In this document: positions 1 through 64,000 of the stretch, piece after piece
Layout of the letters: each line of letters begins with the position of its first letter
Position numbering within the stretch: position 1 is the stretch's first letter
From: Candidatus Magnetomicrobium cryptolimnococcus
GTDB lineage: Bacteria; Nitrospirota; Thermodesulfovibrionia; Thermodesulfovibrionales; Magnetobacteriaceae
Reading direction: 5' to 3'
Assembly: GCA_018606805.1 (NCBI GenBank)
Contig: JAGYWI010000007.1
Location: forward strand, 1-64,000
Length of the DNA: 64,000 nucleotides
The notes under the pieces: generated by a model
The model's input: only the letters and a program-made list of their open reading frames with translations
What the model was told of the DNA's origin: nothing
Databases searched by the model: none
Translations under genes and position numbers: made by a program

Positions 1-2
1 TA

Positions 3-203
3 ACGTCAGATGGGCAGATTTATTATACATTAGACATGCAGACATGGACAAATATACCGGGAGCATTGAGCCAACTTGAAGCTACAGATGTAAACAAAGA
101 CGGTAAAACTGATATTATCGGATTAACAAGTACTGGTGAAATTTTCTACTCAGTAGATATGCAAAACTGGACAAGGATACCCGGAGCACTTTCACATTTT
201 TAA
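3..203 (+). CDS. FG-GAP-like repeat protein, 3' end only (cut by window start)
   Basis: Only the last 66 codons are in the window; the reading frame is open from the left edge to the TAA at 201-203. The residues (TSDGQIYYTLDMQ..., DVNKDGKTDIIG, NWTRIPGALSHF) match, almost base for base, the C-terminus of the complete gene at 2765-4531, and the similarity continues past both stop codons. It is therefore the end of a paralogous secreted beta-propeller-like protein with D-x-N-x-D-G-x-x-D calcium-type loops. The 3' similarity, including untranslated sequence, points to tandem duplication or gene conversion. Function is unknown; an extracellular binding role is inferred from the paralogue. Confidence 0.85.
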   Translation, partial: TSDGQIYYTLDMQTWTNIPGALSQLEATDVNKDGKTDIIGLTSTGEIFYSVDMQNWTRIPGALSHF

Positions 204-222
204 ATAATTAAATAATACTAAT

Positions 223-248
223 AAAAGGGGGGTAACATCTCCCCTTTT
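223..248. terminator. Bidirectional stem-loop terminator between convergent genes
   Basis: AAAAGGGG (223-230) pairs perfectly with CCCCTTTT (241-248) around a 10-base loop. It follows the FG-GAP gene stop on the plus strand and overlaps the end of the MNT gene on the minus strand, so it can serve both. The paralogous gene at 2765 has an equivalent hairpin in the same place. Confidence 0.6.
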
Positions 249-585
249 ACCCCAAATCTTCTAATTTTACTTCCTCTCCATGTTCCAAGGCATCTAATAT
301 AACAATTGATGATTCCTTTATTTTTTCAAATTCCATTACTGAATAACACAGTATATCTATGTGTTTTGGAAATCGTAATGTTTTTAAAACCAACGGCATC
401 CTTCTTATAAATTCTATATTTTTAAAGTAATCAGATACCATAATCACATCAATATCTGACTCCTCTTTAGCATTACCCGTTACTCTTGAACCAAATATTA
501 ATACCCTTATAGGGGTAAACTCGTTATATATTAACGGTAATGCCTTTTTTTTAAATTGTTCTATCCAAAAATCATAGTTCTTCAT
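247..585 (-). CDS. MNT-type minimal nucleotidyltransferase (antitoxin of HEPN/MNT pair)
   Basis: A 112-residue protein carrying the minimal-nucleotidyltransferase signature G-S-x10-D-x-D exactly (GSRVTG...SDIDV, about residues 32-46), with no other domain. In the MntA/HEPN family this enzyme adds AMP units to a tyrosine of its partner HEPN RNase and so silences it; that mechanism is family knowledge, not seen here. It overlaps the upstream HEPN gene (572-1036) by 14 nt, so the two are surely co-transcribed and probably translationally coupled. The pair sits between two paralogous surface-protein genes and is the likely cargo of a past insertion. Confidence 0.85.
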   Translation of the reverse strand: MKNYDFWIEQFKKKALPLIYNEFTPIRVLIFGSRVTGNAKEESDIDVIMVSDYFKNIEFIRRMPLVLKTLRFPKHIDILCYSVMEFEKIKESSIVILDALEHGEEVKLEDLG

Positions 586-1036
586 TATTTAAAGACCAAT
601 AGTTTATTTTAAGATAATCAAAAATCATTTTAGCCTTTTCAACTTTCTCTTTTGCTAACGCTTCGTTATACATTTCATATGGTATTTTATCACTAACATC
701 TGGATATCTTGAAAGAGTGTAGTCTATATCTAAATCAAATACTATATCAACTATTTGCTCAGGCAGATTTAACTCACTAGCTAATTCACCGAGATAGTGG
801 TTTTTGGATACCTTTTTCCCATTTAAAATAAAAATTGATTTAAGAATTTTTTCAATTGCTTGTTGAGATAAAAAGGCTGTAACATCATACCCTTCTATGG
901 CAAGATTTCTCTCTGCCATCAACAAATCATGTTCAGCTTGTTTAAGCCATTTTAAGGCAATTGCCCTATTCCTTGTAAGATAGTTACCGGCAAGTGATGC
1001 GCTTTTATCATCCCTTAGATTGTTCTTTTCAGTCAT
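572..1036 (-). CDS. HEPN domain protein (toxin of HEPN/MNT pair)
   Basis: This 154-residue protein has the HEPN-domain pattern: a helix with ALKWLKQAEHDLLMAERNL near residue 27, FLSQQAIEKILKS near residue 55, and a closing SRYPD motif near residue 109. HEPN proteins partnered with an MNT protein are usually RNases that inhibit growth when free. The canonical R-x4-6-H catalytic motif is not obvious; the protein looks like the PF05168 type ending in RYPD, so nuclease activity is uncertain. The ATG is preceded by GAAGGTAAG. It is the first gene of a two-gene minus-strand operon with the nucleotidyltransferase. Confidence 0.82.
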   Translation of the reverse strand: MTEKNNLRDDKSASLAGNYLTRNRAIALKWLKQAEHDLLMAERNLAIEGYDVTAFLSQQAIEKILKSIFILNGKKVSKNHYLGELASELNLPEQIVDIVFDLDIDYTLSRYPDVSDKIPYEMYNEALAKEKVEKAKMIFDYLKINYWSLNNEEL

Positions 1037-1125
1037 AATGCTTACCTTCTATTTTATAGTATATATATTGTATGAATTTTTTCAATGAATTTTTTGTTTT
1101 AGTTACCTTATAAAAGACTAATACC

Positions 1126-1345
1126 ATCTGGTTTTTGCTATATGTATGTGAAATAACATACATATAACATATGATAAATATCTCACATCAAAAACCCTCA
1201 GTTTAAAAGCCTTTTAGTAAATTAAATGTTACCTGATATGCTAAATTTAGCATAATAATATTATTAAGTTTTTTTAAACCTGCATTTTTATAACAAAAAC
1301 TTATGTTTTTAATAGGCATATATATTGCAGGTTAGCTGATCTTGG
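1126..1345 (+). promoter_or_regulatory. Conserved promoter module, copy 1 (two palindromes + sigma54-like -24/-12)
   Basis: Non-coding block nearly identical to 5176-5390 and recognisable at 7890-8110. In order: an 11-bp inverted repeat TATATGTATGT/ACATACATATA (1139-1149/1156-1166), the box TGATAAATATCTCACATCA (from about 1172), the perfect 18-bp palindrome TATGCTAAATTTAGCATA (1237-1254), and GGCATATATATTGC, whose GG (1315-1316) and GC (1327-1328) are 10 bases apart as in sigma54 -24/-12 promoters. Start of transcription would be near 1340, about 75 nt before the gene at 1416. The palindromes, 82 and 174 bp upstream of the -12 element, are where an enhancer-binding protein would be expected. 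The sigma54 assignment is inference. Confidence 0.65.
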
Positions 1346-1415
1346 TAGATGAATATATAATAACTGAAAATAAATATTATCAATCACCAATTATTATGCA
1401 AAAAGGAGGTCTGTA

Positions 1416-2009
1416 ATGAAAAGGAGTTTATTTATTTTAATGTTAATTGTAGTTTATATGTTATACTTGAGGACTCTTGTTGTAGCTGGAAGTGTTCCAT
1501 ATACATTTACAGCTGGTACTACAGCAAAATCTGCTGAAGTTAATGCCAATTTTGAATATGTAAATTATGGAAATATTATTGTTAAAGATGGCAATGGTAG
1601 TGAAATTGGAACTTTAATAGGTAGGGGCGAAAATGCTGTACCTGTATTTGATATTTTAAATTATAATGGATATATAGTGGGCGTTAGATGGGATAATGGG
1701 GAGATAAACCATGAAACACACACTTTATTAGATTTTAGTTATGAAGGCACTGATTGCTCTGGCACTGCTTACACATATGTAGAGAACCATCCACCTGGTA
1801 GCGTATTGAGACGTTCTAGTGGAGAATTATTTTATATTGATAAAAATGCTATCAAGAGTACAAAAATTATGGGAAGTTATTATTTAGATGGTGTATGTGG
1901 AACAGGAAGCTATAATTATGAATTCTACCAACTGACCCCAAACGATTCATCAGTAACAGGAATATCGTCTGCAAATTTTGCCACTCCAATAATAATAGAA
2001 CGGCGATAG
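1416..2009 (+). CDS. Secreted protein of unknown function
   Basis: A 197-residue protein starting after a strong AAAAAGGAGGT ribosome site. The N-terminus is a signal peptide (KR, then about 15 hydrophobic residues, LVVAGS). The mature start reads YTFTAGTTAKSAEVNANFEY, a motif I recognise from many bacterial secreted or fibre-like proteins in which an x-x-VNANF segment precedes the variable part. The rest is rich in G, Y, N and contains a few cysteines (C at about 121 and 160) that may form a disulphide. It lies downstream of promoter module copy 1 and 4 bp upstream of the next secreted-protein gene, so they form an operon. No enzymatic signature was seen. Confidence 0.75.
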   Translation: MKRSLFILMLIVVYMLYLRTLVVAGSVPYTFTAGTTAKSAEVNANFEYVNYGNIIVKDGNGSEIGTLIGRGENAVPVFDILNYNGYIVGVRWDNGEINHETHTLLDFSYEGTDCSGTAYTYVENHPPGSVLRRSSGELFYIDKNAIKSTKIMGSYYLDGVCGTGSYNYEFYQLTPNDSSVTGISSANFATPIIIERR

Positions 2010-2013
2010 CTGT

Positions 2014-2658
2014 ATGATTAGAATACTAACAATAATCACTTTACTATTTCTACCAGTATACTTATATGCAAATAATACAGTATGGGACTATAGCTTATGG
2101 GATAACATGCAGTGGGATACTACCCCAACGCCAACCTATACACTTACATTATTGAAATCAGGCAAAGGTAGTGGCACAGTACAAAGTAATCCAAGCGGGA
2201 TAAGCTGTGGTAGCACTTGCATCAACACTTTTAATGAGAACCAGCAGATTACGTTAAGTATGGAGGCAAGTTCTAATTCAAAGGCAATAGGATGGGATGG
2301 ATGTGATAGCGTAAACACAAGTAAAGTTTGTACGGTGGTAATGGATGAAAATAAAACAATAACAGCACGCATAGCGAACACTACTGACAAGATATTGCAG
2401 GTTACAAAGGTAGGAAAAGGTTCAGGCAGCGTAACTGTAACGCACGGAAGTTTATTATGGAGTGATAAGATAGGCACAACAAGTTATAAACAGGGCAAAG
2501 TAGTAACTCTTAAAGCATTAGCAGATACAGGTTCGCAATTTAAATCGTGGACAGGTTGTGATTCCACAAGTGGAAAGAAATGTACGGTTACAATGAGTAA
2601 GAAGAAAGACTTAACAGTAAAGTTTAAGTTAAAAAGTAGTACGGATGAGGGGCTTTAG
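2014..2658 (+). CDS. Secreted protein with two divergent InlB-type beta repeats
   Basis: A 214-residue protein with an N-terminal signal peptide (MIRILTIITLLFLPVYLYA). Two divergent InlB B-repeat modules (PF18998-like) follow: about residues 42-118 (YTLTLLKSGKGSGTV..., paired cysteines, GWDGC, CTVVMDENKTITARI) and 127-205 (VTKVGKGSGSV..., SWTGC, CTVTMSKKKDLTVKF). The whole C-terminal part is a clear paralogue of residues 560-729 of the protein at 5541-7730, after the same short TPTPT linker. It starts 4 bp after the preceding stop codon. An extracellular adhesion or structural role is inferred from domain type only. Confidence 0.82.
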   Translation: MIRILTIITLLFLPVYLYANNTVWDYSLWDNMQWDTTPTPTYTLTLLKSGKGSGTVQSNPSGISCGSTCINTFNENQQITLSMEASSNSKAIGWDGCDSVNTSKVCTVVMDENKTITARIANTTDKILQVTKVGKGSGSVTVTHGSLLWSDKIGTTSYKQGKVVTLKALADTGSQFKSWTGCDSTSGKKCTVTMSKKKDLTVKFKLKSSTDEGL

Positions 2659-2764
2659 CTTAAGCCCATACCATTTGGACTACGTGGTGGATTGCTGCAA
2701 CCCTAATAAATACACCACGATTTGACTTGAGACAGTTTGGTTTAAATGAAAAAAGGAGGTTTAT

Positions 2765-4531
2765 ATGCGTGCTGTTATGGCTAAAAAAGGTATATGTTTT
2801 CTATTAATGGTAGCATTATTTGTTTTTTCTTTAAGTGTTGAAGACAGCTGCGGTAGTGAATCTGATGATAGTAATGTATGGAGCTATAATAACAGCTATA
2901 ATAACAAGGATAAAGACAATACACTTGAGATTTACTACAAATTTAATGGTACTACGCCACAATATGCTGTCATTGATTTAGATGACAGTTATTTTCGTAT
3001 GGTATATAATACTAACTCAGGCGCTAACTCTGGTTGGGGTACATCTGTAATTCTATTCCCATCGTTTTGGACAAAAGGTATTTGTGATGATAATGATGAT
3101 GCTGATAACCTGTGTCAAGGGACACCAATAGAAATTAACACTATCACGATTGATGGAGATGAGCTTGTTATATCAATTACAGGTGAAATTGGCGGTTTGA
3201 GTGCACAAGGGCAGATTCGACTTTTACCGCCTCACTATAATTCTTTTTCTGTAATCGTGAACATGACTATTAATGGAGATGCTGATTTAGACACAAGCAA
3301 GATTGGTGAAATATTTAAACCTGTAAAATTGTCATCAATGCATATTTCGGCGGCTAATTGGGATGCACAGCTTGCATTTGCTGGCTCTAATACATTTGAA
3401 ATTCCACAAACAGAATGGCTTATTCAACCACAAGAGTATATAGTAGCGGAACGTTTTGGTTTAATAGGAGGAACATCCACTTGGAAAACAAATGCACCTA
3501 CAATAGAAATAACATTAAATCAACCATTACAAATAGCTGGATGGGTAACTGGCTCAGCTAATGCTAATGATGACAATGTCGGTTTATGGGCATCATCTAA
3601 CCAAATTCTTAGCTCTTGGCAGTATACGATAACCGTTAAACCACATTATTCTGTACCAAAACCAAATTTCGTAGGAGACTTAAACAGTGATGGTACAGAC
3701 GACATATTTGGCATAGATGGAGTTAAACAGCCTTGGTACACAACGAACTTCACAGACTGGAGCAGTATACCGGGTTATTTGGAAAAAGCAACTTTGTTGA
3801 CCCACGATGATAACGGCACAACATATATAGCTGGCATAGCAACTGACACAAGCGTTTGGCTTTCAACTGATAAATACAATTGGGAAAAGATAGATGGCAA
3901 TATAGTATCATTAACAAGAGGTGATGTAAACAATGATGGCGAGGAAGATTTAGTAGGACTTGATCAAAACGGTGGCATTTGGTATACAACTGACCTTGTA
4001 ATGTGGACTAACATACCTGGCTATCTCTTTGAAATAGTATTATTAGATATAAACGGTGATGAAAACATGGATATAGCTGGGATAGCCCCAAATGGTTCGT
4101 TATGGTATACAATAGACTTAAAAACATGGAACTGGATACCCGGTTATCTGTCAAATTTAAAGGCGGCTGATTTAAATAAGGATGGAAAAACAGATTTAGC
4201 AGGCATATCATCAGATGGTTCGTTATGGTATACAACAGACCTAATAAATTGGTCAAATGTCCCAGGCACATTGTCTCGATTGGTAATTGGAGATTTTAAT
4301 GGAGATGCTTACGATGACCTAGCAGGGTTGACATCAAGCGGGCAGATTTATTATACATTAGACATGCAGACATGGACAAATATACCGGGAGAATTGAGCC
4401 AACTTGAAGCTACAGATGTAAACAAAGACGGTAAAACTGATATTATCGGCTTAACAAGTACTGGTGAGATTTTCTATTCAGTAGATATGCAAAACTGGAC
4501 AAGGATACCCGGAGCACTTTCACATTTTTAA
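2765..4531 (+). CDS. Secreted FG-GAP/VCBS-like repeat (beta-propeller) protein
   Basis: A 588-residue protein; the ATG follows AAAAGGAGGT. A signal peptide (GICFLLMVALFVFSLSV) leads to an N-terminal beta-rich region of about 280 residues without a recognised family. Residues about 300-588 are roughly seven repeats of 38-42 residues, each with an acidic loop (GDLNSDGTDD, GDVNNDGEED, DLNKDGKTD, DVNKDGKTD) and a W-Y-T-T-D-L / W-x-x-I-P-G segment. This is the FG-GAP-like calcium-loop propeller pattern. The same repeats end the 1046-residue protein at 46835, and the last two are duplicated at the window start. Spacing from the upstream gene is 106 bp, so it may share the module-1 promoter or use its own. 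Likely extracellular; ligand unknown. Confidence 0.8.
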   Translation: MRAVMAKKGICFLLMVALFVFSLSVEDSCGSESDDSNVWSYNNSYNNKDKDNTLEIYYKFNGTTPQYAVIDLDDSYFRMVYNTNSGANSGWGTSVILFPSFWTKGICDDNDDADNLCQGTPIEINTITIDGDELVISITGEIGGLSAQGQIRLLPPHYNSFSVIVNMTINGDADLDTSKIGEIFKPVKLSSMHISAANWDAQLAFAGSNTFEIPQTEWLIQPQEYIVAERFGLIGGTSTWKTNAPTIEITLNQPLQIAGWVTGSANANDDNVGLWASSNQILSSWQYTITVKPHYSVPKPNFVGDLNSDGTDDIFGIDGVKQPWYTTNFTDWSSIPGYLEKATLLTHDDNGTTYIAGIATDTSVWLSTDKYNWEKIDGNIVSLTRGDVNNDGEEDLVGLDQNGGIWYTTDLVMWTNIPGYLFEIVLLDINGDENMDIAGIAPNGSLWYTIDLKTWNWIPGYLSNLKAADLNKDGKTDLAGISSDGSLWYTTDLINWSNVPGTLSRLVIGDFNGDAYDDLAGLTSSGQIYYTLDMQTWTNIPGELSQLEATDVNKDGKTDIIGLTSTGEIFYSVDMQNWTRIPGALSHF

Positions 4532-4550
4532 ATAATTAAATAATACTAAT

Positions 4551-4577
4551 AAAGGGGAGATGCAAATCTCCCTTTTT
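4551..4577 (+). terminator. Rho-independent terminator after FG-GAP gene
   Basis: GGGAGAT (4555-4561) pairs with ATCTCCC (4566-4572) around GCAA, extended by AAAG/TTTT pairing and followed by a T run to 4577. It lies 20 bp beyond the stop at 4531. Confidence 0.75.
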
Positions 4578-4760
4578 AATTTTCACCAGACTTTCGGTTC
4601 AAACCCTTCAGTGTTGATTATTTCTAAAATACTATCTCCAACAGACAGGACCATAAAGCCATTTTTTTCTGCATACTTAACTACGCTTTCATTGGCATGC
4701 AATGCTGCAAATATGCCAATAAGCGGTGTATCTTTATGCTCAGGATATATAATCTAAACC

Positions 4761-5022
4761 AATGTCATTAACTTAACGGATTCATCCTCTAACCATTGAG
4801 AGATTACTCGTTTTCAGCTTGCAATGATAGGCATTTAAAAATCCCCTTGAGTCATAATATAGCACATTTTGATTTGATAAGAACACTAAAACATAGGGCA
4901 GACACTCGAAAGGTCTGCCCCTACGGTACACGTGTTTTTGTAGGGGCGAACCTAGGGGCAAGCCCTTAAGTTTGTTATCTATTAAATCGAAATGTGCTAT
5001 AAACCCTTAAGTTAATGACATT
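4761..5022. repeat. Outer inverted-repeat element carrying a nested small element
   Basis: AATGTCATTAACTTAA (4761-4776) and its perfect reverse complement TTAAGTTAATGACATT (5007-5022) bracket 230 bp that include the small element 4858-5001. It lies exactly between the two fragments of the broken minus-strand gene, so it is the likely agent of disruption. Related 16-mers (AATGCCATTAAGTTAA) occur alone at 8160, 31733 (reverse) and 32655. No transposase is present, and no target duplication is obvious. Confidence 0.6.
4858..5001 (+). mobile_element. MITE-like element, copy 1
   Basis: A 144-bp element with terminal inverted repeats TATAGCACATTTTGATTTGA / TTAAATCGAAATGTGCTATA. The centre contains an internal hairpin (GGGCAGAC...GTCTGCCC) and GTAGGGGCGAACC. 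Copies are at 8241-8390, 21094-21249 (inverted) and a decayed one at 58770-58904. It encodes nothing and is interpreted as a non-autonomous miniature transposable element. Confidence 0.7.
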
Positions 5023-5175
5023 GAATCTGATAACATTTGCTCTAAGTCATAAACCTTGTCTACTATTGCGGACATTCCAACCTCCTTCCATATAACACTC
5101 CTATTTTAACAAAAATAGACACTGCTATCAACAATAAATAAAAAAAATAAATATTACCGGAGATTCTTTTTCCAA

Positions 5176-5390
5176 CTCTGGTTTTTGCTATATGTATGTG
5201 AAATAACATACATATACATATGATAAATATCTCACATCAAAAAGCCTTAGTTTAAAAGCCTTTTAGTAAATTAAATGTTACCTGATATGCTAAATTTAGC
5301 ATAAGATTATTGTTAAGTTTTTTAAAACCTGCATTTTTATAACAAAAACTTATGTTTTTAATAGGCATATATATTGCAATTAATAATTAT
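5176..5390 (+). promoter_or_regulatory. Conserved promoter module, copy 2
   Basis: Almost identical to copy 1 over about 200 bp. It has the inverted repeat at 5189-5199/5206-5216, the TATCTCACATCA box at 5228-5239, palindrome TATGCTAAATTTAGCATA at 5286-5303, and sigma54-like GG (5364-5365)-N10-GC (5376-5377). Spacing from the first palindrome centre to the -12 element is about 174 bp, and from the second about 82 bp, as in the other copies. A transcript would begin near 5389, giving a leader of about 150 nt before the gene at 5541, which contains a tiny ORF. Confidence 0.65.
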
Positions 5391-5461
5391 AAAAGGGATA
5401 GCATGTCTTTAGTACTAAAAAGCCAGATTATTGTAAAAAAAATTTTAGGAGGGGTATTGCT

Positions 5462-5506
5462 ATGTTTTATTTGTTAAAAACTAGGGGTCAAGGGGTAAAA
5501 AGATGA
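5462..5506 (+). CDS. Possible 14-residue leader peptide
   Basis: ATG at 5462 follows a strong TAGGAGGGG ribosome site (about 5446-5455) and reads MFYLLKTRGQGVKR before TGA at 5504-5506. It lies in the untranslated leader between promoter module copy 2 and the secreted protein at 5541, which has its own AAGGAGG site. Two good ribosome sites in one short leader are the only evidence. It could be a translated leader, a degraded gene start, or chance. Confidence 0.3.
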   Translation: MFYLLKTRGQGVKR

Positions 5507-5540
5507 TGAAATGTAAAAAACATGTAAGGAGGTTAAGTAA

Positions 5541-7730
5541 ATGAAAAAAATATGGTTTGTATTATTGGTTATCATATTAGGAGTCAGATTCAGTAGTTTT
5601 GTGTATGGTGAATCGGTTGCTGTTAGTAACACTACATTAGCTGGTTATACAATAGTAAATACTGGAGATGAATGGAAGTATTCACAGGAAGAACAACCAG
5701 GATGGACAGGAAGTGATTTCGATGATTCTCAATGGACAAGTGGAATTACTCCATTTGGAAATGCAACATATGCTCCATGTGTTGATGTTTATAATGCTCC
5801 AACATATTGGGCAGAAAATACCACACTTTATTTACGTAAAGAAATAAATATTTCTAAAGAAGATAACTTAAGTGTTTTTGTGGCAATCGATAATGATATT
5901 ACCATATACATTGATGGTCAACAGGTTTTTTCTACAACAAGTGAGGGGTGTGCTGAAAGATGGGAATATAACTTCTCAATTCCTTCTGTAAAAGTTGGGG
6001 CTCACATTATAGCTATTAAAATTGTAGACAGAGGGGTGGCTACAGGTTTTGATATGAAAATTGACACAAATTATAATCAAAATCAAAATAATACTATAAA
6101 CCTCCCAAGAACCGGACAGACAACCTGTTATAATGCAAGTGGCAGCGTAATTTCATGCGCTGGTACGGGTCAAGATGGTGATAATTTGGCCGGCATTGAG
6201 TGGCCATCTCCAAGGTTTACTGATAATGGAAATAGTACTATAACAGATAACCTCTCAGGGCTTATGTGGATGCAAGATGCATCTACGCCTACGGTAGATG
6301 GGTGCACAGGGGGTGAGATGACATGGGTAGGGGCTTTTAATTATGTAAGCTGTTTAAATACTGCGAATTTTGCTGGTTATTCTGATTGGCGGATTCCAAA
6401 TAGGGAAGAGCTTATAAGCATTACTGATAAAAGTAATTATAACCCAGCACTGCCTGTAGACCATCTTTTTAATTCAGTAAAAACCAGTCAATATTGGTCA
6501 TCTACCACGTATGCTTTCTCACACGATCCTGTTAATGCATGGATTGTAAGTATGAGTTCTGGTTGGGTAGATAGCTATACTAAAGGCGATTCTCACTTTT
6601 ATGTATGGCCAGTACGTCTTGGACAACAGGTACGTAAAAGTGGGCAAACTACGAGTTATCAATCAAATGATGATGGGGATTTGGAGGTAGGAGTGGAATG
6701 GCCAAATCCAAGATTTACTAATAATAGTGATGAAACCATAACAGATAATCTTACAGGGCTTATGTGGGCGCAAAATGCATCTACTCCTACAGTAAACTCA
6801 TGTGCAGGTGGGACGATGATATGGAGCTATGCCTTCGATTATATATCTTGTCTAAATGCCATAGCTTATCTTGGCTATAGTGATTGGCGGCTACCAAATA
6901 TAAACGAGCTTGGAAGCCTTGTAAATGCTGAAAGAGAGAATATTGCTTCGTGGCTAAATTCAGAGGGATTTAGTAGTGCAAACAGCGGTTGGTATTGGTC
7001 ATCCACAACACTTGCTCACGCTACTAATCATGCATGGTTTGTTAGCATGTATAGTGGTAGTATAAAAATGGACAGTAAGCTTAACAGTAACTATGTATTG
7101 CCAGTACGTCTTGGGGCTACTAATACTACTCCAACTCCTACTTCTACACCCACGCCAACCCCAACAATTACCCCGACTCCAACGCCAACGTCAACCCCAG
7201 TAACTTATACGCTTACCTTATTAAAGGAAGGAAGCGGAGGTGGTTCGATAAAAAGTGAGCCATCAGGAATAAACTGTGGTGGTACATGTAGTAGTACCTT
7301 TGAAAGTGGCCAGGATGTTGCATTAACTACAACGGCAGCCTCTAATGCAAAAATAATAGGCTGGGATGATTGTGATAGTGTAAGTGAGGCAAATGTGTGT
7401 TTTGTAAATATGGATAAGGATAAAACAATCACGGTACGTATATCAAAAAAGACTGACAAAATATTAAAAATTACAAAAAAAGGAAAAGGCTCAGGCACTG
7501 TAACAGCAGATAGCGGTACTTTACTGTGGACAGATAAGGTAGGTGTTACTAGTTATAAAGAGGGTAAGCAGGTAACCCTTACGGCAGTACCGGATAATGC
7601 GTCGAAGTTTGTATCGTGGACTAATTGTGATACTAAAAGTAAAAGCGGAAAGGTATGCGCTGTTACAATGAATAAAAGGAGAGAGTTAACGGTAAAGTTT
7701 AAACCAAATAGTAATGGAGATGTTGAATAA
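5541..7730 (+). CDS. Large secreted mosaic protein: sugar-binding-like + 2x DUF1566 + 2x InlB-type repeats
   Basis: A 729-residue protein with a signal peptide (IWFVLLVIILGVRFSSFVYG). Residues about 30-180 resemble a jelly-roll/galactose-binding-type module (GWTGSDFDDSQWTSG, LYLRKEINI, VGAHIIAIKIVD). Two DUF1566 (Lcl_C) domains follow, about 187-370 and 371-530, each with R-x-G-Q-T, NLSGLMW/NLTGLMW, YSDWRxPN, WSSTT and a closing PVRLG. A TPTPTPT linker (530-560) leads to two divergent InlB repeats (560-729), paralogous to the protein at 2014. It lies 150 bp downstream of promoter module copy 2. DUF1566 domains are usually found in surface-exposed proteins; the ligand is unknown. Confidence 0.85.
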   Translation: MKKIWFVLLVIILGVRFSSFVYGESVAVSNTTLAGYTIVNTGDEWKYSQEEQPGWTGSDFDDSQWTSGITPFGNATYAPCVDVYNAPTYWAENTTLYLRKEINISKEDNLSVFVAIDNDITIYIDGQQVFSTTSEGCAERWEYNFSIPSVKVGAHIIAIKIVDRGVATGFDMKIDTNYNQNQNNTINLPRTGQTTCYNASGSVISCAGTGQDGDNLAGIEWPSPRFTDNGNSTITDNLSGLMWMQDASTPTVDGCTGGEMTWVGAFNYVSCLNTANFAGYSDWRIPNREELISITDKSNYNPALPVDHLFNSVKTSQYWSSTTYAFSHDPVNAWIVSMSSGWVDSYTKGDSHFYVWPVRLGQQVRKSGQTTSYQSNDDGDLEVGVEWPNPRFTNNSDETITDNLTGLMWAQNASTPTVNSCAGGTMIWSYAFDYISCLNAIAYLGYSDWRLPNINELGSLVNAERENIASWLNSEGFSSANSGWYWSSTTLAHATNHAWFVSMYSGSIKMDSKLNSNYVLPVRLGATNTTPTPTSTPTPTPTITPTPTPTSTPVTYTLTLLKEGSGGGSIKSEPSGINCGGTCSSTFESGQDVALTTTAASNAKIIGWDDCDSVSEANVCFVNMDKDKTITVRISKKTDKILKITKKGKGSGTVTADSGTLLWTDKVGVTSYKEGKQVTLTAVPDNASKFVSWTNCDTKSKSGKVCAVTMNKRRELTVKFKPNSNGDVE

Positions 7731-7889
7731 CAATATTTTCTGGTAGTTCTATCCTTGTTTTATAGCTTAAAAGAGATAGACTCTTATATTTACAAAAAAA
7801 GTAAGGGCAGACCTGTGAGTCTGTCCTGTGCTTTTTGTCGTATGTACATTACAGTATTTTTTTGAATAAAAGAATATAAAATAAAAGAT

Positions 7890-8110
7890 TAATATAGTCT
7901 TGATTTATCATATATATGTGAGATAATTTACACATATATATGATAAATATCTCACATCAAATAACATATAATTAAAAACATCTTAGCAAAATTAATAACT
8001 ATGTAATATGCTAAATTTAGCATAAAATTATTTCTTGGTTTTACAAAATCATTTATTTTGTAATAAAAAACGGCTTAATTGAGTTAGGTATATATATTGC
8101 AACTCTACCC
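7890..8110 (+). promoter_or_regulatory. Conserved promoter module, copy 3 (orphan)
   Basis: Diverged in sequence, but every element is kept: a longer 15-bp inverted repeat (7906-7920/7931-7945), TGATAAATATCTCACATCAA (7941-7960), palindrome TATGCTAAATTTAGCATA (8007-8024), and GG (8087-8088)-N10-GC (8099-8100). Palindrome-to--12 distances (about 174 and 83 bp) match the other copies. Retention of sites and spacing amid drift suggests function. No gene starts nearby: downstream are AATGCCATTAAGTTAA and nested repeats, then the Sia-type operon at 8781. Either its gene was lost or it drives the Sia operon through a ~670-nt leader. Confidence 0.55.
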
Positions 8111-8192
8111 ATGATGTTCAAATACTAAACTGGAGGGATAAAGGGGGGATTAAACATACAATGCCATTAAGTTAAGAAAGATTGCACAAAAA

Positions 8193-8468
8193 ATCAATAC
8201 CGTTTGGCATAAATATTGCTTAAATAAAGTCTCACAAATTTATAGCACATTTCGATTTGATAAGGACACAAAGTGTAGATAATAACATAGGGCAGACACA
8301 TAGGTCTGCCCCTACAATATATGTATTTTTGTAGGGGCGACCCTAGGGGCAAGCCCTTAATTTTACATATTAAATTGAAATGCACTAATAACTCAAAATA
8401 AATGCACCGTGAAAGTGTTTTTAACTGTAACTATACCATCAGCATAATTAATGCCGAACGGTATTGAT
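8193..8468. repeat. Outer inverted-repeat element around MITE copy 2
   Basis: ATCAATACCGTTTGGCAT (8193-8210) and ATGCCGAACGGTATTGAT (8451-8468) are reverse complements with one mismatch. Between them lies the MITE-like element 8241-8390. This is a second case of the small element sitting inside a longer, unrelated inverted repeat. Confidence 0.5.
8241..8390 (+). mobile_element. MITE-like element, copy 2
   Basis: Begins TATAGCACATTTCGATTTGA and ends TTAAATTGAAATGCACTA, with the shared core (AGGGCAGACACATAGGTCTG and GTAGGGGCGACCCTA). It has the same orientation as copy 1; the right end is slightly decayed. Confidence 0.7.
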
Positions 8469-8471
8469 AAA

Positions 8472-8633
8472 AAATGTAGTAAAAGATAACAAGGAATAAC
8501 TAAAAAGATGACAGTCCAAAAATTTTAGGAAGTGCGTAGGCGCACTCCCGTAAGGTGCGTAGGCGCACTCCCGTAAAGGATGCGGGGTTTGGGAGTGCGC
8601 TAAGCGCCTTTTGCCTAAAAGGGTTTTCCCCCA
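8472..8633 (+). repeat. Composite hairpin repeat, long form, copy 1
   Basis: Runs from AAGATAACAAGGAATAACTA through CAAAAATTTTAGGAA, two tandem GTGCGTAGGCGCACTCCCGT units (each itself nearly palindromic), GCGGGGTTTGGGAGTGCGC and GCCTAAAAGGGTTTTCCCCC. The same arrangement is at 26701-26865 and, inverted, at 31559-31711. Short hairpin-only forms occur at 23956, 49987 and 59442. All lie between genes. Confidence 0.7.
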
Positions 8634-8780
8634 CCATCTTTTTCCTTAGCTTTCCTTTCAAAAAATGCTACGTGTTTTAAAAACCATTTTTATTTTGATA
8701 TATCTTGATTTTTATAGCAAACAAACCATAACATAAAATGTCAATGAAACGTTAGCTATAATAGGAGAACACTTAATAGC

Positions 8781-10685
8781 ATGAAACTCACAAGCAAGGT
8801 TACAATCATCCTTACCTCTGTAATGCTACTGTACTTGGCCATTGCACATCTAACACTACGCTCAATAATTATTCCAAACTTCACCTCTATAGAACACAAA
8901 GAGGCAATAAAAGACATAAATAGAGTCTTAGAAGCAATTCACAATGAAATCCACCATCTCGATAAAAGTCTTCGTGATTGGTCATCTTGGGATGATACTG
9001 TTAATTTTATAGAAAATATGGATAGAGAATATATTAAAGTAAATCTGGTAGATTCATCCTTTGAAACAAATGAAATCAACATAATGTATTTTTATAACAC
9101 TACAAAGCAATCAGTATGGGGGAAGTTTTACGATACGCATACTAAACAATCAGATAACAGGCAATTAAAAGACTTCCCTGCCACACTATCAAATAAAGAG
9201 CATCCCTTATTTCGCTATTTAGATGCTAATTATTTAACTAACAACAAAACACCTTTACGGGATATTTCTATAACTGGCCTTATGAAGACAGAAGAAGGGA
9301 TAATGTTAATTGCATCGAGGCCAATTATAAGTAGTAACTATGAAGGTCCAATTAAAGGTGCACTTGTTATGGGAAAAATACTTGCTAATGAACTTATTAA
9401 TGCAATAGCAAAACAAACAAAATTAGACATTGAAATTCGCAACGAGGCAGAATTTACACAAGGCGATAGGTCTATCATAAAAAAACTAACAAAAGAAAGT
9501 CCTTATTTTATCGAAGACATTGATAGCAATCAACTAAAGGTATATACGACCATGAAAGATATAAACAGTAAAACAGCCTTGATGATACAAGTAACTATAG
9601 CTACATATATAACAAGTGAAGGAAAGACAGCATTACATTTTGCACTTATGTCAATTGTGTCAACTGGATTAATAATATTAATCCTACTAATGTTATTCTT
9701 ACAAAGGGTAGTTATAGCTCCTATAACAAAATTAAAAAACCTTGTAATCTCTATACGACAAAGCGGGAATCTATCAAAACGCATAGATTTGCAATATAAA
9801 GATGAAATAGGTGTGCTTGCCTCAGAATTTAACCTAATGATAGATAAGATTGAAAGTAGTACTACAGCGCTTCAACATAAAAACGAAGACCTTATTAAAA
9901 CTCAAAATAGGCTAATAGTAGCAAATGCTCAAATAGTGGAAAGCATCAAATATGCCAGTAATATTCAAAAATCTGTACTTCCTACAAATAATACCATGAA
10001 AGAAAGTTTATCTGATTTTTTTATAATTTGGGAACCTAGAGACACTGTAGGAGGGGATATTTACTGGTATAAGAGGTGGGGATCAGGGTGTTTGTTAGCT
10101 GTTGCTGATTGCACAGGACATGGAGTGCCAGGGGCATTTATTACGTTACTATCAAGAGGTGCCTTGGATATAGCTATGATGACAGTTAATGAAGGCAACG
10201 CTGCTGAACTTATTATAAACATTCATAAAATAATTCAAGTAACCCTTGGACAAAATAAAGACGGGGGGCTTTCTGATGATGGCTTAGAGTTAGGGGTTTG
10301 TTATATACCGCATGACAAGAAGACACTTACATATTGTGGAGCAAGACTTTCACTTTTTTGTTATAATGGTGAAGAGGTACAGGAGATAAAAGGTAGTAAA
10401 AAGCCTATAGGTTATAAAGATATTCCTTATGATACAACATTTACAAATTATATAATAAATATCCCAAAAAGGATGACTTTTTATATGACAACCGATGGAT
10501 TAACTGAGCAAATTGGTGGCGAAAAAAAGATAGCCTTTGGGAAAAAACGTTTAATGGCATTAATAGCGCAGGGATGGTCATATCCAATGGACAGACAGAG
10601 AACTATTATTTATGATACTTTTACACAATATCAAGGCGCTGAGGAGCGCAGGGATGATGTTTTAGTTATAGGTTTTACTATATAA
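8781..10685 (+). CDS. SiaA-like membrane sensor PP2C/SpoIIE phosphatase (CHASE4-HAMP)
   Basis: A 634-residue membrane protein. A first membrane helix (residues 7-27) is followed by an extracytoplasmic CHASE4-type sensor (about 45-275; LRDWSSWDDT, WG, R.I), a second helix (about 286-308), a HAMP domain (about 308-360), a short coiled coil, and a SpoIIE/PP2C phosphatase domain (about 415-634). The metal-binding aspartates sit in VGGDIYWY, ADCTGHGVPGAF and RDDVLVIGF. In the known SiaABCD pathway the phosphatase dephosphorylates SiaC, opposing kinase SiaB. The two following genes are exactly SiaB- and SiaC-like, 24 and 8 bp apart, which supports this role. The extracellular signal is unknown. Confidence 0.85.
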   Translation: MKLTSKVTIILTSVMLLYLAIAHLTLRSIIIPNFTSIEHKEAIKDINRVLEAIHNEIHHLDKSLRDWSSWDDTVNFIENMDREYIKVNLVDSSFETNEINIMYFYNTTKQSVWGKFYDTHTKQSDNRQLKDFPATLSNKEHPLFRYLDANYLTNNKTPLRDISITGLMKTEEGIMLIASRPIISSNYEGPIKGALVMGKILANELINAIAKQTKLDIEIRNEAEFTQGDRSIIKKLTKESPYFIEDIDSNQLKVYTTMKDINSKTALMIQVTIATYITSEGKTALHFALMSIVSTGLIILILLMLFLQRVVIAPITKLKNLVISIRQSGNLSKRIDLQYKDEIGVLASEFNLMIDKIESSTTALQHKNEDLIKTQNRLIVANAQIVESIKYASNIQKSVLPTNNTMKESLSDFFIIWEPRDTVGGDIYWYKRWGSGCLLAVADCTGHGVPGAFITLLSRGALDIAMMTVNEGNAAELIINIHKIIQVTLGQNKDGGLSDDGLELGVCYIPHDKKTLTYCGARLSLFCYNGEEVQEIKGSKKPIGYKDIPYDTTFTNYIINIPKRMTFYMTTDGLTEQIGGEKKIAFGKKRLMALIAQGWSYPMDRQRTIIYDTFTQYQGAEERRDDVLVIGFTI

Positions 10686-10709
10686 AACTTAGGTTGGTAA
10701 ATACGATTT

Positions 10710-11267
10710 ATGCACTTAGAATATATGTTGGCACTTAGACAAACTATTGAAACACAAAAAATCTTTCTCTGTTATAGTGGATATATAACAGAAGAGATTA
10801 TTACCTGTATGGGTTGTGCCTTAAGGCATAAGTTTAGTGTTGATAATACAGATAAAAAGGTTGCTCGCTCGGTCTTTGCTGTTTTTATTGAACTAGCACA
10901 AAACGTAATGCGCTATTGTACACAAAGGGATATAGGCTGTCAAGGTGATGTGATTCTTGACTTTCGGTATGGTATTTTGATTGTGGGTAAAAACAATACA
11001 GACTGGGTTATTTCCTGTGCAAATGTGATAGAAACTGTTGATGTTGAAAAAATACGTCTTTCTTTAAATTATATAAAAGAGCTTGATAGACAAAACCTAA
11101 GGTTATTGCATAAAAAAGCACTTCGAGACGAGCCACACGAAAGTAGCAAAGGGGCAGGATTAGGTTTTATTGAAATTGCCATGCGAGCTACTAAAGGTAT
11201 CGCTTTTGAGTTTACTCATATTGACGATAAGCATTCTTATTTTACAATTGCTGTATATATAGGATAG
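10710..11267 (+). CDS. siaB: SiaB-family protein kinase (DUF6272)
   Basis: A 185-residue protein of the SiaB/DUF6272 family, a GHKL-fold kinase. Visible features are an N-box-like helix (VFIELAQNVMRYC, near residue 55) and a glycine-rich lid region (SKGAGLGFIEIA, near 147). SiaB phosphorylates the small protein SiaC on a threonine in the characterised pathway. It lies between the phosphatase gene (24 bp upstream) and the SiaC-like gene (8 bp downstream). No strong ribosome site is seen (TAGGTTGG), which may indicate coupled translation. Confidence 0.8.
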   Translation: MHLEYMLALRQTIETQKIFLCYSGYITEEIITCMGCALRHKFSVDNTDKKVARSVFAVFIELAQNVMRYCTQRDIGCQGDVILDFRYGILIVGKNNTDWVISCANVIETVDVEKIRLSLNYIKELDRQNLRLLHKKALRDEPHESSKGAGLGFIEIAMRATKGIAFEFTHIDDKHSYFTIAVYIG

Positions 11268-11275
11268 TACTTTAT

Positions 11276-11662
11276 ATGAAATCATTGAAGATAAACCGGA
11301 CTCAACGAACCCCAGAAATAGATTTTAATCTTGAGCTAAATACCTTTGTAATTAAAGGAGAATCATATCCGGAAGATGCCAGAAAATTTTATAAACCAAT
11401 TATTGAATTTTTAGAGGTACATTTGAATACTGTACAAAATGCCGATATAATCTTTGATTTTGAATTAACCTATTTCAATAGCAGCACTTCCAAGATTATA
11501 TCAAGATTATTTAATTTGTTAGAAAACAGTAAAGACAATAACGTCATAATCAACTGGCATTACTTAGAAGATGATGACTACATGAAGGAACTTGGAGAGG
11601 AATTAGCCGACGACTTAGCCTATGCCGTTTTTAATAATGTACCTAAGATATTCCCCTGTTAG
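11276..11662 (+). CDS. siaC: SiaC-family regulatory phosphoprotein (DUF1987)
   Basis: A 128-residue DUF1987 protein: RTPEIDF at the N-terminus, GESYPEDARKFYKPI at about 34, and the phospho-acceptor region FELTYFNSSTSK near residue 68. In the known system unphosphorylated SiaC activates a diguanylate cyclase (SiaD). No GGDEF gene follows here: the next gene is convergent. The output partner must be encoded elsewhere or be different. Confidence 0.85.
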   Translation: MKSLKINRTQRTPEIDFNLELNTFVIKGESYPEDARKFYKPIIEFLEVHLNTVQNADIIFDFELTYFNSSTSKIISRLFNLLENSKDNNVIINWHYLEDDDYMKELGEELADDLAYAVFNNVPKIFPC

Positions 11663-11726
11663 TAAGACCACCAATTTATACTTGAGCACTTAAGCATTTA
11701 AATTGCCATCAATTGAAATATGTCCA

Positions 11727-12917
11727 CTATTGTTGCTGATAAAGTAACTGTTTCTCTTTTATTGTTTTAAATATTGTCTCTGCTACTACTTGATGACCCA
11801 ATTCATTATAGTGGATAGTATCATCTTGTGTACGCTTAAGTTGACTTGCCTTATATTTTGAAAGTTCCTCTCTTAGCTCCAGTATACTAAAACCGTTAGC
11901 TTGCCCTAAGCCTTTTACCTTGCTATATATCTTGGTCAAATTTTGTGTTTCCTTATTTATATCGTTTTCATCTATCAATAATGGAGAAATTACTAATAAT
12001 ACAGGTATATTTTTTGAGTATGATGAGATTTTAGCAAAGCCACCAACTACACTTTTCCAAGACTTTGAGCTATCTTGATGTATTCTGTCCCAATAATTTT
12101 TCCCTAAACCGTAATACGGATGCGACGGATTTAAAGTACTTAATAAGCTAGAATGAATATCTAATCTACGAAGTACAAAATCAAGTAAATAAGAAGGTGG
12201 ATTTTTATGCTCTAAAAACCAAATAGCAGGTGTATATGATAACACCGGATCATTTAGACAATATTGTAATATAATCATATCCGGTTGGAATTTACCTACC
12301 TTAGTTTCAAGTAGATACGCTTCTTGGTCAGTAGTGTAACCATCTACGGCAAAATTTAAAACTTCTATTTGTTGTGCGTTAAATGCAGCTTTATTATTAT
12401 TTAATAGTGTTTCAAGAATTACCGTATAAGGAGCTTGTCCCATTAGCACCAACGGCAAGGCCGCAGATACAGAGTCCCCTAAGACCACAACTCTCAATGT
12501 CCCTTGCTGTTTTTCTATTGATACATCGTTTTTACGTATGATACCATTTTTTTCCGTTAAACGTACATCGCTTTCTCTTTTTATAATGTTATTTTTAACA
12601 AGTTTATTTAAAAATATATGTTTCTCCACATAATTATACGTCAAACTAGGAATATGCTCATAGATTAATTGCGAAAACGACGATTTTCGCCACGCATAAA
12701 TGGAATTCTCCTCCGAATTATTGCGCCATTGCTCTGTTATATTATTTTTCTCTAACATTGACACTGTTTCCATATTACCGTTACTGGGATCTGTCAATTG
12801 TCGTGATACTAATTCAAACATTCCCACTGGCAGTAATATAGCCATCAGTAAAGTTATAAGATTAAAAATTACTGTACTTAATTTATCAGCACTGTCTTTC
12901 TTATTTATAGTGTTCAT
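11727..12917 (-). CDS. Membrane-anchored SGNH/GDSL-fold hydrolase-like protein
   Basis: A 396-residue protein with one N-terminal membrane helix (LSTVIFNLITLLMAILLPVG) and a large extracytoplasmic part. The SGNH blocks are visible: VVLGDSVSAALP near residue 145 (block I serine), NFAVDG (block II), LQYCLNDP near 220 (block III Asn) and DTIHYNELGHQVVA near 366 (block V Asp-x-x-His). Such proteins are esterases or acyl-transferases acting on polysaccharides or lipids. The gene stands alone, convergent with the Sia operon. A second protein of this type is at 51360-52685. Confidence 0.75.
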   Translation of the reverse strand: MNTINKKDSADKLSTVIFNLITLLMAILLPVGMFELVSRQLTDPSNGNMETVSMLEKNNITEQWRNNSEENSIYAWRKSSFSQLIYEHIPSLTYNYVEKHIFLNKLVKNNIIKRESDVRLTEKNGIIRKNDVSIEKQQGTLRVVVLGDSVSAALPLVLMGQAPYTVILETLLNNNKAAFNAQQIEVLNFAVDGYTTDQEAYLLETKVGKFQPDMIILQYCLNDPVLSYTPAIWFLEHKNPPSYLLDFVLRRLDIHSSLLSTLNPSHPYYGLGKNYWDRIHQDSSKSWKSVVGGFAKISSYSKNIPVLLVISPLLIDENDINKETQNLTKIYSKVKGLGQANGFSILELREELSKYKASQLKRTQDDTIHYNELGHQVVAETIFKTIKEKQLLYQQQ

Positions 12918-13277
12918 CTAAATTTTATTCATTACTATATAAACCTCCACTCCCTTAATCCTCCAATCACGCTTTAAAACCTAAAAACAAAATATTTCCC
13001 ACCAACGCTCTCTACTACTTAATCTCCCTTCTACAATATTATTATACTCATTAATACAAAATAAAACAAACATGGTTTACAAAAAAAAAGAAAGCCAATG
13101 GGTATTCAACAATACAGAAACACACTTCTTATCTAATGAAGACCATTTGGGGAATACCATTCGGGTAGAAAATATAATAGACAGCACCATCATTTTTTAT
13201 AATGATAGGAAATCCAAAAATAGCAGAAATAATATTTTACAAACTAATTAGTGTTGGATATACATAATCTTGATTTA
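12918..13277. other. Intergenic region with nothing recognised
   Basis: This 360-bp AT-rich gap lies between the SGNH gene start and the end of the pyruvate-kinase-like gene. I see no coding frame, repeat-family copy or strong hairpin. The promoter of the SGNH gene should lie in its left part. Confidence 0.5.
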
Positions 13278-13853
13278 TCAAAGTATCGGTTTGGCAAGAA
13301 ACTCCAATACCTTTAAATCGAAAAATCGCTTAGATGCTGCCGATTTAATTACAGTAACCGTATCAGCCCCTCGGCCAGTACCTGCCACAGCCACAACCTC
13401 TTGGTTTTCCGGAATAAGTCCAGCATCAACAGCCATCATAACACACTCACAGCAAACCTTAGCTCCTTCACCAAAGCGCCTAAGAGTCTGCGCTACTATC
13501 GTTGTCGGATACAATCCATTATGGGCAGAGGCAAAGGCAGTCTCTATACTATGGGTTATCATTGTCCCTGTATACAGTTTTGCACCATTTTGTCTAATCT
13601 TAGCAGCCACCGCTTCTGTTATTTCTATAGTGTTTGGTTCTTTAAATCCATAAGAATGGGTTATTGCCACTAAATTTACATCTCTATTATCCTTAAAAGT
13701 CTCTGAAAACAATAGCCCAGTATCGCCGCCTGTTGTAGCCACAACTATATGCCTAAATACCCTACTTTCTATAGCATCCTTCACTACTGCAAGACAATCT
13801 ACCGTATTAACAGCACCCGGTTTTTCAAAATAGTATACTTTGCGCTCTATCAT
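13278..13853 (-). CDS. Free-standing pyruvate kinase alpha/beta (C-terminal) domain protein
   Basis: A 191-residue protein made only of the pyruvate kinase C-domain fold (PF02887): RHIVVATTGGDTG near residue 34, LVAITHSYGF near 60, TGTMITHSIETAFA near 94, and AVAGTGRGADTVTVIK near 156. It lacks the TIM-barrel catalytic domain, so it is not a pyruvate kinase. Stand-alone versions are common in Thermodesulfovibrio-like and archaeal genomes and are thought to be allosteric-type or small-molecule-binding proteins; function unknown. It follows pth by 23 bp on the same strand. Confidence 0.8.
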   Translation of the reverse strand: MIERKVYYFEKPGAVNTVDCLAVVKDAIESRVFRHIVVATTGGDTGLLFSETFKDNRDVNLVAITHSYGFKEPNTIEITEAVAAKIRQNGAKLYTGTMITHSIETAFASAHNGLYPTTIVAQTLRRFGEGAKVCCECVMMAVDAGLIPENQEVVAVAGTGRGADTVTVIKSAASKRFFDLKVLEFLAKPIL

Positions 13854-13876
13854 AATAATATATATTTATCCATTAG

Positions 13877-14428
13877 TTAATTAAACCTGTTCATTGCCCT
13901 ATCAACCCCCTCGGTTATTATGGTTTCTATTATAGTTGGACAATCAAACAACACATTATTAATAACCTCCATCTCGGCAGGTTTAAATCGCTGAAGCACA
14001 TAAGCTTCCACTGGCACATAAGGGTCTTTTCCAATGCCTATCTTTATTCTAACAAAGTCTTTAGTACCCAGATTCTCTATTATAGACTGCACACCACGGT
14101 GTCCACCAGATGAAGTATTTTTTCTTATTCGCAGCCTACCAGTTTCCATATCCAAATCATCGTGAATAACTACTACGTGTAAATAGGGAATCTCTTTATA
14201 CCGCAGAAACTCCCTAATAACCGTACCACTTCTATTCATAAAGGTTAATGGCTTAACGAAAAACACCTCATCATCAGCCAACACCCCTGACGCTATTTCA
14301 TAGGTGGGTTTTTTAACCCTTTGTAACATCATATGGTCTACCATCTTATCTACAACCATAAAACCTACATTGTGCCGAGTACGCGCATAATCAATACCCG
14401 GGTTACCAAGACCAACTATAAGCCACAA
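13877..14428 (-). CDS. pth: Peptidyl-tRNA hydrolase
   Basis: A 183-residue bacterial Pth, which frees tRNA from peptidyl-tRNA that has dropped off ribosomes. It begins WLIVGLGNPGIDYARTRHNV (catalytic His in TRHNVGF), followed by KPLTFMNRSG, the catalytic-Asp-containing VIHDDLDM, and GGHRGVQSI. Length is normal. It is the third gene of prs-rplY-pth, a conserved order in many bacteria, 27 bp after rplY. Confidence 0.96.
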   Translation of the reverse strand: MWLIVGLGNPGIDYARTRHNVGFMVVDKMVDHMMLQRVKKPTYEIASGVLADDEVFFVKPLTFMNRSGTVIREFLRYKEIPYLHVVVIHDDLDMETGRLRIRKNTSSGGHRGVQSIIENLGTKDFVRIKIGIGKDPYVPVEAYVLQRFKPAEMEVINNVLFDCPTIIETIITEGVDRAMNRFN

Positions 14429-14455
14429 GGAAATAACACCGTCTCTACTATCGTC

Positions 14456-15094
14456 TTATCGCTCTTCAGTCTTACCCTTTTTAACAATTTCCGGTTCCTT
14501 CTGCTCCCCTTCACTGGCTGTCATCTCACTAATACCAGAAGCAGAAGCCGTCACTGTAGCAAGCACCTCTTCCTTATCAGTAAGTATCTTAACCGCATCT
14601 GGCAGCTTTATATCCCCCACATGCACAGCATGACCAATAGTTAAACCACTTATATCAACTTCGACATGTCCGGGTATACTATCAGGCAGACACTCAATCT
14701 CCACTTCCCTCAAACCTGTCTGGAGTATACCACCATCACGTTTAACCCCAATAGCCGTACCAGCCAAAAATACATGCACGTTTACTTTAATATTCTCTTT
14801 AAGGGAGACCTCGTAAAAATCAACATGCAGTAGTTGCCCTCTAATTGGGTCCTTCTGATAGTCTTTTATAAGTGCAAGCTTTGCCTCCCCGTTTTCAAAA
14901 GCGAGATTAACTAGCACCTGCTCCTCACCAGCGCTATTGATAAAGTGCACAAGCTCCTTGTGCGGTATCTGTATATGAGTAGATTTGCCCTTTCTACCTA
15001 AAACACAGGGTATCTGACCATTTCTCCTTAAACTGCGTGCTCCCCCTTTTCCAAGACTGTTACGTTCAAAAGCCTTAAGCGTTACCCTTTCCAC
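14456..15094 (-). CDS. rplY: 50S ribosomal protein L25/general stress protein Ctc
   Basis: A 212-residue long-form L25 (CTC/TL5). The N-terminal L25 domain (residues 1-90: RNSLGKGGARSLRRNGQIP, VDFYEVSL) is followed by the TL5 beta-barrel C-domain (about 98-185: VHVFLAGTAIGVKRDGG, LPDSIPGHVEVDISGL) and an acidic/lysine tail. It binds 5S rRNA in the large subunit. It lies 18 bp after prs, with its own AAGGAGG site. Confidence 0.95.
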   Translation of the reverse strand: MERVTLKAFERNSLGKGGARSLRRNGQIPCVLGRKGKSTHIQIPHKELVHFINSAGEEQVLVNLAFENGEAKLALIKDYQKDPIRGQLLHVDFYEVSLKENIKVNVHVFLAGTAIGVKRDGGILQTGLREVEIECLPDSIPGHVEVDISGLTIGHAVHVGDIKLPDAVKILTDKEEVLATVTASASGISEMTASEGEQKEPEIVKKGKTEER

Positions 15095-15112
15095 GTACGT
15101 TAAACCTCCTTA

Positions 15113-16057
15113 TCACACAAACAATATGCTAATTGACGTCTCTTCATGAATACTCCTGATAGCCTCACCAATTAGATAGGCAATACTCAAAGAATGAATC
15201 TTTGGGCACTTCTTAATTTCACTGTTTAGAGGAATCGTATTGGTTACAATCAGCTCCTCAATAACAGACTCATTTAGTCTTTCAATAGCCGGCCCGGATA
15301 AAACCGGATGCGTACAGGCAGCATACACATTACGAGCTCCATGCTCTTTAAGCAGTCTAGCCCCCTGCGTGATGGTTCCAGCCGTATCTATCAAATCATC
15401 AAATAAAATAACGTCTTTCCCTATAACATTTCCGATGACGTTCATAACCGAGCATATGTTCGCCTCATCCCTGCGCTTATCAATAATGGCAAGTGGACAG
15501 TTAAGGCGCCCGGCAAATGCCCTCGCGCGCTCAACCCCACCAGCATCTGGGGACACTACCGTAAGATTATCAAGGGAATATTTTTCTTTTACATATTTAG
15601 CAATAACCGGCTCAGCGTAAAGATGATCAACTGGTATATTAAAAAACCCCTGTATCTGACCTGCATGCAGATCTATAGTCAAAATCCTATGCGTACCTGC
15701 TACCGTTATAAGGTCTGCTACCAGCTTAGATGATATTGGTACACGAGGCTGGGTTTTTCTGTCCTGTCTTGCATAGCCGTAATAAGGGATAACCGCCGTT
15801 ATTCGCGCAGCAGATGACCTTTTCAGTGCGTCTATTATTAATAACAACTCCATTAGGTTATCATTAACAGGCGTACACGTAGATTGTATGACAAAGGCAT
15901 CATGTCCTCTAACGTTTTCATTGATTTTCACAAAAGTCTCAGCATCACTAAATCGCTTAACTACCATATCAGCAATGGGAACTTGTAAGTGCTCAGAAAT
16001 TTCCTCCGCAAGCTTCATAGTAGCATTACCAGCAAACAGCTTTATGTCCTTATGCAT
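15113..16057 (-). CDS. prs: Ribose-phosphate pyrophosphokinase (PRPP synthase)
   Basis: A 314-residue class I PRPP synthase; makes PRPP from ribose 5-phosphate and ATP for nucleotide, His and Trp synthesis. Motifs: [16 protein letters not shown] near residue 36, YGYARQDRK near 95, the divalent-cation loop [11 protein letters not shown] near 127, and the PRPP-binding loop [13 protein letters not shown] near 214. It is the first protein gene after tRNA-Gln on the same strand. Confidence 0.96.
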
Positions 16058-16084
16058 GTTGTTGTACGCTCCTTCTACCTGTGT

Positions 16085-16159
16085 GTGGCTGGGGCGGGAG
16101 GACTCGAACCCCCAATTGGGAGATCCAAAATCTCCTGACTTGCCGTTTGTCGACGCCCC
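16085..16159 (-). tRNA. tRNA-Gln (anticodon TTG)
   Basis: Read on the minus strand it starts TGGGGCG (16159-16153), which pairs with CGCCCCA at the other end, followed by G and an encoded CCA (16087-16085). The anticodon loop GATTTTGGATC contains TTG. GGTTCGAGTCC is the T-arm. The weak U1-A72 pair is typical of tRNA-Gln. It lies 27 bp upstream of prs, so both are probably on one transcript. Confidence 0.95.
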
Positions 16160-16385
16160 AAGCTTTAATCTACAATCACTTTTTCTATTTTACTTGAATA
16201 TAAAAATTTTGTCAAAAATTAATACAATTTTAACAAAATTTATAATATAACAGTGTTCGCTTACAGTCAATACTCAGTCAGGGGAGGAAAAGTAGCCTGT
16301 CCCCTTTTCCTTTTAACACTGAAAACTGCTAAAAGATTATGTTATTCTTTAGGTAGTTGTATACTAAAGAAGGAGGTTTATTGCT

Positions 16386-16946
16386 ATGGCTAAGGTTTTA
16401 GTTTTATTAGCTGAGGGGTTTGAAGAGCTTGAGGCTGTAACGGTTATTGATGTGCTAAGAAGAGCACAAATAGAGGTAGTTACAGCAGGTTTAACGGACG
16501 GTGCTATAACAAGCGCTAGACAAATAAGGATAGTTCCTGATACCACAATAGATACGGTAGATGATGAATCGTTTGATATGCTTATCCTGCCGGGAGGGAT
16601 GCCAGGAACGGAAAATCTTGCTAAGGATAATAGGGTGCGTGAGATAGTAACGAAGATGTATAATAAGGGCAAATACACAACAGCCATATGTGCAGCTCCA
16701 TATGTGCTTTCCGTTGCAGGTGTGTTAGCCCAAAAAAAAGCCACTAGCTATCCATCCTTTCAGGATAAGTTAAATGCAAGGAGTGTTATCACTGATGAAA
16801 TGGTTGTTATAGATGGTAAGGTCGTAACAAGTCAAGGACCTGCCACAGCCCTTGAGTTTAGCTACATATTAGTTGAATTACTAAAAGATAAGGAAACAGC
16901 TAACAATATAGCAAATGCAATGCTTTATAAAAGGACTAATAGTTAA
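16386..16946 (+). CDS. DJ-1/PfpI family protein
   Basis: A 186-residue single-domain DJ-1 protein. LLAEGFEELEAVTVIDVLRR carries the conserved Glu of the active site (near residue 15); LILPGGMPGTENL and the nucleophile elbow AICAAPYVL (Cys near 104) complete it. Family members act as chaperones, glyoxalases or deglycase-like stress proteins; which applies here cannot be told. The ATG follows AAGGAGGTTTATTGCT. It stands alone, ending at the terminator 16984-17010. Confidence 0.9.
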   Translation: MAKVLVLLAEGFEELEAVTVIDVLRRAQIEVVTAGLTDGAITSARQIRIVPDTTIDTVDDESFDMLILPGGMPGTENLAKDNRVREIVTKMYNKGKYTTAICAAPYVLSVAGVLAQKKATSYPSFQDKLNARSVITDEMVVIDGKVVTSQGPATALEFSYILVELLKDKETANNIANAMLYKRTNS

Positions 16947-16983
16947 ACAAATAAGGGAAATCACTGCGGCGGTGATTTGCGGT

Positions 16984-17010
16984 GGGGATGACAGTATAAT
17001 AGTCATCCCC
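16984..17010. terminator. Stem-loop terminator between convergent genes
   Basis: GGGGATGAC (16984-16992) and GTCATCCCC (17002-17010) form a perfect 9-bp stem with a 9-base loop, between the DJ-1 gene and the convergent cytochrome gene. There is no T tract on the plus strand. Confidence 0.55.
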
Positions 17011-17027
17011 AAAGTGGCATATTACAA

Positions 17028-17294
17028 TTATTTGAAGCCAAGAGCTGCGGCGGTCTTCTTTAAAACTTCTTCGTCGCCCTGCTGTGATTTCATCATAGCA
17101 TTTGGTGAGGTCATAGCTGCCTTTACGAACTCATCAGCAGTCTTAAACTTTGCTTTCATAGCTGCCTCATCAGGTGCTACCTTGCCATTATGACAAGCCT
17201 TACATTTTTCCCAATCAGCGGCTGCAAAAGAAGCTAACCCCAAAACAAATACTAAGGTTAAAATCAACGCCATTACTTTTCTCATACCTTTCAC
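17028..17294 (-). CDS. Small periplasmic monohaem cytochrome c
   Basis: An 88-residue protein: signal peptide (VMALILTLVFVLGLASFAAA), then a single haem-binding C-x-x-C-H (CKACH, residues 32-36) close to the mature N-terminus, and a Met-rich region (AMTSPNAMMK) that could supply the sixth ligand. It is a soluble electron carrier of class I type, inferred. Preceded by AAAGGAGGTGAAAGGT. Monocistronic. Confidence 0.85.
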   Translation of the reverse strand: MKGMRKVMALILTLVFVLGLASFAAADWEKCKACHNGKVAPDEAAMKAKFKTADEFVKAAMTSPNAMMKSQQGDEEVLKKTAAALGFK

Positions 17295-17456
17295 CTCCTT
17301 TTACCTGTAGATTTACTTTATATCATTAATCCATAAAAAAAACTCTACACTAATACAACCCTCACAATAACATCACTTATATCCTCAAACAAAAACGATG
17401 AAGTAGTATATATAAAACATAAAAATAATACAACAAAAAAATTTTTATCACAAACA

Positions 17457-18749
17457 TTATTTTTTATCAATCAACATAATCTGAATATCCATAACGTTTG
17501 TGCCAGTTTGACCTGTGATAAAAAGCTGCCCAATGTTAGCAAAGAAGTTGTATGAGTCATTGTTTTGCAAGAAAACTTCCGGGTTTAAACCAATAGCCAT
17601 TGCACTACTTATAGTATCATCTAAGACAAATGCCCCAGCGGCATCAGTAGCTCCGTCTATGCCATCAGTACCAGCACTTAATAGGGCAATTGCCTTTACC
17701 TGCCTGGTAGCAATGGCAAAAGATAGCGCAAGTTCCATATTCCTGCCACCCTTCCCTGCCCCTTTTACATGAACCGTGGTCTCACCAGCACAAAGAAGAC
17801 ACATATTAGACTTAGCAGTCAATGCCTTATTAGCAAGCCATATACCAACGTCCCTTGCCTCGCCACTTACACTATTTGATAAAATCTCAGCCTCGTAACC
17901 CAACTCAGTAGCCTTAGTAAAAGCGCCATTTAGGGCATCTATATTACTGCCCACTATAGTATTTGTTACATTTTGAAAGTATTTGCTATCTGCCTTTGGG
18001 GTTTCAGTGGATTGACCAGCACATCCTTTTTGTAATATCTCACGTATTTGCACTGGTACTTTTTCAATTAACTTATACTTTGTCAGTACTAAAATTGCAT
18101 CATCATATGTTGTAGTATCCGGTGCTGTAGGTCCTGAGGCAATAACATCAAGCCTATTGCCAATTACATCTGAAAGTATAAAGGACAACACCCGTGCTGG
18201 ATAAGCAATACTTGCAAGCCTGCCACCTTTTACATTTGAAAGATGCTTTCTAACAGTATTTAATTCACAAATATCAGCCCCTGCCTTCATAAGGGCATCA
18301 GTTAACCATTTTTTTTGTGAAAGCAGAACACCATCTAATGGACTAACAAAAAAAGCAGAACCACCACCAGATATTAACACAACAACTAAGGTTTGACTAT
18401 CAAGCCCCGTAAGCATATTAACAATTTGTCTTGTTGCAAAGACCCCGTTATCATCAGGAACTGGATGGGCTGCCTCGTAGACAGCGATTTTTTTAAGCCC
18501 TTCTCCTTTAAGCCCATGCTTTGTAATAATAGCGCCTGTTGTTATTTTATCAAAAAAGGCCTCCTCTACCGCTAATGCCATTGCACAGGCACCCTTACCA
18601 AATCCAATTATAATTAATTTTTTATAGCCACCCTTTTGTAGCTCATCTTCTATGATTTCTATATGATTTTTGACTACCCGATCAGGTTGCACCGCCTCTA
18701 TTGCAGCCCAATAAATATCAGTTAATATAGATTTTGTACCTATAAACAT
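17457..18749 (-). CDS. Glycerate 2-kinase (MOFRL family)
   Basis: About 430 residues. N-terminal DUF4147 part (IIIGFGKGACAMALAVEEAF, HPVPDDNGV, VLISGGGSAFF, LNTVRKHLSNVKGGRLA, SDVIGN, IASGPTAPD) and C-terminal MOFRL domain (LLCAGETTVHV, GKGGRNMELAL, LSAGTDGIDGATDAAGAF). It phosphorylates D-glycerate to 2-phosphoglycerate. A longer frame begins at 18800 but would overlap DoxX by 44 bp; I prefer the ATG at 18749, 8 bp after the DoxX stop, giving the normal family N-terminus. With serA and the aminotransferase at 61-64 kb it suggests glycerate/serine metabolism, though these are far apart. Confidence 0.88.
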   Translation of the reverse strand: MFIGTKSILTDIYWAAIEAVQPDRVVKNHIEIIEDELQKGGYKKLIIIGFGKGACAMALAVEEAFFDKITTGAIITKHGLKGEGLKKIAVYEAAHPVPDDNGVFATRQIVNMLTGLDSQTLVVVLISGGGSAFFVSPLDGVLLSQKKWLTDALMKAGADICELNTVRKHLSNVKGGRLASIAYPARVLSFILSDVIGNRLDVIASGPTAPDTTTYDDAILVLTKYKLIEKVPVQIREILQKGCAGQSTETPKADSKYFQNVTNTIVGSNIDALNGAFTKATELGYEAEILSNSVSGEARDVGIWLANKALTAKSNMCLLCAGETTVHVKGAGKGGRNMELALSFAIATRQVKAIALLSAGTDGIDGATDAAGAFVLDDTISSAMAIGLNPEVFLQNNDSYNFFANIGQLFITGQTGTNVMDIQIMLIDKK

Positions 18750-18756
18750 AATGTGC

Positions 18757-19206
18757 CTATTTAGCAAAAAACCTTTTTTTCTGCTTAGAAATAGCCACAT
18801 CTATAGAAAGCGACCCAGCCCCACCAATAAGCAAAGCCAGCGCCATTGCTACAACCAAGATATGATACTCATAGCCTTCCCCTGATTGATTTTTAGTCCA
18901 GTTCATAAAAAACCCATGCTGCATATGATTAAAATATGCACAAGAAGCAATAACAACACCTATAAGTAATGCACAATATCTTGTGGCAAACCCCACAAAC
19001 ATTAAAATTGGACATATAAACTCAGTGATTATTACTAAAAAAGGCACTAACACAATAAAACCACTGGCTGTAAACTTATCAATAGTAGCACCAATACCAG
19101 TGTTAAATACCATGTTTACCCCATGAATAAAGATAACAACACCCAACGCCAGCCTTATAATCATTAAGGGAATGCTTCTTTGGGTTTTCAGACTGGCTCT
19201 AAACAT
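18757..19206 (-). CDS. DoxX family membrane protein
   Basis: A 149-residue protein with four predicted membrane helices (LALGVVIFIHGVNM; FIVLVPFLVIITEFICPILM; YCALLIGVVIASCAYF; YHILVVAMALALLIGGAGSL) and the DoxX features RLALGVVFxxHG and GGAGxxSID. DoxX proteins are subunits or relatives of quinone oxidoreductases, but most are uncharacterised. First gene of a pair with glycerate kinase; ATG preceded by TAGGAGGAAGG. Confidence 0.85.
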   Translation of the reverse strand: MFRASLKTQRSIPLMIIRLALGVVIFIHGVNMVFNTGIGATIDKFTASGFIVLVPFLVIITEFICPILMFVGFATRYCALLIGVVIASCAYFNHMQHGFFMNWTKNQSGEGYEYHILVVAMALALLIGGAGSLSIDVAISKQKKRFFAK

Positions 19207-19447
19207 TATACCTTCCTCCTATTTGCACATACATTAACAACAGCTATATATTAAAAGAAAAAAACAGCTAATCTCAAGAGTTATAGTAAAATAAAAACGG
19301 TTTGCCAAAAGATAACAGGTAAAGTAAAGAGCCCCAGATAGGTAGGCCAAATGGATAAGTCCCAGAGAGCCGCGCCTACACATCTTTAACGGCAGCGCCT
19401 TTATTCTTTTTTTATTCATCTAAGGGAAAAAACTTAATCATCGAGTA

Positions 19448-20056
19448 TTATAAACCTTTTAAATAACTCCGTCTTTCACGAAATGCCAAAAATATTGCCT
19501 GTAATATATTAGTTTTGGTTAAAGCCTCATTACTTTTCACCTCTATATGGTTAACTTCATACATTGTTTTAAGTTCATCCTCAGAATATTTTTCAAGTTC
19601 ATTCTCTACTTCTTTCTCATTATTACTCCAGCGTTGAGCTAGCTCATCAAATTGTTGTTTTAATCGTTTTGCTTCATCTTCAGCTATATTTATAGGTTTT
19701 TCTTTTTCTAAAGCTTCTAAAATAGAAGTAATCATTACAGATTTGATTGCTTTTGCTTTTATACTTATGTTACCTTCTTTACATATTTTTTTTAAGTCAT
19801 CATTTTTTAATTTCTTATCATTTAATATGCTCTGTACATTTTCACCATTGTTAAAACGAGTTTGTAATTCACGATAGGTAATGGGTGGGGTTGTCTCTTC
19901 CTTTTTTTCAGATAATTTTTCTATTTTTGCTTCTATATTAGAGAATCTATCTTCTATTTTTTTATCTAGACTGCTTACTGTATTAATTAATTGGTCAAAT
20001 TTATTGTTTAATGTATTGACAATATTTTTTAATATTTCTTTAATTTCATCTAACAT
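19448..20056 (-). CDS. Coiled-coil protein coupled to ParA-like ATPase
   Basis: About 202 residues, unrecognised. Residues 1-55 form a predicted coiled coil (LDEIKEILKNIVNTLNNKF, LDKKIEDRFSNIEAKIEKL); the rest is charged and helical, with two similar short helical units (DDLKKICKEGNISIKAKAI and DELKTMYEVNHIEVKSNEA), each followed by a K.....ILxA/ILEA helix, reminiscent of SAP-like or similar DNA-binding helix pairs. I start it at 20056, where ATG overlaps the parA stop (TGATG) and GGAGGAG within parA is a good ribosome site. It may be the ParB/adaptor partner of the ATPase; this is inferred from coupling only. Confidence 0.7.
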   Translation of the reverse strand: MLDEIKEILKNIVNTLNNKFDQLINTVSSLDKKIEDRFSNIEAKIEKLSEKKEETTPPITYRELQTRFNNGENVQSILNDKKLKNDDLKKICKEGNISIKAKAIKSVMITSILEALEKEKPINIAEDEAKRLKQQFDELAQRWSNNEKEVENELEKYSEDELKTMYEVNHIEVKSNEALTKTNILQAIFLAFRERRSYLKGL

Positions 20057-20970
20057 CAAATAAACTCCTCCATATTTTTCCATATATTATGTAAATCATT
20101 ATTAATGTAGCTTGGTAATCCTTCTTTAAAAACTCTTTTTATAGCAACAGTCTCAGGTATATATTTATCTATAAAAAGAGCTCTATGTTTATATGTTTCA
20201 GAAAATCTTTTAACAACAATCTTAGCAGCATCAGAAAATCTTTCTGTTTCTTTAGTATATGTACCAATTTTATTGGAAGGTTGCGCTTTGTTCATTAAAA
20301 CAAAAATAGTTGGCAATATTGTTTTATCTATCAATATATTAAGTTTTAATTCTGTTAGCAGAAATCTTAAACCAGCTACTGCAAAGCCATCTGGATTAAT
20401 TGGTATTATTATAACATCTGCGCAGTGTAAAATAGAGACCATTATTGGTCCGCCAGCTGGCGGACAATCAAATATAACATACCTATATGGATTACCTTTT
20501 TTATACTGTTGTACTTTCATCAATACTTGTTCCATAAATTTTTCTATTGGTCTCATAATTTTTCCATTGTTTCTTTTTGTAAATGGTCTAACACTATCTG
20601 AAAATAACTCGTTTACTGCTGGTATAAAATGAATATTATCTGATAAATTTTGATAAATGAAATGTTCATCAACATTGAATTTAGAGAAAGTAATATCACT
20701 GTTTACAAACCCATTAAAAATATGACTAAGAGTTTTTTCCTTTTCAGCACTCGCATTTGACCATCTGTTAAAATCATTATCAATCTCTCCATTATATAAT
20801 GTTAATGCTTGCGTAAGGGACATTTGTGCATCTGCATCTATTAGCAATACACTATAAACCTCAGATATTATTTTCCCTAATAACCACGTCAACGTAGTTT
20901 TCCCTACTCCTCCTTTAAAATTGATTACTGCTATTTTTTTCATTTCATCCATCTTTATAATGTTCCTCAT
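20056..20970 (-). CDS. ParA/Soj-family (CbiA-type) P-loop ATPase
   Basis: About 304 residues. The deviant Walker A KGGVGKTTL lies near residue 20, the A' region LLIDADAQMSLTQ near 45, and Walker B YVIFDCPPAGG near 170, followed by the NPDGFAVAGLRFL segment. This is a cargo-positioning or partitioning ATPase. The start may instead be Met7 or Met10 (MKKIAVINFKGG), since no clear ribosome site precedes the first ATG. The downstream gene overlaps by one base. No ParB with a classical HTH is present, and the pair is AT-rich and flanked by repeats, suggesting an acquired module rather than the chromosomal parAB. Confidence 0.85.
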   Translation of the reverse strand: MRNIIKMDEMKKIAVINFKGGVGKTTLTWLLGKIISEVYSVLLIDADAQMSLTQALTLYNGEIDNDFNRWSNASAEKEKTLSHIFNGFVNSDITFSKFNVDEHFIYQNLSDNIHFIPAVNELFSDSVRPFTKRNNGKIMRPIEKFMEQVLMKVQQYKKGNPYRYVIFDCPPAGGPIMVSILHCADVIIIPINPDGFAVAGLRFLLTELKLNILIDKTILPTIFVLMNKAQPSNKIGTYTKETERFSDAAKIVVKRFSETYKHRALFIDKYIPETVAIKRVFKEGLPSYINNDLHNIWKNMEEFI

Positions 20971-21372
20971 GTATAATACTTGTAATTATCTTCTTTGTAC
21001 TACTTTCCACACCATTTCATATTTGAACGCCAACTTTTAATTGCGACACCGCCTCATTGCGAGGAGCGTAAGCAACAAGGCAAGCCCGTCTTTTATAGAG
21101 CGTTCGATTTAATAGGTAACAAAAATTAATGGCTTACCCATAGGTTCGCCCCTACAAAAAGACGGGTATCGTAGGGGGCAGACCTTTCGAGTGTCTGCCC
21201 TATTTTATTATCTACACTTTGTGTCCTTATCAAGTCGAAATGTGCTATAACAGAGAGATTGCAGGGAGGTGCGCCTCCGCACCTTCGCTACGCTCGCAAT
21301 GACAGACGTGTATAGATATTATGACCACTACCCATTCATGACTACCTTTTACATATAGGCACAACAACTTTA
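20971..21372. repeat. Intergenic repeat block with outer CATTGCGAG ends
   Basis: CATTGCGAGGAGCG (from 21055) and CTCGCAATG (21293-21301) are inverted ends around the MITE-like element 21094-21249 and a GGTGCGCCTCCGCACC hairpin (21269-21284). This is the third example in the window of the small element nested in a longer inverted-repeat unit. The left 85 bp hold the upstream region of the ParA gene. Confidence 0.55.
21094..21249 (-). mobile_element. MITE-like element, copy 3 (inverted)
   Basis: Reverse orientation: its right end CAAGTCGAAATGTGCTATA (to 21249) is the complement of the left end of copies 1 and 2, including the adjoining GTGTCCTTAT. The core (GGGGCAGACCTTTCGAGTGT and TAGGTTCGCCCCTAC) is also inverted. 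The other end (TATAGAGCGTTCGATTTAAT) is slightly decayed. Confidence 0.7.
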
Positions 21373-23466
21373 TTAATCCTCTTCGTCTTTCCTTGCTCGT
21401 TCTTCTATTATTTTTTGTGCACTATGCGCTGGCACTTCCTCATAATGCGCAAATTCCATTGTATAAATACCACGCCCTGATGTAATACTTTGGAGCTGGT
21501 TAGCATAAGTTAACATCTCTGCCATAGGAACAAGGGCTATTATCTTTTGATTAGAAATACCTTGCGTGTCCATCCCCTGCACCTTACCGCGTTTTGAGTT
21601 AAGGTCCCCAATGACTGCACCAAGAAACTCCTCCGGAATAACCACCTCCACCTTCATAATAGGCTCTAGTAACACCGGATGAGCACTAAGGGCAGCCTTC
21701 TTGATTGCCATAGAACCAGCTATCTTAAAAGCCATTTCTGAGGAATCCACCGCATGATACGACCCATCAAATATAATTGCCTTAATGTCAACCACCGGAT
21801 AACCAGCAAGAATACCGCTTTTCATTTTTTCAACAATCCCCTTCTCAACAGCAGGAATGTACTGTCTTGGCACAGCCCCACCAACTATCTTATCAACAAA
21901 TTCAAAGCCACCACCCCTTGGAAGCGGCTCTATCTCTATCCAGCAATCCCCATACTGCCCACGTCCACCGGATTGTTTTTTGTATTTTCCCTGCGCCTTA
22001 ACCGCCTTTTTAATGGTTTCCCTATATGGAATCTTTGGTGTCTTCATCTCCACGTCTACACCAAACTTTCTCTTTAGCTTGCCTACAGCCACCTCTATGT
22101 GTACCTGCCCCATACCAGATATAATCATCTCACCAGTTTCCTCATCTCTGTGGTAGTTAAGCATAGGGTCTTCTTCTAAGATTCTTTGTAAACCATTACT
22201 AACCTTATCCTCATCCCCTTTGCTCTTTGGCTCTATAGCATAGGAGATGATAGGCTCCGTAAATTTGACAGCATCAAAGACAACAGGGACTGTATCACTA
22301 CTAATAGTGTTACCTGTAGCAGTTTCTTTTAATTTAGCAACAACACCAATTTCCCCAGGACCAATAGTGCCCACCGGCACTTGCTTTTTGCCAACTAAGT
22401 GGAATATCTGTCCAACCCTTTCCTTAACCCCCAACGAGGCATTATATATCGTACTATCTGGCTTTATCGAGCCCGAATACACCCTAAAGAGCGTCAACCG
22501 GCCAGCATACGGGTCTGCTATTGTCTTAAACACATAGGCAGAGGTTTTTTCATTAATAGATGGTTTTAACATAATTTCACTGCCATTTGCTGGATTCTTA
22601 CCCTTTATTGGTTTTACAGCAGCACTATCCACAGGCGACGGTAAACAAAGGATAATGCTATCAATAAGCTGCTTAACCCCAAAATTATCAGAAGCAACCC
22701 CACAGACAACAGGCACAAATTTTCTTGATATAGTACAGTCCCTTATACCCTTTATAATTTCCTCTTGTGTGAGCTCTTCACCTTCGAGGTACTTCTCTAT
22801 AAGTGTATCATCAGCTTCTGCTACACTTTCAACAAGTTTTCTCCTACAATCCTCCACTTGGTCTGCCACATCTGCTGGAATATCTATTGCCATATATTTT
22901 CCATCACCTAACGTTTTGTATGCCTTCATGTTCACTATATCAACAATTCCAGTCAACTCCTCTCCACTGCCTATCGGAGTATTAAGAGATACAGCCTTTA
23001 CATTAAAAGACCTCTCTACCTGCTCAACAGCAAAGAAGAAATTTGAATTTTCCTTATCCATTTCATTAATAAGAATAATCTGCGGCAACCCATATTCAAG
23101 AGTATAACCCCAAAGTTTTTCCGTTTCAGCCTTAACACCTGCAAGGGCACTTACAATGACAATAGCCCCATCCGCTACCCGCAGACACCCGCGTGCATCT
23201 TCCATGAAATTAATAAACCCGGGAGTATCTATGATATTTAAACTATATCCACCAGTTTCGCAAAAAGCCACCGACGAGGTAATGGTAATCTTTCTGTCAA
23301 TTTCCTCCGGATCAAAATCCATAACCGTATTTCCGTCTTCCACGTTGCCCATCCTAGTGATGGCACCACAGTTATACAAAATAGCCTCCGCTAAAGTTGT
23401 CTTCCCCGCTCCACTGTGGCCTATTAGAGCTATGTTTCTGAGCTTTTCTACTTCCAAGCCTGCCAT
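21373..23466 (-). CDS. fusA: Elongation factor G-like GTPase (EF-G II type)
   Basis: A 697-residue five-domain EF-G. G1 is GHSGAGKTTL (near residue 15), with RKITITSS in switch I, DTPGF (G3) and NEMDKE (G4); domains III-V follow (GMGQVHIEVAVGKL, PYRETI, and GVYTMEF-like GRGIYTMEFAHYE near 670). The P-loop GHSGAGKT instead of GHIDAGKT is typical of the second EF-G family found alongside the main one, so it may act in recycling or be an EF-G-like accessory factor rather than the main translocase. Not near rpsL/rpsG, which fits. It starts 11 bp after the RseC-like gene. Confidence 0.85.
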   Translation of the reverse strand: MAGLEVEKLRNIALIGHSGAGKTTLAEAILYNCGAITRMGNVEDGNTVMDFDPEEIDRKITITSSVAFCETGGYSLNIIDTPGFINFMEDARGCLRVADGAIVIVSALAGVKAETEKLWGYTLEYGLPQIILINEMDKENSNFFFAVEQVERSFNVKAVSLNTPIGSGEELTGIVDIVNMKAYKTLGDGKYMAIDIPADVADQVEDCRRKLVESVAEADDTLIEKYLEGEELTQEEIIKGIRDCTISRKFVPVVCGVASDNFGVKQLIDSIILCLPSPVDSAAVKPIKGKNPANGSEIMLKPSINEKTSAYVFKTIADPYAGRLTLFRVYSGSIKPDSTIYNASLGVKERVGQIFHLVGKKQVPVGTIGPGEIGVVAKLKETATGNTISSDTVPVVFDAVKFTEPIISYAIEPKSKGDEDKVSNGLQRILEEDPMLNYHRDEETGEMIISGMGQVHIEVAVGKLKRKFGVDVEMKTPKIPYRETIKKAVKAQGKYKKQSGGRGQYGDCWIEIEPLPRGGGFEFVDKIVGGAVPRQYIPAVEKGIVEKMKSGILAGYPVVDIKAIIFDGSYHAVDSSEMAFKIAGSMAIKKAALSAHPVLLEPIMKVEVVIPEEFLGAVIGDLNSKRGKVQGMDTQGISNQKIIALVPMAEMLTYANQLQSITSGRGIYTMEFAHYEEVPAHSAQKIIEERARKDEED

Positions 23467-23477
23467 ATTACCCCCTT

Positions 23478-23909
23478 TTAATTTTCATTTACTATCTCTT
23501 CAATAACGGGTTGATACCCCTTCTTCTTTTCCATCTTGTTTGATATAGCCTTGATAATTAAAAACGAAAGCGCTAAAGCACTAAAGCCCCCTACGGCTGA
23601 TAACATCTCCACATCCACATCATGTATAAACTCCGGCAAAAATACCTCGCCAAGCACCGCTCCAACAAATAACATCAACACCGGCACTCCATAAATGAGC
23701 AAAGTCCCTTTTAAATACGTGTAAGGTTTAAAAACCACCCTCACCCTCTGACCAACAATAGCCCCTACCGCATTTATACACTCTATCTCAGCCTTATCGT
23801 CAGAAACCATACAAAAACTCTCCTTACACTCCTTGCATGCACTTTTACGCTCTACAAGCACCACCGCCATTACACCATCTGTTTTTTTTACAACTCCAAG
23901 CTCTTCCAT
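23478..23909 (-). CDS. RseC/MucC-family (SoxR-reducing system) membrane protein
   Basis: A 143-residue protein: N-terminal cysteine cluster (CKECKESFC, residues 20-28), V-x-V-x-F-K-P-Y-T segment near 60, then two membrane helices (LLIYGVPVLMLFVGAVLGEVF and LSAVGGFSALALSFLIIKAI). This matches RseC, linked to Rnf/SoxR-reducing redox systems or sigma-E control in other bacteria. It lies upstream of the EF-G-like gene on the same strand. Specific role here unknown. Confidence 0.8.
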   Translation of the reverse strand: MEELGVVKKTDGVMAVVLVERKSACKECKESFCMVSDDKAEIECINAVGAIVGQRVRVVFKPYTYLKGTLLIYGVPVLMLFVGAVLGEVFLPEFIHDVDVEMLSAVGGFSALALSFLIIKAISNKMEKKKGYQPVIEEIVNEN

Positions 23910-23955
23910 AAAATAAATTTTAACACATTTTAAACAAAAAAGGAAAAAGATGCGT

Positions 23956-23991
23956 GGGGGAAAACCCTTTTGCCTAAAAGGGTTTTCCCCC
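23956..23991. repeat. Short-form hairpin repeat / probable bidirectional terminator
   Basis: GGGGGAAAACCCTTTT (23956-23971) pairs perfectly over 16 bp with AAAAGGGTTTTCCCCC (23976-23991) around a 4-base loop. It lies between the glycogen phosphorylase stop and the RseC-like gene start. It is the conserved end of the composite repeats at 8472, 26701 and 31559. Confidence 0.7.
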
Positions 23992-24044
23992 GCTCTTCTA
24001 TCTTCTAATCCTTTTTCTTTTATTTATCCTTTATCCCTACCAAA

Positions 24045-26546
24045 TCATATAACAATGTCATTTACTCCACTACTTAAAACAACATCTACAGGCTTAACAT
24101 CCCACACACCATCAGCATACTCCTTTATAGTCCTATCGCTTGAAAATTTACCGCTATTTGCTACATTTAATATAGACATTTTAGTCCATTTTGCAGTATC
24201 TTTGTAGGCATTACTAACTGATCGTTGGCATTCGACATAGGCATTAAAATCAGCAAACACCTTATATGTATCCACACACAAAAGTGAATCCACAATTGGT
24301 CTAAAGAGCATCCTATCTTCTTTAGAAAAGAAACCACCGCCTATCATATCAATTATCTGTTTAAGTTCATGATTAGTTTCATAATAATAACGCGGATTAT
24401 ATCCTTCACGATTAAGTCTTTCAACATCTTCAGTTTTAAGACCAAATATAAATATGTTCTCATCACCAACTTCTTCTTTAATCTCCACATTTGCGCCATC
24501 CAAAGTACCGATAGTAAGTGCACCATTTAGTGCAAACTTCATATTGCCAGTACCCGAGGCTTCGGTACCGGCTGTAGATATTTGCTCGCTAAGCTCGGCA
24601 GATGGTATTAGTCTTTCTGCTACCGTTACAGAATAATTTGCTACAAACAGTACTTTAAGCTTATCGCCAACTTCCGTGTCAGAGTTGACCACCTTAGCTA
24701 TGGAGTTTATCAACTTTATAATAAGCTTTGCCATGTAGTAACCGGGGGCGGCCTTACCTGCAAAAATTACTGTACGGGGAACAAAATGTGCCGTTGGATG
24801 CTTTTTTATTTGATTATACATATACACACAGTGCAGGGCATTAAGGAGTTGCCTTTTATACTCGTGAATCCTCTTTACTTGGCAATCAAAAATCGAATCT
24901 ATATTAGCAATAAAGTTTTTATCCTCTCTTATACAAACAGAAAGGCTTTGCTTATTCATCCTCTTAACCTCTGCCCACCTTTCCTGAAATGCTGTATCGT
25001 CGGCATAGGCAGCTAATTTCTTTAATTCATATAAATTAGTAACCCAACGCTCACCAATACACTCCGTAATAAGCTCTGAAAGCCCATAATTACATAAACG
25101 TAGCCACCGTCTCTGTGTTATACCGTTTGTCTTATTATTAAATTTCTCTGGCCATAGTTCGTAAAAATCCTTAAACAAGGTTTTCTTTAATATATCCGAA
25201 TGCAGGGCACTCACACCATTTACTGAATGGCTACCAACAATGGCCAAGTGTGCCATCCGCACTTTTTTCCCATCAGCTTCTTCGATAATAGACATCCTCC
25301 GCAGCCGCTCAACATCCCCCGGATAATTCACACTAACGTCTTTTAAAAATCTGTGGTTTATTTCATAAATTATTTGTAAATGTCTTGGCAGCACATTGCC
25401 AAGCAAGGTAACAGACCATTTTTCAAGAGCCTCCGGCAGCACCGTATGGTTTGTATAACCAAAGGTTTTAATAGTGATATGCCATGCCTTTTCCCACTCA
25501 ATCAACTCCTGATCAACTAAAATCCTCATAAGCTCCGCTATACCAATAGCCGGGTGTGTATCGTTTAACTGTATAGCCACCTTTTCATAAAAATCGTGAA
25601 AATCCCAACGCTCCACGTAGTTTTTCTTATATCTGCGAATGATGTCTTGCAAGGTAGCAGACACCAAAAAATACTCCTGCTTAAAACGCAACTCCTTTCC
25701 CTCAAAAACATTATCATTTGGGTACAAAACCCGTGATATTGCCTCAGACTGTGCCTTATCCGACACCGCCTGCAAGTAATCACCGTGCGTAAAGTAATCA
25801 AGGTTAAAATCACGTGTAGCCTTTGCCGACCATAGACGCATATTGTTAACCGTGTTAGTTTTATAACCCGGAATCGGTGTATCATAGGCAAGGGCCATAA
25901 CTTCCTGGGTATCAACCCATGCAAAGCGTTGATTGCCGGCACTATCTCTGTAGTGTTCAAGGCGACCGTAGAATTTCACCATAAAAATGTTTTCAGGTCT
26001 TTCAATCTCCCACACATTACCATAGCGCAGCCAGTTATCCGGTGTTTCTATTTGATAACCATCCCTTATCTTTTGCAAAAATATACCATAGTCATAGCGT
26101 ATACCATACCCATAGGCTGGTATTCCCATAGTAGCCATAGAATCCAAAAAACAAGCAGCAAGCCTTCCAAGCCCCCCGTTACCAAGACCTGCATCCCACT
26201 CCACCTCTGCTATAGCCTCAAGGTCATATCCAAGCTCTTGCATGGACTTATAGGTATCGTCCATCATCTCAAGGTTTATCAGAGAGTTTCCCAATGTTCT
26301 ACCAATTAGATATTCCAGAGACAAATAGTATACGCGCTTAACATCTTGTTCATAATAGGTCTGATGGGTTCTTGTCCACTTTTCAACCAATCTGTCTCTA
26401 ACAGTATAAGCCAAACTCTTGTAAAAATCCCTCTTAACCGCCGAATATTCATCTTTTGCAAGGGCATATTTTAGATTATACAAAAAAGACTCTTTTATTA
26501 AATCACATTCTGTTTTTTGCTTATCTTCCACAAATTTTCTTTCCAT
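24045..26546 (-). CDS. glgP: Glycogen/alpha-glucan phosphorylase
   Basis: About 833 residues of GT35 phosphorylase, which releases glucose 1-phosphate from glycogen. Motifs: [15 protein letters not shown] near residue 70, [15 protein letters not shown] near 122, NDTHPAI near 330, and the pyridoxal-phosphate region [20 protein letters not shown] near 655. I start it at the ATG at 26546, after AGGAAGGATATT; a longer frame from a TTG at 26582 lacks support. No other glycogen gene is adjacent. Confidence 0.94.
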
Positions 26547-26700
26547 AATATCCTTCCTAATATTAAAAAATTGATTTCCCAAGCGCGTACTCTTTATAAC
26601 ATACTTGTACTAACAACTGCTGCTATTTTATAGGTTTATTATAAAATTTACAATTGGGAAATACCGTAGTAGTTCAGCAGACCATATGGAAGATTGCGTT

Positions 26701-26865
26701 AAAAATGTTTGCAAAGATAATTAGGAATAACTAAATAAATTACAAGGCAAAAGTTTTAGGAAGTACGTAGGCGCACTCCCGTAAGGTGCGTAGGCGCACT
26801 CCCGTAAGGGTGCGGGGTTTGGGAGTGCGCCTACGCGCCTTTTGCCTAAAAGGATTTTCCCCCGC
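26701..26865 (+). repeat. Composite hairpin repeat, long form, copy 2
   Basis: Same order as copy 1: AGGAATAACTAAATAAAT, CAAAAGTTTTAGGAA, two GTAGGCGCACTCCCGTAAGG units, GCGGGGTTTGGGAGTGCGCC, and GCCTAAAAGGATTTTCCCCC. It fills the gap between the glgP start and the aspS stop at 26874, so it lies at the 3' end of aspS and could end that transcript. Confidence 0.7.
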
Positions 26866-26873
26866 TATCTTTT

Positions 26874-28643
26874 TTATCTTAATTTAATATGCAGCTCTTT
26901 TAATTGGCTATCTTGCACTTGGGATGGTGCATTACTTAATAGACAAGAAGCTTTCTGCGTCTTTGGAAAAGCGATAACATCCCTAATAGTCTCCGAGCCA
27001 GCCATTAACATAACAAGCCTATCAAGACCAAGGGCAACACCGCCGTGTGGTGGAGCTCCATACTTAAGGGCATCAAGTAAAAAGCCAAATTTCTCCTCAG
27101 CGTCTGTTTCGGAAATGCCAAGCAGTTCTAACATTTTTTTTTGCAGTGTTGTTTGGTGAATACGGATACTGCCTCCACCTATTTCATAACCATTTAAGAC
27201 AATATCGTAAGCCTTTGATGTAAGCGTGGCAATATCCTTATCAGCTAATGCTTTATTTGCTTGAATCAAATCAATACCCTCATCGGTTGGGCTTGTAAAT
27301 GGATGGTGCATCGCTTCAAACCTATCATCAGCGGCATTCCACTCAAAAAGTGGAAAGTCAACTACCCACAAAAAGCGGTCATCAGCGCCTATTATACCAT
27401 TAGTCTTTGCAATATCAAGCCTTAAGCGCCCTAAAACATCATGAACAACGGCTTCTTTATCTGCAACAAAGAGCATAGTATCGCCCTGTACTGCCCCTAA
27501 GCGCTCTGCCATTTGGCGTAAAAGCTCATCTGTAAAAAATTTCTTAATTGGGGATTCAAACCCATCCTTTACCTTTATCCAAGCAAGTCCCTTAGCACCA
27601 AGGCTTTGGGCATGTTCGGTTAAGTTATCCATATCTTTTCGAGAAAGTGCAGCCATGTCTTTGCCACATATGGCTTTAACTCTCCCACCGTTTTTAAGCA
27701 CGTCTAAAAACACCTTAAAGCTACTTTGTGCCACAATATCGGCCATATCCTTAAGCTCAAGCCCAAAGCGCATATCCGGCTTATCTGTTCCAAAGCGCTC
27801 CATGGCATCCTTATAGGTCAACCGTTCAAACGGAGTTTCCACCTTAACGTTTAAAACGCCCTCATATACAGTTTTTAAAATCCCCTCAACCACCGTTATG
27901 ACGTCGTCAACACCGACAAAGGACATTTCCATATCAACTTGCGTAAACTCTGGTTGCCTGTCAGCTCTTAGGTCTTCATCGCGAAAGCACTTTACTATTT
28001 GAAAGTATTTATCAACGCCAGCGCACATGAGTATTTGCTTAAATAACTGTGGGGACTGGGGTAAGGCATAGAAAGAGCCGGGATTTAGACGGCTTGGCAC
28101 AAGGTAATCCCGAGCACCTTCTGGGGTTGATTTAGTAAGCATAGGGGTTTCTATTTCGAGAAACCCAAGGGCATCCAAATAATCTCTAATGGTTTTTGTA
28201 GTTTGATGACGTAAGAGTAGATTATTCATCATAAAAGGCCTTCTAAGGTCTAAGTATCTGTATTTAAAGCGTAGGGTATCTGAAACGATAGCGTCGTTTT
28301 CAAGCATAAATGGAAGTGGTTCGGAGGTATTTAAAATTTTCAGTTCACTGGCATAGACTTCCACTATGCCAGTTTTAACATCTAAATTTTCAGTACCTTC
28401 AGGGCGTCTGCAAACGTTGCCTTTAATGGCAATAACAAATTCTGCCCTCAAACTATGGGCAAGAGCATGCACCTTTTCCGATATTTCAAGGCTGTACACA
28501 ATCTGCGCAATACCGGTTCTATCTCTTAAATCAGTAAATATTAAACCGCCATGGTCGCGATAACGGTATACCCAGCCGCACAGGGCTACCTCTTTACCGA
28601 TATCCCCTTCATTTATTTCACCGCAGCCCTTATTTCTGTACAT
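26874..28643 (-). CDS. aspS: Aspartyl-tRNA synthetase
   Basis: A 589-residue bacterial-type class II synthetase. N-terminal OB fold (VALCGWVYRYRDHGGLIFTDLRDRTG), motif 2 region (FRDEDLRADRQPEFTQVDMEM near residue 217), the GAD insertion domain (about 310-420) and motif 3 (GLALGLDRLVMLMAG, near 545). It charges tRNA-Asp; whether it also charges tRNA-Asn cannot be told. It follows the pseudouridine synthase gene by 23 bp. Confidence 0.96.
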   Translation of the reverse strand: MYRNKGCGEINEGDIGKEVALCGWVYRYRDHGGLIFTDLRDRTGIAQIVYSLEISEKVHALAHSLRAEFVIAIKGNVCRRPEGTENLDVKTGIVEVYASELKILNTSEPLPFMLENDAIVSDTLRFKYRYLDLRRPFMMNNLLLRHQTTKTIRDYLDALGFLEIETPMLTKSTPEGARDYLVPSRLNPGSFYALPQSPQLFKQILMCAGVDKYFQIVKCFRDEDLRADRQPEFTQVDMEMSFVGVDDVITVVEGILKTVYEGVLNVKVETPFERLTYKDAMERFGTDKPDMRFGLELKDMADIVAQSSFKVFLDVLKNGGRVKAICGKDMAALSRKDMDNLTEHAQSLGAKGLAWIKVKDGFESPIKKFFTDELLRQMAERLGAVQGDTMLFVADKEAVVHDVLGRLRLDIAKTNGIIGADDRFLWVVDFPLFEWNAADDRFEAMHHPFTSPTDEGIDLIQANKALADKDIATLTSKAYDIVLNGYEIGGGSIRIHQTTLQKKMLELLGISETDAEEKFGFLLDALKYGAPPHGGVALGLDRLVMLMAGSETIRDVIAFPKTQKASCLLSNAPSQVQDSQLKELHIKLR

Positions 28644-28666
28644 TTTTTATCTCTCCTTCTCGTTAA

Positions 28667-29410
28667 TTATCGCTTACGTAAGTAGTCCCTGTAAAATTTG
28701 TTCAGCTCATAAGCCTCCAGATGTTGCCACTGTCCGGGTCGTAGAGCGCCAAGGTTTATAGAGCCAATAGAGATGCGTTTGAGCCTAGACACAGGATGAT
28801 TTATACGTGTAAACATACGGCGAATCTGTCGTTTGCGCCCCTCGTGTATTGTTACATCGAGCCAAGTATTTAGCGTAGTGGAAGCACTTGGTAAGCGTTG
28901 AATGTCGGCAGGCGCTGTTTTACCATCTTCAAGCCGAATGCCATGTCTAAGCTTATCAAGGTCTTTTTCCTCTGGTATGCCTTTTACTTTAACGCGGTAC
29001 ACCTTTGGAATCTCCTGTGAGGGATGGAGTACTTTATTAGCAAAGTTGCCGTCGTTGGTCATTAACAAAAGCCCTTCTGAAAGATAATCAAGTCTACCCA
29101 CTGGGTATACTCTTTCATGTAGACCTTTAAAAAACATGGCAAGTGATGTTCTTTCTTCCGGGTCATCAAGGGTTGTAACTACCTCAATTGGTTTATAGAA
29201 TTTAATGTAGATATTGGGTATGTTGCGCTCCTTGGTTTTATTAAGGAGTTTACCGTCTAATTTTATGTAATCCACATTTACATCAGCCTTAGTGCCAAGT
29301 ACGGCTACCGTTCCGTTAACCGTAATCCTGCCCTCAGCAATAAGTGATTCAACCTTGCGTCTTGACATAATGCCAAGGGATGATATTATTTTTTGTATGC
29401 GTTCGTTCAT
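28667..29410 (-). CDS. Pseudouridine synthase, RsuA/RluB family
   Basis: A 247-residue protein with an N-terminal S4 domain (RIQKIISSLGIMSRRKVESLIAEGRITVNG, residues 4-34) and a TruA/RsuA-type catalytic domain with GRLDYLSEGLLLMTNDG (catalytic Asp near 105) and GRKRQIRRMF near 195. It makes pseudouridine in rRNA (23S for RluB, 16S for RsuA); length and motif suit RluB-like. First gene of a pair with aspS, divergent from trmJ. Confidence 0.9.
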   Translation of the reverse strand: MNERIQKIISSLGIMSRRKVESLIAEGRITVNGTVAVLGTKADVNVDYIKLDGKLLNKTKERNIPNIYIKFYKPIEVVTTLDDPEERTSLAMFFKGLHERVYPVGRLDYLSEGLLLMTNDGNFANKVLHPSQEIPKVYRVKVKGIPEEKDLDKLRHGIRLEDGKTAPADIQRLPSASTTLNTWLDVTIHEGRKRQIRRMFTRINHPVSRLKRISIGSINLGALRPGQWQHLEAYELNKFYRDYLRKR

Positions 29411-29435
29411 ATAAATATAATATATTTATACCTCC

Positions 29436-29486
29436 TTGTCTTTCAAGTCTGTAGTGTTATAAAATAAATATTATTTTTGTTATAAT
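29436..29486 (+). promoter_or_regulatory. Candidate sigma70 promoter(s) for trmJ
   Basis: TTGTCT (29436-29441), 16 bases, TATAAA (29458-29463) could place the start of transcription near 29470. A second perfect TATAAT (29481-29486) abuts the start codon. No Shine-Dalgarno sequence is visible before the ATG, so the message may be leaderless or have a very short leader. Confidence 0.4.
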
Positions 29487-30245
29487 ATGGTAAAAGACAA
29501 CATTAGTTTCATTTTAGTGGAGCCAAAGGATGCTGGCAACATTGGCTCGGCGGCAAGGGCTATTAAAAACATGGGGTTTAGTAAGCTTGGATTAGTAAAC
29601 CCTGTATCTTTTCCAACAATGACATCTTTTGCCTTAGCCCACGGGGCAGAGGATGTACTGGCAAGTGCTACCGTTTATACAAGTGTAGATGAAGCAGTAA
29701 AGGATGTCGCACTAGTGGTGGGTACGACAAGGCGGCTTGGAAAGATAAGAGGCGTATTGCTTCATGTAAAGGAAGCTGCGAGTATTATTAATAGTGTTGG
29801 CAGACATGACCGTGTAGCTATTCTTTTTGGTCGGGAAGATAAAGGGCTTTCCAATGAAGAGCTACTGCGGTGTGGTTATATTGTAAAAATTCCAACAGAC
29901 ACAGCCCAGCCATCGCTTAACCTAGCGCAGGCGGTTTTACTTACGGCATATGAGCTTTTTGGGGCAGATATGCCGCAGACGGAAGGTTATTTATCAAATC
30001 AAGCGAATCAAACGGGGCTGGCAACACAGGAGGAAACCAAACAATTATATGTACATTTTCAAAAAACGCTAAAACTCCTTGATTTTGGAGCACGGGGCTC
30101 GGAGGACTTACGAGCCAGTATACTGAGAAATATACGGCGGATATTTGGCCGGTTTGGACTTTTCCATTGGGAAGTCAACATGCTACATGGCATTTGTACA
30201 CAAATTGAAAAAAAGTTAAAAGAGCGGTATGGAAACTATGAATAG
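29487..30245 (+). CDS. trmJ: tRNA/rRNA 2'-O-methyltransferase, TrmJ-like (SpoU family)
   Basis: A 252-residue SPOUT methyltransferase: ILVEPKDAGNIGSAARAIKN near residue 9 (motif 1), LVVGTTRR near 75, LFGREDKGLSNEEL near 115 (motif 2) and PSLNLAQAVLLTAYEL near 138 (knot motif 3), then a C-terminal helical extension (LYVHFQKTLKLLDF, about 185-252). TrmJ methylates position 32 in tRNA. The first ATG has no ribosome site. The 3' end overlaps the next gene by 17 nt. Confidence 0.9.
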   Translation: MVKDNISFILVEPKDAGNIGSAARAIKNMGFSKLGLVNPVSFPTMTSFALAHGAEDVLASATVYTSVDEAVKDVALVVGTTRRLGKIRGVLLHVKEAASIINSVGRHDRVAILFGREDKGLSNEELLRCGYIVKIPTDTAQPSLNLAQAVLLTAYELFGADMPQTEGYLSNQANQTGLATQEETKQLYVHFQKTLKLLDFGARGSEDLRASILRNIRRIFGRFGLFHWEVNMLHGICTQIEKKLKERYGNYE

Positions 30246-31107
30246 GAAAATTGTTTTGCACTTAATAGCAGTATATTTATTGATTTTGTCATTTACAGGG
30301 AATGTGTGGGCTTTAGATGAGGTTATGGGCAAATTAAGCACGTACACTATCAAAGAAGGCGATACGTTAGTGGATTTAGCAGAGCAGTTTGGTGTTGGAT
30401 ATTACGAATTAGTGTATGCCAATCCGGGGATAGACCCGTGGCTACCTGATGTAGGCAAAGAGGTAATAATCCCGACGATGTGGGTTTTACCAGAGCATAA
30501 AAGCGATGGTATATTAATAAATGTACCGGAGTTTAGACTATACTACTTCTATAAAACAGACAAGGGTGCAATCGCTATGAATACGTATCCAATTGGCATA
30601 GGAAGGGATGATGCAGAAACGCCGCGGGGGGATTTTCAAGTAATAGAAAAAGTAGTAGACCCATCATGGAGACCTGCGGAAAAGGCTAGAAAATTACACC
30701 CCGAATTGCCATTAATAGTGCCCCCTGGACCGGAAAATCCACTGGGTAGGTACTGGTTAGGGCTATCAGCTAAAAGTTACGGCATTCATGGCACAAATAA
30801 ACCCTACGGAGTTGGCAGACGGGTTAGTAGTGGGTGTATCAGGGTATACAATCAACACATAGAGCCTCTATTTAGTCATGTGTCTGTTGGCACACCTGTA
30901 GTTATAACAGATCAGCCAATAAAAACAGGCATTAAAGACGGTGAGGTATACATAGAAGTGCACAAGGGTGAAAATGAAACGATTAATCTATTGGACTTAG
31001 CGGTTGAGAAATTACGTGGGAAGGGCCTATTTGAAAGAGTAGATTCTAAAAAATTATTAGAAGCTGTCAAAGCATCAACGGGCCTTCCCACAGTAATTTC
31101 ACAATAG
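30229..31107 (+). CDS. Exported L,D-transpeptidase with LysM domain
   Basis: A 292-residue exported protein: signal peptide (IVLHLIAVYLLILSFTGNVWA), a LysM peptidoglycan-binding domain (about 37-85; YTIKEGDTLVDLAEQFGVGY), then a YkuD catalytic domain (about 94-225) with IHGTNKPYGVGRRVSSGCIRV, i.e. His...Ser-x-Gly-Cys with catalytic Cys near 203. It makes 3-3 cross-links or attaches lipoproteins to peptidoglycan. The convergent small lipoprotein gene 5 bp downstream could be a partner, since L,D-transpeptidases can tether Lpp-like lipoproteins by a C-terminal Lys, and that protein ends in ...RLYK (inference). Confidence 0.92.
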   Translation: METMNRKIVLHLIAVYLLILSFTGNVWALDEVMGKLSTYTIKEGDTLVDLAEQFGVGYYELVYANPGIDPWLPDVGKEVIIPTMWVLPEHKSDGILINVPEFRLYYFYKTDKGAIAMNTYPIGIGRDDAETPRGDFQVIEKVVDPSWRPAEKARKLHPELPLIVPPGPENPLGRYWLGLSAKSYGIHGTNKPYGVGRRVSSGCIRVYNQHIEPLFSHVSVGTPVVITDQPIKTGIKDGEVYIEVHKGENETINLLDLAVEKLRGKGLFERVDSKKLLEAVKASTGLPTVISQ

Positions 31108-31112
31108 AGAAA

Positions 31113-31382
31113 TTACTTATACAGGCGTTTTTCAAACATGCGCGAACATTTCTCAGCAGCTCTTTCGCATTTGACGGCTGCTTCGTCTGCTCTGTCAGCG
31201 GCGTTTTCAGCTCTGCCTGCTGCTGAATTTGCAGCGTCGGCGGAACCTTGGCATGCCATCTTAGCATCATCAGCGGCTCTTAAAGATTTCTCTAAAAGCC
31301 CCTTGTCCTCAGGATTTAATGATGCTGTACATCCCATAGCAAACAAGGATAGGGTTAGGAGCAGTACAACAACTAATCTCAT
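31113..31382 (-). CDS. Small alanine-rich Lpp-like outer-membrane lipoprotein
   Basis: An 89-residue lipoprotein with lipobox LFAMGC (Cys18). The mature part is one helix with heptad-like Ala spacing (AADDAKMACQGSADAANSAA, RADEAAVKCERAAEKC) as in Lpp/OprI trimeric coiled coils, but with three further cysteines. It ends in ...EKRLYK; a C-terminal Lys is the residue tethered to peptidoglycan in Lpp. Preceded by GGGAGGATAATC. Convergent with the L,D-transpeptidase. Confidence 0.8.
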   Translation of the reverse strand: MRLVVVLLLTLSLFAMGCTASLNPEDKGLLEKSLRAADDAKMACQGSADAANSAAGRAENAADRADEAAVKCERAAEKCSRMFEKRLYK

Positions 31383-31967
31383 GATTATCCTCCCTTATGT
31401 GTTTTCAAAGCTGCTCCTTCAAGATAAAGGAGCAAGTCTTGGTTTTGTCTAGGGCAAAGCCCTATTAATTCTATAATATTTCTTTTAATATTGCAAGTTA
31501 TCCAAGATACAAGGCAATTTTTATTTTACAAATGCCATGCAGTTAAGGAAATAGAAGAGCGGGGGAAAACCCTTTTAGATAAAAGGGGTAGGCGCACTAC
31601 CAAACCCCGCACCCCTTACGGGAGTGCGCCTACGCACCTTATGGGAGTGCGCCTACGCACTTCCTAAAACTGTTGGCTTGTTATCTCTTTAGTTATCCTT
31701 GCTACGTTTGCTATAGTCTAACTCCATTTTTCTTAACTTAATGGCATTAACCTCAACTTAATAGCGTTAGGATAATGGTATTAAGTTTTTATTTTAATTT
31801 TTGTTGCTTTTTTATTTAATATATAGTAAAATCTCTATAGAATGGCTGTTGTTTAATCTATTATCGATATTATCTAATAACTTTCGGTGCTTTTATAGTA
31901 TTATTTATTTTTTCATAAGTGTAAACCTTTATTTTAATTGTTTTATCTTTAATTATGCGAGGGGAGC
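31383..31967. other. Long intergenic region with repeats
   Basis: 585 bp. It holds the upstream region of the lipoprotein gene (with a GCTCCTT/AAGGAGC hairpin near 31410-31432), the inverted composite repeat 31559-31711, and AATGCCATT-type motifs at 31733-31748 (TTAACTTAATGGCATT), partly repeated at about 31754 and 31774. The right 150 bp are very T-rich and probably contain the promoter of the gene at 31968. No coding frame is supported. Confidence 0.6.
31559..31711 (-). repeat. Composite hairpin repeat, long form, copy 3 (inverted)
   Basis: Inverse of copies 1 and 2: GGGGGAAAACCCTTTT, GGTAGGCGCAC, CAAACCCCGCA, two GGGAGTGCGCCTACGCAC units, TTCCTAAAACTGTTGG and TTAGTTATCCTTGCTACG. Confidence 0.7.
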
Positions 31968-32486
31968 ATGGGAAATTGTAAAGAGAAGTTAAAAAATTTA
32001 GTTAGTGGTCTTTTAAGTAAAACAGGGTCTTTACCGCAAGTGAAACTTTCCAAATTCGTTTTTTTTACAGAAATAGAGCACTTTCTTAGTACTGGTTATC
32101 CGTTGAGTGGTTGTGTTATTACAAAAGGTGGAGATAATCCACTGATTGTAGATTTGCAAGAAGTGCTTGATGAAGGGAGCGGTATATTGTGGTTTAGGGA
32201 GGTAATGTTTATGCCTGTTAAGTACCTTGCAAAGGGAAAAAAACAGTATTTGTATGAATCAATAGTATCAATTGAACTTCCTGAACGTGTAGAAAGGGCT
32301 ATTGATACAGTTTTAAGTAGATTTGGTAGTAAACACTGTTCTGAGTTAACTGATTTGATATATTCAATGCCAGCTTGGAAGCGTTATAGTGTAAATGATG
32401 AATTGAATATTAGGGAGTTAGCTGAGTCTTTTGAGTATGTATATTTTAATAGTGAAGTTCAGGAAGAGGTGGTTAAGGTTGGTTAG
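31968..32486 (+). CDS. Panacea-like (SocA/GepA, DUF4065-type) antitoxin-like protein
   Basis: A 172-residue protein. KLSKFVFFTEIEHFLSTGYP near residue 26 and the end LSRFGSKHCSELTDLIYSMP then AWKRY resemble the Panacea (DUF4065) antitoxin fold, in which K-L-x-K-L-x-Y-F-x...H begins the domain and L-S-x-L-T-H...PW ends it. Panacea proteins neutralise many unrelated toxins, but no toxin gene adjoins it here. The match is by eye and the middle is atypical. The ATG follows GAGGGGAGC. It ends before a strong terminator. Confidence 0.5.
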   Translation: MGNCKEKLKNLVSGLLSKTGSLPQVKLSKFVFFTEIEHFLSTGYPLSGCVITKGGDNPLIVDLQEVLDEGSGILWFREVMFMPVKYLAKGKKQYLYESIVSIELPERVERAIDTVLSRFGSKHCSELTDLIYSMPAWKRYSVNDELNIRELAESFEYVYFNSEVQEEVVKVG

Positions 32487-32553
32487 TGGTTTGTTTTATA
32501 TAGGCTTTATGAAGTAAACTTATTATAGTTATAATTAAGATTTTATCTGAAAA

Positions 32554-32586
32554 GGCAATCTATTTTATGATAGATTGCCTTTTTTT
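32554..32586 (+). terminator. Strong rho-independent terminator
   Basis: GGCAATCTAT (32554-32563) and ATAGATTGCC (32570-32579) form a perfect 10-bp stem with a 6-base loop, followed by seven T residues. Confidence 0.85.
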
Positions 32587-32742
32587 TGAACATATAAACC
32601 CTGGTGCGTTTGCGCACAAGTCAAAGAAAATAGTCAGAGGGGTATTTTCTCAGCAATGCCATTAAGTTAAGGATAACGTAATAATTCAGCCCCTACTTTG
32701 TTATTGCGAGCGTATTTTCACCCGCTCTTCTATTTCCTTAAC

Positions 32743-33765
32743 TTATTGTTTTATTAAGTCTTTTGCTTGGTTCAAATAGGTTTGTGCCTTATCATAATTA
32801 CCCTGTGATAGATATATTATACTCATATTACCCAAGACCTTTGCCATACCCGGCGTATAGTTAGCAGTTTTATAAATCGAGTATGCCTTTATGAGATACT
32901 CTATTGCCTTATCGTATTCACCTTTTGTGGAATATATAATTCCTATATTTCCGAGGTCTTCGGCTTCACCTATTTTGTAGCCTAACTGTACATCTATAGC
33001 GAGGGCTTGTTCTTGGTGAGATAGGGCATTTGTTAAATCCCCTTTGTCTTTGTATATTATACCTAAGTTGCCAATGTCTTTAGCTTGACCGTGGGCATTG
33101 CCAATTTTTTTATCAATTTCAAGAGCCTCTTGAAGTAAGCTAAAGGCCTTGTCTATTTCATTATTTTGTCTATAAATAGAGCTTATCACTCTTAGGTCTT
33201 CAGCCTTTGCCTTTTCATTTACTATTTCTGTGTCAATGTCTAAAGCTGTTTTATAGAGCTGAAGGGCTTCTTTATAGTTTCCTTGGTTATGTAATATAAT
33301 GCCCTTATTTTTTGAAGCAATTGCTGTACCTTGTTTATTTTTAATTGTTTTATATCCATTGATAGCAGATTCGTAAGATATAAGCGCACTTTTATAATCA
33401 TTTAGTAAAAAGTTAATATTGCCAATTGCTAAATGAAAAGATGGGGTATCAACTAAGCTTAATGCCTTTTGAAAGTTAGCCAAGGCTTGGCTTAGGCTGT
33501 TATTTTCATATTGATTATAGCCGTCTTTATAAAATGTATAGGCACTTTTAACAGTATCTTTACCTTTAAGGGTAATTTGTTCTATAAGTTCTTTTTTTAA
33601 ATTCTCTGTGTCTTGATACTGCGGTTTTTCTATAATAGAGAGATTTTGTAAATCCGCATTTTTTGAACCTTCTGATTGTTGGGCTGGTTGTTGGGCATGG
33701 ATAGTTATTGGTAGCAGCAAAATGGATAAGATTACTAAAATATATTGTATTTGTTTATATACCAT
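32743..33765 (-). CDS. Exported TPR-repeat protein at the end of the chemotaxis operon
   Basis: A 340-residue protein with a signal peptide ([18 protein letters not shown]) and about six tetratricopeptide repeats from residue 80 to 336, several with the A-x-D-L-G-N-I/L-G-I-I-Y core ([40 protein letters not shown]). TPRs mediate protein-protein contacts; the signal sequence places it in the periplasm. It overlaps cheB by 11 nt, so it is the last gene of the operon, an unusual place for a periplasmic protein and suggesting a link between the signalling array and an envelope structure. Confidence 0.85.
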
Positions 33766-34828
33766 TACAGACCCTCATGACCTCTTGAGATATTTTATTA
33801 AGTGGTAGAATTTTATCAACACCGCCAAGCTTAATGGCTTCATTTGGCATGCCAAAAACAACAGAGGTAGTTTCATCCTGTGCTATATTGTATGCACCGG
33901 CTTCTTTCATTTCCTTCATACCTTTAGCCCCATCATCGCCCATGCCTGTCATTATAATGCCCACTGCGTTTTTGCCAGCGTATCGCGCTGCTGAGCGAAA
34001 TAGTACGTCCACCGATGGACGGTGTCTTGATACAAGAGGGCCTTCTTTTACTTCAACGTAATAACGTGCGCCACTTCGTTTTACAAGCATATGGTAGTTA
34101 CCGGGGGCTATTAAAGCCCTGCCCCTTACTATTGAATCGTTATCTTCTGCTTCCTTTATGTTTATATTGCATAGTGAGTCAAGCCGTTTGGCAAACGCTG
34201 CTGTAAATTTCTCCGGCATATGTTGTACGATAACGATGCCTGGACTATCCATTGGAAAGGTTTCTAAAAATACCTTCAGCGCCTCAGTGCCGCCGGTAGA
34301 TGCCCCCACTATAACTATTTTTTCTGTTGTCTGTATCATTGCCTTTGATGTAGGTTTTTCTATTACTGCATCTGCTGTTAGTTTTGGTTCCACTTTCCTA
34401 GTTAAAACACACATACTCCTCACCTTTGAATTAGCAGCAGCCTTGACGGTATCGCAAATTATAACCTTAGATTCCTCTAAAAATCTTTTAGTTCCAAGTC
34501 TTGGCTTATTAATTATCTCTAAAGCACCGTACTCCAGTGCCCTTATTGCGGTTTCTGAGCCCTTTTCCGTTAGACTTGAGCACATTACAACTGGTATAGG
34601 GTGTTGGGACATCAGTTTCTTTAAAAAAGTAAGTCCATCCATGCGTGGCATTTCCACATCAAGTGTTATCACATCAGGTACCTTTTCTTGTATGATTTTA
34701 GCAGCTACGTATGGGTCTGATGCTGCCCCGATTACCTCTATCTGGGCGTCTGATGATAATACCTCTGTCAAGGTTTGGCGAACTACCGCTGAATCATCAA
34801 TTATCAGTACCTTTATTTTTGTTTTCAT
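33755..34828 (-). CDS. cheB: Chemotaxis response regulator protein-glutamate methylesterase
   Basis: A 357-residue CheB: receiver domain (residues 5-125; DD at 11-12, phospho-acceptor Asp57 in [12 protein letters not shown]) plus methylesterase domain (about 165-350) with the Ser nucleophile in [11 protein letters not shown], His in [10 protein letters not shown] and Asp in [12 protein letters not shown]. It removes receptor methyl groups (or deamidates) for adaptation. It follows cheR by 108 bp. Confidence 0.96.
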
Positions 34829-34936
34829 AGTACTTCCTCCGGTTCAGTTAGAAAAAGAGTCTTTTTTCGAGCATACTTACCTTACGTATAATTGAAGCTC
34901 TATATATTTTTTGTTGTTTAATACTAAATAAGAAGT

Positions 34937-35812
34937 TCATTGAGCTAATTTATAAATCGTTGGGGCTACTTGGATAAATGGTACATTTAGACCACTTAAT
35001 GTCTCTGAATGACCCATAAATAAGTATCCATACGGCTGTAAGCAACGACTAAACTTATTTAGCAATTTTTCTTGTGTTTGTTTGTCGAAATATATTACAA
35101 CATTTCTACAAAAAATAATATCCACTTGTTGTTTAAAACCAAAGTCATCGTCCATAAAGTTAAGACGTCTAAACCGTAACAGTGAGCGCACCTCTGGTGC
35201 TATTCTAATGAGCTTTTTACTTTTGTCTTTACTTTTCAGCAAGTATTTTTTTTTCATATTTGGTGGTACTGGCGCTACTCGTTCCTCTTCGTATATAGCC
35301 TTCTTAGCCTTCTCTAGTACCCTTGTTGATATATCCGTAGCCAGTATAACAAATTGAAAGGCATTATTGTAATTTTTTTCAGCAAAATCACTAAGCACCA
35401 TTGCTAAGGTATATGGCTCCTCACCTGTAGAGCAGCCAGCACTCCATGCTAAGAATGCCCTTTTGGTGCCAGCTCCGTAGCCGTTGATTATTTCCGGCAT
35501 GGCCGTACCAGTTAAGTAGTTGAAATGCTGTGGTTCTCTGAAAAAATCTGTCTTGTTTGTTGTTAATACATCAATTAAATGTATAATTTCACTTTCAAAA
35601 CCCTTTGGGCTAAACACTAGGTTTAAATACTGGCTAAAATCACTCATCCCCAATATGCGGAGTCTTCGTTGAAGGCGGGCCTCCACCATTGTCTTTTTGG
35701 AAGCAGGCATTTTAATACCTACTTCACTATGTATAAATTCACTTAGGTGTAGAAAATCGCTTTCTGTTAAAAACTTACGTTCGCTAATTATCTCTTTTGT
35801 ATCTATTTCCAT
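34937..35812 (-). CDS. cheR: Chemotaxis protein methyltransferase
   Basis: A 291-residue CheR: N-terminal helical domain (FLHLSEFIHSEVGIKMPASK, TNKTDFFREPQHF) and SAM-binding domain (RAFLAWSAGCSTGEEPYTLAM near 125, VIYFDKQTQEKLL near 245). It methylates receptor glutamates. In the operon between cheW and cheB. Confidence 0.96.
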   Translation of the reverse strand: MEIDTKEIISERKFLTESDFLHLSEFIHSEVGIKMPASKKTMVEARLQRRLRILGMSDFSQYLNLVFSPKGFESEIIHLIDVLTTNKTDFFREPQHFNYLTGTAMPEIINGYGAGTKRAFLAWSAGCSTGEEPYTLAMVLSDFAEKNYNNAFQFVILATDISTRVLEKAKKAIYEEERVAPVPPNMKKKYLLKSKDKSKKLIRIAPEVRSLLRFRRLNFMDDDFGFKQQVDIIFCRNVVIYFDKQTQEKLLNKFSRCLQPYGYLFMGHSETLSGLNVPFIQVAPTIYKLAQ

Positions 35813-35876
35813 CTATAATAAAAGTTACCTAATAATAATCACATATTTATTGACAATTAAATAGGCTGGGCTTCTT

Positions 35877-36362
35877 TTAATCTACCGACCCCTTCACAGA
35901 CGCCAACTCTTCGGCTGTGAATATTTTATTGATGTCCAGTATTATTATAAAAACATTTCCATGTTTGCCCATACCTTGAATGTATTCTGAATTTAAGTGC
36001 ATACCAATGTTTGGAGCAGCGTCTATTTTAGATGGCTCTATCTCCAGCACTTCTTGGACAGAATCTGCCAGTAACCCAAGTATTATACTATTTTCTTCAG
36101 ATGTTATCTCAACCATTATAATACATGTGTTAACTGCCTTTTCTGTTTTTAACATACCAAACTTCAGACGCAAATCCATTACCGGCACTACGTCCCCTCT
36201 GAGGTTTATAATACCTCGCATAAATTCCGGTGTGCGCGGTACCTTTGTTACTTGGTTAAACTCTAAAACCTCTCTTACCTTTACTATATCCACAGCAAAA
36301 AGCTCTTCTCTCAATTTAAACGTTAAGTATTGAGATACTTCTGTTATTTTAGATACCGCCAT
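35877..36362 (-). CDS. cheW: Chemotaxis coupling protein
   Basis: A 161-residue single-domain CheW (SH3-like pair): YLTFKLREELFAVDIVKVREV near residue 12, PEFMRGIINLRGDVVPVMDLR near 44, and a VQEVLEIEPSKI segment near 107. It couples receptors to CheA. It lies 129 bp after cheA; the gap shows no terminator. Confidence 0.95.
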   Translation of the reverse strand: MAVSKITEVSQYLTFKLREELFAVDIVKVREVLEFNQVTKVPRTPEFMRGIINLRGDVVPVMDLRLKFGMLKTEKAVNTCIIMVEITSEENSIILGLLADSVQEVLEIEPSKIDAAPNIGMHLNSEYIQGMGKHGNVFIIILDINKIFTAEELASVKGSVD

Positions 36363-36491
36363 TTTATCGCCACCCCTCCGATTAATCTATTGTTAATTAT
36401 AACATACACAAGCGCTTTCAAATTTATTTATCGGAAAAAAAAGAGCTTAAATAAATATTGTTGCAGCCTATTACAACATAACACAGCTTCT

Positions 36492-38642
36492 TTATGATAA
36501 CTGTGGAACCATCGTTTGATTTTCCTCTATCTCTACTGCCTTTACAAGTTTAGGTACATCCAGTATTAACGCTACAGTGCCATCCCCCAATATAGTAGCC
36601 CCTGAAACCCCTTCAACCCCCCTGTACACTTTACCGAGGGATTTTATTACAGTTTGGTGCTCTCCGATGACGTAATCAACAACAAAGCCGACCCTATGGT
36701 CTTCCACCTCTACGATTACTATTTGCTCTATTTCCGGGGATTTGCCGGTTATATTAAAAAACTCTCTTATTCGTATATATGGTACGATTTCCTCTCTAAC
36801 ATTAGCTACGTGTCTGCCGTGCGCTTTATCTATAACTTCCTTAGTTAGCTCAACGCATTCTTCTACCAGTGATAGTGGAAGTACAAAAAACTCTGTCTCC
36901 ACTTTAACAAGCAAACCATCAATTATGGCAAGGGTTAGTGGTAGTTTTAGGGTGATTGTAGTGCCTTTATCTTTAGTGCTTTTAACATCAATATTGCCGC
37001 GTAAGGCATCTATATTTCTTTTAACAACATCCATACCAACGCCCCGCCCGGATACGCTTGTCAACTTTTGAGCGGTTGAAAATCCCGGTTCAAATATTAG
37101 GGCAAAGATTTCCTTTTCTGATAGTACCGCATCTGGCGCTACTAGTTCATTTTTAATAGCCTTATTTACGATAGCCTCTTTATCAAGCCCTTTACCATCG
37201 TCTCGGATGGTTATTAGCACGCTAGCACCTGAGTGCTGGGCTGTTAAATGTATGGTGCCTTCTTTAGGCTTACCCTTTTTTACCCTGTCTTCTGGTGATT
37301 CTATCCCATGGTCTATGCTATTTCTTATTATATGTACAAGTGGGTCGTTTAGACGTTCTATTACTGTTTTATCAAGCTCTGTCTCTGCCCCTTCTGTTGT
37401 CATAGCGATGTCTTTACCAAGTTCTAGAGAAAGGTCTCTTACCAAGCGTTTAAATTTACTAAATGTGGAACCAATCGGCAGCATGCGGATTCCCATGGTG
37501 CTATCTCGTAGTTCCCACGTAAGACGTTCTACTTCCTCGGCTATGGAGGTTAGATTAGCGTCATGTCTTGAAGAAGACACTTGACTTAAACGAGCCTGCA
37601 CTGTTACAAGTTCACCAACCAAATCCACAAGGCTATCCAGTTTTTCTGAGGGTACTCGTATGCTTGCTGATGCTGCTTCCATTTTTTGTTTAGATTCACG
37701 TACTTGTTTTACTTGTTTTTGTTCGGCAAGGGCTGACCGTACTTGGTCTTCATTTACTACACCTGATTCAACGAGTATTTCACCGACTTTCTTTTGTTTC
37801 CCAAGTACCTTTCTGAGGTCGTCTGTCTTGACATCACCACGCTCTACCAGTATTTCGCCTAATTTTTTATAATTTTCCCCTAATTCATCAACATCTTCAC
37901 CTGAGTCTATTTCATCAATGCTTATGTCGCTTGAATCTTCTATGAAAACAAAGACATCCTTTATCGCATTAATTCCCTTATCTGTTGTTAATATGACATC
38001 CCAAAATGTATAACACTTCTCTGGCTCAAGCTCTTTCAGTATCGGAATATCCTGAGTTTGAGCAATTACAATGGTTTGACCAAGTTCCCTCAACTCATTT
38101 AAAAGTAAAACCGGATTGGTACCGCTCATAAATAAATCGTGATCAGGCTTAAATCTAACTCTATATGTTACACTCTTAGCTTCATCTGATTCATCAGCCT
38201 CACTACCTGCTTTTGCACTTGCAGCTGATTCTGCACCTTCTGTCCCGCCTTCGACTTTTTGCATAATGCGCTTAAAGCCTTTAATTATCTCAGCAGATTT
38301 GGACTCATCTATTCTAGCCCCACCGCCGTATTCTTCAAGCATTGCACGTATCTGATCGCGTGCCAAAAGCGTAAGGTTTATCAGCTCCTTTGTTACGGAA
38401 AGCTGGCCATTTCGCACAAGGTCAAAGGCTGTTTCCACCTCATGGGTAAAGTGCGCAATCTTATCAAATCCAAACATAGCGCCTGAGCCTTTTATCGTGT
38501 GCATCGCACGAAACACACGGCTTATCAGTTCAATATCTTCTGGGGATTCTTCCAGCTCTAAAAGGGAAGTTTCAAGTTCTGATAATAGCTCTTGGGCCTC
38601 TTCTTTATAAGCTTCTATTGCCTGATCAAGCCCGCCATTCAT
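36492..38642 (-). CDS. cheA: Chemotaxis histidine kinase with GspE-N-like insert
   Basis: A 716-residue CheA. Hpt domain with phospho-His48 (RAMHTIKGSGAMFGF); a linker; a middle segment (about 255-320) with two copies of an L-G-E-I-L-V-E-x-G-x-V...L-x-x-Q-K motif (LGEILVERGDVKTDDLRKVL, VGEILVESGVVNEDQVRSAL) resembling the N-terminal domain of GspE/PilB; dimerisation domain (about 328-395); ATP-binding domain (about 400-575: N-box HIIRNSIDHGIE, G1 IRDDGKGLD, G2 SGRGVGMDVV); and C-terminal CheW-like domain. The start overlaps the cheY stop by 4 nt (ATGA). The insert is seen in some deltaproteobacterial-type CheA proteins. Confidence 0.95.
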   Translation of the reverse strand: MNGGLDQAIEAYKEEAQELLSELETSLLELEESPEDIELISRVFRAMHTIKGSGAMFGFDKIAHFTHEVETAFDLVRNGQLSVTKELINLTLLARDQIRAMLEEYGGGARIDESKSAEIIKGFKRIMQKVEGGTEGAESAASAKAGSEADESDEAKSVTYRVRFKPDHDLFMSGTNPVLLLNELRELGQTIVIAQTQDIPILKELEPEKCYTFWDVILTTDKGINAIKDVFVFIEDSSDISIDEIDSGEDVDELGENYKKLGEILVERGDVKTDDLRKVLGKQKKVGEILVESGVVNEDQVRSALAEQKQVKQVRESKQKMEAASASIRVPSEKLDSLVDLVGELVTVQARLSQVSSSRHDANLTSIAEEVERLTWELRDSTMGIRMLPIGSTFSKFKRLVRDLSLELGKDIAMTTEGAETELDKTVIERLNDPLVHIIRNSIDHGIESPEDRVKKGKPKEGTIHLTAQHSGASVLITIRDDGKGLDKEAIVNKAIKNELVAPDAVLSEKEIFALIFEPGFSTAQKLTSVSGRGVGMDVVKRNIDALRGNIDVKSTKDKGTTITLKLPLTLAIIDGLLVKVETEFFVLPLSLVEECVELTKEVIDKAHGRHVANVREEIVPYIRIREFFNITGKSPEIEQIVIVEVEDHRVGFVVDYVIGEHQTVIKSLGKVYRGVEGVSGATILGDGTVALILDVPKLVKAVEIEENQTMVPQLS

Positions 38643-39004
38643 CCTAGCACCTTTTTAACAACAGCCAACAATTGGTCTGGTTTAAAGGGTTTAACTATCC
38701 ACCCCGTGGCTCCTGCCGATTTGCCTTCTTTTTTCTTTGTATCTTGAGATTCCGTTGTTAACATAACAATTGGTAAAAATTTCAAAGCCGCATCACTTCT
38801 TATAGCCTTTATCAACGATATACCGTCCATATTGGGCATATTCAGGTCTGTAATTACCATGTTTACCTGCGCGCCTTTCAATTTAGCCAGTGCATCTTTG
38901 CCATCAACGGCCTCTACCACAGTGTATCCAGCCCCCTTAAGAGTAAACGCCACCATTTGTCTAACGCTGGCTGAATCGTCCACTGTCATAATGGTTTTAG
39001 ACAT
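38639..39004 (-). CDS. cheY: CheY-like single-domain response regulator
   Basis: A 121-residue receiver: acidic pair Asp9-Asp10 (VDDS), phospho-acceptor Asp53 (VITDLNMPNMDG), Thr in IVMLTTES and Lys in WIVKPFKPDQL. No output domain, so it acts by diffusion to its target. It directly precedes cheA with a 4-nt overlap. Confidence 0.95.
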   Translation of the reverse strand: MSKTIMTVDDSASVRQMVAFTLKGAGYTVVEAVDGKDALAKLKGAQVNMVITDLNMPNMDGISLIKAIRSDAALKFLPIVMLTTESQDTKKKEGKSAGATGWIVKPFKPDQLLAVVKKVLG

Positions 39005-39100
39005 TTGTGCCCTCCCTTCTCTATAATATCATCCATCATTATCATCTATAATACATAGCATCATTATCATTAAATCACTTGACTTCATACGGTTAGTTCA

Positions 39101-39427
39101 TCAGGTTATTTCATCAGGGTTTGCAAAATCGAAGCTGAAATGCTGAGACATTCCTAAGTTTTCTACTGTTTGCTTAAAGACATCAGGACAAGACTTTATG
39201 AAGGTTAAACGCTTTTGAGTATTTCTCATTGATTCAATATACGAACGTATAATCTGCAAAAAAGAAAGGTCTACCTCCTCTGCGTTTTCTATATCTAAAA
39301 GTACATGTTCTGCCTTTGAAAAAACCTCAACTAAAGATTCTTTTATTTTAACAGCATTTCCCACATTTAATGGTCCGCTTAGTTGTACTACAGCTAATTT
39401 ATCACTTTTTATATCAACCGTTACCAT
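39101..39427 (-). CDS. STAS-domain protein of the chemotaxis operon
   Basis: A 108-residue STAS protein (VVQLSGPLNVGNAVKIKESL; VLLDIENAEEVDLSFLQIIR) similar to anti-sigma-factor antagonists, although the usual phospho-Ser is replaced by an E-V-D-L-S-F context with Ser available. A longer frame (from 39559) overlaps the MCP gene; I choose the ATG at 39427 because GGGGGAGG precedes it and translation starts just at the STAS fold. STAS proteins occur in several Che operons of this type; partner unknown. Confidence 0.85.
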   Translation of the reverse strand: MVTVDIKSDKLAVVQLSGPLNVGNAVKIKESLVEVFSKAEHVLLDIENAEEVDLSFLQIIRSYIESMRNTQKRLTFIKSCPDVFKQTVENLGMSQHFSFDFANPDEIT

Positions 39428-39494
39428 AAAGCCTCCCCCTGTCAAATAACCATTCCATGAATTATAACATAAATCCAAAAAAAAGTCTAAAAAG

Positions 39495-41402
39495 TTAAAA
39501 TAATTCAACGTTATCACCCATGCTACTGTCTGTTGATGACTGGTCATCGTCGCTGCCAAATAGTTCTACATCACCTGTACCAGCATGGCTTCTTTCTTTA
39601 TCAGATGTTGTTTGATGAATACGGCGTTCACTTTGCATTGTATATCGTTTAAGCATCTCTGTTAAGTCTGGTGCTAACTCCTCACTTTCCATACAATAAG
39701 CTGGGACACTTTCACCTAATTCATTAAATATATTTTCAAGCGTTTCATGAAAATTAGTAAGACGTTCTTCTATTAATTTATTAAAATTAATACCTTTAAT
39801 AACCTTAGTTATATCGTCTTTAAGTATTTTGGTTTTAGCTGATATTCTATTCATAGAGTCCATGATTTTTTTACTATCTTCAAGGAGATTTTCCATACTG
39901 GATTTAGCCTGTCGAGATATATGCTCGGAAAATGTCAACTGCTGTTGCAATTTATCTTGTAATACATATTTAAAGTTTTCAGATTTGGCTAAAATTCCTT
40001 TAAGTGCCTTAAAACCTTCTCCTATCTTTTCACTTGCATGTGAAGATAGCTTACTTATTTCCTCAGCAAGTACCACGAGCGTTCTACCATCTGCTCCTGT
40101 TTTAGATGCCTTTATTATTGCATTAAGTGATAGAAGGTTTATACTGTCGCTAATCATCTCTATTTTTTTAACCTGCTCGGTCATGCCACCTATTTTTTCT
40201 GTTATGTCATAAATAGATTTAGCCATTTCGATGCCCATTGTTTTAATGGCATTTAGTATCTTACTTAAGCCATCTAAGGCAATACCTATCATTTTAATCT
40301 TATCTGAGCCACTTTCTTCCTCAGCTATTATCATAGTGGCATCTTCTGCCTGTGCCTCTGATAGATCATAGACAAGGCTTAGGTGCTGGGCTATTAAATC
40401 AGCAGCATTGTTGGTTTCCTTGACTATAAGGATTATTTGAGCCAATTGGATTTTAAGTACCTCATATATCCATCTGATGGATGTTATCTTGCTTGCGTTA
40501 TCAAGCTGGCTAAGGTCTATTAGCTTTTCTACACTGTCATCAAGGGCTTCGCCCACGTGTTCCATTTGCTGCCTTGTTATATCGTGAAACTGTATAGCTG
40601 TTACCACCTCGCCTATTTCCGGTGTTATCTTTGCTGCCCTGCCTCCTATGCGTTCACATAGCCATTTGGCTTGCATAGCCATGCCGTCAAGTTCATTTAG
40701 TATCATCTTTACTCGCTCTTTGACCTTCGATAACTCTCTATCGAAGGTTTCTATATAAGGCTCTATCATCCCATGAACATGCATAACCTTGCCGATGGAC
40801 GCTTGAACGGTGTTAAATATTTCCCTTGAGCTTGATAGTATTTGCTTTGCTAAATCGTCCACGACTCCTGTCATGACATTAAACTCGGCTTGTTTGGCAT
40901 GGGCTGTTTCTATTCTTATTAGTGTACCGATTATTGTTATTGAACGTGCTAGCTTTTTAAAGTACTCCTCCATAACGATGATTTCATTAAGATTTAGTCT
41001 TAAATCCGCAACCATCTCAAGTCCTTCAGACATTGTTTCCGTTGTTGTTTCTATCACATTATATATATCTTCAAATAATGATTTAAAAGAACTGATACTA
41101 AAACCATCCCCACTTTCTATCTGGGTTGCAACGCCTGTGGCAAGCTCTGCATTTTCAATACATGCAACTGAAAAATTCTGCAACTTCATACCAAGGGCTA
41201 GAAACTCATTTTCCGTTTCACTTGCAATAGTTTTTAGGTCATAAGCCATCTTTTTAAAGTCCGGCACCCATGACCTGCTTATGTTTATTGTTATATCACT
41301 ATAAGCATCTGAGCCATTTGAGTTATCCTTATCTACGTTGCACTCTACAATGTCTTGAGGATAGTTTTTTGCCATTACCTGTTTTTCCTTAGATATTAAC
41401 AT
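39495..41402 (-). CDS. Soluble MCP-like chemotaxis receptor with VELF tail
   Basis: A 635-residue protein with no membrane helix, long helical N-terminal part (about 30-400) and an MCP signalling tip near 400-470 (SINLLSLNAIIKASKTGADG, TLVVLAEEISKLSSHASEKI), somewhat diverged from the canonical NALNAAIEAARAGE motif. The C-terminus carries two copies of a D/N-VELF motif (GTGDVELFGSDDD about 613 and GDNVELF at the very end) separated by a Ser/Asp-rich linker. A C-terminal pentapeptide tether (NWETF type) usually docks CheR/CheB; whether VELF does this is inference. Second gene of the operon. Confidence 0.85.
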   Translation of the reverse strand: MLISKEKQVMAKNYPQDIVECNVDKDNSNGSDAYSDITINISRSWVPDFKKMAYDLKTIASETENEFLALGMKLQNFSVACIENAELATGVATQIESGDGFSISSFKSLFEDIYNVIETTTETMSEGLEMVADLRLNLNEIIVMEEYFKKLARSITIIGTLIRIETAHAKQAEFNVMTGVVDDLAKQILSSSREIFNTVQASIGKVMHVHGMIEPYIETFDRELSKVKERVKMILNELDGMAMQAKWLCERIGGRAAKITPEIGEVVTAIQFHDITRQQMEHVGEALDDSVEKLIDLSQLDNASKITSIRWIYEVLKIQLAQIILIVKETNNAADLIAQHLSLVYDLSEAQAEDATMIIAEEESGSDKIKMIGIALDGLSKILNAIKTMGIEMAKSIYDITEKIGGMTEQVKKIEMISDSINLLSLNAIIKASKTGADGRTLVVLAEEISKLSSHASEKIGEGFKALKGILAKSENFKYVLQDKLQQQLTFSEHISRQAKSSMENLLEDSKKIMDSMNRISAKTKILKDDITKVIKGINFNKLIEERLTNFHETLENIFNELGESVPAYCMESEELAPDLTEMLKRYTMQSERRIHQTTSDKERSHAGTGDVELFGSDDDQSSTDSSMGDNVELF

Positions 41403-41432
41403 AATTGAACGATTTGTTGTCTCATAATTGTA

Positions 41433-41732
41433 CTATATTTCGCCTTTTTTTATTTTTTGATAAAATTCGCACTCCTTGCAGCTTGCAATCATCTTACAGT
41501 GTGTACATTCAGGTTTAGTGCCGCTTAAAGTGCCAGCCACTAGCCAGCATCTGCGCCCTGCTGATTTCGTGTATGCAGGACAGATACGACATTGTGCCTG
41601 ATTACAGTTCATAAACTCCCAGCATTTTATCCTTTCAATCTTGGTTGTTTCAAATTCCTTGAAAGATTTAATAAAAGCATCAAAAGCCTCTGCTGCCTCT
41701 GTCGTTATTTGATTTTTTTTATCTTTAAGCAT
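41433..41732 (-). CDS. Two-CW domain protein
   Basis: A 99-residue protein with the two-CW pattern: RIKCWEFMNCNQAQCRICPAY near residue 38, GRRCWLVAGTLSG near 66, and CTHCKMIASCKECEFYQKI. Nine to ten cysteines in CW/CxxC pairs suggest metal or redox chemistry. It is a named but uncharacterised family often beside chemotaxis or sensory genes. First gene of the operon, 30 bp before the MCP gene. Confidence 0.8.
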   Translation of the reverse strand: MLKDKKNQITTEAAEAFDAFIKSFKEFETTKIERIKCWEFMNCNQAQCRICPAYTKSAGRRCWLVAGTLSGTKPECTHCKMIASCKECEFYQKIKKGEI

Positions 41733-41968
41733 TTGTTCTCCGTAATCGTAATGTTGATTGTTACATAAATAATAATTACTCTTTACATAGTGTTTGATTT
41801 TAAATATTGGTTTGTTGTTAAGTCTATCAATTATACAATAGTTAGTTTTTTTATGTTGTTTTTTGTTATAACAAAAAGTGCTTATGAGAACAGCTTGTTG
41901 ACATATTATGGCAAATATTAATACAATAAATTTCGTTTATGATGAAAAATATTAAAACTGGAGGGGTT

Positions 41969-42385
41969 ATGGCAAGCCAAGAACTTAAAAATATTATGAA
42001 TGAGGCAATAGCACGAGAGATGAAGGTCTGTATACAATATATGTGGCAACATGTACTTGTTAAAGGTAAACGGGCTAAGTTTATAAGTAATGAGATTCGC
42101 TTAATAGCAATGGCAGAGATGATACATGCTGAAAAGATAGCAGAACGCCTTGTATACCTAGGGGATAAGCCAACAACGGAGCCGGCCAAGGTGGATATAG
42201 AAGGGACGGAAATTGAGATGCTTGAAAAGGATGTTAAAGAGGAAGAGTTTGCTATTGATATGTATAAAAAGATTATAAAAATGGCCAACGATGAGGGAGA
42301 TTCTACAACACGTCTACTTTTCGAACAGATACTTGCTGAGGAAGAGACCCATCACAATACATTTAAGACCTTACTCGGTGATTAG
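41969..42385 (+). CDS. Ferritin-like/bacterioferritin-type protein
   Basis: About 138 residues, a four-helix ferritin-like protein: EAIAREMKVCIQYMWQH (first helix Glu), EMIHAEKIAERLVYLGDKPT (E-x-x-H, second helix), EEEFAIDMYKKI, and LAEEETHHNTF (E-x-x-H, fourth helix). These supply a di-iron centre. I take the ATG at 41969 because TGGAGGGGTT precedes it; an upstream ATG at 41939 lacks a ribosome site. The C-terminus overlaps the hemW stop by 4 nt in convergent orientation. Role in iron storage or oxidative stress. Confidence 0.85.
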   Translation: MASQELKNIMNEAIAREMKVCIQYMWQHVLVKGKRAKFISNEIRLIAMAEMIHAEKIAERLVYLGDKPTTEPAKVDIEGTEIEMLEKDVKEEEFAIDMYKKIIKMANDEGDSTTRLLFEQILAEEETHHNTFKTLLGD

Positions 42386-43497
42386 TACTTAGGTAGATTT
42401 TGGAATATTTCAACTATTATTTGGTTACTAAGGAGAATGCCATTGTCGGTTAAGCGTAGGTTATTGTTTTTTGTAACTGTGAGCAGGTCTTCGCTTATGA
42501 GCTTGTTTACGAGGGTATCCATTCCTGTTAATAGCTGGTATCTGATACCCTCACAAGTCCGAAGCCCCAGAAAAATTTGCTCCTGTAGTATATCCATTGG
42601 GCTTAACGTATGAGAAGCTTCAATGGGGAGTTTGGCGCTATTTATTTTATTTATGTATAGGGCAACGTTTTTTATGTTACTAAATCGTGTCCCGTTTATA
42701 AAGGAGTGTGCCGAAGCGCCAATGCCAACGTATTCGCCCCTTAGCCAGTAGTTGTGGTTGTGTCTACTTTTAAAATATAGCAAACTGTGGTTTGATACTT
42801 CATAGTGCAGGTAGCCCTTTGATTTTAAAAGATGTAAGGCCATTTTATACATTTTAATAATGGTGTCTTCATCTGGAAGTTTAAATTTACCCTTTGCCGC
42901 ATCCACACCCATAGGGGTTTCATCTTCAAGGGTCAGTTCATAGGTGGAGATATGGACTGGGGTATAGTCAAGTATAGTATTTAGAGTGTGTTGCCAAGTA
43001 TCGAGCGTTTGTCCCGGTATTGCATATATTAGGTCAACGGCAACGTTAGTAAAATATTTAATAGCAGCTATGATGCTGTTTTTTGCGGCCTTAGCGTTAT
43101 GTCTTCTACCTAAGGCAGAAAGTTCGCTATCTATGAGGGATTGGACACCAATTGTTAGTCTATTAACTCCACCTTCCTTTAACGAAAAAAGATACTTATC
43201 ATTTATTGTACATGGGTTGGATTCAACGGTGATTTCTGCATTATTAGTGATGTGAAAATGTTTGTTGATGTATTCAAGTAAACTTAAAAGTACTCCATGC
43301 GAAAGTATCGTAGGTGTACCACCTCCAATGTAAATTGTCTTAAGAGGTTGCAGCTCCTCTTTTCTAAGCGCAAGTTCTTTCTTGATTGCAGTTAAATACC
43401 CTGCTGCTATCGTTTCGTTGTATTTTATGGAGTAGAAATCGCAGTATGGGCACTTACTTAAACAAAAAGGAATATGTATATAAAGAAACTCCGCCAT
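42382..43497 (-). CDS. hemW: Radical SAM haem chaperone HemW (coproporphyrinogen III oxidase-like)
   Basis: A 371-residue radical SAM enzyme: CLSKCPYCDFYS near residue 12 (CxxxCxxC cluster), TIYIGGGTPTIL near 54, GVQSLIDSELSALGRRHN near 136, and DLIYAIPGQTLDTW. The C-terminal HemN-type domain ends the protein. It lacks the extra N-terminal residues of true HemN, so haem-insertion chaperone is the better call. Fits an organism rich in c-type cytochromes. Confidence 0.92.
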   Translation of the reverse strand: MAEFLYIHIPFCLSKCPYCDFYSIKYNETIAAGYLTAIKKELALRKEELQPLKTIYIGGGTPTILSHGVLLSLLEYINKHFHITNNAEITVESNPCTINDKYLFSLKEGGVNRLTIGVQSLIDSELSALGRRHNAKAAKNSIIAAIKYFTNVAVDLIYAIPGQTLDTWQHTLNTILDYTPVHISTYELTLEDETPMGVDAAKGKFKLPDEDTIIKMYKMALHLLKSKGYLHYEVSNHSLLYFKSRHNHNYWLRGEYVGIGASAHSFINGTRFSNIKNVALYINKINSAKLPIEASHTLSPMDILQEQIFLGLRTCEGIRYQLLTGMDTLVNKLISEDLLTVTKNNNLRLTDNGILLSNQIIVEIFQNLPKY

Positions 43498-43798
43498 TTT
43501 AATCTATTAGCTTGTGCCTTTTCCCCTGCTCATTTCTGTTATCTTGTATAAGTCCTATCTTTTTTTTCATACTTCTTATCTTCTATCTATTACCTTATTA
43601 TAACCTCTTGATTTAATAAATGAAATGAAAATGAGTTTGCCCTGAACTGACAGAATATAAGTTGTTTTTAACACAACATTTTGTTTAAAATATATGACTA
43701 AACACGCTGAGGCATCAATAGTAACACACACAAATTAAGACTCAGCCACACCATCACCTGATGTGTAATATAAAGCGTTTAGCAAAAGGAGGCAATAA
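43498..43798. other. Intergenic region upstream of fdhA
   Basis: 301 bp between divergent hemW and fdhA. AAAAGGAGGCAATAA precedes the fdhA ATG, and an inverted pair CACATCA.../TGATGTG (CACCATCACCTGATGTG, about 43750) is visible. No sigma54-like GG-N10-GC or repeat-family copy was seen. Confidence 0.45.
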
Positions 43799-46534
43799 AT
43801 GCAACATTCAACAATAACCCTTAAGATAAACGGCAAAGAAATCAGTTGCCAAAAGGGTATGACCTTACTACAAGTATGTAGAGATGCTGGCATATACATA
43901 CCAACCCTTTGTCATGACGACAGATTAGAACCCTACGGGGCATGCAGGCTGTGTATAGTAGAAGTAAAAGGGCAAAGACGTCCTCTTTCTTCGTGTACCA
44001 CACCTGCCGAGGAAGGTATGGAGGTTATTACAGAAAGCGATAATTTAATAAGACTTAGAAAAAGCGTCTTAGAACTCCTACTTTCAAACCATCCAAACGA
44101 CTGCATGCTTTGTGATAAGACCGGCGCTTGCACACTACAAGAGCTAGCCTACCGATACGGGGCAAGATACGGCAAATACATGGGCGAGATGTGGAGCTTG
44201 CCTAAAAAAGAAGATAACCCGTTCATATCCTATGATCCAAACAAGTGCGTTTTGTGCGGCAGATGTGTGAATATTTGCCAAAATCTTGTGATGAAGGGTA
44301 CTATCGATATGACCGGTAGAGGGTTTCACTCCAAACCAGACACAGCCTTTGGTAAAGAGTTAAATCCGGAGATATGCCTTTTTTGTGGCCAGTGCGTATC
44401 GGCATGTCCGGTAGGGGCACTTACTGAAAAACAGGCTATGGGCAAAGGTAGAGCCCTCGGCGCTAAACGCATAAAAACCACATGTTCATACTGTGGCACG
44501 GGGTGTAATTTTTATCTCAATGTTCGAGATAATAAAATAGTAAACGTAACCTCCGACTACGACGCCCCGGTTAATAAAGGAAACTTATGTATAAAAGGAC
44601 GCTTTGGATACGAGTTTATCCAACACCCTGATAGAATAAAAACCCCGCTTATTCGAAAACATGGCGTTACGGATACCTCCCCGGATGTTATGAGCGACCC
44701 ACAAAGAGCCTTCAGAGAAGCCACTTGGGATGAAGCCCTTGACCTTGTAGCAAAACGCTTTACAGAGCTTAAGGAAAAATACGGCGCAGACTCATTAGGA
44801 GGTTTTTCTTCATCCCGGTGCACAAATGAAGAAAACTACCTTTTAGCTAAATGGGTTAGAGTTGCGTTAGGTACTAATAATGTGGATAACTGTGCCCGAG
44901 TCTGACATGCTCCAACAGTGGCCGGTCTGGCCAACTCGTTGGGTGCTGGGGCAGCCAGTAACTCATTTAATCAAATAAAAGACGCTGACGTGCTTTTTAT
45001 CTTTGGCTCAAATACTACAGAAGGACACCCTATAGTGTCGCTTCATGTGCATAAAGCCATAAAAAATGGTGCTAAAATCATAGTAGCCGACCCAAGAAAG
45101 ATAGAACTAACAAAATACGCCAATCCATGGCTAAACTTAAAGCCGGGGTCAAACATAGCACTTTTAAACGGTCTAATACACATAATACTAAAAGAAGGAT
45201 TGCAAAACAACGAATTTATTAAAAACCGCACAGAAGGCTTTGACGAGCTAAAAGAAACAATTAAAAACTATACCCCCGAACTGGTAGAAAAACTAACCGG
45301 TGTATCAAAGGATAAACTTGAAAAGGCAGCACATATTTATGCCAGCGCCAAAAACGCCATGATACTTTATGGATTGGGTATTACGGAACATCAAACCGGT
45401 ACTGAAAACGCTATGGCAATAGCCAACCTAGCCCTAAGCTGCGGGCACATAGGCCGTCCATCAACGGGTATAATGGCACTTAGAGGACAAAATAACGTTC
45501 AAGGGGCATCCGACATGGGACCAGCTCCTACAGTATACACCGGCTACCAGTATGTCTCAAAACCCGAGATAAGAGAAAAATTCGAAACCACTTGGCATGT
45601 AAAATTACCGACAGCCCCAGGCCTTAAATCCGTTGAAATGTTTGATAAAGCAATTGAAGGTAAACTTAAAGGGATATTTATAATGGGGGCTGATACAGGG
45701 CAAACAGACCCAAACCTAAACCACATATGGAAGGCCTTTGAATCTATTGACTTTATGGTAGCTTGCGATATTTTTCACACTCACACCACCCGCTTTGCCG
45801 ATGTAATACTACCCGGGGCATCATTTGCCGAAAAAGACGGCACATTCACAAACGGTGAACGCCGCATACAAAGAGTAAGAAAGGCCATAGCGCCTATTGC
45901 CGGTATGGCAGAGTGGCAAATAATCAGCGAATTATGTACCCGTATGGGTTATCCTTTAAAATACAATCACCCATCGGAAATTATGGAAGAAATCGCCAAA
46001 CTAACACCAAACTACGCAGGCATAACCTACGAACGCATAGAAGAAGAGGGCATTCAGTGGCCTTGCACCACAAAAGACCACCCCGGTACTACAACACTCT
46101 ATCAGGAACAGTTCAATCGTCCAGGCGGTAAAGCACTTTTTATTTCCTTAGAACATAAAGGCTCAGGTGAAGTGCCAGATAACGAATATCCATACGTTTT
46201 AATAACCGGCCGCAGAAGAGAGCACTATAATAACGGCTCAATGACAAGAAGAGTTAAAGAAATTATGGAAATATCCCCCGAAGAGCTGCTTGAACTACAC
46301 CCGGCAGATGCAGACAAACTAGAGATTAAAAACGGCGACATCGTTAAAGTAACATCAAGACGCGGCAAAATCCATGTAAAAACAAAAGTAACAAATAGGT
46401 CTCAAGCAGGCAATGTGTTTCTTGCCTTCCATTTTGATACAACTGTAACTAATATTCTAACATCAGCTTACCGCGACTCTATAGCAGGCACACCGGAGTA
46501 TAAATCCTGTGCGGTTAGAATTGATAAGCTATAA
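43799..46534 (+). CDS. fdhA: Selenocysteine-containing formate dehydrogenase, large catalytic subunit
   Basis: One 911-residue protein reading through the in-frame UGA at 44903-44905 (Sec369), in DNCARV-Sec-HAPTVAGLA, the active-site position of FdhA/FdhF. N-terminal modules: [2Fe-2S] (residues 1-80, YGACRLCIVEVKG), a His-Cys [4Fe-4S] region (about 82-120, HPNDCMLCDKTGACTLQELA), two [4Fe-4S] clusters (CVLCGRCVNICQ; CLFCGQCVSACP), then the [4Fe-4S] motif CSYCGTGCNFYL and bis-MGD binding domains. It oxidises formate to CO2 (or the reverse). The architecture matches NAD-linked or electron-bifurcating FDHs, but no NuoEF-like subunits adjoin. RBS AAAAGGAGG. Confidence 0.93.
44911..44942 (+). promoter_or_regulatory. 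SECIS element for Sec369
   Basis: Six bases after the UGA: CCAAC (44912-44916) pairs with GTTGG (44938-44942), and inner TGGCC (44919-44923) pairs with GGCCA (44929-44933) around the loop GGTCT. A hairpin with a GU-containing apical loop at this distance is the bacterial SECIS geometry recognised by SelB. Confidence 0.85.
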
Positions 46535-46834
46535 ACTCAAGGAGCATAGGGTAGCCTTGCGGGGCTACCACTACGCATCTATTTTCATTAAAAATGTAGC
46601 AAAAGATAAGAACCGATAATCAAGTTTTTTTAAGTTGACTAATAATTATGTGTTGTAATTGCAAGTAAAACAACGGCGAATATGCGTAGGCGCACAGGGA
46701 GGGTGTGTAGGCGCGATAAGCAATGCTGTCTTTACAGAAAAGAGATTGCGTTGCTACTTTTGTAATGAGCAAGTAGGGATTGCACTATTACAAAATGTTG
46801 AAATATATAATATTAGGTAGGGAAGGTAATAGGG
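46535..46834. other. Intergenic region with repeat remnants
   Basis: 300 bp. A GGTAGCC/GGCTACC hairpin (about 46549-46568) follows fdhA and may terminate it, without a T tract. AATGTAGCAAAAGATAAGAA and GCGTAGGCGCACAGGGAGGG (46684-46703) are decayed pieces of the composite repeat. The right end has GGGAAGGTAATAGGG before the next ATG. Confidence 0.5.
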
Positions 46835-49800
46835 ATGAAAAGAATAATCAAAAATTATGAAGGTATGTTTGCTTTAGCAATAATGGTGATTTTATGTTTG
46901 TCTATTGGCTATTCTATAGCGGGTTTACCTAGAATAGCGGATGCTACTGGCACTATAAATATGCCACGCACTGGACAGACGAGTTGTTATGATAGCGCTG
47001 GCAATGTAGTTACATGCGCTGGTACGGGGCAAGATGGGGCGATTCAAGCTGGCGTTGAATTGCCAGACCCGCGGTTTAGTGCTGGTGCTAACAGTGATAC
47101 CGTAATAGACAATCTAACGGGGCTTATGTGGGTAAAAGATGCCTCCTCTCCTACCGTCGGTTCATGTAATATGACTGGAGGTTCAAACTGGATAAATGCG
47201 CTTGATTATGTAAGTTGCTTAAATGGGGTATATTATCTTGGTTACAGTGATTGGCGGTTGCCAAATGTCAATGAGCTGGAAACCCTTGTAAATCCCGGTG
47301 AGAGTGAGTCTGCTACATGGTTGAATGCTCAAGGATTCACCGGAGTGGCTAATAGCTACTACTTCTATTGGTCTTCTACTACTTCATCTTTAGGTGGTAC
47401 TGCGGCTTTTATAGTTTATATAGGCATACAATATATTGATGGCTCTGTTAGCAAGTCACAATCAGCTTTTGGAAGTAACGTATTGCTTGTGCGTGATTAC
47501 TACCTATCAACTCAAACTGCCATAACGTGGCAAACTGGACAAACTACAAGTTATTATACGAATGATGATGGCGCTTTGCAAAAAGGGGAGGCTTGGCCAG
47601 GTACAAGATTTACTGATAGTGGTGCTAACACTATAGAGGACAATTTAACTGGTCTTATGTGGGCAAAAGATATGTCCGTACCTACTGTTAGTTCATGTAC
47701 GGGCGGGGCTATGAATTGGCAAAACGCCTTGACTTATGTATCTTGTTTAAATTCTATAGATTATCTGGACTATTCTGATTGGAGGTTGCCAAATAGAAAA
47801 GAACTTTTGAGTGTAGTTGATAGAGGACAAAATAGTCCAGCATTTCCAAGCGGCTATCCTTTCACTGGCTATAGCGCTTCTAATTACTGGTCATCGTCTA
47901 GCGTGATTGCCTCTGCTAATGCTGCATGGGATATTCACTTTAAAATGGGGAATGTGTATTATGCAGATAAGGAGATACTATTTAATGTATGGCCAGTACG
48001 TTCCGGCGCAGTTAATACCTATGATGTTACGGTTACAATATCAGGCACTGGTGGTGGAAATATAGCCAGTTGGAGAGGTATTAATTGTGGAGAAGGAAAT
48101 AGTACATGCACAGTTTCAATAGCCATGGAAGGAATGGATACACTAACAGCATCGGCAAATGGGGCTTCTAATTTTACAGGCTGGTCAGGAGACTGCTCTG
48201 GCTCTAATTCTACCTGTTTGCTAACAATGACAGGGGATAAAACTGTAACAGCTACATTTGATTTAACCCCAACCCTAACCCCGACCCCAACCCCAACCCC
48301 AACCCCAACAGCAACCCCAACCCCAACAGATACGCCAACCCCAACAACCACCCCAACACCATTCGCAACCGTGGATACTCCAACCCCAACTCCCACAGTA
48401 ACCGCTACATCTACTCCAACCCCTACTGCAACACCAACTATTACACCAACCCCGACAAATACCCCGACCCCAACTCCAACTCCTACAGCAACCCCAACGT
48501 TGACCCCAACACCAATAATCAACGGTAACCTAACCCTATCGTTAGTTGGTACTGGCGGTGGTAGTGTTTCGGCTAGTAATTCTACCTGTAGCAGGGCACT
48601 TGGCTCAGACCCACTCGCCTGCACTTTTACTTTGCCTTTAGGAACGATGACACTTACAGCACTGGCTTCAACTAATTCAGCGTTTCTATCTTGGTCGTCA
48701 AACTCTGGTTGTGCAAATGATACAACCTGCACGGTTGATTTTTTAGCTGATATGGAAGTAGAGGCAAGGTTTGACCAAATCGGTACAGATGCTAGGGGGA
48801 TTTATACAAAGCTATTTGGCTCTGGTACTATTAAAAGTACACCACCTGGACTACATTGTGCTTGCTTGGGCTGTTCTTCGTCTGATGCCATTACCTGTTT
48901 GGCTGGGTATTTTACATTAGGTGAGCCGATAAATATTGATTTTATCCCACAGCCCGGTTATCTTCTTAGCAATATAAGGGTGATTCCGCACTATGACCCA
49001 ACTCCAATTGATTTTGGTGCAATCTATGTGGTGGGAACTGGTCCGGTTGGTTTACAGGATAACTATGACCTTGAAATAACCTTTGTGCCGTTGGCTCAGT
49101 TTGCTAAGCTTTACGCAGAAGACCTTAACGGTGATGGTAAGGATGATTTGCTTGCTGTAGATACGGAAGGGCATATGGCTTATACTTCGGACCTTACGTA
49201 CTGGGTTGGTATAGCTGGTGTTTATAGTGATTTGGCTATTTTATCGTTAGAGGGTAATGGTAGTAAGGATATTATTGGCCTTACATATAATGGAGATATT
49301 AAATATACAAAGGATTTGGTAAATTGGACATTAATTCCAAATACACAACTTACCCAAATAGCAGGTGGGCATATCAGTGCTAATACTAATGATGCACTTG
49401 TGGGGTTAACAGCAGCTGGGGAGATTAAATATACAACAGACCTTATAACCTTTAATACCATTAGCGGGTTACTAAGCTCCATTGAGATTACTGATATTGT
49501 TGGTGATTCAAATGGAGAAATACTTGGCACTGATGCAGATGGTACGGTGTATTATACTGCAGACCTTGGGGCATCATGGAGTACGATAGGTGGGGCATTG
49601 ATTGCTTCTTTCACCACAGGGGATGTCAGTGGTGATGGCAAGGCTGATATTGTTGGACTTAATTTTTCAGGTAATCCGTGTTATTCCATAAACGGTGGTA
49701 CATTTACTTGTTTAAATAACCAATATTTACAATACATAACAACAGGTGATTTAAATAGAGATGCCAAAAAAGATTTAATTGGAGTGGATGCCACAGGCAA

Positions 49801-49975
49801 TGTGTTTTATTCTATAAATTTAACTACCTTTCGTAGTGTTAATGGTATTGTGTTTTCAAATATAGTAAGTGGAGACTTTAACGGCGATGGCACAGATGAT
49901 TTAGCAGGTATAAACCTTGATGGAAAGATTGCTCATACCTTCGATATAGGAGTTACTTGGGCAGTGCTGCCTTAA
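46835..49975 (+). CDS. Giant secreted mosaic protein: 2x DUF1566, InlB-type repeats, TP linker, FG-GAP-like repeats
   Basis: A 1046-residue exported protein. Hydrophobic signal/anchor ([19 protein letters not shown], about 12-30); two DUF1566 domains (about 46-235 and 236-395; [32 protein letters not shown]); InlB-type repeat (about 400-480; [23 protein letters not shown]); Thr/Pro-rich linker (about 480-575); a second InlB-type repeat (575-655); a Cys-rich segment (CACLGC); and five or six FG-GAP-like repeats (about 755-1046; [25 protein letters not shown]). It combines the module types of the 2-7.7 kb proteins. The linker DNA is CCCCAA-rich. No promoter module of the 1126 type is upstream. 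Confidence 0.85.
48266..48510 (+). repeat. Low-complexity CCCCAA/ACTCCAACC coding repeat (Thr-Pro linker)
   Basis: Imperfect hexamer CCAACC/CCCCAA and related repeats encode alternating Thr-Pro. The opposite strand carries many GGGG runs 2-3 bases apart, enough for G-quadruplexes. Similar though less C-pure tracts encode linkers at about 7130-7200 and 58250-58440. Confidence 0.8.
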
Positions 49976-49986
49976 TTGTTTTTATG

Positions 49987-50024
49987 CGTGGGGGACAAAA
50001 CCTTTTCAAAAGGGTTTCCCCACA
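49987..50024. repeat. Short-form hairpin repeat, imperfect
   Basis: GCGTGGGGGACAAAACCTTT / AAAGGGTTTCCCCACAC, a decayed member of the hairpin family at 23956, lies just after the large mosaic gene and before the hicB stop. Possible shared terminator. Confidence 0.6.
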
Positions 50025-50054
50025 CAATGTGTTCAATATAGCTCAAATACTATA

Positions 50055-50420
50055 TTAGTCATTTAAAATACTGCTTAAAAAAGCATCGCTTTCTTGTTTA
50101 GTAGTACATTCATTATAAAGTCCTGCTTTGTGCTCCTTTATTCTTTCCTCAATCTTTTGTATAAACTCAGGTTTAAAACTTTCATCAGGTGGCATCTCCT
50201 CGTCTTCATTCCCTATAGGACACATGGGCGAAAGAGGCAGTGTGCGTCTTGCACTCTCGAAATGCTTAATAACCTCTTCAACGACTTCACATAATTCACT
50301 GTATAGTTCTACGGGGTCATCTCCGTGTATTCCGGTTATCAGAGCTGGACACTTTCCAATATAGGTTTGATCTTCTTCACTCCATTGGACCCATTTGTGG
50401 TATTTATCACTTTGTTTCAT
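50055..50420 (-). CDS. hicB: HicB-type antitoxin
   Basis: A 121-residue HicB-like protein: partial RNase H-like fold (KWVQWSEEDQTYIGKCPAL then GIHGDDPVELYSELCEVVEE) followed by an acidic, helical C-terminal tail. In HicAB pairs HicB binds and blocks HicA and represses the operon. The HicA gene lies immediately upstream with a 4-nt overlap. The C-terminal part lacks an obvious ribbon-helix-helix. Confidence 0.82.
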   Translation of the reverse strand: MKQSDKYHKWVQWSEEDQTYIGKCPALITGIHGDDPVELYSELCEVVEEVIKHFESARRTLPLSPMCPIGNEDEEMPPDESFKPEFIQKIEERIKEHKAGLYNECTTKQESDAFLSSILND

Positions 50421-50620
50421 TGCTTTATCCTCTCTATAGCATGCTTTACTTGTTTTTCCTGATAAGGTTTAGCGTCATCTCCTAATTTTCCAGTAAGGGT
50501 TACTGCTCCAGCATATCCTGTATGTGTAAATTTCCGATGTGCCCCTTTACCGCCTCCTGAAATTTCATGAAACCCTGCATCTTTTAAGTCAAAAATCAAC
50601 TCTCTGATTTTTCTTGGCAT
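50417..50620 (-). CDS. hicA: HicA-type mRNA interferase toxin
   Basis: A 67-residue dsRBD-like toxin: IRELIFDLKDAGFHEISGGG, then GAHRKFTHTG with the catalytic-position His, and KQVKHAIERIKQ. HicA cleaves mRNA when free. It overlaps hicB by 4 nt. No clear ribosome site was seen ahead of it. Confidence 0.88.
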   Translation of the reverse strand: MPRKIRELIFDLKDAGFHEISGGGKGAHRKFTHTGYAGAVTLTGKLGDDAKPYQEKQVKHAIERIKQ

Positions 50621-50774
50621 TAATTAATTATAACAAATATTTAAGATAATAAAAATAGAGATGAAAAGAGTAATCAAAAATACTGTAGCCAGATGAAGTG
50701 TATTTAAGAAAAATGGATGGGGTAAACATTAGCTTATTTAAACCCCATCCGATATCTGATACACACCTTATGAA

Positions 50775-51128
50775 TTACTCCTCATATACCTTGCTGAGAT
50801 CGTTTTGAAGCTCTTCCCAGCTTTTATGCTCTTTATCACCAAAGAGATTGATAAACAAAAGATCAAAACATTCTGATGTCCAATGGTGTTTAGTAACTTC
50901 TTTATTAACTAGTCCTTGTTTAGTAGGTAAGATAAAATGTACAACCTTACTGGTATTTTCACAAACCTTTACCTCTACGTCATCGGGTACTATTACATCG
51001 TAGGATTTTAATATCTTTTTAGGATTTTCCAAAAGTTCCCTTTTGAAATTCTCATCAGTTAAAGAACGAATAAGAATTTCTTTAAAATATTTTTTGTAAT
51101 TATCACACTTACCACAATTAACCATCAT
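50775..51128 (-). CDS. NHLP-family (nitrile-hydratase-like leader) putative RiPP precursor
   Basis: A 117-residue protein. Residues about 18-70 fit the NHLP leader pattern (ILIRSLTDENFKRELLENP, KKILKSYDVIVPDD, then VEVKVCENTSKVVHFILP). Proteins of this family are substrates of thiopeptide/proteusin-type modifying enzymes, the leader being removed. The remaining 45 residues (TKQGLVNKEVTKHHW... to VYEE) would be the core; it has one Cys and no visible GG cleavage site. No modifying enzyme or transporter adjoins: neighbours are HicAB and an SGNH protein. It may be an orphan precursor or a repurposed NHLP-fold protein. RBS AGGAGGAAATA. Confidence 0.65.
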   Translation of the reverse strand: MMVNCGKCDNYKKYFKEILIRSLTDENFKRELLENPKKILKSYDVIVPDDVEVKVCENTSKVVHFILPTKQGLVNKEVTKHHWTSECFDLLFINLFGDKEHKSWEELQNDLSKVYEE

Positions 51129-51359
51129 TATTTCCTCCTATTTTGGCACTTATTGTGATTATGGTTTTATTATATAAATGAATACATATAGCTCACAACA
51201 AAATACCTTCTCCCTAATCTATCTTTTTAATTGTATCACAAACCATTTATACAGGGCAAACGATTTTCGGTAATCTCTATTAACTTAGGAAATGGTATGC
51301 TAATATAAAAGTATAACTTTTTGTAACATCACATAGTGTAACCATGTTACACAAAGATA

Positions 51360-52685
51360 CTATTTATTGTCTTTTATATAGTTTTTGTGGCGTAAAAAAT
51401 TTATAAGCGGCTCTGTCAAGACTCTCTGCCCACTTGGCAACCAATGGGTATCCGCAGATAAATAACCAAGCTGGCCAGAAACAGCAAAATTCTTAAAATA
51501 AATTCGTGGTGAAAAAAACTCAACCCCTTGCCTTTTACAAAGCCCCTCAAGTGCTAACTCGGCACTAACACTATTATGCAGGACCTTTCCATAAAAATCA
51601 GCAGGCAGTATATCCTTTGGAGTCTCTTCGCCAAAAAAAGCCATTTTTAATATAAGTTCATAATCAGGTTCCACATATGGTAAATATATTTCTTCCTTAG
51701 ATGGCACATAAATAATAACAAGCTTAATGCCTTTTTCATCCAAAACCCCTTTTACTCGCCAAATAGCACCTTCTAACACATCCCATCCGTTAGCCCTTGA
51801 CCACTCATCAACCCCCCTACTAAGAAGCCGTAAGTAATTTGGGTGAAACCACACGGGCATCTCACCGTTAATGCTATTATATTGCAACCCCTTTAAATAC
51901 GTATGCTTTTGTTTATCCCCCTCCCCTGCTCCTTTACTAATAAATAATTTCTTCATTAAAGATAAGGTGTGTATGCTAGGCATTTTCTTGTCTGCATACA
52001 GTTTAGCATAGGTGTCAATGCCACTTTGCATGTAATTGTAAGTCTCATAGGCATCGGATAGATCATTTAAAGGAAAGATAAACCACAACACTAACGCCGG
52101 TTTCATATTAAGTCCAATATTATTTAAAAGCCACTCCTCTTGCAAAGGACCAACGCCAGAGACTCCCAAGTTATATACAGTAAGGCCGGTCTGCTTTGAA
52201 AAATCCTCTAAAAACCCGATAGGCCGCTTAACACCCAAGGCAAATGTAAAAGAATCCCCAACCAATAATACATCGGCACTTTCAAGCCTATTTTCATTTG
52301 CAAAGCCATACTCATCCAGCGGCAATAGCAAATCCGTAACACGCCCTTTATCCGGATTTTGTGTCCCATCCACCATATGCAAATCCTCAAGGTCTTTTGG
52401 TAGCTCGGTTACCTCTGTTTTCCCCGTATATAACGGAGATGTTATCAGCGGTAATGGCACTCCATCAATAGGTGTTTTTTTAAATATACCCGGATTAAAA
52501 AGCTCTACTCCATGGGCTGGCATATCAGCTTTATACCAATCAGGCAAAAGGGAGGGAAAAACTCTAAAAACCAACTCAACCACCACCAAAGCAACCAATA
52601 ACGATATAGACACCACTAATGCACTAAGCAATGTACGTTTAGTCGTGTGTTTAGTCAAAAACCTCTTCACATGCCAATATAACAT
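51360..52685 (-). CDS. Membrane-anchored SGNH/AlgX-like hydrolase or acyltransferase
   Basis: A 441-residue protein with one N-terminal membrane helix (LLSALVVSISLLVALVVVEL, about 19-38) and an SGNH domain: ADVLLVGDSFTFALGV near residue 140 (block I), YNLGVSGVGPLQEEW near 170 (II), WFIFPLNDLSD near 200 (III), and DTHWLPSGQRVL near 420 (V). Related to alginate-type acetylation proteins. Paralogue in type of the gene at 11727. Monocistronic by spacing. Confidence 0.75.
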   Translation of the reverse strand: MLYWHVKRFLTKHTTKRTLLSALVVSISLLVALVVVELVFRVFPSLLPDWYKADMPAHGVELFNPGIFKKTPIDGVPLPLITSPLYTGKTEVTELPKDLEDLHMVDGTQNPDKGRVTDLLLPLDEYGFANENRLESADVLLVGDSFTFALGVKRPIGFLEDFSKQTGLTVYNLGVSGVGPLQEEWLLNNIGLNMKPALVLWFIFPLNDLSDAYETYNYMQSGIDTYAKLYADKKMPSIHTLSLMKKLFISKGAGEGDKQKHTYLKGLQYNSINGEMPVWFHPNYLRLLSRGVDEWSRANGWDVLEGAIWRVKGVLDEKGIKLVIIYVPSKEEIYLPYVEPDYELILKMAFFGEETPKDILPADFYGKVLHNSVSAELALEGLCKRQGVEFFSPRIYFKNFAVSGQLGYLSADTHWLPSGQRVLTEPLINFLRHKNYIKDNK

Positions 52686-52789
52686 ATTTAAAAACAGAAT
52701 TGGAGATAAAAAAAATAAAAATAAGATTCATCCAGATAAAAAATCAACTCAACGGCAAGGAAAGGCAAATGGTTACCTATTACATATAG

Positions 52790-53038
52790 TCATACTTCAA
52801 TAAAGTCTTCCACCGGCACTGTTATTGCTTGCTTAACTTCTTTTCCAAAAGTATATATATCATTAAAATCTTTCTCAATTTTTTTTAAAACATCTGCTTT
52901 AAAATACTGTTCTCCACAGAACTCACACTCCTCACATGGCACATTATTAACAATAAGAAAATGCTCGTCATATTTGTAAATATACTGCACTACTCTTTCT
53001 TTAAAATTTTTATTACCACAAAAGTTACAGAGTTTCAT
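52790..53038 (-). CDS. YgiT-type zinc-finger protein (putative antitoxin)
   Basis: An 82-residue protein: two CxxC pairs (CNFCGN and CEECEFCGEQY) forming a Zn ribbon as in the MqsA/YgiT N-terminus, without the usual HTH domain. Coupled by a 4-nt overlap with the preceding DUF4258 gene, a common toxin-antitoxin arrangement. Confidence 0.82.
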   Translation of the reverse strand: MKLCNFCGNKNFKERVVQYIYKYDEHFLIVNNVPCEECEFCGEQYFKADVLKKIEKDFNDIYTFGKEVKQAITVPVEDFIEV

Positions 53039-53346
53039 TTCTCCCCCCTTTCATAAGGCGTTTTGAACTTAGGTAGACTTGGAACATATAACGTTATTAT
53101 CACCAGCCAATGCTCCCTCCTTCCACAAACAATGTGTATAGGTTTACCACCACCTGTAAAACCAACAACCAAACAACTTTCCCCTCTGCCTGTATCCACA
53201 TAATATTCTAATATTCTACACCTACACAAAGCCTCTTCAACTTCTCTTATTGTTAGATTATCATTTTGCCGTTCTTGGTCGCTATGCTTAGAGAAATAAT
53301 ATTCGCCATTTATTATGAAATCTTGTATCCATTTTACATTAAACAT
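53035..53346 (-). CDS. DUF4258-domain protein (putative toxin)
   Basis: A 103-residue protein: YYFSKHSDQERQNDNLTIRE near residue 15, LVVGFTGGGKPIHIVCGRR near 67, and a VIITLYVP segment, matching DUF4258 (RelE-like/BECR-type). It is upstream of the YgiT protein, as in many small toxin-antitoxin modules. Toxicity is inferred from context. Confidence 0.8.
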   Translation of the reverse strand: MFNVKWIQDFIINGEYYFSKHSDQERQNDNLTIREVEEALCRCRILEYYVDTGRGESCLVVGFTGGGKPIHIVCGRREHWLVIITLYVPSLPKFKTPYERGEK

Positions 53347-53752
53347 TATTTTAATACAGCTTTAGCATATACTTATTTTATTATGTTATAAAAAAACATT
53401 TGCTAAAACTACTAACTTCTTATTTTTAGATACTACCAAATCATACATAACATGATTTACTGTAGCACACTTTTTATATTTTGTCCATTATGAATACATG
53501 AATTCATATTATTTAACCTATCGTCATTTCTTTTGGCACAACTACACAGACTTATTGACTTATTATCTAAAGCTTTTATAGTATTATAAGCTTTCATTAT
53601 TTTTAATTTTAGAATACTAATAAAACTGGTGGTGATAGTAGAAATGTATGGATAGAGGAAATTATTTGTCATTTACGACATGAGTGTTACTATTTAGTCA
53701 ATGGGAAAAATTAAAATTTCCAGACAGAAGTGTTAATCACAGAGGGGTTAAA
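53347..53752. other. Intergenic region with no supported gene
   Basis: 406 bp, very AT-rich, between divergent operons. It contains a minus-strand frame (53457-53672) without a ribosome site or recognisable content. AGAGGGGTT (53741-53749) is the ribosome site of the barrel gene. I see no repeat-family copy here. Confidence 0.45.
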
Positions 53753-55024
53753 ATGAGATTACTAAGGCTTCTTAATAGTTGTTTATGTACCTATTTTGCT
53801 GTTTTTTCATTATTAATACTACTATTATTTATAATACCCGAAAAAAGCTTAGCTATTACAATGCAACTAACATCTAAAAGTTACATGCTTTTACAAGAAG
53901 ATGCACGAGATAACGATTATGCACCATTTTATGAGTACTATGAGCTTGACCTAAAAGACATAAAAGAAGGACTCATAAGTGTTCACTCCGGCGGTTGGCT
54001 TAGGTATGATTTAAAAACGGTAAGCGACGAAGAACGTGAGGTGGATGAGCTAACATATTTATATTTAAAGCTATCGCCATTAAAGGATAAATCTTTAACC
54101 TTTCAAATAGGCAGACATTATGTCTTTAGTGGGGTGGCAACAGAACAAATTGACGGCTTAAGCGGCCTGTGGGAGATAACACCGCTAACGGGTATTTCCA
54201 TATTTGGCGGCTTACCGGTTGAAACCGAAAATGACGGCAGAGATGACGATTACATAGTCGGTGGTAGGGTTTCTCAAAAGATTGCTGATAAGGCACAACT
54301 TGGTCTTTCTTACCTAAAAAGTTACAACGACGACCAATCCCATCGTGAGGAAATGGGCGTTGACACATGGCTTGGGCCAGTTGACTGGATGGAGCTTGAT
54401 GGCTTATCATCATACAATAATTTGGATAACGAGTGGATGGAACACTCCTATTATGTACGATTCTTTCCAATGAAAAATTTAATAATATCCCCGCTGTATT
54501 CACACGTAGATTATGGAAGTGCATTTTATAACACCACATTAAGTGTGTTTACACCTGAATACCTTGGTAAGGACGAATCTATAACCAAATACGGCGGATA
54601 CGTTGAATACAATATAACAAGCTGGCTTACAGCAATCCCTGACTACATCCACTACGGTTACGACGAGCTTGGTAATTCTAACTATTACGGAGCTAAACTT
54701 GCCTTTGACGTATACGGTATAAATTCCGGCGTAATGCTCCACAGAATGGCTGGCCACGTAAAACAACTGCGCTACACTGAGGCAAGGGTGTTTGCAGTTA
54801 AGACATTTAAAAAATTAAAATTAGCCCTTGATGCCATTAACTTAAACTATGATGAGGAATACAACGGTCTAAGAAACATGTATAACCTAAACGGTACGGC
54901 TGAATACGATATTACAAAATATCTAAATCTAACCGCCAGTGTTGATTATGCTAAAACGCCGGATTTTACACATAAAACAAGCGCATTTTTTAAGGTTGTA
55001 TATAATTTCGATAAAACCTTCTAA
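53753..55024 (+). CDS. Outer-membrane beta-barrel (porin-like) protein
   Basis: About 423 residues: signal peptide with a long hydrophobic core (CLCTYFAVFSLLILLLFIIP, cleavage after SLA), then alternating polar/hydrophobic strands rich in Y, G, D typical of a barrel (LYLKLSPL, LTFQIGRHYVFSG, YYVRFFPMKNLIISPLYSHV, LTASVDYAKTPD) and a C-terminal aromatic (FFKVVYNFDKTF; ends in Phe). I use the ATG at 53753, which follows AGAGGGGTT; an upstream ATG at 53684 is unsupported. It is the first gene of a cluster with three multihaem cytochromes (12 bp to the next), the layout of porin-cytochrome electron conduits. Confidence 0.75.
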   Translation: MRLLRLLNSCLCTYFAVFSLLILLLFIIPEKSLAITMQLTSKSYMLLQEDARDNDYAPFYEYYELDLKDIKEGLISVHSGGWLRYDLKTVSDEEREVDELTYLYLKLSPLKDKSLTFQIGRHYVFSGVATEQIDGLSGLWEITPLTGISIFGGLPVETENDGRDDDYIVGGRVSQKIADKAQLGLSYLKSYNDDQSHREEMGVDTWLGPVDWMELDGLSSYNNLDNEWMEHSYYVRFFPMKNLIISPLYSHVDYGSAFYNTTLSVFTPEYLGKDESITKYGGYVEYNITSWLTAIPDYIHYGYDELGNSNYYGAKLAFDVYGINSGVMLHRMAGHVKQLRYTEARVFAVKTFKKLKLALDAINLNYDEEYNGLRNMYNLNGTAEYDITKYLNLTASVDYAKTPDFTHKTSAFFKVVYNFDKTF

Positions 55025-55036
55025 AAAGGAGAAATC

Positions 55037-55546
55037 ATGCCTTATATAAATAACAGTAAAGGTAAGAAGTTATCGAGCTGGCCTTTTCGGTCGGCTTTAG
55101 TATTAACCGCACTCATTTTAATTTATATAATATGCCCATCGGGCTTATTTGCAGAAGAAGAGGAGATACCGGAAAGCCACCCCGTAGAGCTAACAGAAAA
55201 GCCGCTTTGTACCGACTGTCATCAAAAAGAAGAAGAAAAGGTCGGTGGTAAACCATTTAAAACCTACAATCACAGCGGTGATTACATAAAAAGACATCAA
55301 TACTACGCCGAACAAGGCTCAAAGGTATGTCAAATATGCCACAAAACATCCTTTTGTACCAATTGCCATGCCTACAAAGAAGAACTGATGCCAAGCACTA
55401 AGGATTCAATAAAGCCTGAGAGGTGGCTTCCACATAGAAACAATTACATATTCACCCACAGAATAGATGGTGCAATAGACCCATCTAAATGCTTCCCCTG
55501 CCACGGAAGACAAAACAATCAGAGGTGTAAACAATGCCACAAGTAA
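55037..55546 (+). CDS. Periplasmic pentahaem cytochrome c
   Basis: A 169-residue protein with a signal peptide or anchor (SALVLTALILIYIICPSGLFA) and five C-x-x-C-H motifs: CTDCH, CQICH, CTNCH, CFPCH, CKQCH. Several single histidines (SHPVE, YNHSGD, HRNNY, THRIDG) could be distal ligands, suggesting bis-His haems. It overlaps the next gene by 13 nt. Likely carries electrons across the periplasm to the barrel partner (inference). Confidence 0.85.
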   Translation: MPYINNSKGKKLSSWPFRSALVLTALILIYIICPSGLFAEEEEIPESHPVELTEKPLCTDCHQKEEEKVGGKPFKTYNHSGDYIKRHQYYAEQGSKVCQICHKTSFCTNCHAYKEELMPSTKDSIKPERWLPHRNNYIFTHRIDGAIDPSKCFPCHGRQNNQRCKQCHK

Positions 55547-56262
55547 AAATTAAGATAAAAACTACCAATATCTTTTTATCCGTTGTTTTAGTTATGATTG
55601 TATTACTACTATCAAACTGCGGAGGCAGTTCTGATTCCGGAACAACCTACGTACAGGAGGAAGGGCATACGGCTCAGTGGATAGACCCATCGTACGATGG
55701 AACGGAAGAATTTCACGGCAGTAAGATTCTTGTATCTGAAGGCACTACACAGGGAAGCCAAAGCTCACTGGGTGAAACACTTTATAAAGAATTTTGCTCA
55801 GCCTGCCACGGGGAAGACGCCTCTGGAGTCATCGGGCCTAACATTCAAGGGAAAACCGCTGAAGACATAACTAACGCCATATCTACCGTATCATTAATGA
55901 AAGGGCTAACGTCAATTTCAGAAAACGATAAAAAAGAAATAGCAGAGTTTTTAGCAGCAGCAGGCAGCACAGTAACTTCCACGGTGCAGGTAAACACCGA
56001 TGAGTGCATTAAATGCCACGGTGAGGACTTAGACGGTGGTATAGCAAACATAAGCTGCTACTCCTGTCATAACGGTCCAACCGGTACGATTGGCCATCAA
56101 GAAGGCTGGCGCACCAATATAGAAGACCCAGTACACTTTCACGGTAAATACGGTAAACCCTTTGCCATTGCCTGTACGGCTTGTCACGGTAGCGACTTAA
56201 GGGGAAAACTCGGTCCTAGCTGCTTTGACTGCCATAATGGTACTGAGTGGGACAGTTTTTAA
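55534..56262 (+). CDS. Pentahaem cytochrome c lipoprotein
   Basis: A 242-residue protein: hydrophobic N-terminus then lipobox LLLSNC (Cys near 29), so membrane-anchored. One class I cytochrome c domain (about 83-145; CSACHGEDASGVIGPNIQGK) is followed by four more haem motifs, CIKCH, CYSCH, CTACH, CFDCH. The domain GPNIQGKTAEDI is the same module as in the next gene. Lies between two cytochrome genes of the same operon. Confidence 0.85.
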   Translation: MPQVKIKIKTTNIFLSVVLVMIVLLLSNCGGSSDSGTTYVQEEGHTAQWIDPSYDGTEEFHGSKILVSEGTTQGSQSSLGETLYKEFCSACHGEDASGVIGPNIQGKTAEDITNAISTVSLMKGLTSISENDKKEIAEFLAAAGSTVTSTVQVNTDECIKCHGEDLDGGIANISCYSCHNGPTGTIGHQEGWRTNIEDPVHFHGKYGKPFAIACTACHGSDLRGKLGPSCFDCHNGTEWDSF

Positions 56263-56369
56263 TATATTAAATTAAGGAGGTGAGAAAACATAGGAATTTG
56301 CATATTTTTCAACAAAATGGGGGATTTGTTAATTAAATTAAAACCAAAAAATCAGGAGGGTTAACAAAA

Positions 56370-58646
56370 TTGGTAAATAAGAGATTAGGTAAATTTATTG
56401 TCATTTTCTTATTAGTAGCAGTTGGTGCATTTATATATGGTAATTTCGATTTAAATGCAAGTATGACCAAACAACTCTACACGGTAAAAATGGATGAAGG
56501 ACAGATGTCTATGCCAATGGGTCAACAGATGATGACCTATTCTCCAGTGTCTGACCCAGTTGTAGGCACCACGGATCCAACAGTAGCTCGTCCTATGGGC
56601 TTAGGTTCCATGGCAAGTGGCGGCAATATGCTAAGCATGCACATTAAACTTGGGCAATTTGTAGGCAACGTAGATGTTTATTTTGGTGTATTTTCAGAAG
56701 CTATCAATCCTAAAGAAATCTTAATTTTAAACCAAAACAATGAATTTGTAGAGGCATCCAAGGGTTTAACACCGTGGCGCTCAAATACAGTAGGCAACAT
56801 TGATGAAACACTTTTTGGTGATATTCCAACATCCAGTATTACACAAGGTACTTATTACCTTTATTTAGGTATAACACCAGCCGGTGGTAATGATTTTGCA
56901 AATAATTTTATTTATGAAACTCGCTTTACCGTATCACCAAGCGATTATGTAGCAACATTAGATGATTTTAAAAACTACAGCACATGGGATGTCGTTGATT
57001 ATACCATATCAGATGCGAACCCCACACTTGCCTCAGCCCACAGCGGAAGCGACGAAACATATTCCCGCAGGGTTTATGCCAATAGTGCTGCAGTACTTCA
57101 GGGCAGCGAGTATCCGGTTGGTTCTATATTGGTAAAGGAAACCTTTTCTTGGGCAGATGGCGCAAAAAATTTCGCCAGCTCAGGCGGTTTACTTGCAATG
57201 GTAAAGCGCGCAAGCGGCTTTAACCCATCAAATAACAACTGGGAATGGTTTATATTAAGCACAGACCTCTCCTCCATAACATCACAAGGAGCAGACATAT
57301 CAAACGGCATATGTAACACATGCCACAGCTCTGCTACCCAAGACAGCAAAGCAAGCGATTACGTATTTGAAAACCCAACAGAATTTATAGCCGAGGATTC
57401 TGACTTTGCTGATTACACCAACTGGTCTTTAATTGATACCAGTAGTGATGCCAACCCACTCTTAGGCTCAGCTCACATACCCGGCTCAACAAGATATGTA
57501 TACAAGAAACAATTCAATGCCAACCCCGATACCGAAGAACAAGGCTATCCGATAGGTACAATCATACTAAAGAGGACAGTTAGCAGCTACTCAACCGAAA
57601 TAACAGCTATGGTAAAACGCGGCGGCAGTTTTGACACAGCAAATGGCAATTGGGAATATTTCACATTAGATGCCTCAACACTAAGTATAACGGGCCGTGG
57701 CGCTGACTTAATGGATGGCGGCTGTAAAAGCTGTCATGCTCAGGCATTAAGCACTGAAAACGGTAAAGATTATGTATTTAAACATGATAACGACCCATTT
57801 AATAACGACTCTACTGCCCAGATTGCAACAGGCAAAGAGCTATTTACGAAAACCTGCTCTGGCTGCCATGGCGAAAATGCTGTTGGCAACGTTGGACCAA
57901 ATATTCAAGGGGAAGACGCTGAGGAAATCGAAGAGGCTCTTAAAACCGTTAGTGCAATGAGCGGCGTTTCTGTTACTGAAAGCGAAATAGAGGCAATTGC
58001 AGCATATTTGGCTACTTTAACTACCACAACAACGCCGTCTGCTGAAAATGGAGAAGAACTCTTTACGAAAAACTGCGCTGTCTGCCATGGCGAAAACGCT
58101 GTCGGCAATGTTGGACCAAATATACAAGGGGAAGACGCTGAGGAAATCGAAGAGGCTCTTGAAACTGTTAGCGCAATGAGCGGTGTTTCTGTATCACAAA
58201 GCGAAATAAAGGATATTGCAGCATACCTGGCTACTTTAACAACTACCACACCAACTCCTACACCAACCGCTACCGCCACAGCCACTCCTACACCAACATC
58301 AACTCCAACAGCTACTCCTACACCAACCGCTACCGCCACAGCCACTCCAACACCAACACCAACTGCCACAGCCACTCCTACTCCAACACCAACTGCTACC
58401 GCCACACCAACTCCGACCCCAACTCCAACAGCTACTCCTTCAAACGTTGCATTAGGACAGCAAACATTTTCACAAAAATGTGCTGGCTGTCATGGCAGTA
58501 ATGCAGAAGGTAACATCGGGCCAAACATACAGGGAAAAACAGCAACCGACATTCAAACAGCCCTAAGCACAGTACCACTTATGAGCGGGGTTTCTGTAAC
58601 ATCAACTGAAGTAGAGGCAATTGCAGCATTTTTAGCTACGCTGTAA
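56370..58646 (+). CDS. P460-cytochrome c fusion protein with two P460-like domains and three cytochrome c domains
   Basis: A 758-residue protein starting at TTG (56370) after AGGAGGG; signal/anchor at 7-25. About 30-180: an unfamiliar beta-rich N-terminal domain. Two P460-like domains (about 195-320 and 335-460; YPVGSILVKET / YPIGTIILKRT, AMVKR, GICNTCHS / GGCKSCHA) each end in CxxCH. Three class I cytochrome c domains follow (CSGCH, CAVCH, CAGCH; GPNIQGEDAEEI), the last behind a TPTPTAT linker (about 625-690). In cytochrome P460 a Lys cross-links the haem in enzymes of hydroxylamine/NO chemistry; substrate here is unknown. The first two cytochrome c domains are near-identical at DNA level. 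Confidence 0.82.
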   Translation: MVNKRLGKFIVIFLLVAVGAFIYGNFDLNASMTKQLYTVKMDEGQMSMPMGQQMMTYSPVSDPVVGTTDPTVARPMGLGSMASGGNMLSMHIKLGQFVGNVDVYFGVFSEAINPKEILILNQNNEFVEASKGLTPWRSNTVGNIDETLFGDIPTSSITQGTYYLYLGITPAGGNDFANNFIYETRFTVSPSDYVATLDDFKNYSTWDVVDYTISDANPTLASAHSGSDETYSRRVYANSAAVLQGSEYPVGSILVKETFSWADGAKNFASSGGLLAMVKRASGFNPSNNNWEWFILSTDLSSITSQGADISNGICNTCHSSATQDSKASDYVFENPTEFIAEDSDFADYTNWSLIDTSSDANPLLGSAHIPGSTRYVYKKQFNANPDTEEQGYPIGTIILKRTVSSYSTEITAMVKRGGSFDTANGNWEYFTLDASTLSITGRGADLMDGGCKSCHAQALSTENGKDYVFKHDNDPFNNDSTAQIATGKELFTKTCSGCHGENAVGNVGPNIQGEDAEEIEEALKTVSAMSGVSVTESEIEAIAAYLATLTTTTTPSAENGEELFTKNCAVCHGENAVGNVGPNIQGEDAEEIEEALETVSAMSGVSVSQSEIKDIAAYLATLTTTTPTPTPTATATATPTPTSTPTATPTPTATATATPTPTPTATATPTPTPTATATPTPTPTPTATPSNVALGQQTFSQKCAGCHGSNAEGNIGPNIQGKTATDIQTALSTVPLMSGVSVTSTEVEAIAAFLATL

Positions 58647-58769
58647 TTTTTGTTTTCAAGTAAATTAACTCAGTTGTGGGGGAGAACACATTATACGAAA
58701 AGGGGTGCGGAAACGCACTCCTATTTCCCCTAAAAGTCCATTTCAGTAGAGCCTTCATCAAATCTATTA

Positions 58770-58904
58770 AGCATTTTAATTTGATAATGACACATAAAAT
58801 AGGGCAGACACATAGGTCTGCCCCTACGATGTACGTATTTTTGTAGGGGCGAACCTATGTGTTCGCCCTTAATTTGAGTTGAACTATCACACAAATTAAA
58901 TGCT
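58770..58904 (+). mobile_element. MITE-like element, copy 4 (decayed)
   Basis: AGCATTTTAATTTG (58770-58783) is the approximate inverse of CAAATTAAATGCT (58892-58904). The core AGGGCAGACACATAGGTCTG and GTAGGGGCGAACC is the same as in copies 1-3. It lies just outside the DUF29 gene stop, which falls within the right end. Confidence 0.6.
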
Positions 58905-59394
58905 ACTCGGGCAAAAAATCATAGTCAATTAATTGTTCAAAGTTATAAGGACAAATATTTGGTAAATGCTTTTTATTGATACCAGTTTCTTTTTGAAACA
59001 TTAACCCTGATTTTTTATATGCCTCATCTATAACTATTTCTACAACATGCTTTAGGCTTGGACTGTCTTTCAGTATAAATTCAATATCTACTCTTTGAGT
59101 GTTTATTGTTATTTTCCAACTTTCAGAACGCCGTTGTGGTTGATACTGCCACTTAAGCAGATGCATTATTAATATTGCTAACCTATTACGTAATTCTTTC
59201 TTTTCACCTCTACCCATACTCTCTAATTCCTCAACCACATTTTCTATATCTACTTCTGTAAATCTACCCTGCTTTAACAAATTGGCATTATAAAGAGCCC
59301 ATTGGTAAAAATCAACTTCATATAATGTTTCCTGAGTATCTGTATTGTTATACGTTATTTGAGTATCCATACAACTATTATACCATACAACCAC
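58903..59394 (-). CDS. DUF29 domain protein
   Basis: A 163-residue DUF29 protein: LYEVDFYQWALYNANLLKQG near residue 22, VVEELESMGRGEKKELRNRL near 48, HLLKWQYQPQRRSESW near 72. Function of the family is unknown; found widely in cyanobacteria and environmental bacteria, often as repeats. The start may be at the second Met (MDTQITYN). Its stop codon lies within the right end of a decayed small repeat element. Confidence 0.82.
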   Translation of the reverse strand: MVVWYNSCMDTQITYNNTDTQETLYEVDFYQWALYNANLLKQGRFTEVDIENVVEELESMGRGEKKELRNRLAILIMHLLKWQYQPQRRSESWKITINTQRVDIEFILKDSPSLKHVVEIVIDEAYKKSGLMFQKETGINKKHLPNICPYNFEQLIDYDFLPE

Positions 59395-59441
59395 ACAAGC
59401 TTATGGATAGCCAGCAAGACAAAAGTTTTAGGAAAAGGGGT

Positions 59442-59482
59442 GTGGGGGAACAACCCTTTTACCTAAAAGGGTTTTCCCCCAC
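59442..59482. repeat. Short-form hairpin repeat / probable terminator
   Basis: GTGGGGGAACAACCCTTTT and AAAAGGGTTTTCCCCCAC form a long stem with one mismatch. CAAAAGTTTTAGGAAAAGGG precedes it as in the long repeats, but the GTAGGCGCACTC units are missing. It is immediately followed by a (TTTTCTTTC)n tract (59490-59521) at the comF 3' end. Confidence 0.65.
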
Positions 59483-59521
59483 GCCTCTAATCTTCTTTTC
59501 TTTCTTTTCTTTCTTTTCTTC

Positions 59522-60238
59522 TTAAATAGCCCTTGCCAACACAACACATGTTACTTTACTGGCTCCGGCCTTTTTTAATGCCTTTGCGCATTCGTTCAAA
59601 GTAGCCCCTGTAGTCATAACGTCATCAACTACTATTATATGTTTATCATCTATACCTTTATTAACATTAACGACAAAAGCGTTTTTCAAAGCCTTCTTCC
59701 TTTCGTTTCTTTTGCGCTTTGCCTGTTGGCCAGTATCCCTAGTTTTTAAGAGTAAATCGTAATAAACCGGGACAGAAAACTTAACAGACACTTCCCTTGC
59801 AAGAAGAAGGCTTTGGTTAAAGCCTCTATGGATTAATCTTTTTTTAGATAGAGGTACTGGAATTATATAATTAGCTTGCGGCAGATTAAGTGCATTAAAA
59901 AAAGTCCCTAACTGCCTTACTAATATTCTTGAATAAGGGGCATATTTAAAAGCAATAATAGCCTCTTTTAAAGCACCATCATAAACCCCATAGGCAAATG
60001 TGTTTGAAAACCATGGCTCGTTCCTTATACATTCAACACAAATGGTAGCCCCAGCAGCTTTAAGCGGTGCAGCACAACTACGACATACATTAAAATCTAT
60101 CGGTCTTATAGAATGCCAGCAGTCCTTGCACAGAGGCGCTATCTTATAATCATCCGACATATTGCCACACACAGGGCATTCGGATGGGAATAAAAAATTA
60201 AGAAACCCAGTTATAAATCTATCTTTTAGTGTACTCAA
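59522..60238 (-). CDS. comF: ComF family phosphoribosyltransferase-like protein
   Basis: A 238-residue ComF: N-terminal double zinc ribbon (CPVCGN, CKDCW, CRSCAAPL, CVECI), then a type I PRTase fold (YIIPVPLSKKRLIHRGFNQSL, and PRPP-loop IIVVDDVMTTGATLNECAKA near 200). Needed for transformation in naturally competent bacteria, but widespread outside that. It follows purA by 9 bp. Confidence 0.9.
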   Translation of the reverse strand: MSTLKDRFITGFLNFLFPSECPVCGNMSDDYKIAPLCKDCWHSIRPIDFNVCRSCAAPLKAAGATICVECIRNEPWFSNTFAYGVYDGALKEAIIAFKYAPYSRILVRQLGTFFNALNLPQANYIIPVPLSKKRLIHRGFNQSLLLAREVSVKFSVPVYYDLLLKTRDTGQQAKRKRNERKKALKNAFVVNVNKGIDDKHIIVVDDVMTTGATLNECAKALKKAGASKVTCVVLARAI

Positions 60239-60247
60239 TATTAGTGT

Positions 60248-61540
<1,293 letters not shown>

Positions 61541-61570
61541 TTAAAATATTTAAAAAACCGTATTCCCCTA

Positions 61571-63154
61571 TTATGTATTTTCACTATTTACAATAACCTT
61601 CTTCACGCTTACAATATTGGAAAGCCCTTTAATAGCATTAATAGCCTCTGCATCTATATCCCCATCAAGACTAACAACCGTTATAGCAACCCCACCTTTT
61701 CTATCCCTACCGTGGGTCATACGAGCTATATTTATACCCTTTTGCCCAATAATTGTCCCTATATTACCAATAATACCCGGCACATCATTGTTCGTTATAA
61801 ATAACATAGTACCTGATGGGATAACATCTATATGGTAGTTTTTAATCATAATAATTCTCGGCTCTTTTCTGCCAAAGAGTGTACCGTAAATTTCAAACTT
61901 ACCATTAATGATAATACCAATCATTGTGTTATAATCAGTAATATCTTTACTTTTTGTCTCATTAACCTCAATACCGCGTTCCTTTGCTATAACCGGTGCA
62001 TTTACGAAATTAACGGTTTCTTCAAGCATAGGGGTAAGAAACCCTTTTAAAGCTGCTATTTTAACAGGCTCTGACGCTATTTCAGCAGCCTCACCTATTA
62101 ACTTTATATCAAATTTTCGCGCCACCCCTTCGTGAACTTGTGAGGCAAAAGCCCCCATCTTTTCAGCAAGGTCCAAATACGGTTTTAAAAGCATTACCTG
62201 TTCAGACGGAATAGAGGGAAAGTTAACCGCATTTCGAATCGTCCCATTAATAAGATAATCAACTATCTGCTCACAAACAGCCAGTGCCACATTTTCTTGA
62301 GCCTCCACCGTAGATGCCCCCAAATGTGGTGTGCACACCACTTCATCCAGTGATACTAGGCTGTAGTCATCAGGCGGCTCCTTTTCAAAGACATCAATAG
62401 CAGCGCCTGCCACTTTACCGGATTTAATGGCATCGTAGAGGTCCTTTTCATTAACAATCCCACCGCGTGCGCAGTTAATAATTCTGACCCCGTCTTTCAT
62501 CAATGCGATGGTGTCTTTATTGATCATATTTCTGGTTTCATTCGTAAGCGGCGTATGTACGGTAATTATATGAGACTGTTTGAAAAGTGTCTCAAGGGTA
62601 ACTTTTCGGATACCAATCTTCTTTGCCTGCTCTTCACTTATAAAAGGGTCATAGCCAATAACATTCATCTCAAGACCAAGCGCCTTTTTTGCCACCTGTA
62701 CACCGATATTTCCAAGACCAACAATACCGAGGGTTTTGTTATACAGTTCAATACCAGTGAGTTTCTTTTTTTCCCACTTACCGTTTTTTAAAGTCCTGTC
62801 GGCAAGGGGGGTTTTCCTAATAAGGGCAAACATCATAGCAATGGTATGCTCTGCCGTGGTTATAGTATTTCCACCTGGCGTATTCATAACGACAATGCCT
62901 TTTTTAGAAGCCGCCACTTTATCAACATTATCAAGGCCGGAGCCTGCACGGCCAATAACCATGAGATTCTTTGCCGAGTCAATCACCTCTTTCGTAACCT
63001 TAGTTGCGCTTCTTATGATAATTCCATTATATTGGTCTATACAACAAGTAAGCTCTTCTAAAGACATGCCTACTTTAACATCAACCTCAAGCCCTCCCTT
63101 TCGTAAGATATCTATCCCCTCAGCCGATATATTATCACTAACTAAAACCTTCAT
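61571..63154 (-). CDS. serA: D-3-phosphoglycerate dehydrogenase
   Basis: A 527-residue long-form SerA: NAD domain (GIVGLGNIGVQVAKKALGLE near residue 145), catalytic Arg in NCARGGIVNE near 235, Glu in DVFEKEPP, His in TPHLGASTVEAQ, then the intervening domain (about 310-450) and a C-terminal ACT domain (about 455-527, VPGIIGNIGTIIGQKGINIA). It commits 3-phosphoglycerate to serine synthesis and is probably serine-regulated through ACT. 56 bp after the aminotransferase gene. Confidence 0.95.
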   Translation of the reverse strand: MKVLVSDNISAEGIDILRKGGLEVDVKVGMSLEELTCCIDQYNGIIIRSATKVTKEVIDSAKNLMVIGRAGSGLDNVDKVAASKKGIVVMNTPGGNTITTAEHTIAMMFALIRKTPLADRTLKNGKWEKKKLTGIELYNKTLGIVGLGNIGVQVAKKALGLEMNVIGYDPFISEEQAKKIGIRKVTLETLFKQSHIITVHTPLTNETRNMINKDTIALMKDGVRIINCARGGIVNEKDLYDAIKSGKVAGAAIDVFEKEPPDDYSLVSLDEVVCTPHLGASTVEAQENVALAVCEQIVDYLINGTIRNAVNFPSIPSEQVMLLKPYLDLAEKMGAFASQVHEGVARKFDIKLIGEAAEIASEPVKIAALKGFLTPMLEETVNFVNAPVIAKERGIEVNETKSKDITDYNTMIGIIINGKFEIYGTLFGRKEPRIIMIKNYHIDVIPSGTMLFITNNDVPGIIGNIGTIIGQKGINIARMTHGRDRKGGVAITVVSLDGDIDAEAINAIKGLSNIVSVKKVIVNSENT

Positions 63155-63210
63155 CGTGAATATCTAACCTCCTATTTATCCAATTTATCCAAAATTAACT
63201 GTTAAATCTG

Positions 63211-64000
63211 CTACATTAATAGCTTCTCACAAACAGCCACGCCTGTACCGAAGGTAACCTCTTGTCCGAGCTTTTTCAGTGTCATTTCCACAGCCGATAT
63301 AGCAATAATAATGTCAAACCGGTCAGCAAAACCAAGATGCGCAATCCTAAAAATCTTCCCCTTTGCCTGATCCTGACCACCAGCGCAGGTTATACCAAAA
63401 TCCTCCCTTAGTACTTTATATACCTTCTGCCCGTCAACCCCCGGCGGACACTCCACGGCAGTTACACTATTTGCAGGCGATTCCTTTGCATACAATCCAA
63501 GCCCAAGGGCCTTAACAGCCTCCCTCGTCGCATTTGCAAGGTGCTCGTGTCTTTTAAACACGTTAGCAAGTCCCTCTTTTTCAATAATCTTCATAGCCTC
63601 ATTTAAGCCAATAATCAAAGTTACTGGAGAGGTAAAGTTAGTTTGGTTATCTTTAAGGTTTTTGCGCTCTGCCTTAAAATTAAAATAAAAGCGCGGTATA
63701 TCAGAAGACTCAGCACGCTTCCATGCCTTTTCCGAGACACTGACAAAGCTAAGCCCAGGCGGTAACATTAAACCCTTTTGAGAGCCCCCAACACACACAT
63801 CAATCCCCCACTCATCAGTTCGTATGTCATGGGCTACCAAGGCACTTATAGCATCAACGACAAACAAAACATCATCGTAACCTTTTAAAATGTTTCCAAT
63901 TGCCTGTATATCGTGATTAACCCCCGTTGACGTCTCCGTGTACTGTATGAAAACCCCCTTAATAGCAGGTGTTTTTTTAAGTAAGCTTTCAATCTCCTCA
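63211..64000 (-). CDS. Class V aminotransferase (alanine/serine-glyoxylate or serine-pyruvate type), 5' end cut by window end
   Basis: The frame is open through the right edge of the window (about 262 residues visible). FVVDAISALVAHDIRTDEWG and the PLP-lysine context GSQKGLMLPPG identify a class V PLP aminotransferase of the alanine-glyoxylate/serine-pyruvate group, the type called small subunit of soluble hydrogenase in older databases. With serA 56 bp downstream on the same strand, a role in serine synthesis is likely, with this enzyme doing the transamination of phosphohydroxypyruvate or glyoxylate (inference from operon). Confidence 0.85.
   Translation of the reverse strand, partial: EEIESLLKKTPAIKGVFIQYTETSTGVNHDIQAIGNILKGYDDVLFVVDAISALVAHDIRTDEWGIDVCVGGSQKGLMLPPGLSFVSVSEKAWKRAESSDIPRFYFNFKAERKNLKDNQTNFTSPVTLIIGLNEAMKIIEKEGLANVFKRHEHLANATREAVKALGLGLYAKESPANSVTAVECPPGVDGQKVYKVLREDFGITCAGGQDQAKGKIFRIAHLGFADRFDIIIAISAVEMTLKKLGQEVTFGTGVAVCEKLLM

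Follow-up and report, generated by a model that had tools for sequence, protein, structure and literature searches.

Organization of the locus

The window (the whole stretch of DNA analysed, 64,000 nucleotides) carries three noncoding blocks near its start, w1, w2 and w3. They were found where the initial annotation had put them, with the same signals present. Each is a copy of a module of about 215 bp, in which a pair of inverted half-sites, an 18-bp palindrome (palindrome 2) and a -24/-12 element follow one another. The features are listed below; EBP1 and EBP2 are two activator genes on another contig, C50.

1104-1121, + strand: activator-gene 3'-end remnant at the edge of w1, ..YLIKD(stop) (EBP1 ..YKIKD(stop)); 15/18 nt as in EBP1, 0/5000 shuffles
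1116-1329, + strand: module w1, complete; profile 153 bits, alignment A1
1147-1156, + strand: left upstream half-site of w1, TGTGAAATAA; T.TGA.ATAA in 6/6 copies
1175-1188, - strand: right upstream half-site of w1 (inverted), TAAATATCTCACAT; kept in 6/6 copies
1237-1254, unstranded: palindrome 2 of w1, TATGCTAAATTTAGCATA, presumed activator (UAS) site; supported by matches, shuffles and conservation
1313-1329, + strand: -24/-12 sigma54-type element of w1, TAGGCATATATATTGCA; predicted start near 1340
1416-2009, + strand: first gene after w1, 197-aa protein with an N-terminal signal-like segment; no Pfam match
2014-2658, + strand: same gene run, 214-aa secreted protein with an InlB B-repeat-like domain (Flg_new_2)
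2765-4531, + strand: same gene run, 588-aa secreted FG-GAP protein; followed by a terminator-like hairpin at 4551-4576
5170-5379, + strand: module w2, recent duplicate of w1; profile 153 bits, 96.6% identity over 203 bp
5197-5206, + strand: left upstream half-site of w2
5224-5237, - strand: right upstream half-site of w2
5286-5303, unstranded: palindrome 2 of w2, presumed activator (UAS) site; exact match
5362-5378, + strand: -24/-12 sigma54-type element of w2; predicted start near 5389
5541-7730, + strand: gene after w2, 729-aa secreted protein with two Lcl_C and InlB B-repeat-like domains
7857-7892, + strand: activator-gene 3'-end remnant at the edge of w3, ..IKEYKIKD(stop) (EBP1 ..LKEYKIKD(stop)); 29-30/36 nt as in EBP1/EBP2, 0/5000 shuffles
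7887-8102, + strand: module w3, diverged; profile 129 bits
7903-7948, unstranded: inverted repeat of w3 with 18-bp arms (palindrome 1 of the initial annotation); not kept in all six copies
7917-7926, + strand: left upstream half-site of w3
7944-7957, - strand: right upstream half-site of w3
8007-8024, unstranded: palindrome 2 of w3, presumed activator (UAS) site; exact match
8085-8101, + strand: -24/-12 sigma54-type element of w3, TAGGTATATATATTGCA; predicted start near 8112
8781-11662, + strand: siaABC-like genes (CHASE4-HAMP-SpoIIE phosphatase, SiaB-family kinase, SiaC), 680 bp past w3

The N-terminal part of the 588-aa surface protein had no homologue in 20 relatives, and Rfam gave no match in positions 1-13000 of the window. 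Interspersed repeats were common around the modules.

Copies and conservation of the module

A profile search of the contigs revealed exactly six copies of the module in the 3.59-Mb genome: three of them are in the window, another two on contig C50 (C50a and C50b) and the last on C87. The profile score dropped from 129 to 15 bits after the sixth copy, and the next match lay inside coding DNA. Two weak matches (C87:117372 and C25:334834, E 0.04-0.14) were dismissed because of their location within coding sequence. The sequence ATAAATATCTCACATCAAA was common to w1, w2 and w3 without any difference. Because of their high identity, a sign of recent duplication, w1 and w2 were treated as a single piece of evidence. 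The three extra genomic copies made a real test of conservation possible. Among the five diverged copies, 17 of the 18 columns of palindrome 2 and 14 of the 17 columns of the -24/-12 element were invariant, against 51 of 188 elsewhere. None of 20000 column shuffles matched the conservation of these two blocks.

The modules might be a passively duplicated repeat without regulatory role, produced by a recent cluster expansion, with the conserved blocks as leftovers. The near-identity of w1 and w2, the tandem duplication that gave EBP1/C50a and EBP2/C50b, the lack of a gene adjoining w3 and the richness of the area in interspersed repeats are all consistent with this. However, the diverged copies share only about 58-66% identity outside the conserved blocks, which were nearly invariant, and all six copies are intergenic, five of them pointing towards a nearby gene. 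We consider a passive repeat highly improbable. The similarity among the modules may nonetheless be partly shared ancestry, because all six may sit in one gene cluster.

The conservation evidence comes from copies within one genome, since the module was present in no other genome searched. The palindrome followed by GG-N10-GC was absent from the 395 others among 396 genomes of the phylum; the minimum gap of this pattern was slightly too long for w1 and w2 and no mismatches were allowed, so the search served as a specificity test only. Searches with the palindrome at one mismatch in 60 relatives, and with the module profile in the family (18 genomes), returned only the copies of the genome itself and noise.

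The palindrome and the -24/-12 element

Palindrome 2 was found in all six modules, five times exactly and once with one mismatch. In the window, three matches were not reached in any of 100 shuffles, even at 3 mismatches. The palindrome was not scattered over the genome: all six genomic copies at one mismatch or fewer were intergenic, each before a -24/-12 element. Matches with two mismatches (C9 and C72) were dismissed, as they lay at a gene start or within a gene and had no module. The distance from the palindrome centre to the centre of the -12 GC, initially annotated as about 82-83 bp, measured 82, 82 and 84 bp in the window copies and 82-85 bp in all six, and the GG began 60-63 bp past the palindrome in every copy. 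Thus, a conserved upstream dyad stands at a steady distance from the element. The palindrome sequence was not found in the literature searched. In layout only, it resembles the GlrR-type site of enterobacteria (TGTC-N10-GACA), with inverted 4-bp arms and 10 bp between them (here TATG-N10-CATA), but the arm sequence and the target genes differ.

The -24/-12 element, TAGG(C/T)ATATATATTGCA in the three window copies, had GG-N10-GC with TGGCAY/TTGCW surroundings in 6/6 copies. A strict sigma54 pattern occurred at 12 sites in the genome (two in the reversed control), five of which were inside modules; the other strict sites had no matching palindrome upstream. A single rpoN gene was present in the genome (Sigma54_DBD match at C51:170338, E 3e-59). 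An IHF site between the palindrome and the -24 box, sought by eye, was near consensus only in w1 and w2 and is not claimed.

Upstream half-sites

In the initial annotation, palindrome 1 was a further conserved palindrome about 174 bp from the -12 GC, whose arms in w3 showed compensating changes. This distance held in the window copies (175, 174 and 174 bp), but the extra genomic copies did not keep the palindrome: C50a has a weaker dyad at an offset of 3 bp, in C50b the dyad is displaced by about 22 bp, and C87 has none. The conserved unit was instead T.TGA.ATAA ... TA.AT.TCTCA.AT, inverted half-sites that occur as a pair in all six copies, at a distance of 30-34 bp.

An activator using two upstream sites, as first proposed, may operate here. 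The two half-sites lie about 145 and 176 bp before the -12 GC. They probably act as additional, weaker binding sites, either of this activator or of a second regulator. The promoter could also have a dual input, a tentative possibility compatible with our main model, in which palindrome 2 would bind the sigma54 activator and the half-sites (TRTGARATAW ... TATCTCAYA) another global regulator, such as one of the CRP/FNR type. The retention and spacing of the half-sites in every copy would suit this arrangement, and the left site of C50a reads TGTGA-N6-TCACA, as in the CRP family. That layout is lost in the other copies, however, and there is also a likeness between the half-sites and the palindrome 2 arms (TATGNNAAAT), as would suit a single activator for both.

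Activator genes beside the modules

A sigma54 activator with matching sites near its own gene had been expected, and C50a and C50b were found directly 3' of two NtrC-type activator genes. Contig C50 encodes a 7TMR-DISM hybrid sensor kinase, EBP1 and EBP2, and a module follows directly on each EBP stop codon. EBP1 has receiver, AAA+ and Fis-type HTH domains, while EBP2 has no receiver domain and keeps its ATPase and GAFTGA motifs. The Walker A sequence GETGTGKS and GAFTGA are intact in both, so the modules lie beside predicted activation-competent NtrC-family activators. With a dN/dS of 0.13 between them, EBP1 and EBP2 are under purifying selection relative to each other. The closest solved full-length relative of EBP1 was PDB 4l4u, 1ny5 (299 bits), which we take to be NtrC1 of Aquifex aeolicus; it shares the receiver, AAA+ and Fis-type domains of EBP1 but has another role in its own organism. 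The proteins nearest to EBP1 were 52% identical and belonged to one genus (g3), in a different context and with a different kinase, and the module was not seen at these loci.

The cognate activator was assigned by adjacency only, because further NtrC-type proteins are encoded in the genome (at E up to 1e-60, EBP1 had 10 matches). If these are sigma54 promoters, palindrome 2 might serve another enhancer-binding protein or a repressor, with EBP1 and EBP2 acting elsewhere. About eight further NtrC-type proteins were detected in the genome, and one-component dimeric repressors, too, typically bind perfect 18-bp palindromes. This assignment seems unlikely, as EBP1 and EBP2 are the only EBP genes beside any copy of the palindrome, with a module immediately after each, and EBP 3'-end remnants travel with w1 and w3. 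Since w1 and w3 begin with such a remnant, the promoter apparently spread together with the activator gene.

Predicted targets and mechanism

Four copies lead into secreted-protein genes and one into the EBP2 gene. The first genes after w1, w2, C50b and C87 encode products with signal-like or lipoprotein N-termini. The proposal of a surface-protein regulon was borne out in that the targets are mostly secreted proteins, but w3 has no surface-protein gene directly behind it. The siaABC-like genes may be its target. Their assignment is a family-level match only (SiaB_fam_kinase 167.5 vs cut-off 85), and all fell below the cut-offs of the SiaA, SiaB and SiaC equivalog models.

We consider it likely that the modules act as sigma54-dependent promoters and together control a single dedicated regulon, driven by an EBP1-type activator and directed at surface proteins and EBP2. 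RNA polymerase with sigma54 would sit at GGCATATATATTGC as a closed complex. EBP1, the most likely activator, would be phosphorylated by the adjoining 7TMR-DISM hybrid kinase. An NtrC-family activator on palindrome 2 would then loop the DNA, and its AAA+ ATPase would open the promoter. Through six near-identical control regions, one two-component activator probably turns on a group of secreted surface proteins. The set seems to have been enlarged by duplication of activator-gene-plus-promoter blocks, of which activator 3' ends remain before w1 and w3.

With the receiver-less EBP2 among the targets, positive feedback would form. NtrC1 without its receiver is constitutively active. A self-sustaining switch can be imagined, in which EBP1 fires the module promoter before EBP2, and EBP2, perhaps constitutively active, keeps all modules on. 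We regard this extension as doubtful. If true, a transient outside signal would latch the surface-protein set on, possibly differently from cell to cell.

Comparison with known systems

In Aquincola tertiaricarbonis, PEP-CTERM surface proteins such as PepA, which are exported and have a role in aggregation, are controlled by PrsK-PrsR and RpoN (PMC9850573). The predicted system is similar in its histidine kinase and NtrC-family response regulator, its -24/-12 promoter preceded by a predicted enhancer and its exported surface targets (PMC9850573). However, EBP1 was rejected as PrsR (348 bits vs TIGR02915 cut-off 502.6) and the C50 kinase as PrsK (85 bits vs TIGR02916 cut-off 300). Unlike PrsK, the latter is a 7TMR-DISM hybrid kinase, and an unsystematic look at the module targets revealed no PEP-CTERM signal.

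The reconstructed sigma54/bEBP regulons of Desulfovibrio vulgaris have palindromic UAS, many targets concerning the cell exterior and a proposed autoregulated EBP, and most promoters lie <100 nt from the nearest EBP site (PMC4641369). The spacing of palindrome 2 is within this common range, and the palindromic UAS near -24/-12, the cell-exterior targets and the proposed autoregulation are shared, but the binding motif is different (PMC4641369). The predicted regulon itself is lineage-specific; its type of bacterial gene switch is already well known. For an uncultured Nitrospirota-related lineage, a concrete candidate regulon can thus be named from sequence, with its kinase, activator, putative site, promoter and targets. 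It would also exemplify a promoter and an activator gene spreading jointly by duplication, with activator 3' pieces left before new targets. In contrast to the D. vulgaris regulons, the whole promoter block is duplicated within one genome, and the predicted targets include an activator copy that lacks the receiver and has a promoter of this type in front of it, a layout suited to positive feedback.

Copy number and conservation of the promoter module

The three blocks that the initial annotation described in the window (w1, 1116..1329; w2, 5170..5379; w3, 7887..8102) were present as described. The whole genome, a fragmented assembly of 3.59 Mb in 91 contigs with the window at the start of contig C80, contained five exact copies of the 18-bp palindrome 2, the presumed activator site, and one with a single mismatch.

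Copies of palindrome 2 in the genome
Window: three copies (w1, w2, w3)
Contig C50, 10808: module C50a
Contig C50, 12197: module C50b
Contig C87, 500, minus strand: the C87 module

The genome search proposed earlier thus yielded three further modules, two on C50 and one on C87. All six palindromes were intergenic, not scattered randomly or inside genes. Matches with two mismatches were unrelated sequences at a gene start or within a gene. When a profile made from all six blocks was run against the whole genome, the modules scored 129-153 bits and the next match, in coding DNA, 15 bits. This drop, together with the palindrome search, sets the copy number in the assembly at exactly six. The combination of palindrome and sigma54 element did not turn up in the 395 other genomes of the phylum searched, and the module was found in no other genome examined.

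Modules w1 and w2, which share 96.6% of their sequence over 203 bp, were counted once. The diverged copies were about 58-66% identical outside two key blocks; within these, palindrome 2 was identical at 17-18 of 18 positions and the -24/-12 element at 15-17 of 17. Invariant columns among the five diverged copies numbered 17 of 18 in palindrome 2, 14 of 17 in the element and 51 of 188 in the rest, a run given by none of 20000 column shuffles. The GG of the element started 60-63 bp past palindrome 2 in every copy. Searched on both strands of the genome, the strict sigma54 pattern WGGCAYRNNNNTTGCA gave 12 matches, against 2 for the reversed pattern used as control. Five of the 12 lay in modules, and the w3 element (GGTAT) narrowly missed the pattern.

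The upstream inverted repeat, palindrome 1, had perfectly matching arms in each window copy, 11 bp long in w1 and w2 and 18 bp long in w3. Its C50a counterpart was a dyad with 8-bp arms shifted by 3 bp, the sole strong dyad of C50b lay about 22 bp farther downstream, and the C87 upstream region had no dyad with arms of at least 7. Since these three copies do not keep palindrome 1, the proposed compensating change of its arms is unsupported as a rule. Common to all six copies were T.TGA.ATAA, about 175-178 bp from the -12 GC, and the inverted TA.AT.TCTCA.AT, about 144-147 bp from it, spaced 30-34 bp apart. These half-sites could be weaker sites of the activator of palindrome 2, or sites of another regulator.

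Activator genes and their remnants

The genes on C50 ran in the order surface-type beta-propeller protein, DUF4410 protein, paralogue of the secreted FG-GAP protein at 2765-4531 in the window (74% identical in the N-terminal part), hybrid histidine kinase with 7TMR-DISMED2 and 7TMR-DISM sensor parts, EBP1, module, EBP2, module and lipoprotein gene. EBP1 has receiver, sigma54-interaction AAA+ and Fis-type HTH domains, and EBP2 only AAA+ and HTH. Both modules begin directly at the EBP stop codons. An rpoN gene and a sigma54 activator with a matching site near its own gene were among the points that the initial annotation put up for checking; the genome has one rpoN, and each of the two activator genes is followed directly by a module.

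The two proteins were 77% identical over the final 281 residues (217/281). With GETGTGKS and GAFTGA intact in both and a dN/dS of 0.13, EBP2 appears to be a functional, receiver-less gene and not a decayed one. The best PDB relative of EBP1 was an NtrC-family regulator (4l4u), which we take to be NtrC1 of Aquifex. With ten EBP1-like matches in the genome at E up to 1e-60, the probable role of EBP1 and EBP2 as the activators of the modules is deduced from adjacency and from the remnants described below. Proteins related to EBP1 among the genomes compared came from Nitrospirota/Thermodesulfovibrionales, which suggests the same affiliation for the host. The closest, in a sister genus (loci L070, 5329-9640, and L069, 5199-9531), were encoded beside a hybrid kinase unlike that of C50 and an ABC-type substrate-binding protein, and these loci lacked the module.

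Just upstream of w3, an activator C-terminal frame ended in ..IKEYKIKD* (EBP1, ..LKEYKIKD*), with 29-30 of 36 nt identical; upstream of w1 it read ..YLIKD* (15 of 18 nt). None of 5000 shuffles reached these identities, so w1 and w3 carry the final codons of an otherwise vanished activator gene. The evidence comes from comparing nucleotides at one fixed position; the remnants were not recovered when the last 40 residues of EBP1 were used in a protein search. In the simplest reading, activator gene and downstream promoter would have been duplicated as blocks, with activator copies later lost (w1, w3) or truncated (EBP2). Alternatively, the activator-gene end may be merely part of the repeated unit, which would link activator and promoter just as closely.

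Proposed mechanism

The best-supported reading is that the modules work as a standard sigma54 switch. A closed complex would form at the -24/-12 element, the activator would sit on palindrome 2, and DNA looping would precede ATP-driven opening of the promoter. The neighbouring C50 hybrid kinase is the likely signal input, presumably through phosphorylation. The position of EBP2 behind a promoter of its own type suggests positive feedback, if the receiver-less protein is active.

Control of the cell exterior is a general theme of sigma54 regulation (PMC3162934), and palindromic UAS sites occur near sigma54 promoters in Desulfovibrio (PMC4641369). In function, the module regulon comes closest to the PrsK-PrsR-RpoN system that controls PEP-CTERM surface proteins (PMC9850573); however, the C50 kinase and regulator score below the cut-offs of those families.

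Probable target genes and surroundings

By eye, the first genes after w1 (1416), w2 (5541), C50b (12486) and C87 had signal-peptide-like or lipoprotein N-termini. Among the domains encoded in these gene runs were those of the InlB B-repeat, FG-GAP and Lcl_C types, and propeller-like repeats. The gene after C50a is EBP2. No gene lay directly behind w3; siaABC-like genes followed 680 bp on, beyond two interspersed repeats.

Features near w3 and interspersed repeats
8205-8220: second strict sigma54-like site, TGGCATAAATATTGCT, 119 bp downstream of the w3 element and shortly ahead of an interspersed repeat, with the siaABC-like genes beyond
8781-11662: siaA-siaB-siaC-like genes (CHASE4-HAMP-SpoIIE phosphatase, SiaB-family kinase, SiaC phosphoprotein)
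4858-4994, 8241-8382, 21103-21250, 58759-58875, and 10189-10318 of L014 (the C87 module locus): interspersed repeat of about 140 bp, about 76-85% identical
8470-8651, 26701-26874, 31541-31713: second interspersed repeat family, GTGCGTAGGCGCACTCCCGTAAGG units

The siaA-siaB-siaC system is a biofilm-control pathway; no siaD was seen neighbouring these genes. The 140-bp repeats contain inner inverted repeats (gggcagac...gtctgccc) and are possibly MITE-like. Sequence resembling the GTGCGTAGGCGCACTCCCGTAAGG family appears to occupy the expected place of the EBP2 receiver-coding part on C50.

Since the propeller protein starting at the C87 end resembles the C-terminal part at the C50 start, the two contigs seem to join there. 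Divergent from the C87 module (L014, 722-6139) were glycosyltransferase, N-acyltransferase-like, AMP-ligase-like and LuxE/LuxC-like genes in a run that may serve to modify polysaccharides or lipids. Adjoining nucleotidyltransferase (MNT-like) and HEPN genes, divergent from w1 (247-1036, minus strand), are likely a toxin-antitoxin pair. A short frame starting MSL(V/L)LK followed both w2 (5403-5474) and C50a (about 10930 in its locus, L013); it could encode a leader peptide common to both or be the relic of a gene start.

Follow-up and report, generated by a model that had tools for sequence, protein, structure and literature searches.

A window of 64,000 nucleotides from Candidatus Magnetomicrobium cryptolimnococcus, the whole stretch of DNA analysed here, contains four packed genes that may form a porin–cytochrome conduit operon to which a P460 module has been added; this module would dock on the conduit and bind a small ligand (probability about 0.5). 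The first three genes, encoding a barrel, a five-haem cytochrome and a five-haem lipoprotein, very probably form a conduit through the outer membrane, and judged from gene content and order it is of a kind shared among many metal-cycling bacteria, the trio being widespread. The fourth gene is somewhat favoured as an accessory redox module of this conduit, working in a P460 partnership with it. The four open reading frames and the gaps of 12, –13 and 107 bp between them were found as proposed in an earlier sequence-only reading (Table 1).

Table 1. Coordinates of the four genes and of the parts of gene 4 within the window.
Feature	Position	Strand	Basis or remark
Gene 1, outer-membrane beta barrel, 423 aa, predicted 22 strands, no plug domain	53753..55024	+	AlphaFold model and homologue positions
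Gene 2, five-haem cytochrome c, 169 aa, N-terminal signal, predicted in or under barrel	55037..55546	+	
Gene 3, five-haem lipoprotein, predicted exit cytochrome	55534..56262	+	Lipobox-like start LLSNC
Gene 4, secreted 758-aa protein: beta module, two P460 domains, three class I cytochrome c domains, TP-rich linker	56370..58646	+	
N-terminal beta module, residues 26–195	56445..56954	+	Shared with a cupredoxin protein and many secreted proteins
P460 domain 1: Lys256 (cross-link position), Leu275 (distal-carboxylate position), CNTCH at 315	56955..57374	+	
P460 domain 2: Lys401 (cross-link position), Thr412 (distal position), CKSCH at 452	57375..57785	+	
Class I cytochrome c domain 1	57816..58019	+	
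Class I cytochrome c domain 2	58041..58238	+	Recent duplicate of domain 1
TP-rich repeat linker	58240..58439	+	
Class I cytochrome c domain 3	58434..58643	+	

The fifteen CxxCH motifs claimed for the cluster are distributed evenly over the three cytochromes (5 + 5 + 5). This number lies far beyond chance, since composition-preserving shuffles of the three proteins give means of 0.04, 0.02 and 0.002, and no CxxCH occurs in the remaining 16,082 aa encoded by open reading frames of 120 aa or longer across the window.

The AlphaFold model of gene 1, built from a 50-row alignment, is a 22-strand barrel (mean pLDDT 87.8, pTM 0.79), predicted to be integral to the outer membrane. Our structural comparison reveals that it resembles plugged 22-strand transporters such as BtuB (Z about 18–19 over about 340 residues), and that the chain has none to spare for a plug. 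The sequence-only reading had named a non-barrel prediction as the outcome that would speak against it; the prediction gives a barrel. The sequence is too diverged to match Pfam or NCBIfam, it matches no solved structure by sequence, and MtrB is absent among the matches listed in Foldseek searches with the model, an absence that carries no weight. The barrel partner encoded by gene 2 carries five CxxCH motifs that are invariant across 7 homologues, and the mature protein (about 130 aa) is about the size of the plug in plugged 22-strand transporters. In gene 3, a class I cytochrome c domain with its CxxCH at residue 88 is joined to four further haems (residues 158, 175, 214 and 230), and the lipobox-like N-terminus suits a lipoprotein that may be exposed at the surface. 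As in its relatives, this multihaem lipoprotein is predicted to be the exit cytochrome. We therefore abandoned the earlier proposal that P460 domains replace the exit cytochrome; gene 3 fills that role, and the P460 protein is an extra, fourth component.

The trio is conserved well beyond this genome. Scanning genome contigs with an alignment-based five-haem query recovered relatives that a single-sequence query did not, yielding 74 related five-haem loci from Nitrospirota, Desulfuromonadales/Geobacterales and a few other groups. In 66 of the 74 loci the five-haem gene is immediately preceded by a barrel gene, and the full order of barrel, five-haem cytochrome and downstream multihaem cytochrome is retained in 59 of them, with median gaps of –4 and –22 bp. 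This recurring order and the barrel prediction bear out the conduit layout first proposed, and mark the trio as a very probable porin–cytochrome conduit with its own exit lipoprotein. The expectation that the genes co-occur elsewhere was thus borne out for the trio, which recurs in about 60–80 loci, but not for the four-gene order, which occurs once among the genomes searched. P460 domains are absent from trio loci L065–L142, and no P460 neighbour is present at any trio locus examined outside the source genome. Three trio loci (L077, L079 and L086) carry a large additional downstream protein and an 18–22-haem cytochrome; the large protein is an NHL beta-propeller in L077 and L079, the two that were tested. 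These extra genes recall the large-cytochrome operon of PMC5539420, although its peptidyl-prolyl isomerase was not recognised.

Porin–cytochrome conduits combine an outer-membrane barrel, a periplasmic multihaem cytochrome and at least one outer-membrane lipoprotein cytochrome in one cluster (PMC6148476, PMC4245776). The locus has the same content as MtrCAB of Shewanella and OmcB/OmcC and ExtABCD/EFG of Geobacter. It is distinct from these systems in that the barrel partner carries only five haems, as compared with 8–12 in most of them, in that its 22-strand barrel has no sequence match to solved structures, and in its order of barrel, five-haem cytochrome and lipoprotein with a P460 gene added. 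Among the NCBIfam models for Ext proteins of selenite/tellurite operons, ExtS reached only 13.4 bits (cut-off 100) and ExtN/ExtO 15.5 bits (cut-off 200), and the barrels matched none. OetABI, found in ANME-partner sulfate reducers and Geobacterales, likewise comprises a periplasmic cytochrome, a barrel and a surface lipoprotein cytochrome in similar taxa (PMC10553843); the resemblance to the trio is one of partial synteny, drawn from gene layout.

Gene 4 starts with a TTG codon at 56370 preceded by the ribosome-binding site AGGAGGG. Both Cytochrome_P460 stretches and all three class I cytochrome c stretches score above the curated Pfam cut-offs (Cytochrome_P460, 65.5 bits against 27), and the P460 family profile matches structures including 6hiu and 2je2, with E down to 8e-49. 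The model of the tandem P460 region is poor (pLDDT 57, three alignment rows), and its Foldseek ranks 1–19 are all P460 or cytochrome c’-beta structures at E above 0.001; no conclusion is based on this model. The duplication that links cytochrome c domains 1 and 2 has a 219-bp period with 88% matches. We found no lipobox in gene 4 and no literature describing fusions of P460 with cytochrome c domains. By comparison, the characterised P460 and c’-beta members in the review are single-domain proteins (PMC11928373), while gene 4 joins two such domains and three cytochrome c domains in one chain. In favour of a link between gene 4 and the conduit, its slot is taken in another genome by a protein that pairs this beta module with a cupredoxin head. 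We had considered the module as a conduit-specific part, and rejected this because a search of the phylum found it in many unrelated secreted proteins; the cupredoxin parallel is therefore weak.

Whether gene 4 belongs to the conduit is the main point at issue. The most serious rival, a possible but less probable reading, holds that the trio is the whole conduit and that gene 4, lying downstream by chance, encodes an independent secreted protein with a redox or stress function, such as scavenging of NO. The trio is indeed kept without P460 in all the other loci examined, the 107-bp gap sets gene 4 apart, and a tandem P460 protein of the acidobacterial set stands alone, as a lipoprotein with no cytochrome or barrel gene nearby. 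Against this, gene 4 is on the same strand as the trio with no terminator-like site in the gap, and gene 3 carries a related cytochrome c domain: when domain 3 of gene 4 is compared with the rest of its own genome, the gene 3 domain is the top match at 61 bits, followed by a single further protein at 55 bits. In addition, tandem P460 adjoins an outer-membrane cytochrome–barrel gene in another family. Relatives with tandem P460 are rare, comprising two in a distant Nitrospirota genus of that family (L154 and L160) and the acidobacterial one. The L154/L160 proteins (45–47% identical) are encoded directly upstream of a gene with one CxxCH near its N-terminus followed by a likely barrel, for which the Pfam match is weak and below the cut-off. 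This is the layout of Cyc2-type fused monohaem cytochrome–porins (PMC9040806), and the Cyc2-like gene adjoins tandem P460 in L154/L160, not within the window. Tandem P460 thus occurs beside outer-membrane electron routes of two different types, which favours a P460 role in outer-membrane electron transfer.

P460 haem is known to react with hydroxylamine and nitric oxide, and the haem pockets bear on what such a module might do. Cytochromes P460 and c’-beta share the fold family of the gene 4 domains, in which, as in P460, a Lys occupies the cross-link position and a CxxCH lies at the C-terminal end. The two lysines, Lys256 and Lys401, correspond in alignments to Lys70 of Nitrosomonas europaea, the haem cross-link position, so the lysine check suggested earlier gave a positive result for both domains, and an identity as cytochrome c’-beta, which has Phe or Met there, was rejected. 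The distal Glu/Asp of hydroxylamine oxidases is replaced by Leu275 and Thr412, a non-carboxylate pocket also found in the ‘halfway house’ P460 of Nitrosomonas sp. AL212 (PMC11928373). A natural P460 with Ala at this position is inactive, and in the N. europaea protein even the change from Glu to Asp removes activity (PMC11928373). Hydroxylamine oxidation by gene 4 is therefore unlikely, at least for domain 1. A small doubt comes from Glu410, which lies two residues before Thr412; all tandem P460 proteins seen have a Glu at this place in their second domain. Of the chemistry first suggested, the hydroxylamine part is disfavoured (PMC11928373), while NO binding and a re-used fold stay candidates.

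Re-use of the fold purely as an electron relay or store, without ligand chemistry, appears unlikely. The lost distal carboxylate and the three electron-carrier cytochrome c domains of the same chain would suit it, but known P460 and c’-beta haems are low-potential ligand-binding sites (PMC11928373), probably a poor design for a fast relay, and a plain relay would presumably have no need of the retained cross-link Lys. It is very improbable that the P460 domains are hydroxylamine oxidases feeding electrons into the conduit or periplasm, as family membership, both cross-link lysines and the nearby Glu of domain 2 are outweighed by Leu275/Thr412 and the inactivity of the Ala and Asp variants (PMC11928373).

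In the preferred reading, which joins a P460 module to a conduit, the plugless barrel would hold the small five-haem cytochrome, which would carry electrons between the periplasm and the five-haem lipoprotein, the direction and the surface location of gene 3 both being presumed. The secreted gene 4 protein may dock on the conduit, possibly at its outer end, where its cytochrome c domains could exchange electrons with the similar domain of gene 3 and pass them to or from the two putatively Lys-cross-linked P460 haems. The ligand of these haems would be a small molecule, NO or some other reactive nitrogen species being the likeliest, and they would not oxidise hydroxylamine. NrfA was not found in the genome, which counts against this reading, as no nitrogen pathway has come to light so far.

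The five-haem trio would represent a compact conduit family across Nitrospirota and metal-reducing Desulfuromonadales, and since it is present in named Citrifermentans and Geomonas strains its role is testable. If P460 works with the trio, the chemistry of reactive nitrogen would be coupled to extracellular electron transfer, which neither the P460 review (PMC11928373) nor the conduit papers cited describe, and the ‘halfway house’ P460 proteins, which keep the cross-link without oxidising hydroxylamine, would gain a suggested function. A broader and rather doubtful extension is that tandem P460 proteins are redox heads of outer-membrane electron conduits and make up a class of their own, whose haems at the cell surface couple small reactive nitrogen species directly to trans-envelope electron flow. 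On this view the pairing would have arisen two or more times, since the two conduit types involved are unrelated. Separately, at L155, with no conduit genes nearby, a single P460 domain sits in a 1557-aa open reading frame whose other parts resemble propeller repeats.

The window corresponds to contig C80 in a source genome of 3.59 Mb (98.5% complete) whose relatives within the search set are Nitrospirota. Its four-gene cluster, with intergenic distances of 12, −13 and 107 bp, carries 15 CxxCH motifs against ~0.06 expected from shuffles, and none occurs in the remaining long ORFs of the window. No terminator-like site was found between genes 3 and 4; past the operon, facing repeats of the 'GGGGCGAACCTATGTGTTCGCCC' type are terminator-like on both strands.

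Features of the window and of loci in the genomes searched
Feature	Position	Strand	Remark
Gene 1, barrel	53753-55024	+	
Gene 2, five-haem cytochrome	55037-55546	+	
Gene 3, five-haem lipoprotein	55534-56262	+	
Gene 4, 758-aa protein	56370-58646	+	TTG start
Facing repeats	58801-58871	both	
MqsA-like/DUF4258 pair	52790-53346	-	
Formate dehydrogenase alpha subunit	43799-46534		
Secreted Lcl_C protein, 1046 aa	46835-49975		
Similar-looking proteins	2765-4531, 5541-7730		
Triple-P460 lipoprotein-like gene	L154:9479-12424, L160:7520-10299		two genomes, one Nitrospirota genus
Tandem P460 gene, G803	L216:9582-10619		
Beta-module secreted proteins	L184:6430-10724, L187:5555-8209		
Cupredoxin protein, contig C51	L196:9498-10487		

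The gene 1 product is predicted as a 22-strand barrel (AlphaFold, 50-row alignment; pLDDT 87.8, pTM 0.79). Structurally it comes closest to 22-strand transporters that carry a plug, BtuB among them (Z ~18-19 over ~340 residues), with the FimD pore also among the best matches. Unlike its plugged matches, gene 1 has no residues to spare for a plug. By size comparison, the mature five-haem protein is approximately plug-sized. For this reason, we infer that it may be placed within the gene 1 barrel, as MtrA sits inside MtrB (PMC7198977).

The arrangement of genes 1-3 recurs widely. Among 100 related genomes, a barrel relative is present in 15 besides the source; contig-end fragments aside, the next two genes are both multihaem, the latter being lipoprotein-like. 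In distant relatives, the counterpart of gene 2 has 8-9 haems and that of gene 3 has 9-13. Scanning 84,980 species genomes with a profile yielded 78 loci, partly repeats of the same contigs; of the 74 five-haem genes in them, the barrel lies directly 5' of 66 and the trio is complete at 59, several of the exceptions reflecting the end of a contig or, in GC-rich DNA, wrongly picked ORFs. Spacing is tight, with frequent overlaps (medians −4 and −22 bp). The trio is thus a conserved porin-cytochrome-type unit and very probably a conduit (probability about 0.85), as the sequence-only reading had proposed. Some trio loci with a downstream NHL beta-propeller protein and 18-22-haem cytochrome resemble the operon of PMC5539420. 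The OetABI type (PMC10553843) is a candidate identity, the likeness being one of partial gene neighbourhood, and the Ext proteins modelled in NCBIfam gave no match to the trio. At L126 and L140, the five-haem trio adjoins a distant 10-haem barrel cluster in opposite orientation.

Pfam assigns gene 4 two P460 domains and three of the cytochrome c type. Upon alignment with P460 structures, Lys256 and Lys401 match Lys70 of N. europaea, which forms the haem cross-link; in c'-beta proteins this position is taken by Phe or Met (PMC11928373). Where N. europaea has Glu96 and M. capsulatus Asp102 as the distal carboxylate, the first P460 domain has Leu275 and the second Thr412. In each of the six aligned tandem P460 domains the Lys is retained and this catalytic position is without a carboxylate. 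The most probable ligand of the P460 haems in gene 4 is NO or a similar molecule, the main alternative being a pure relay. Oxidation of hydroxylamine is the least likely function: a natural P460 with Ala at the distal position does not perform it, and a Glu-to-Asp change abolishes N. europaea P460 activity (PMC11928373), although a Glu two residues before the catalytic position is kept in the second P460 domain of every tandem protein (Glu410 in gene 4) and therefore leaves that domain a small probability of activity. NrfA, the sole nitrogen gene looked for, was not found in the source genome.

Tandem P460 proteins are rare. Of 395 genomes of the phylum, 134 contain PF16694, as ORFs of <350 aa among the matches listed. 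A query with both domains retrieved, besides the source, G328 alone among 345 genomes of the phylum, followed by G368 of the same genus; one more came from the 267-genome acidobacterial set (G803), and none with both domains from two further sets, of 247 and 267 genomes, to which Desulfuromonadales/Desulfobacterota loci had led. Both the G328 and the G368 protein carry three P460 domains, and their N-termini are lipoprotein-like. The gene directly downstream, 51 bp away in G328 and overlapped by the longest reading frame in G368, combines one CxxCH near its start with a weak barrel match, the layout of Cyc2, and likely encodes an outer-membrane barrel. The two-domain lipoprotein-like protein of G803 has no cytochrome or barrel neighbour.

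Gene 4 is, on balance, somewhat favoured as an accessory partner of the conduit, because the cluster is co-oriented, the cytochrome c domains are related and tandem P460 is paired a second time with an outer-membrane electron route. Cytochrome c domains 1 and 2 of gene 4 are a recent duplication. The third cytochrome c domain matches two proteins of the source genome outside gene 4: the gene 3 lipoprotein, through its cytochrome c domain (61 bits), and, at 55 bits, a cupredoxin-beta domain-cytochrome c protein encoded on contig C51, whose cytochrome c domain is of the same type as in genes 3 and 4. Against partnership, the four-gene case is solitary and the acidobacterial-set gene stands alone. 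P460 at such a route is as unusual as first supposed, but the proposal that it replaces the exit cytochrome did not hold. In G044, a cupredoxin protein with the N-terminal beta module of gene 4 occupies the post-trio slot, a parallel of little weight because this module is frequent in other secreted proteins. The secreted L184 and L187 proteins, in which the module is combined with between one and eight haem motifs, are a modular cytochrome family in Nitrospirota.

Just 5' of the conduit operon, a weakly matched MqsA-like antitoxin and a DUF4258 protein likely form a toxin-antitoxin pair. The two ORFs listed for formate dehydrogenase alpha are a single gene, whose in-frame TGA at codon 369 (NCARVUHAP) likely encodes selenocysteine. 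The 1046-aa secreted protein has two Lcl_C domains, a TP-rich linker and FG-GAP repeats, and two other proteins of the window look similar to it.
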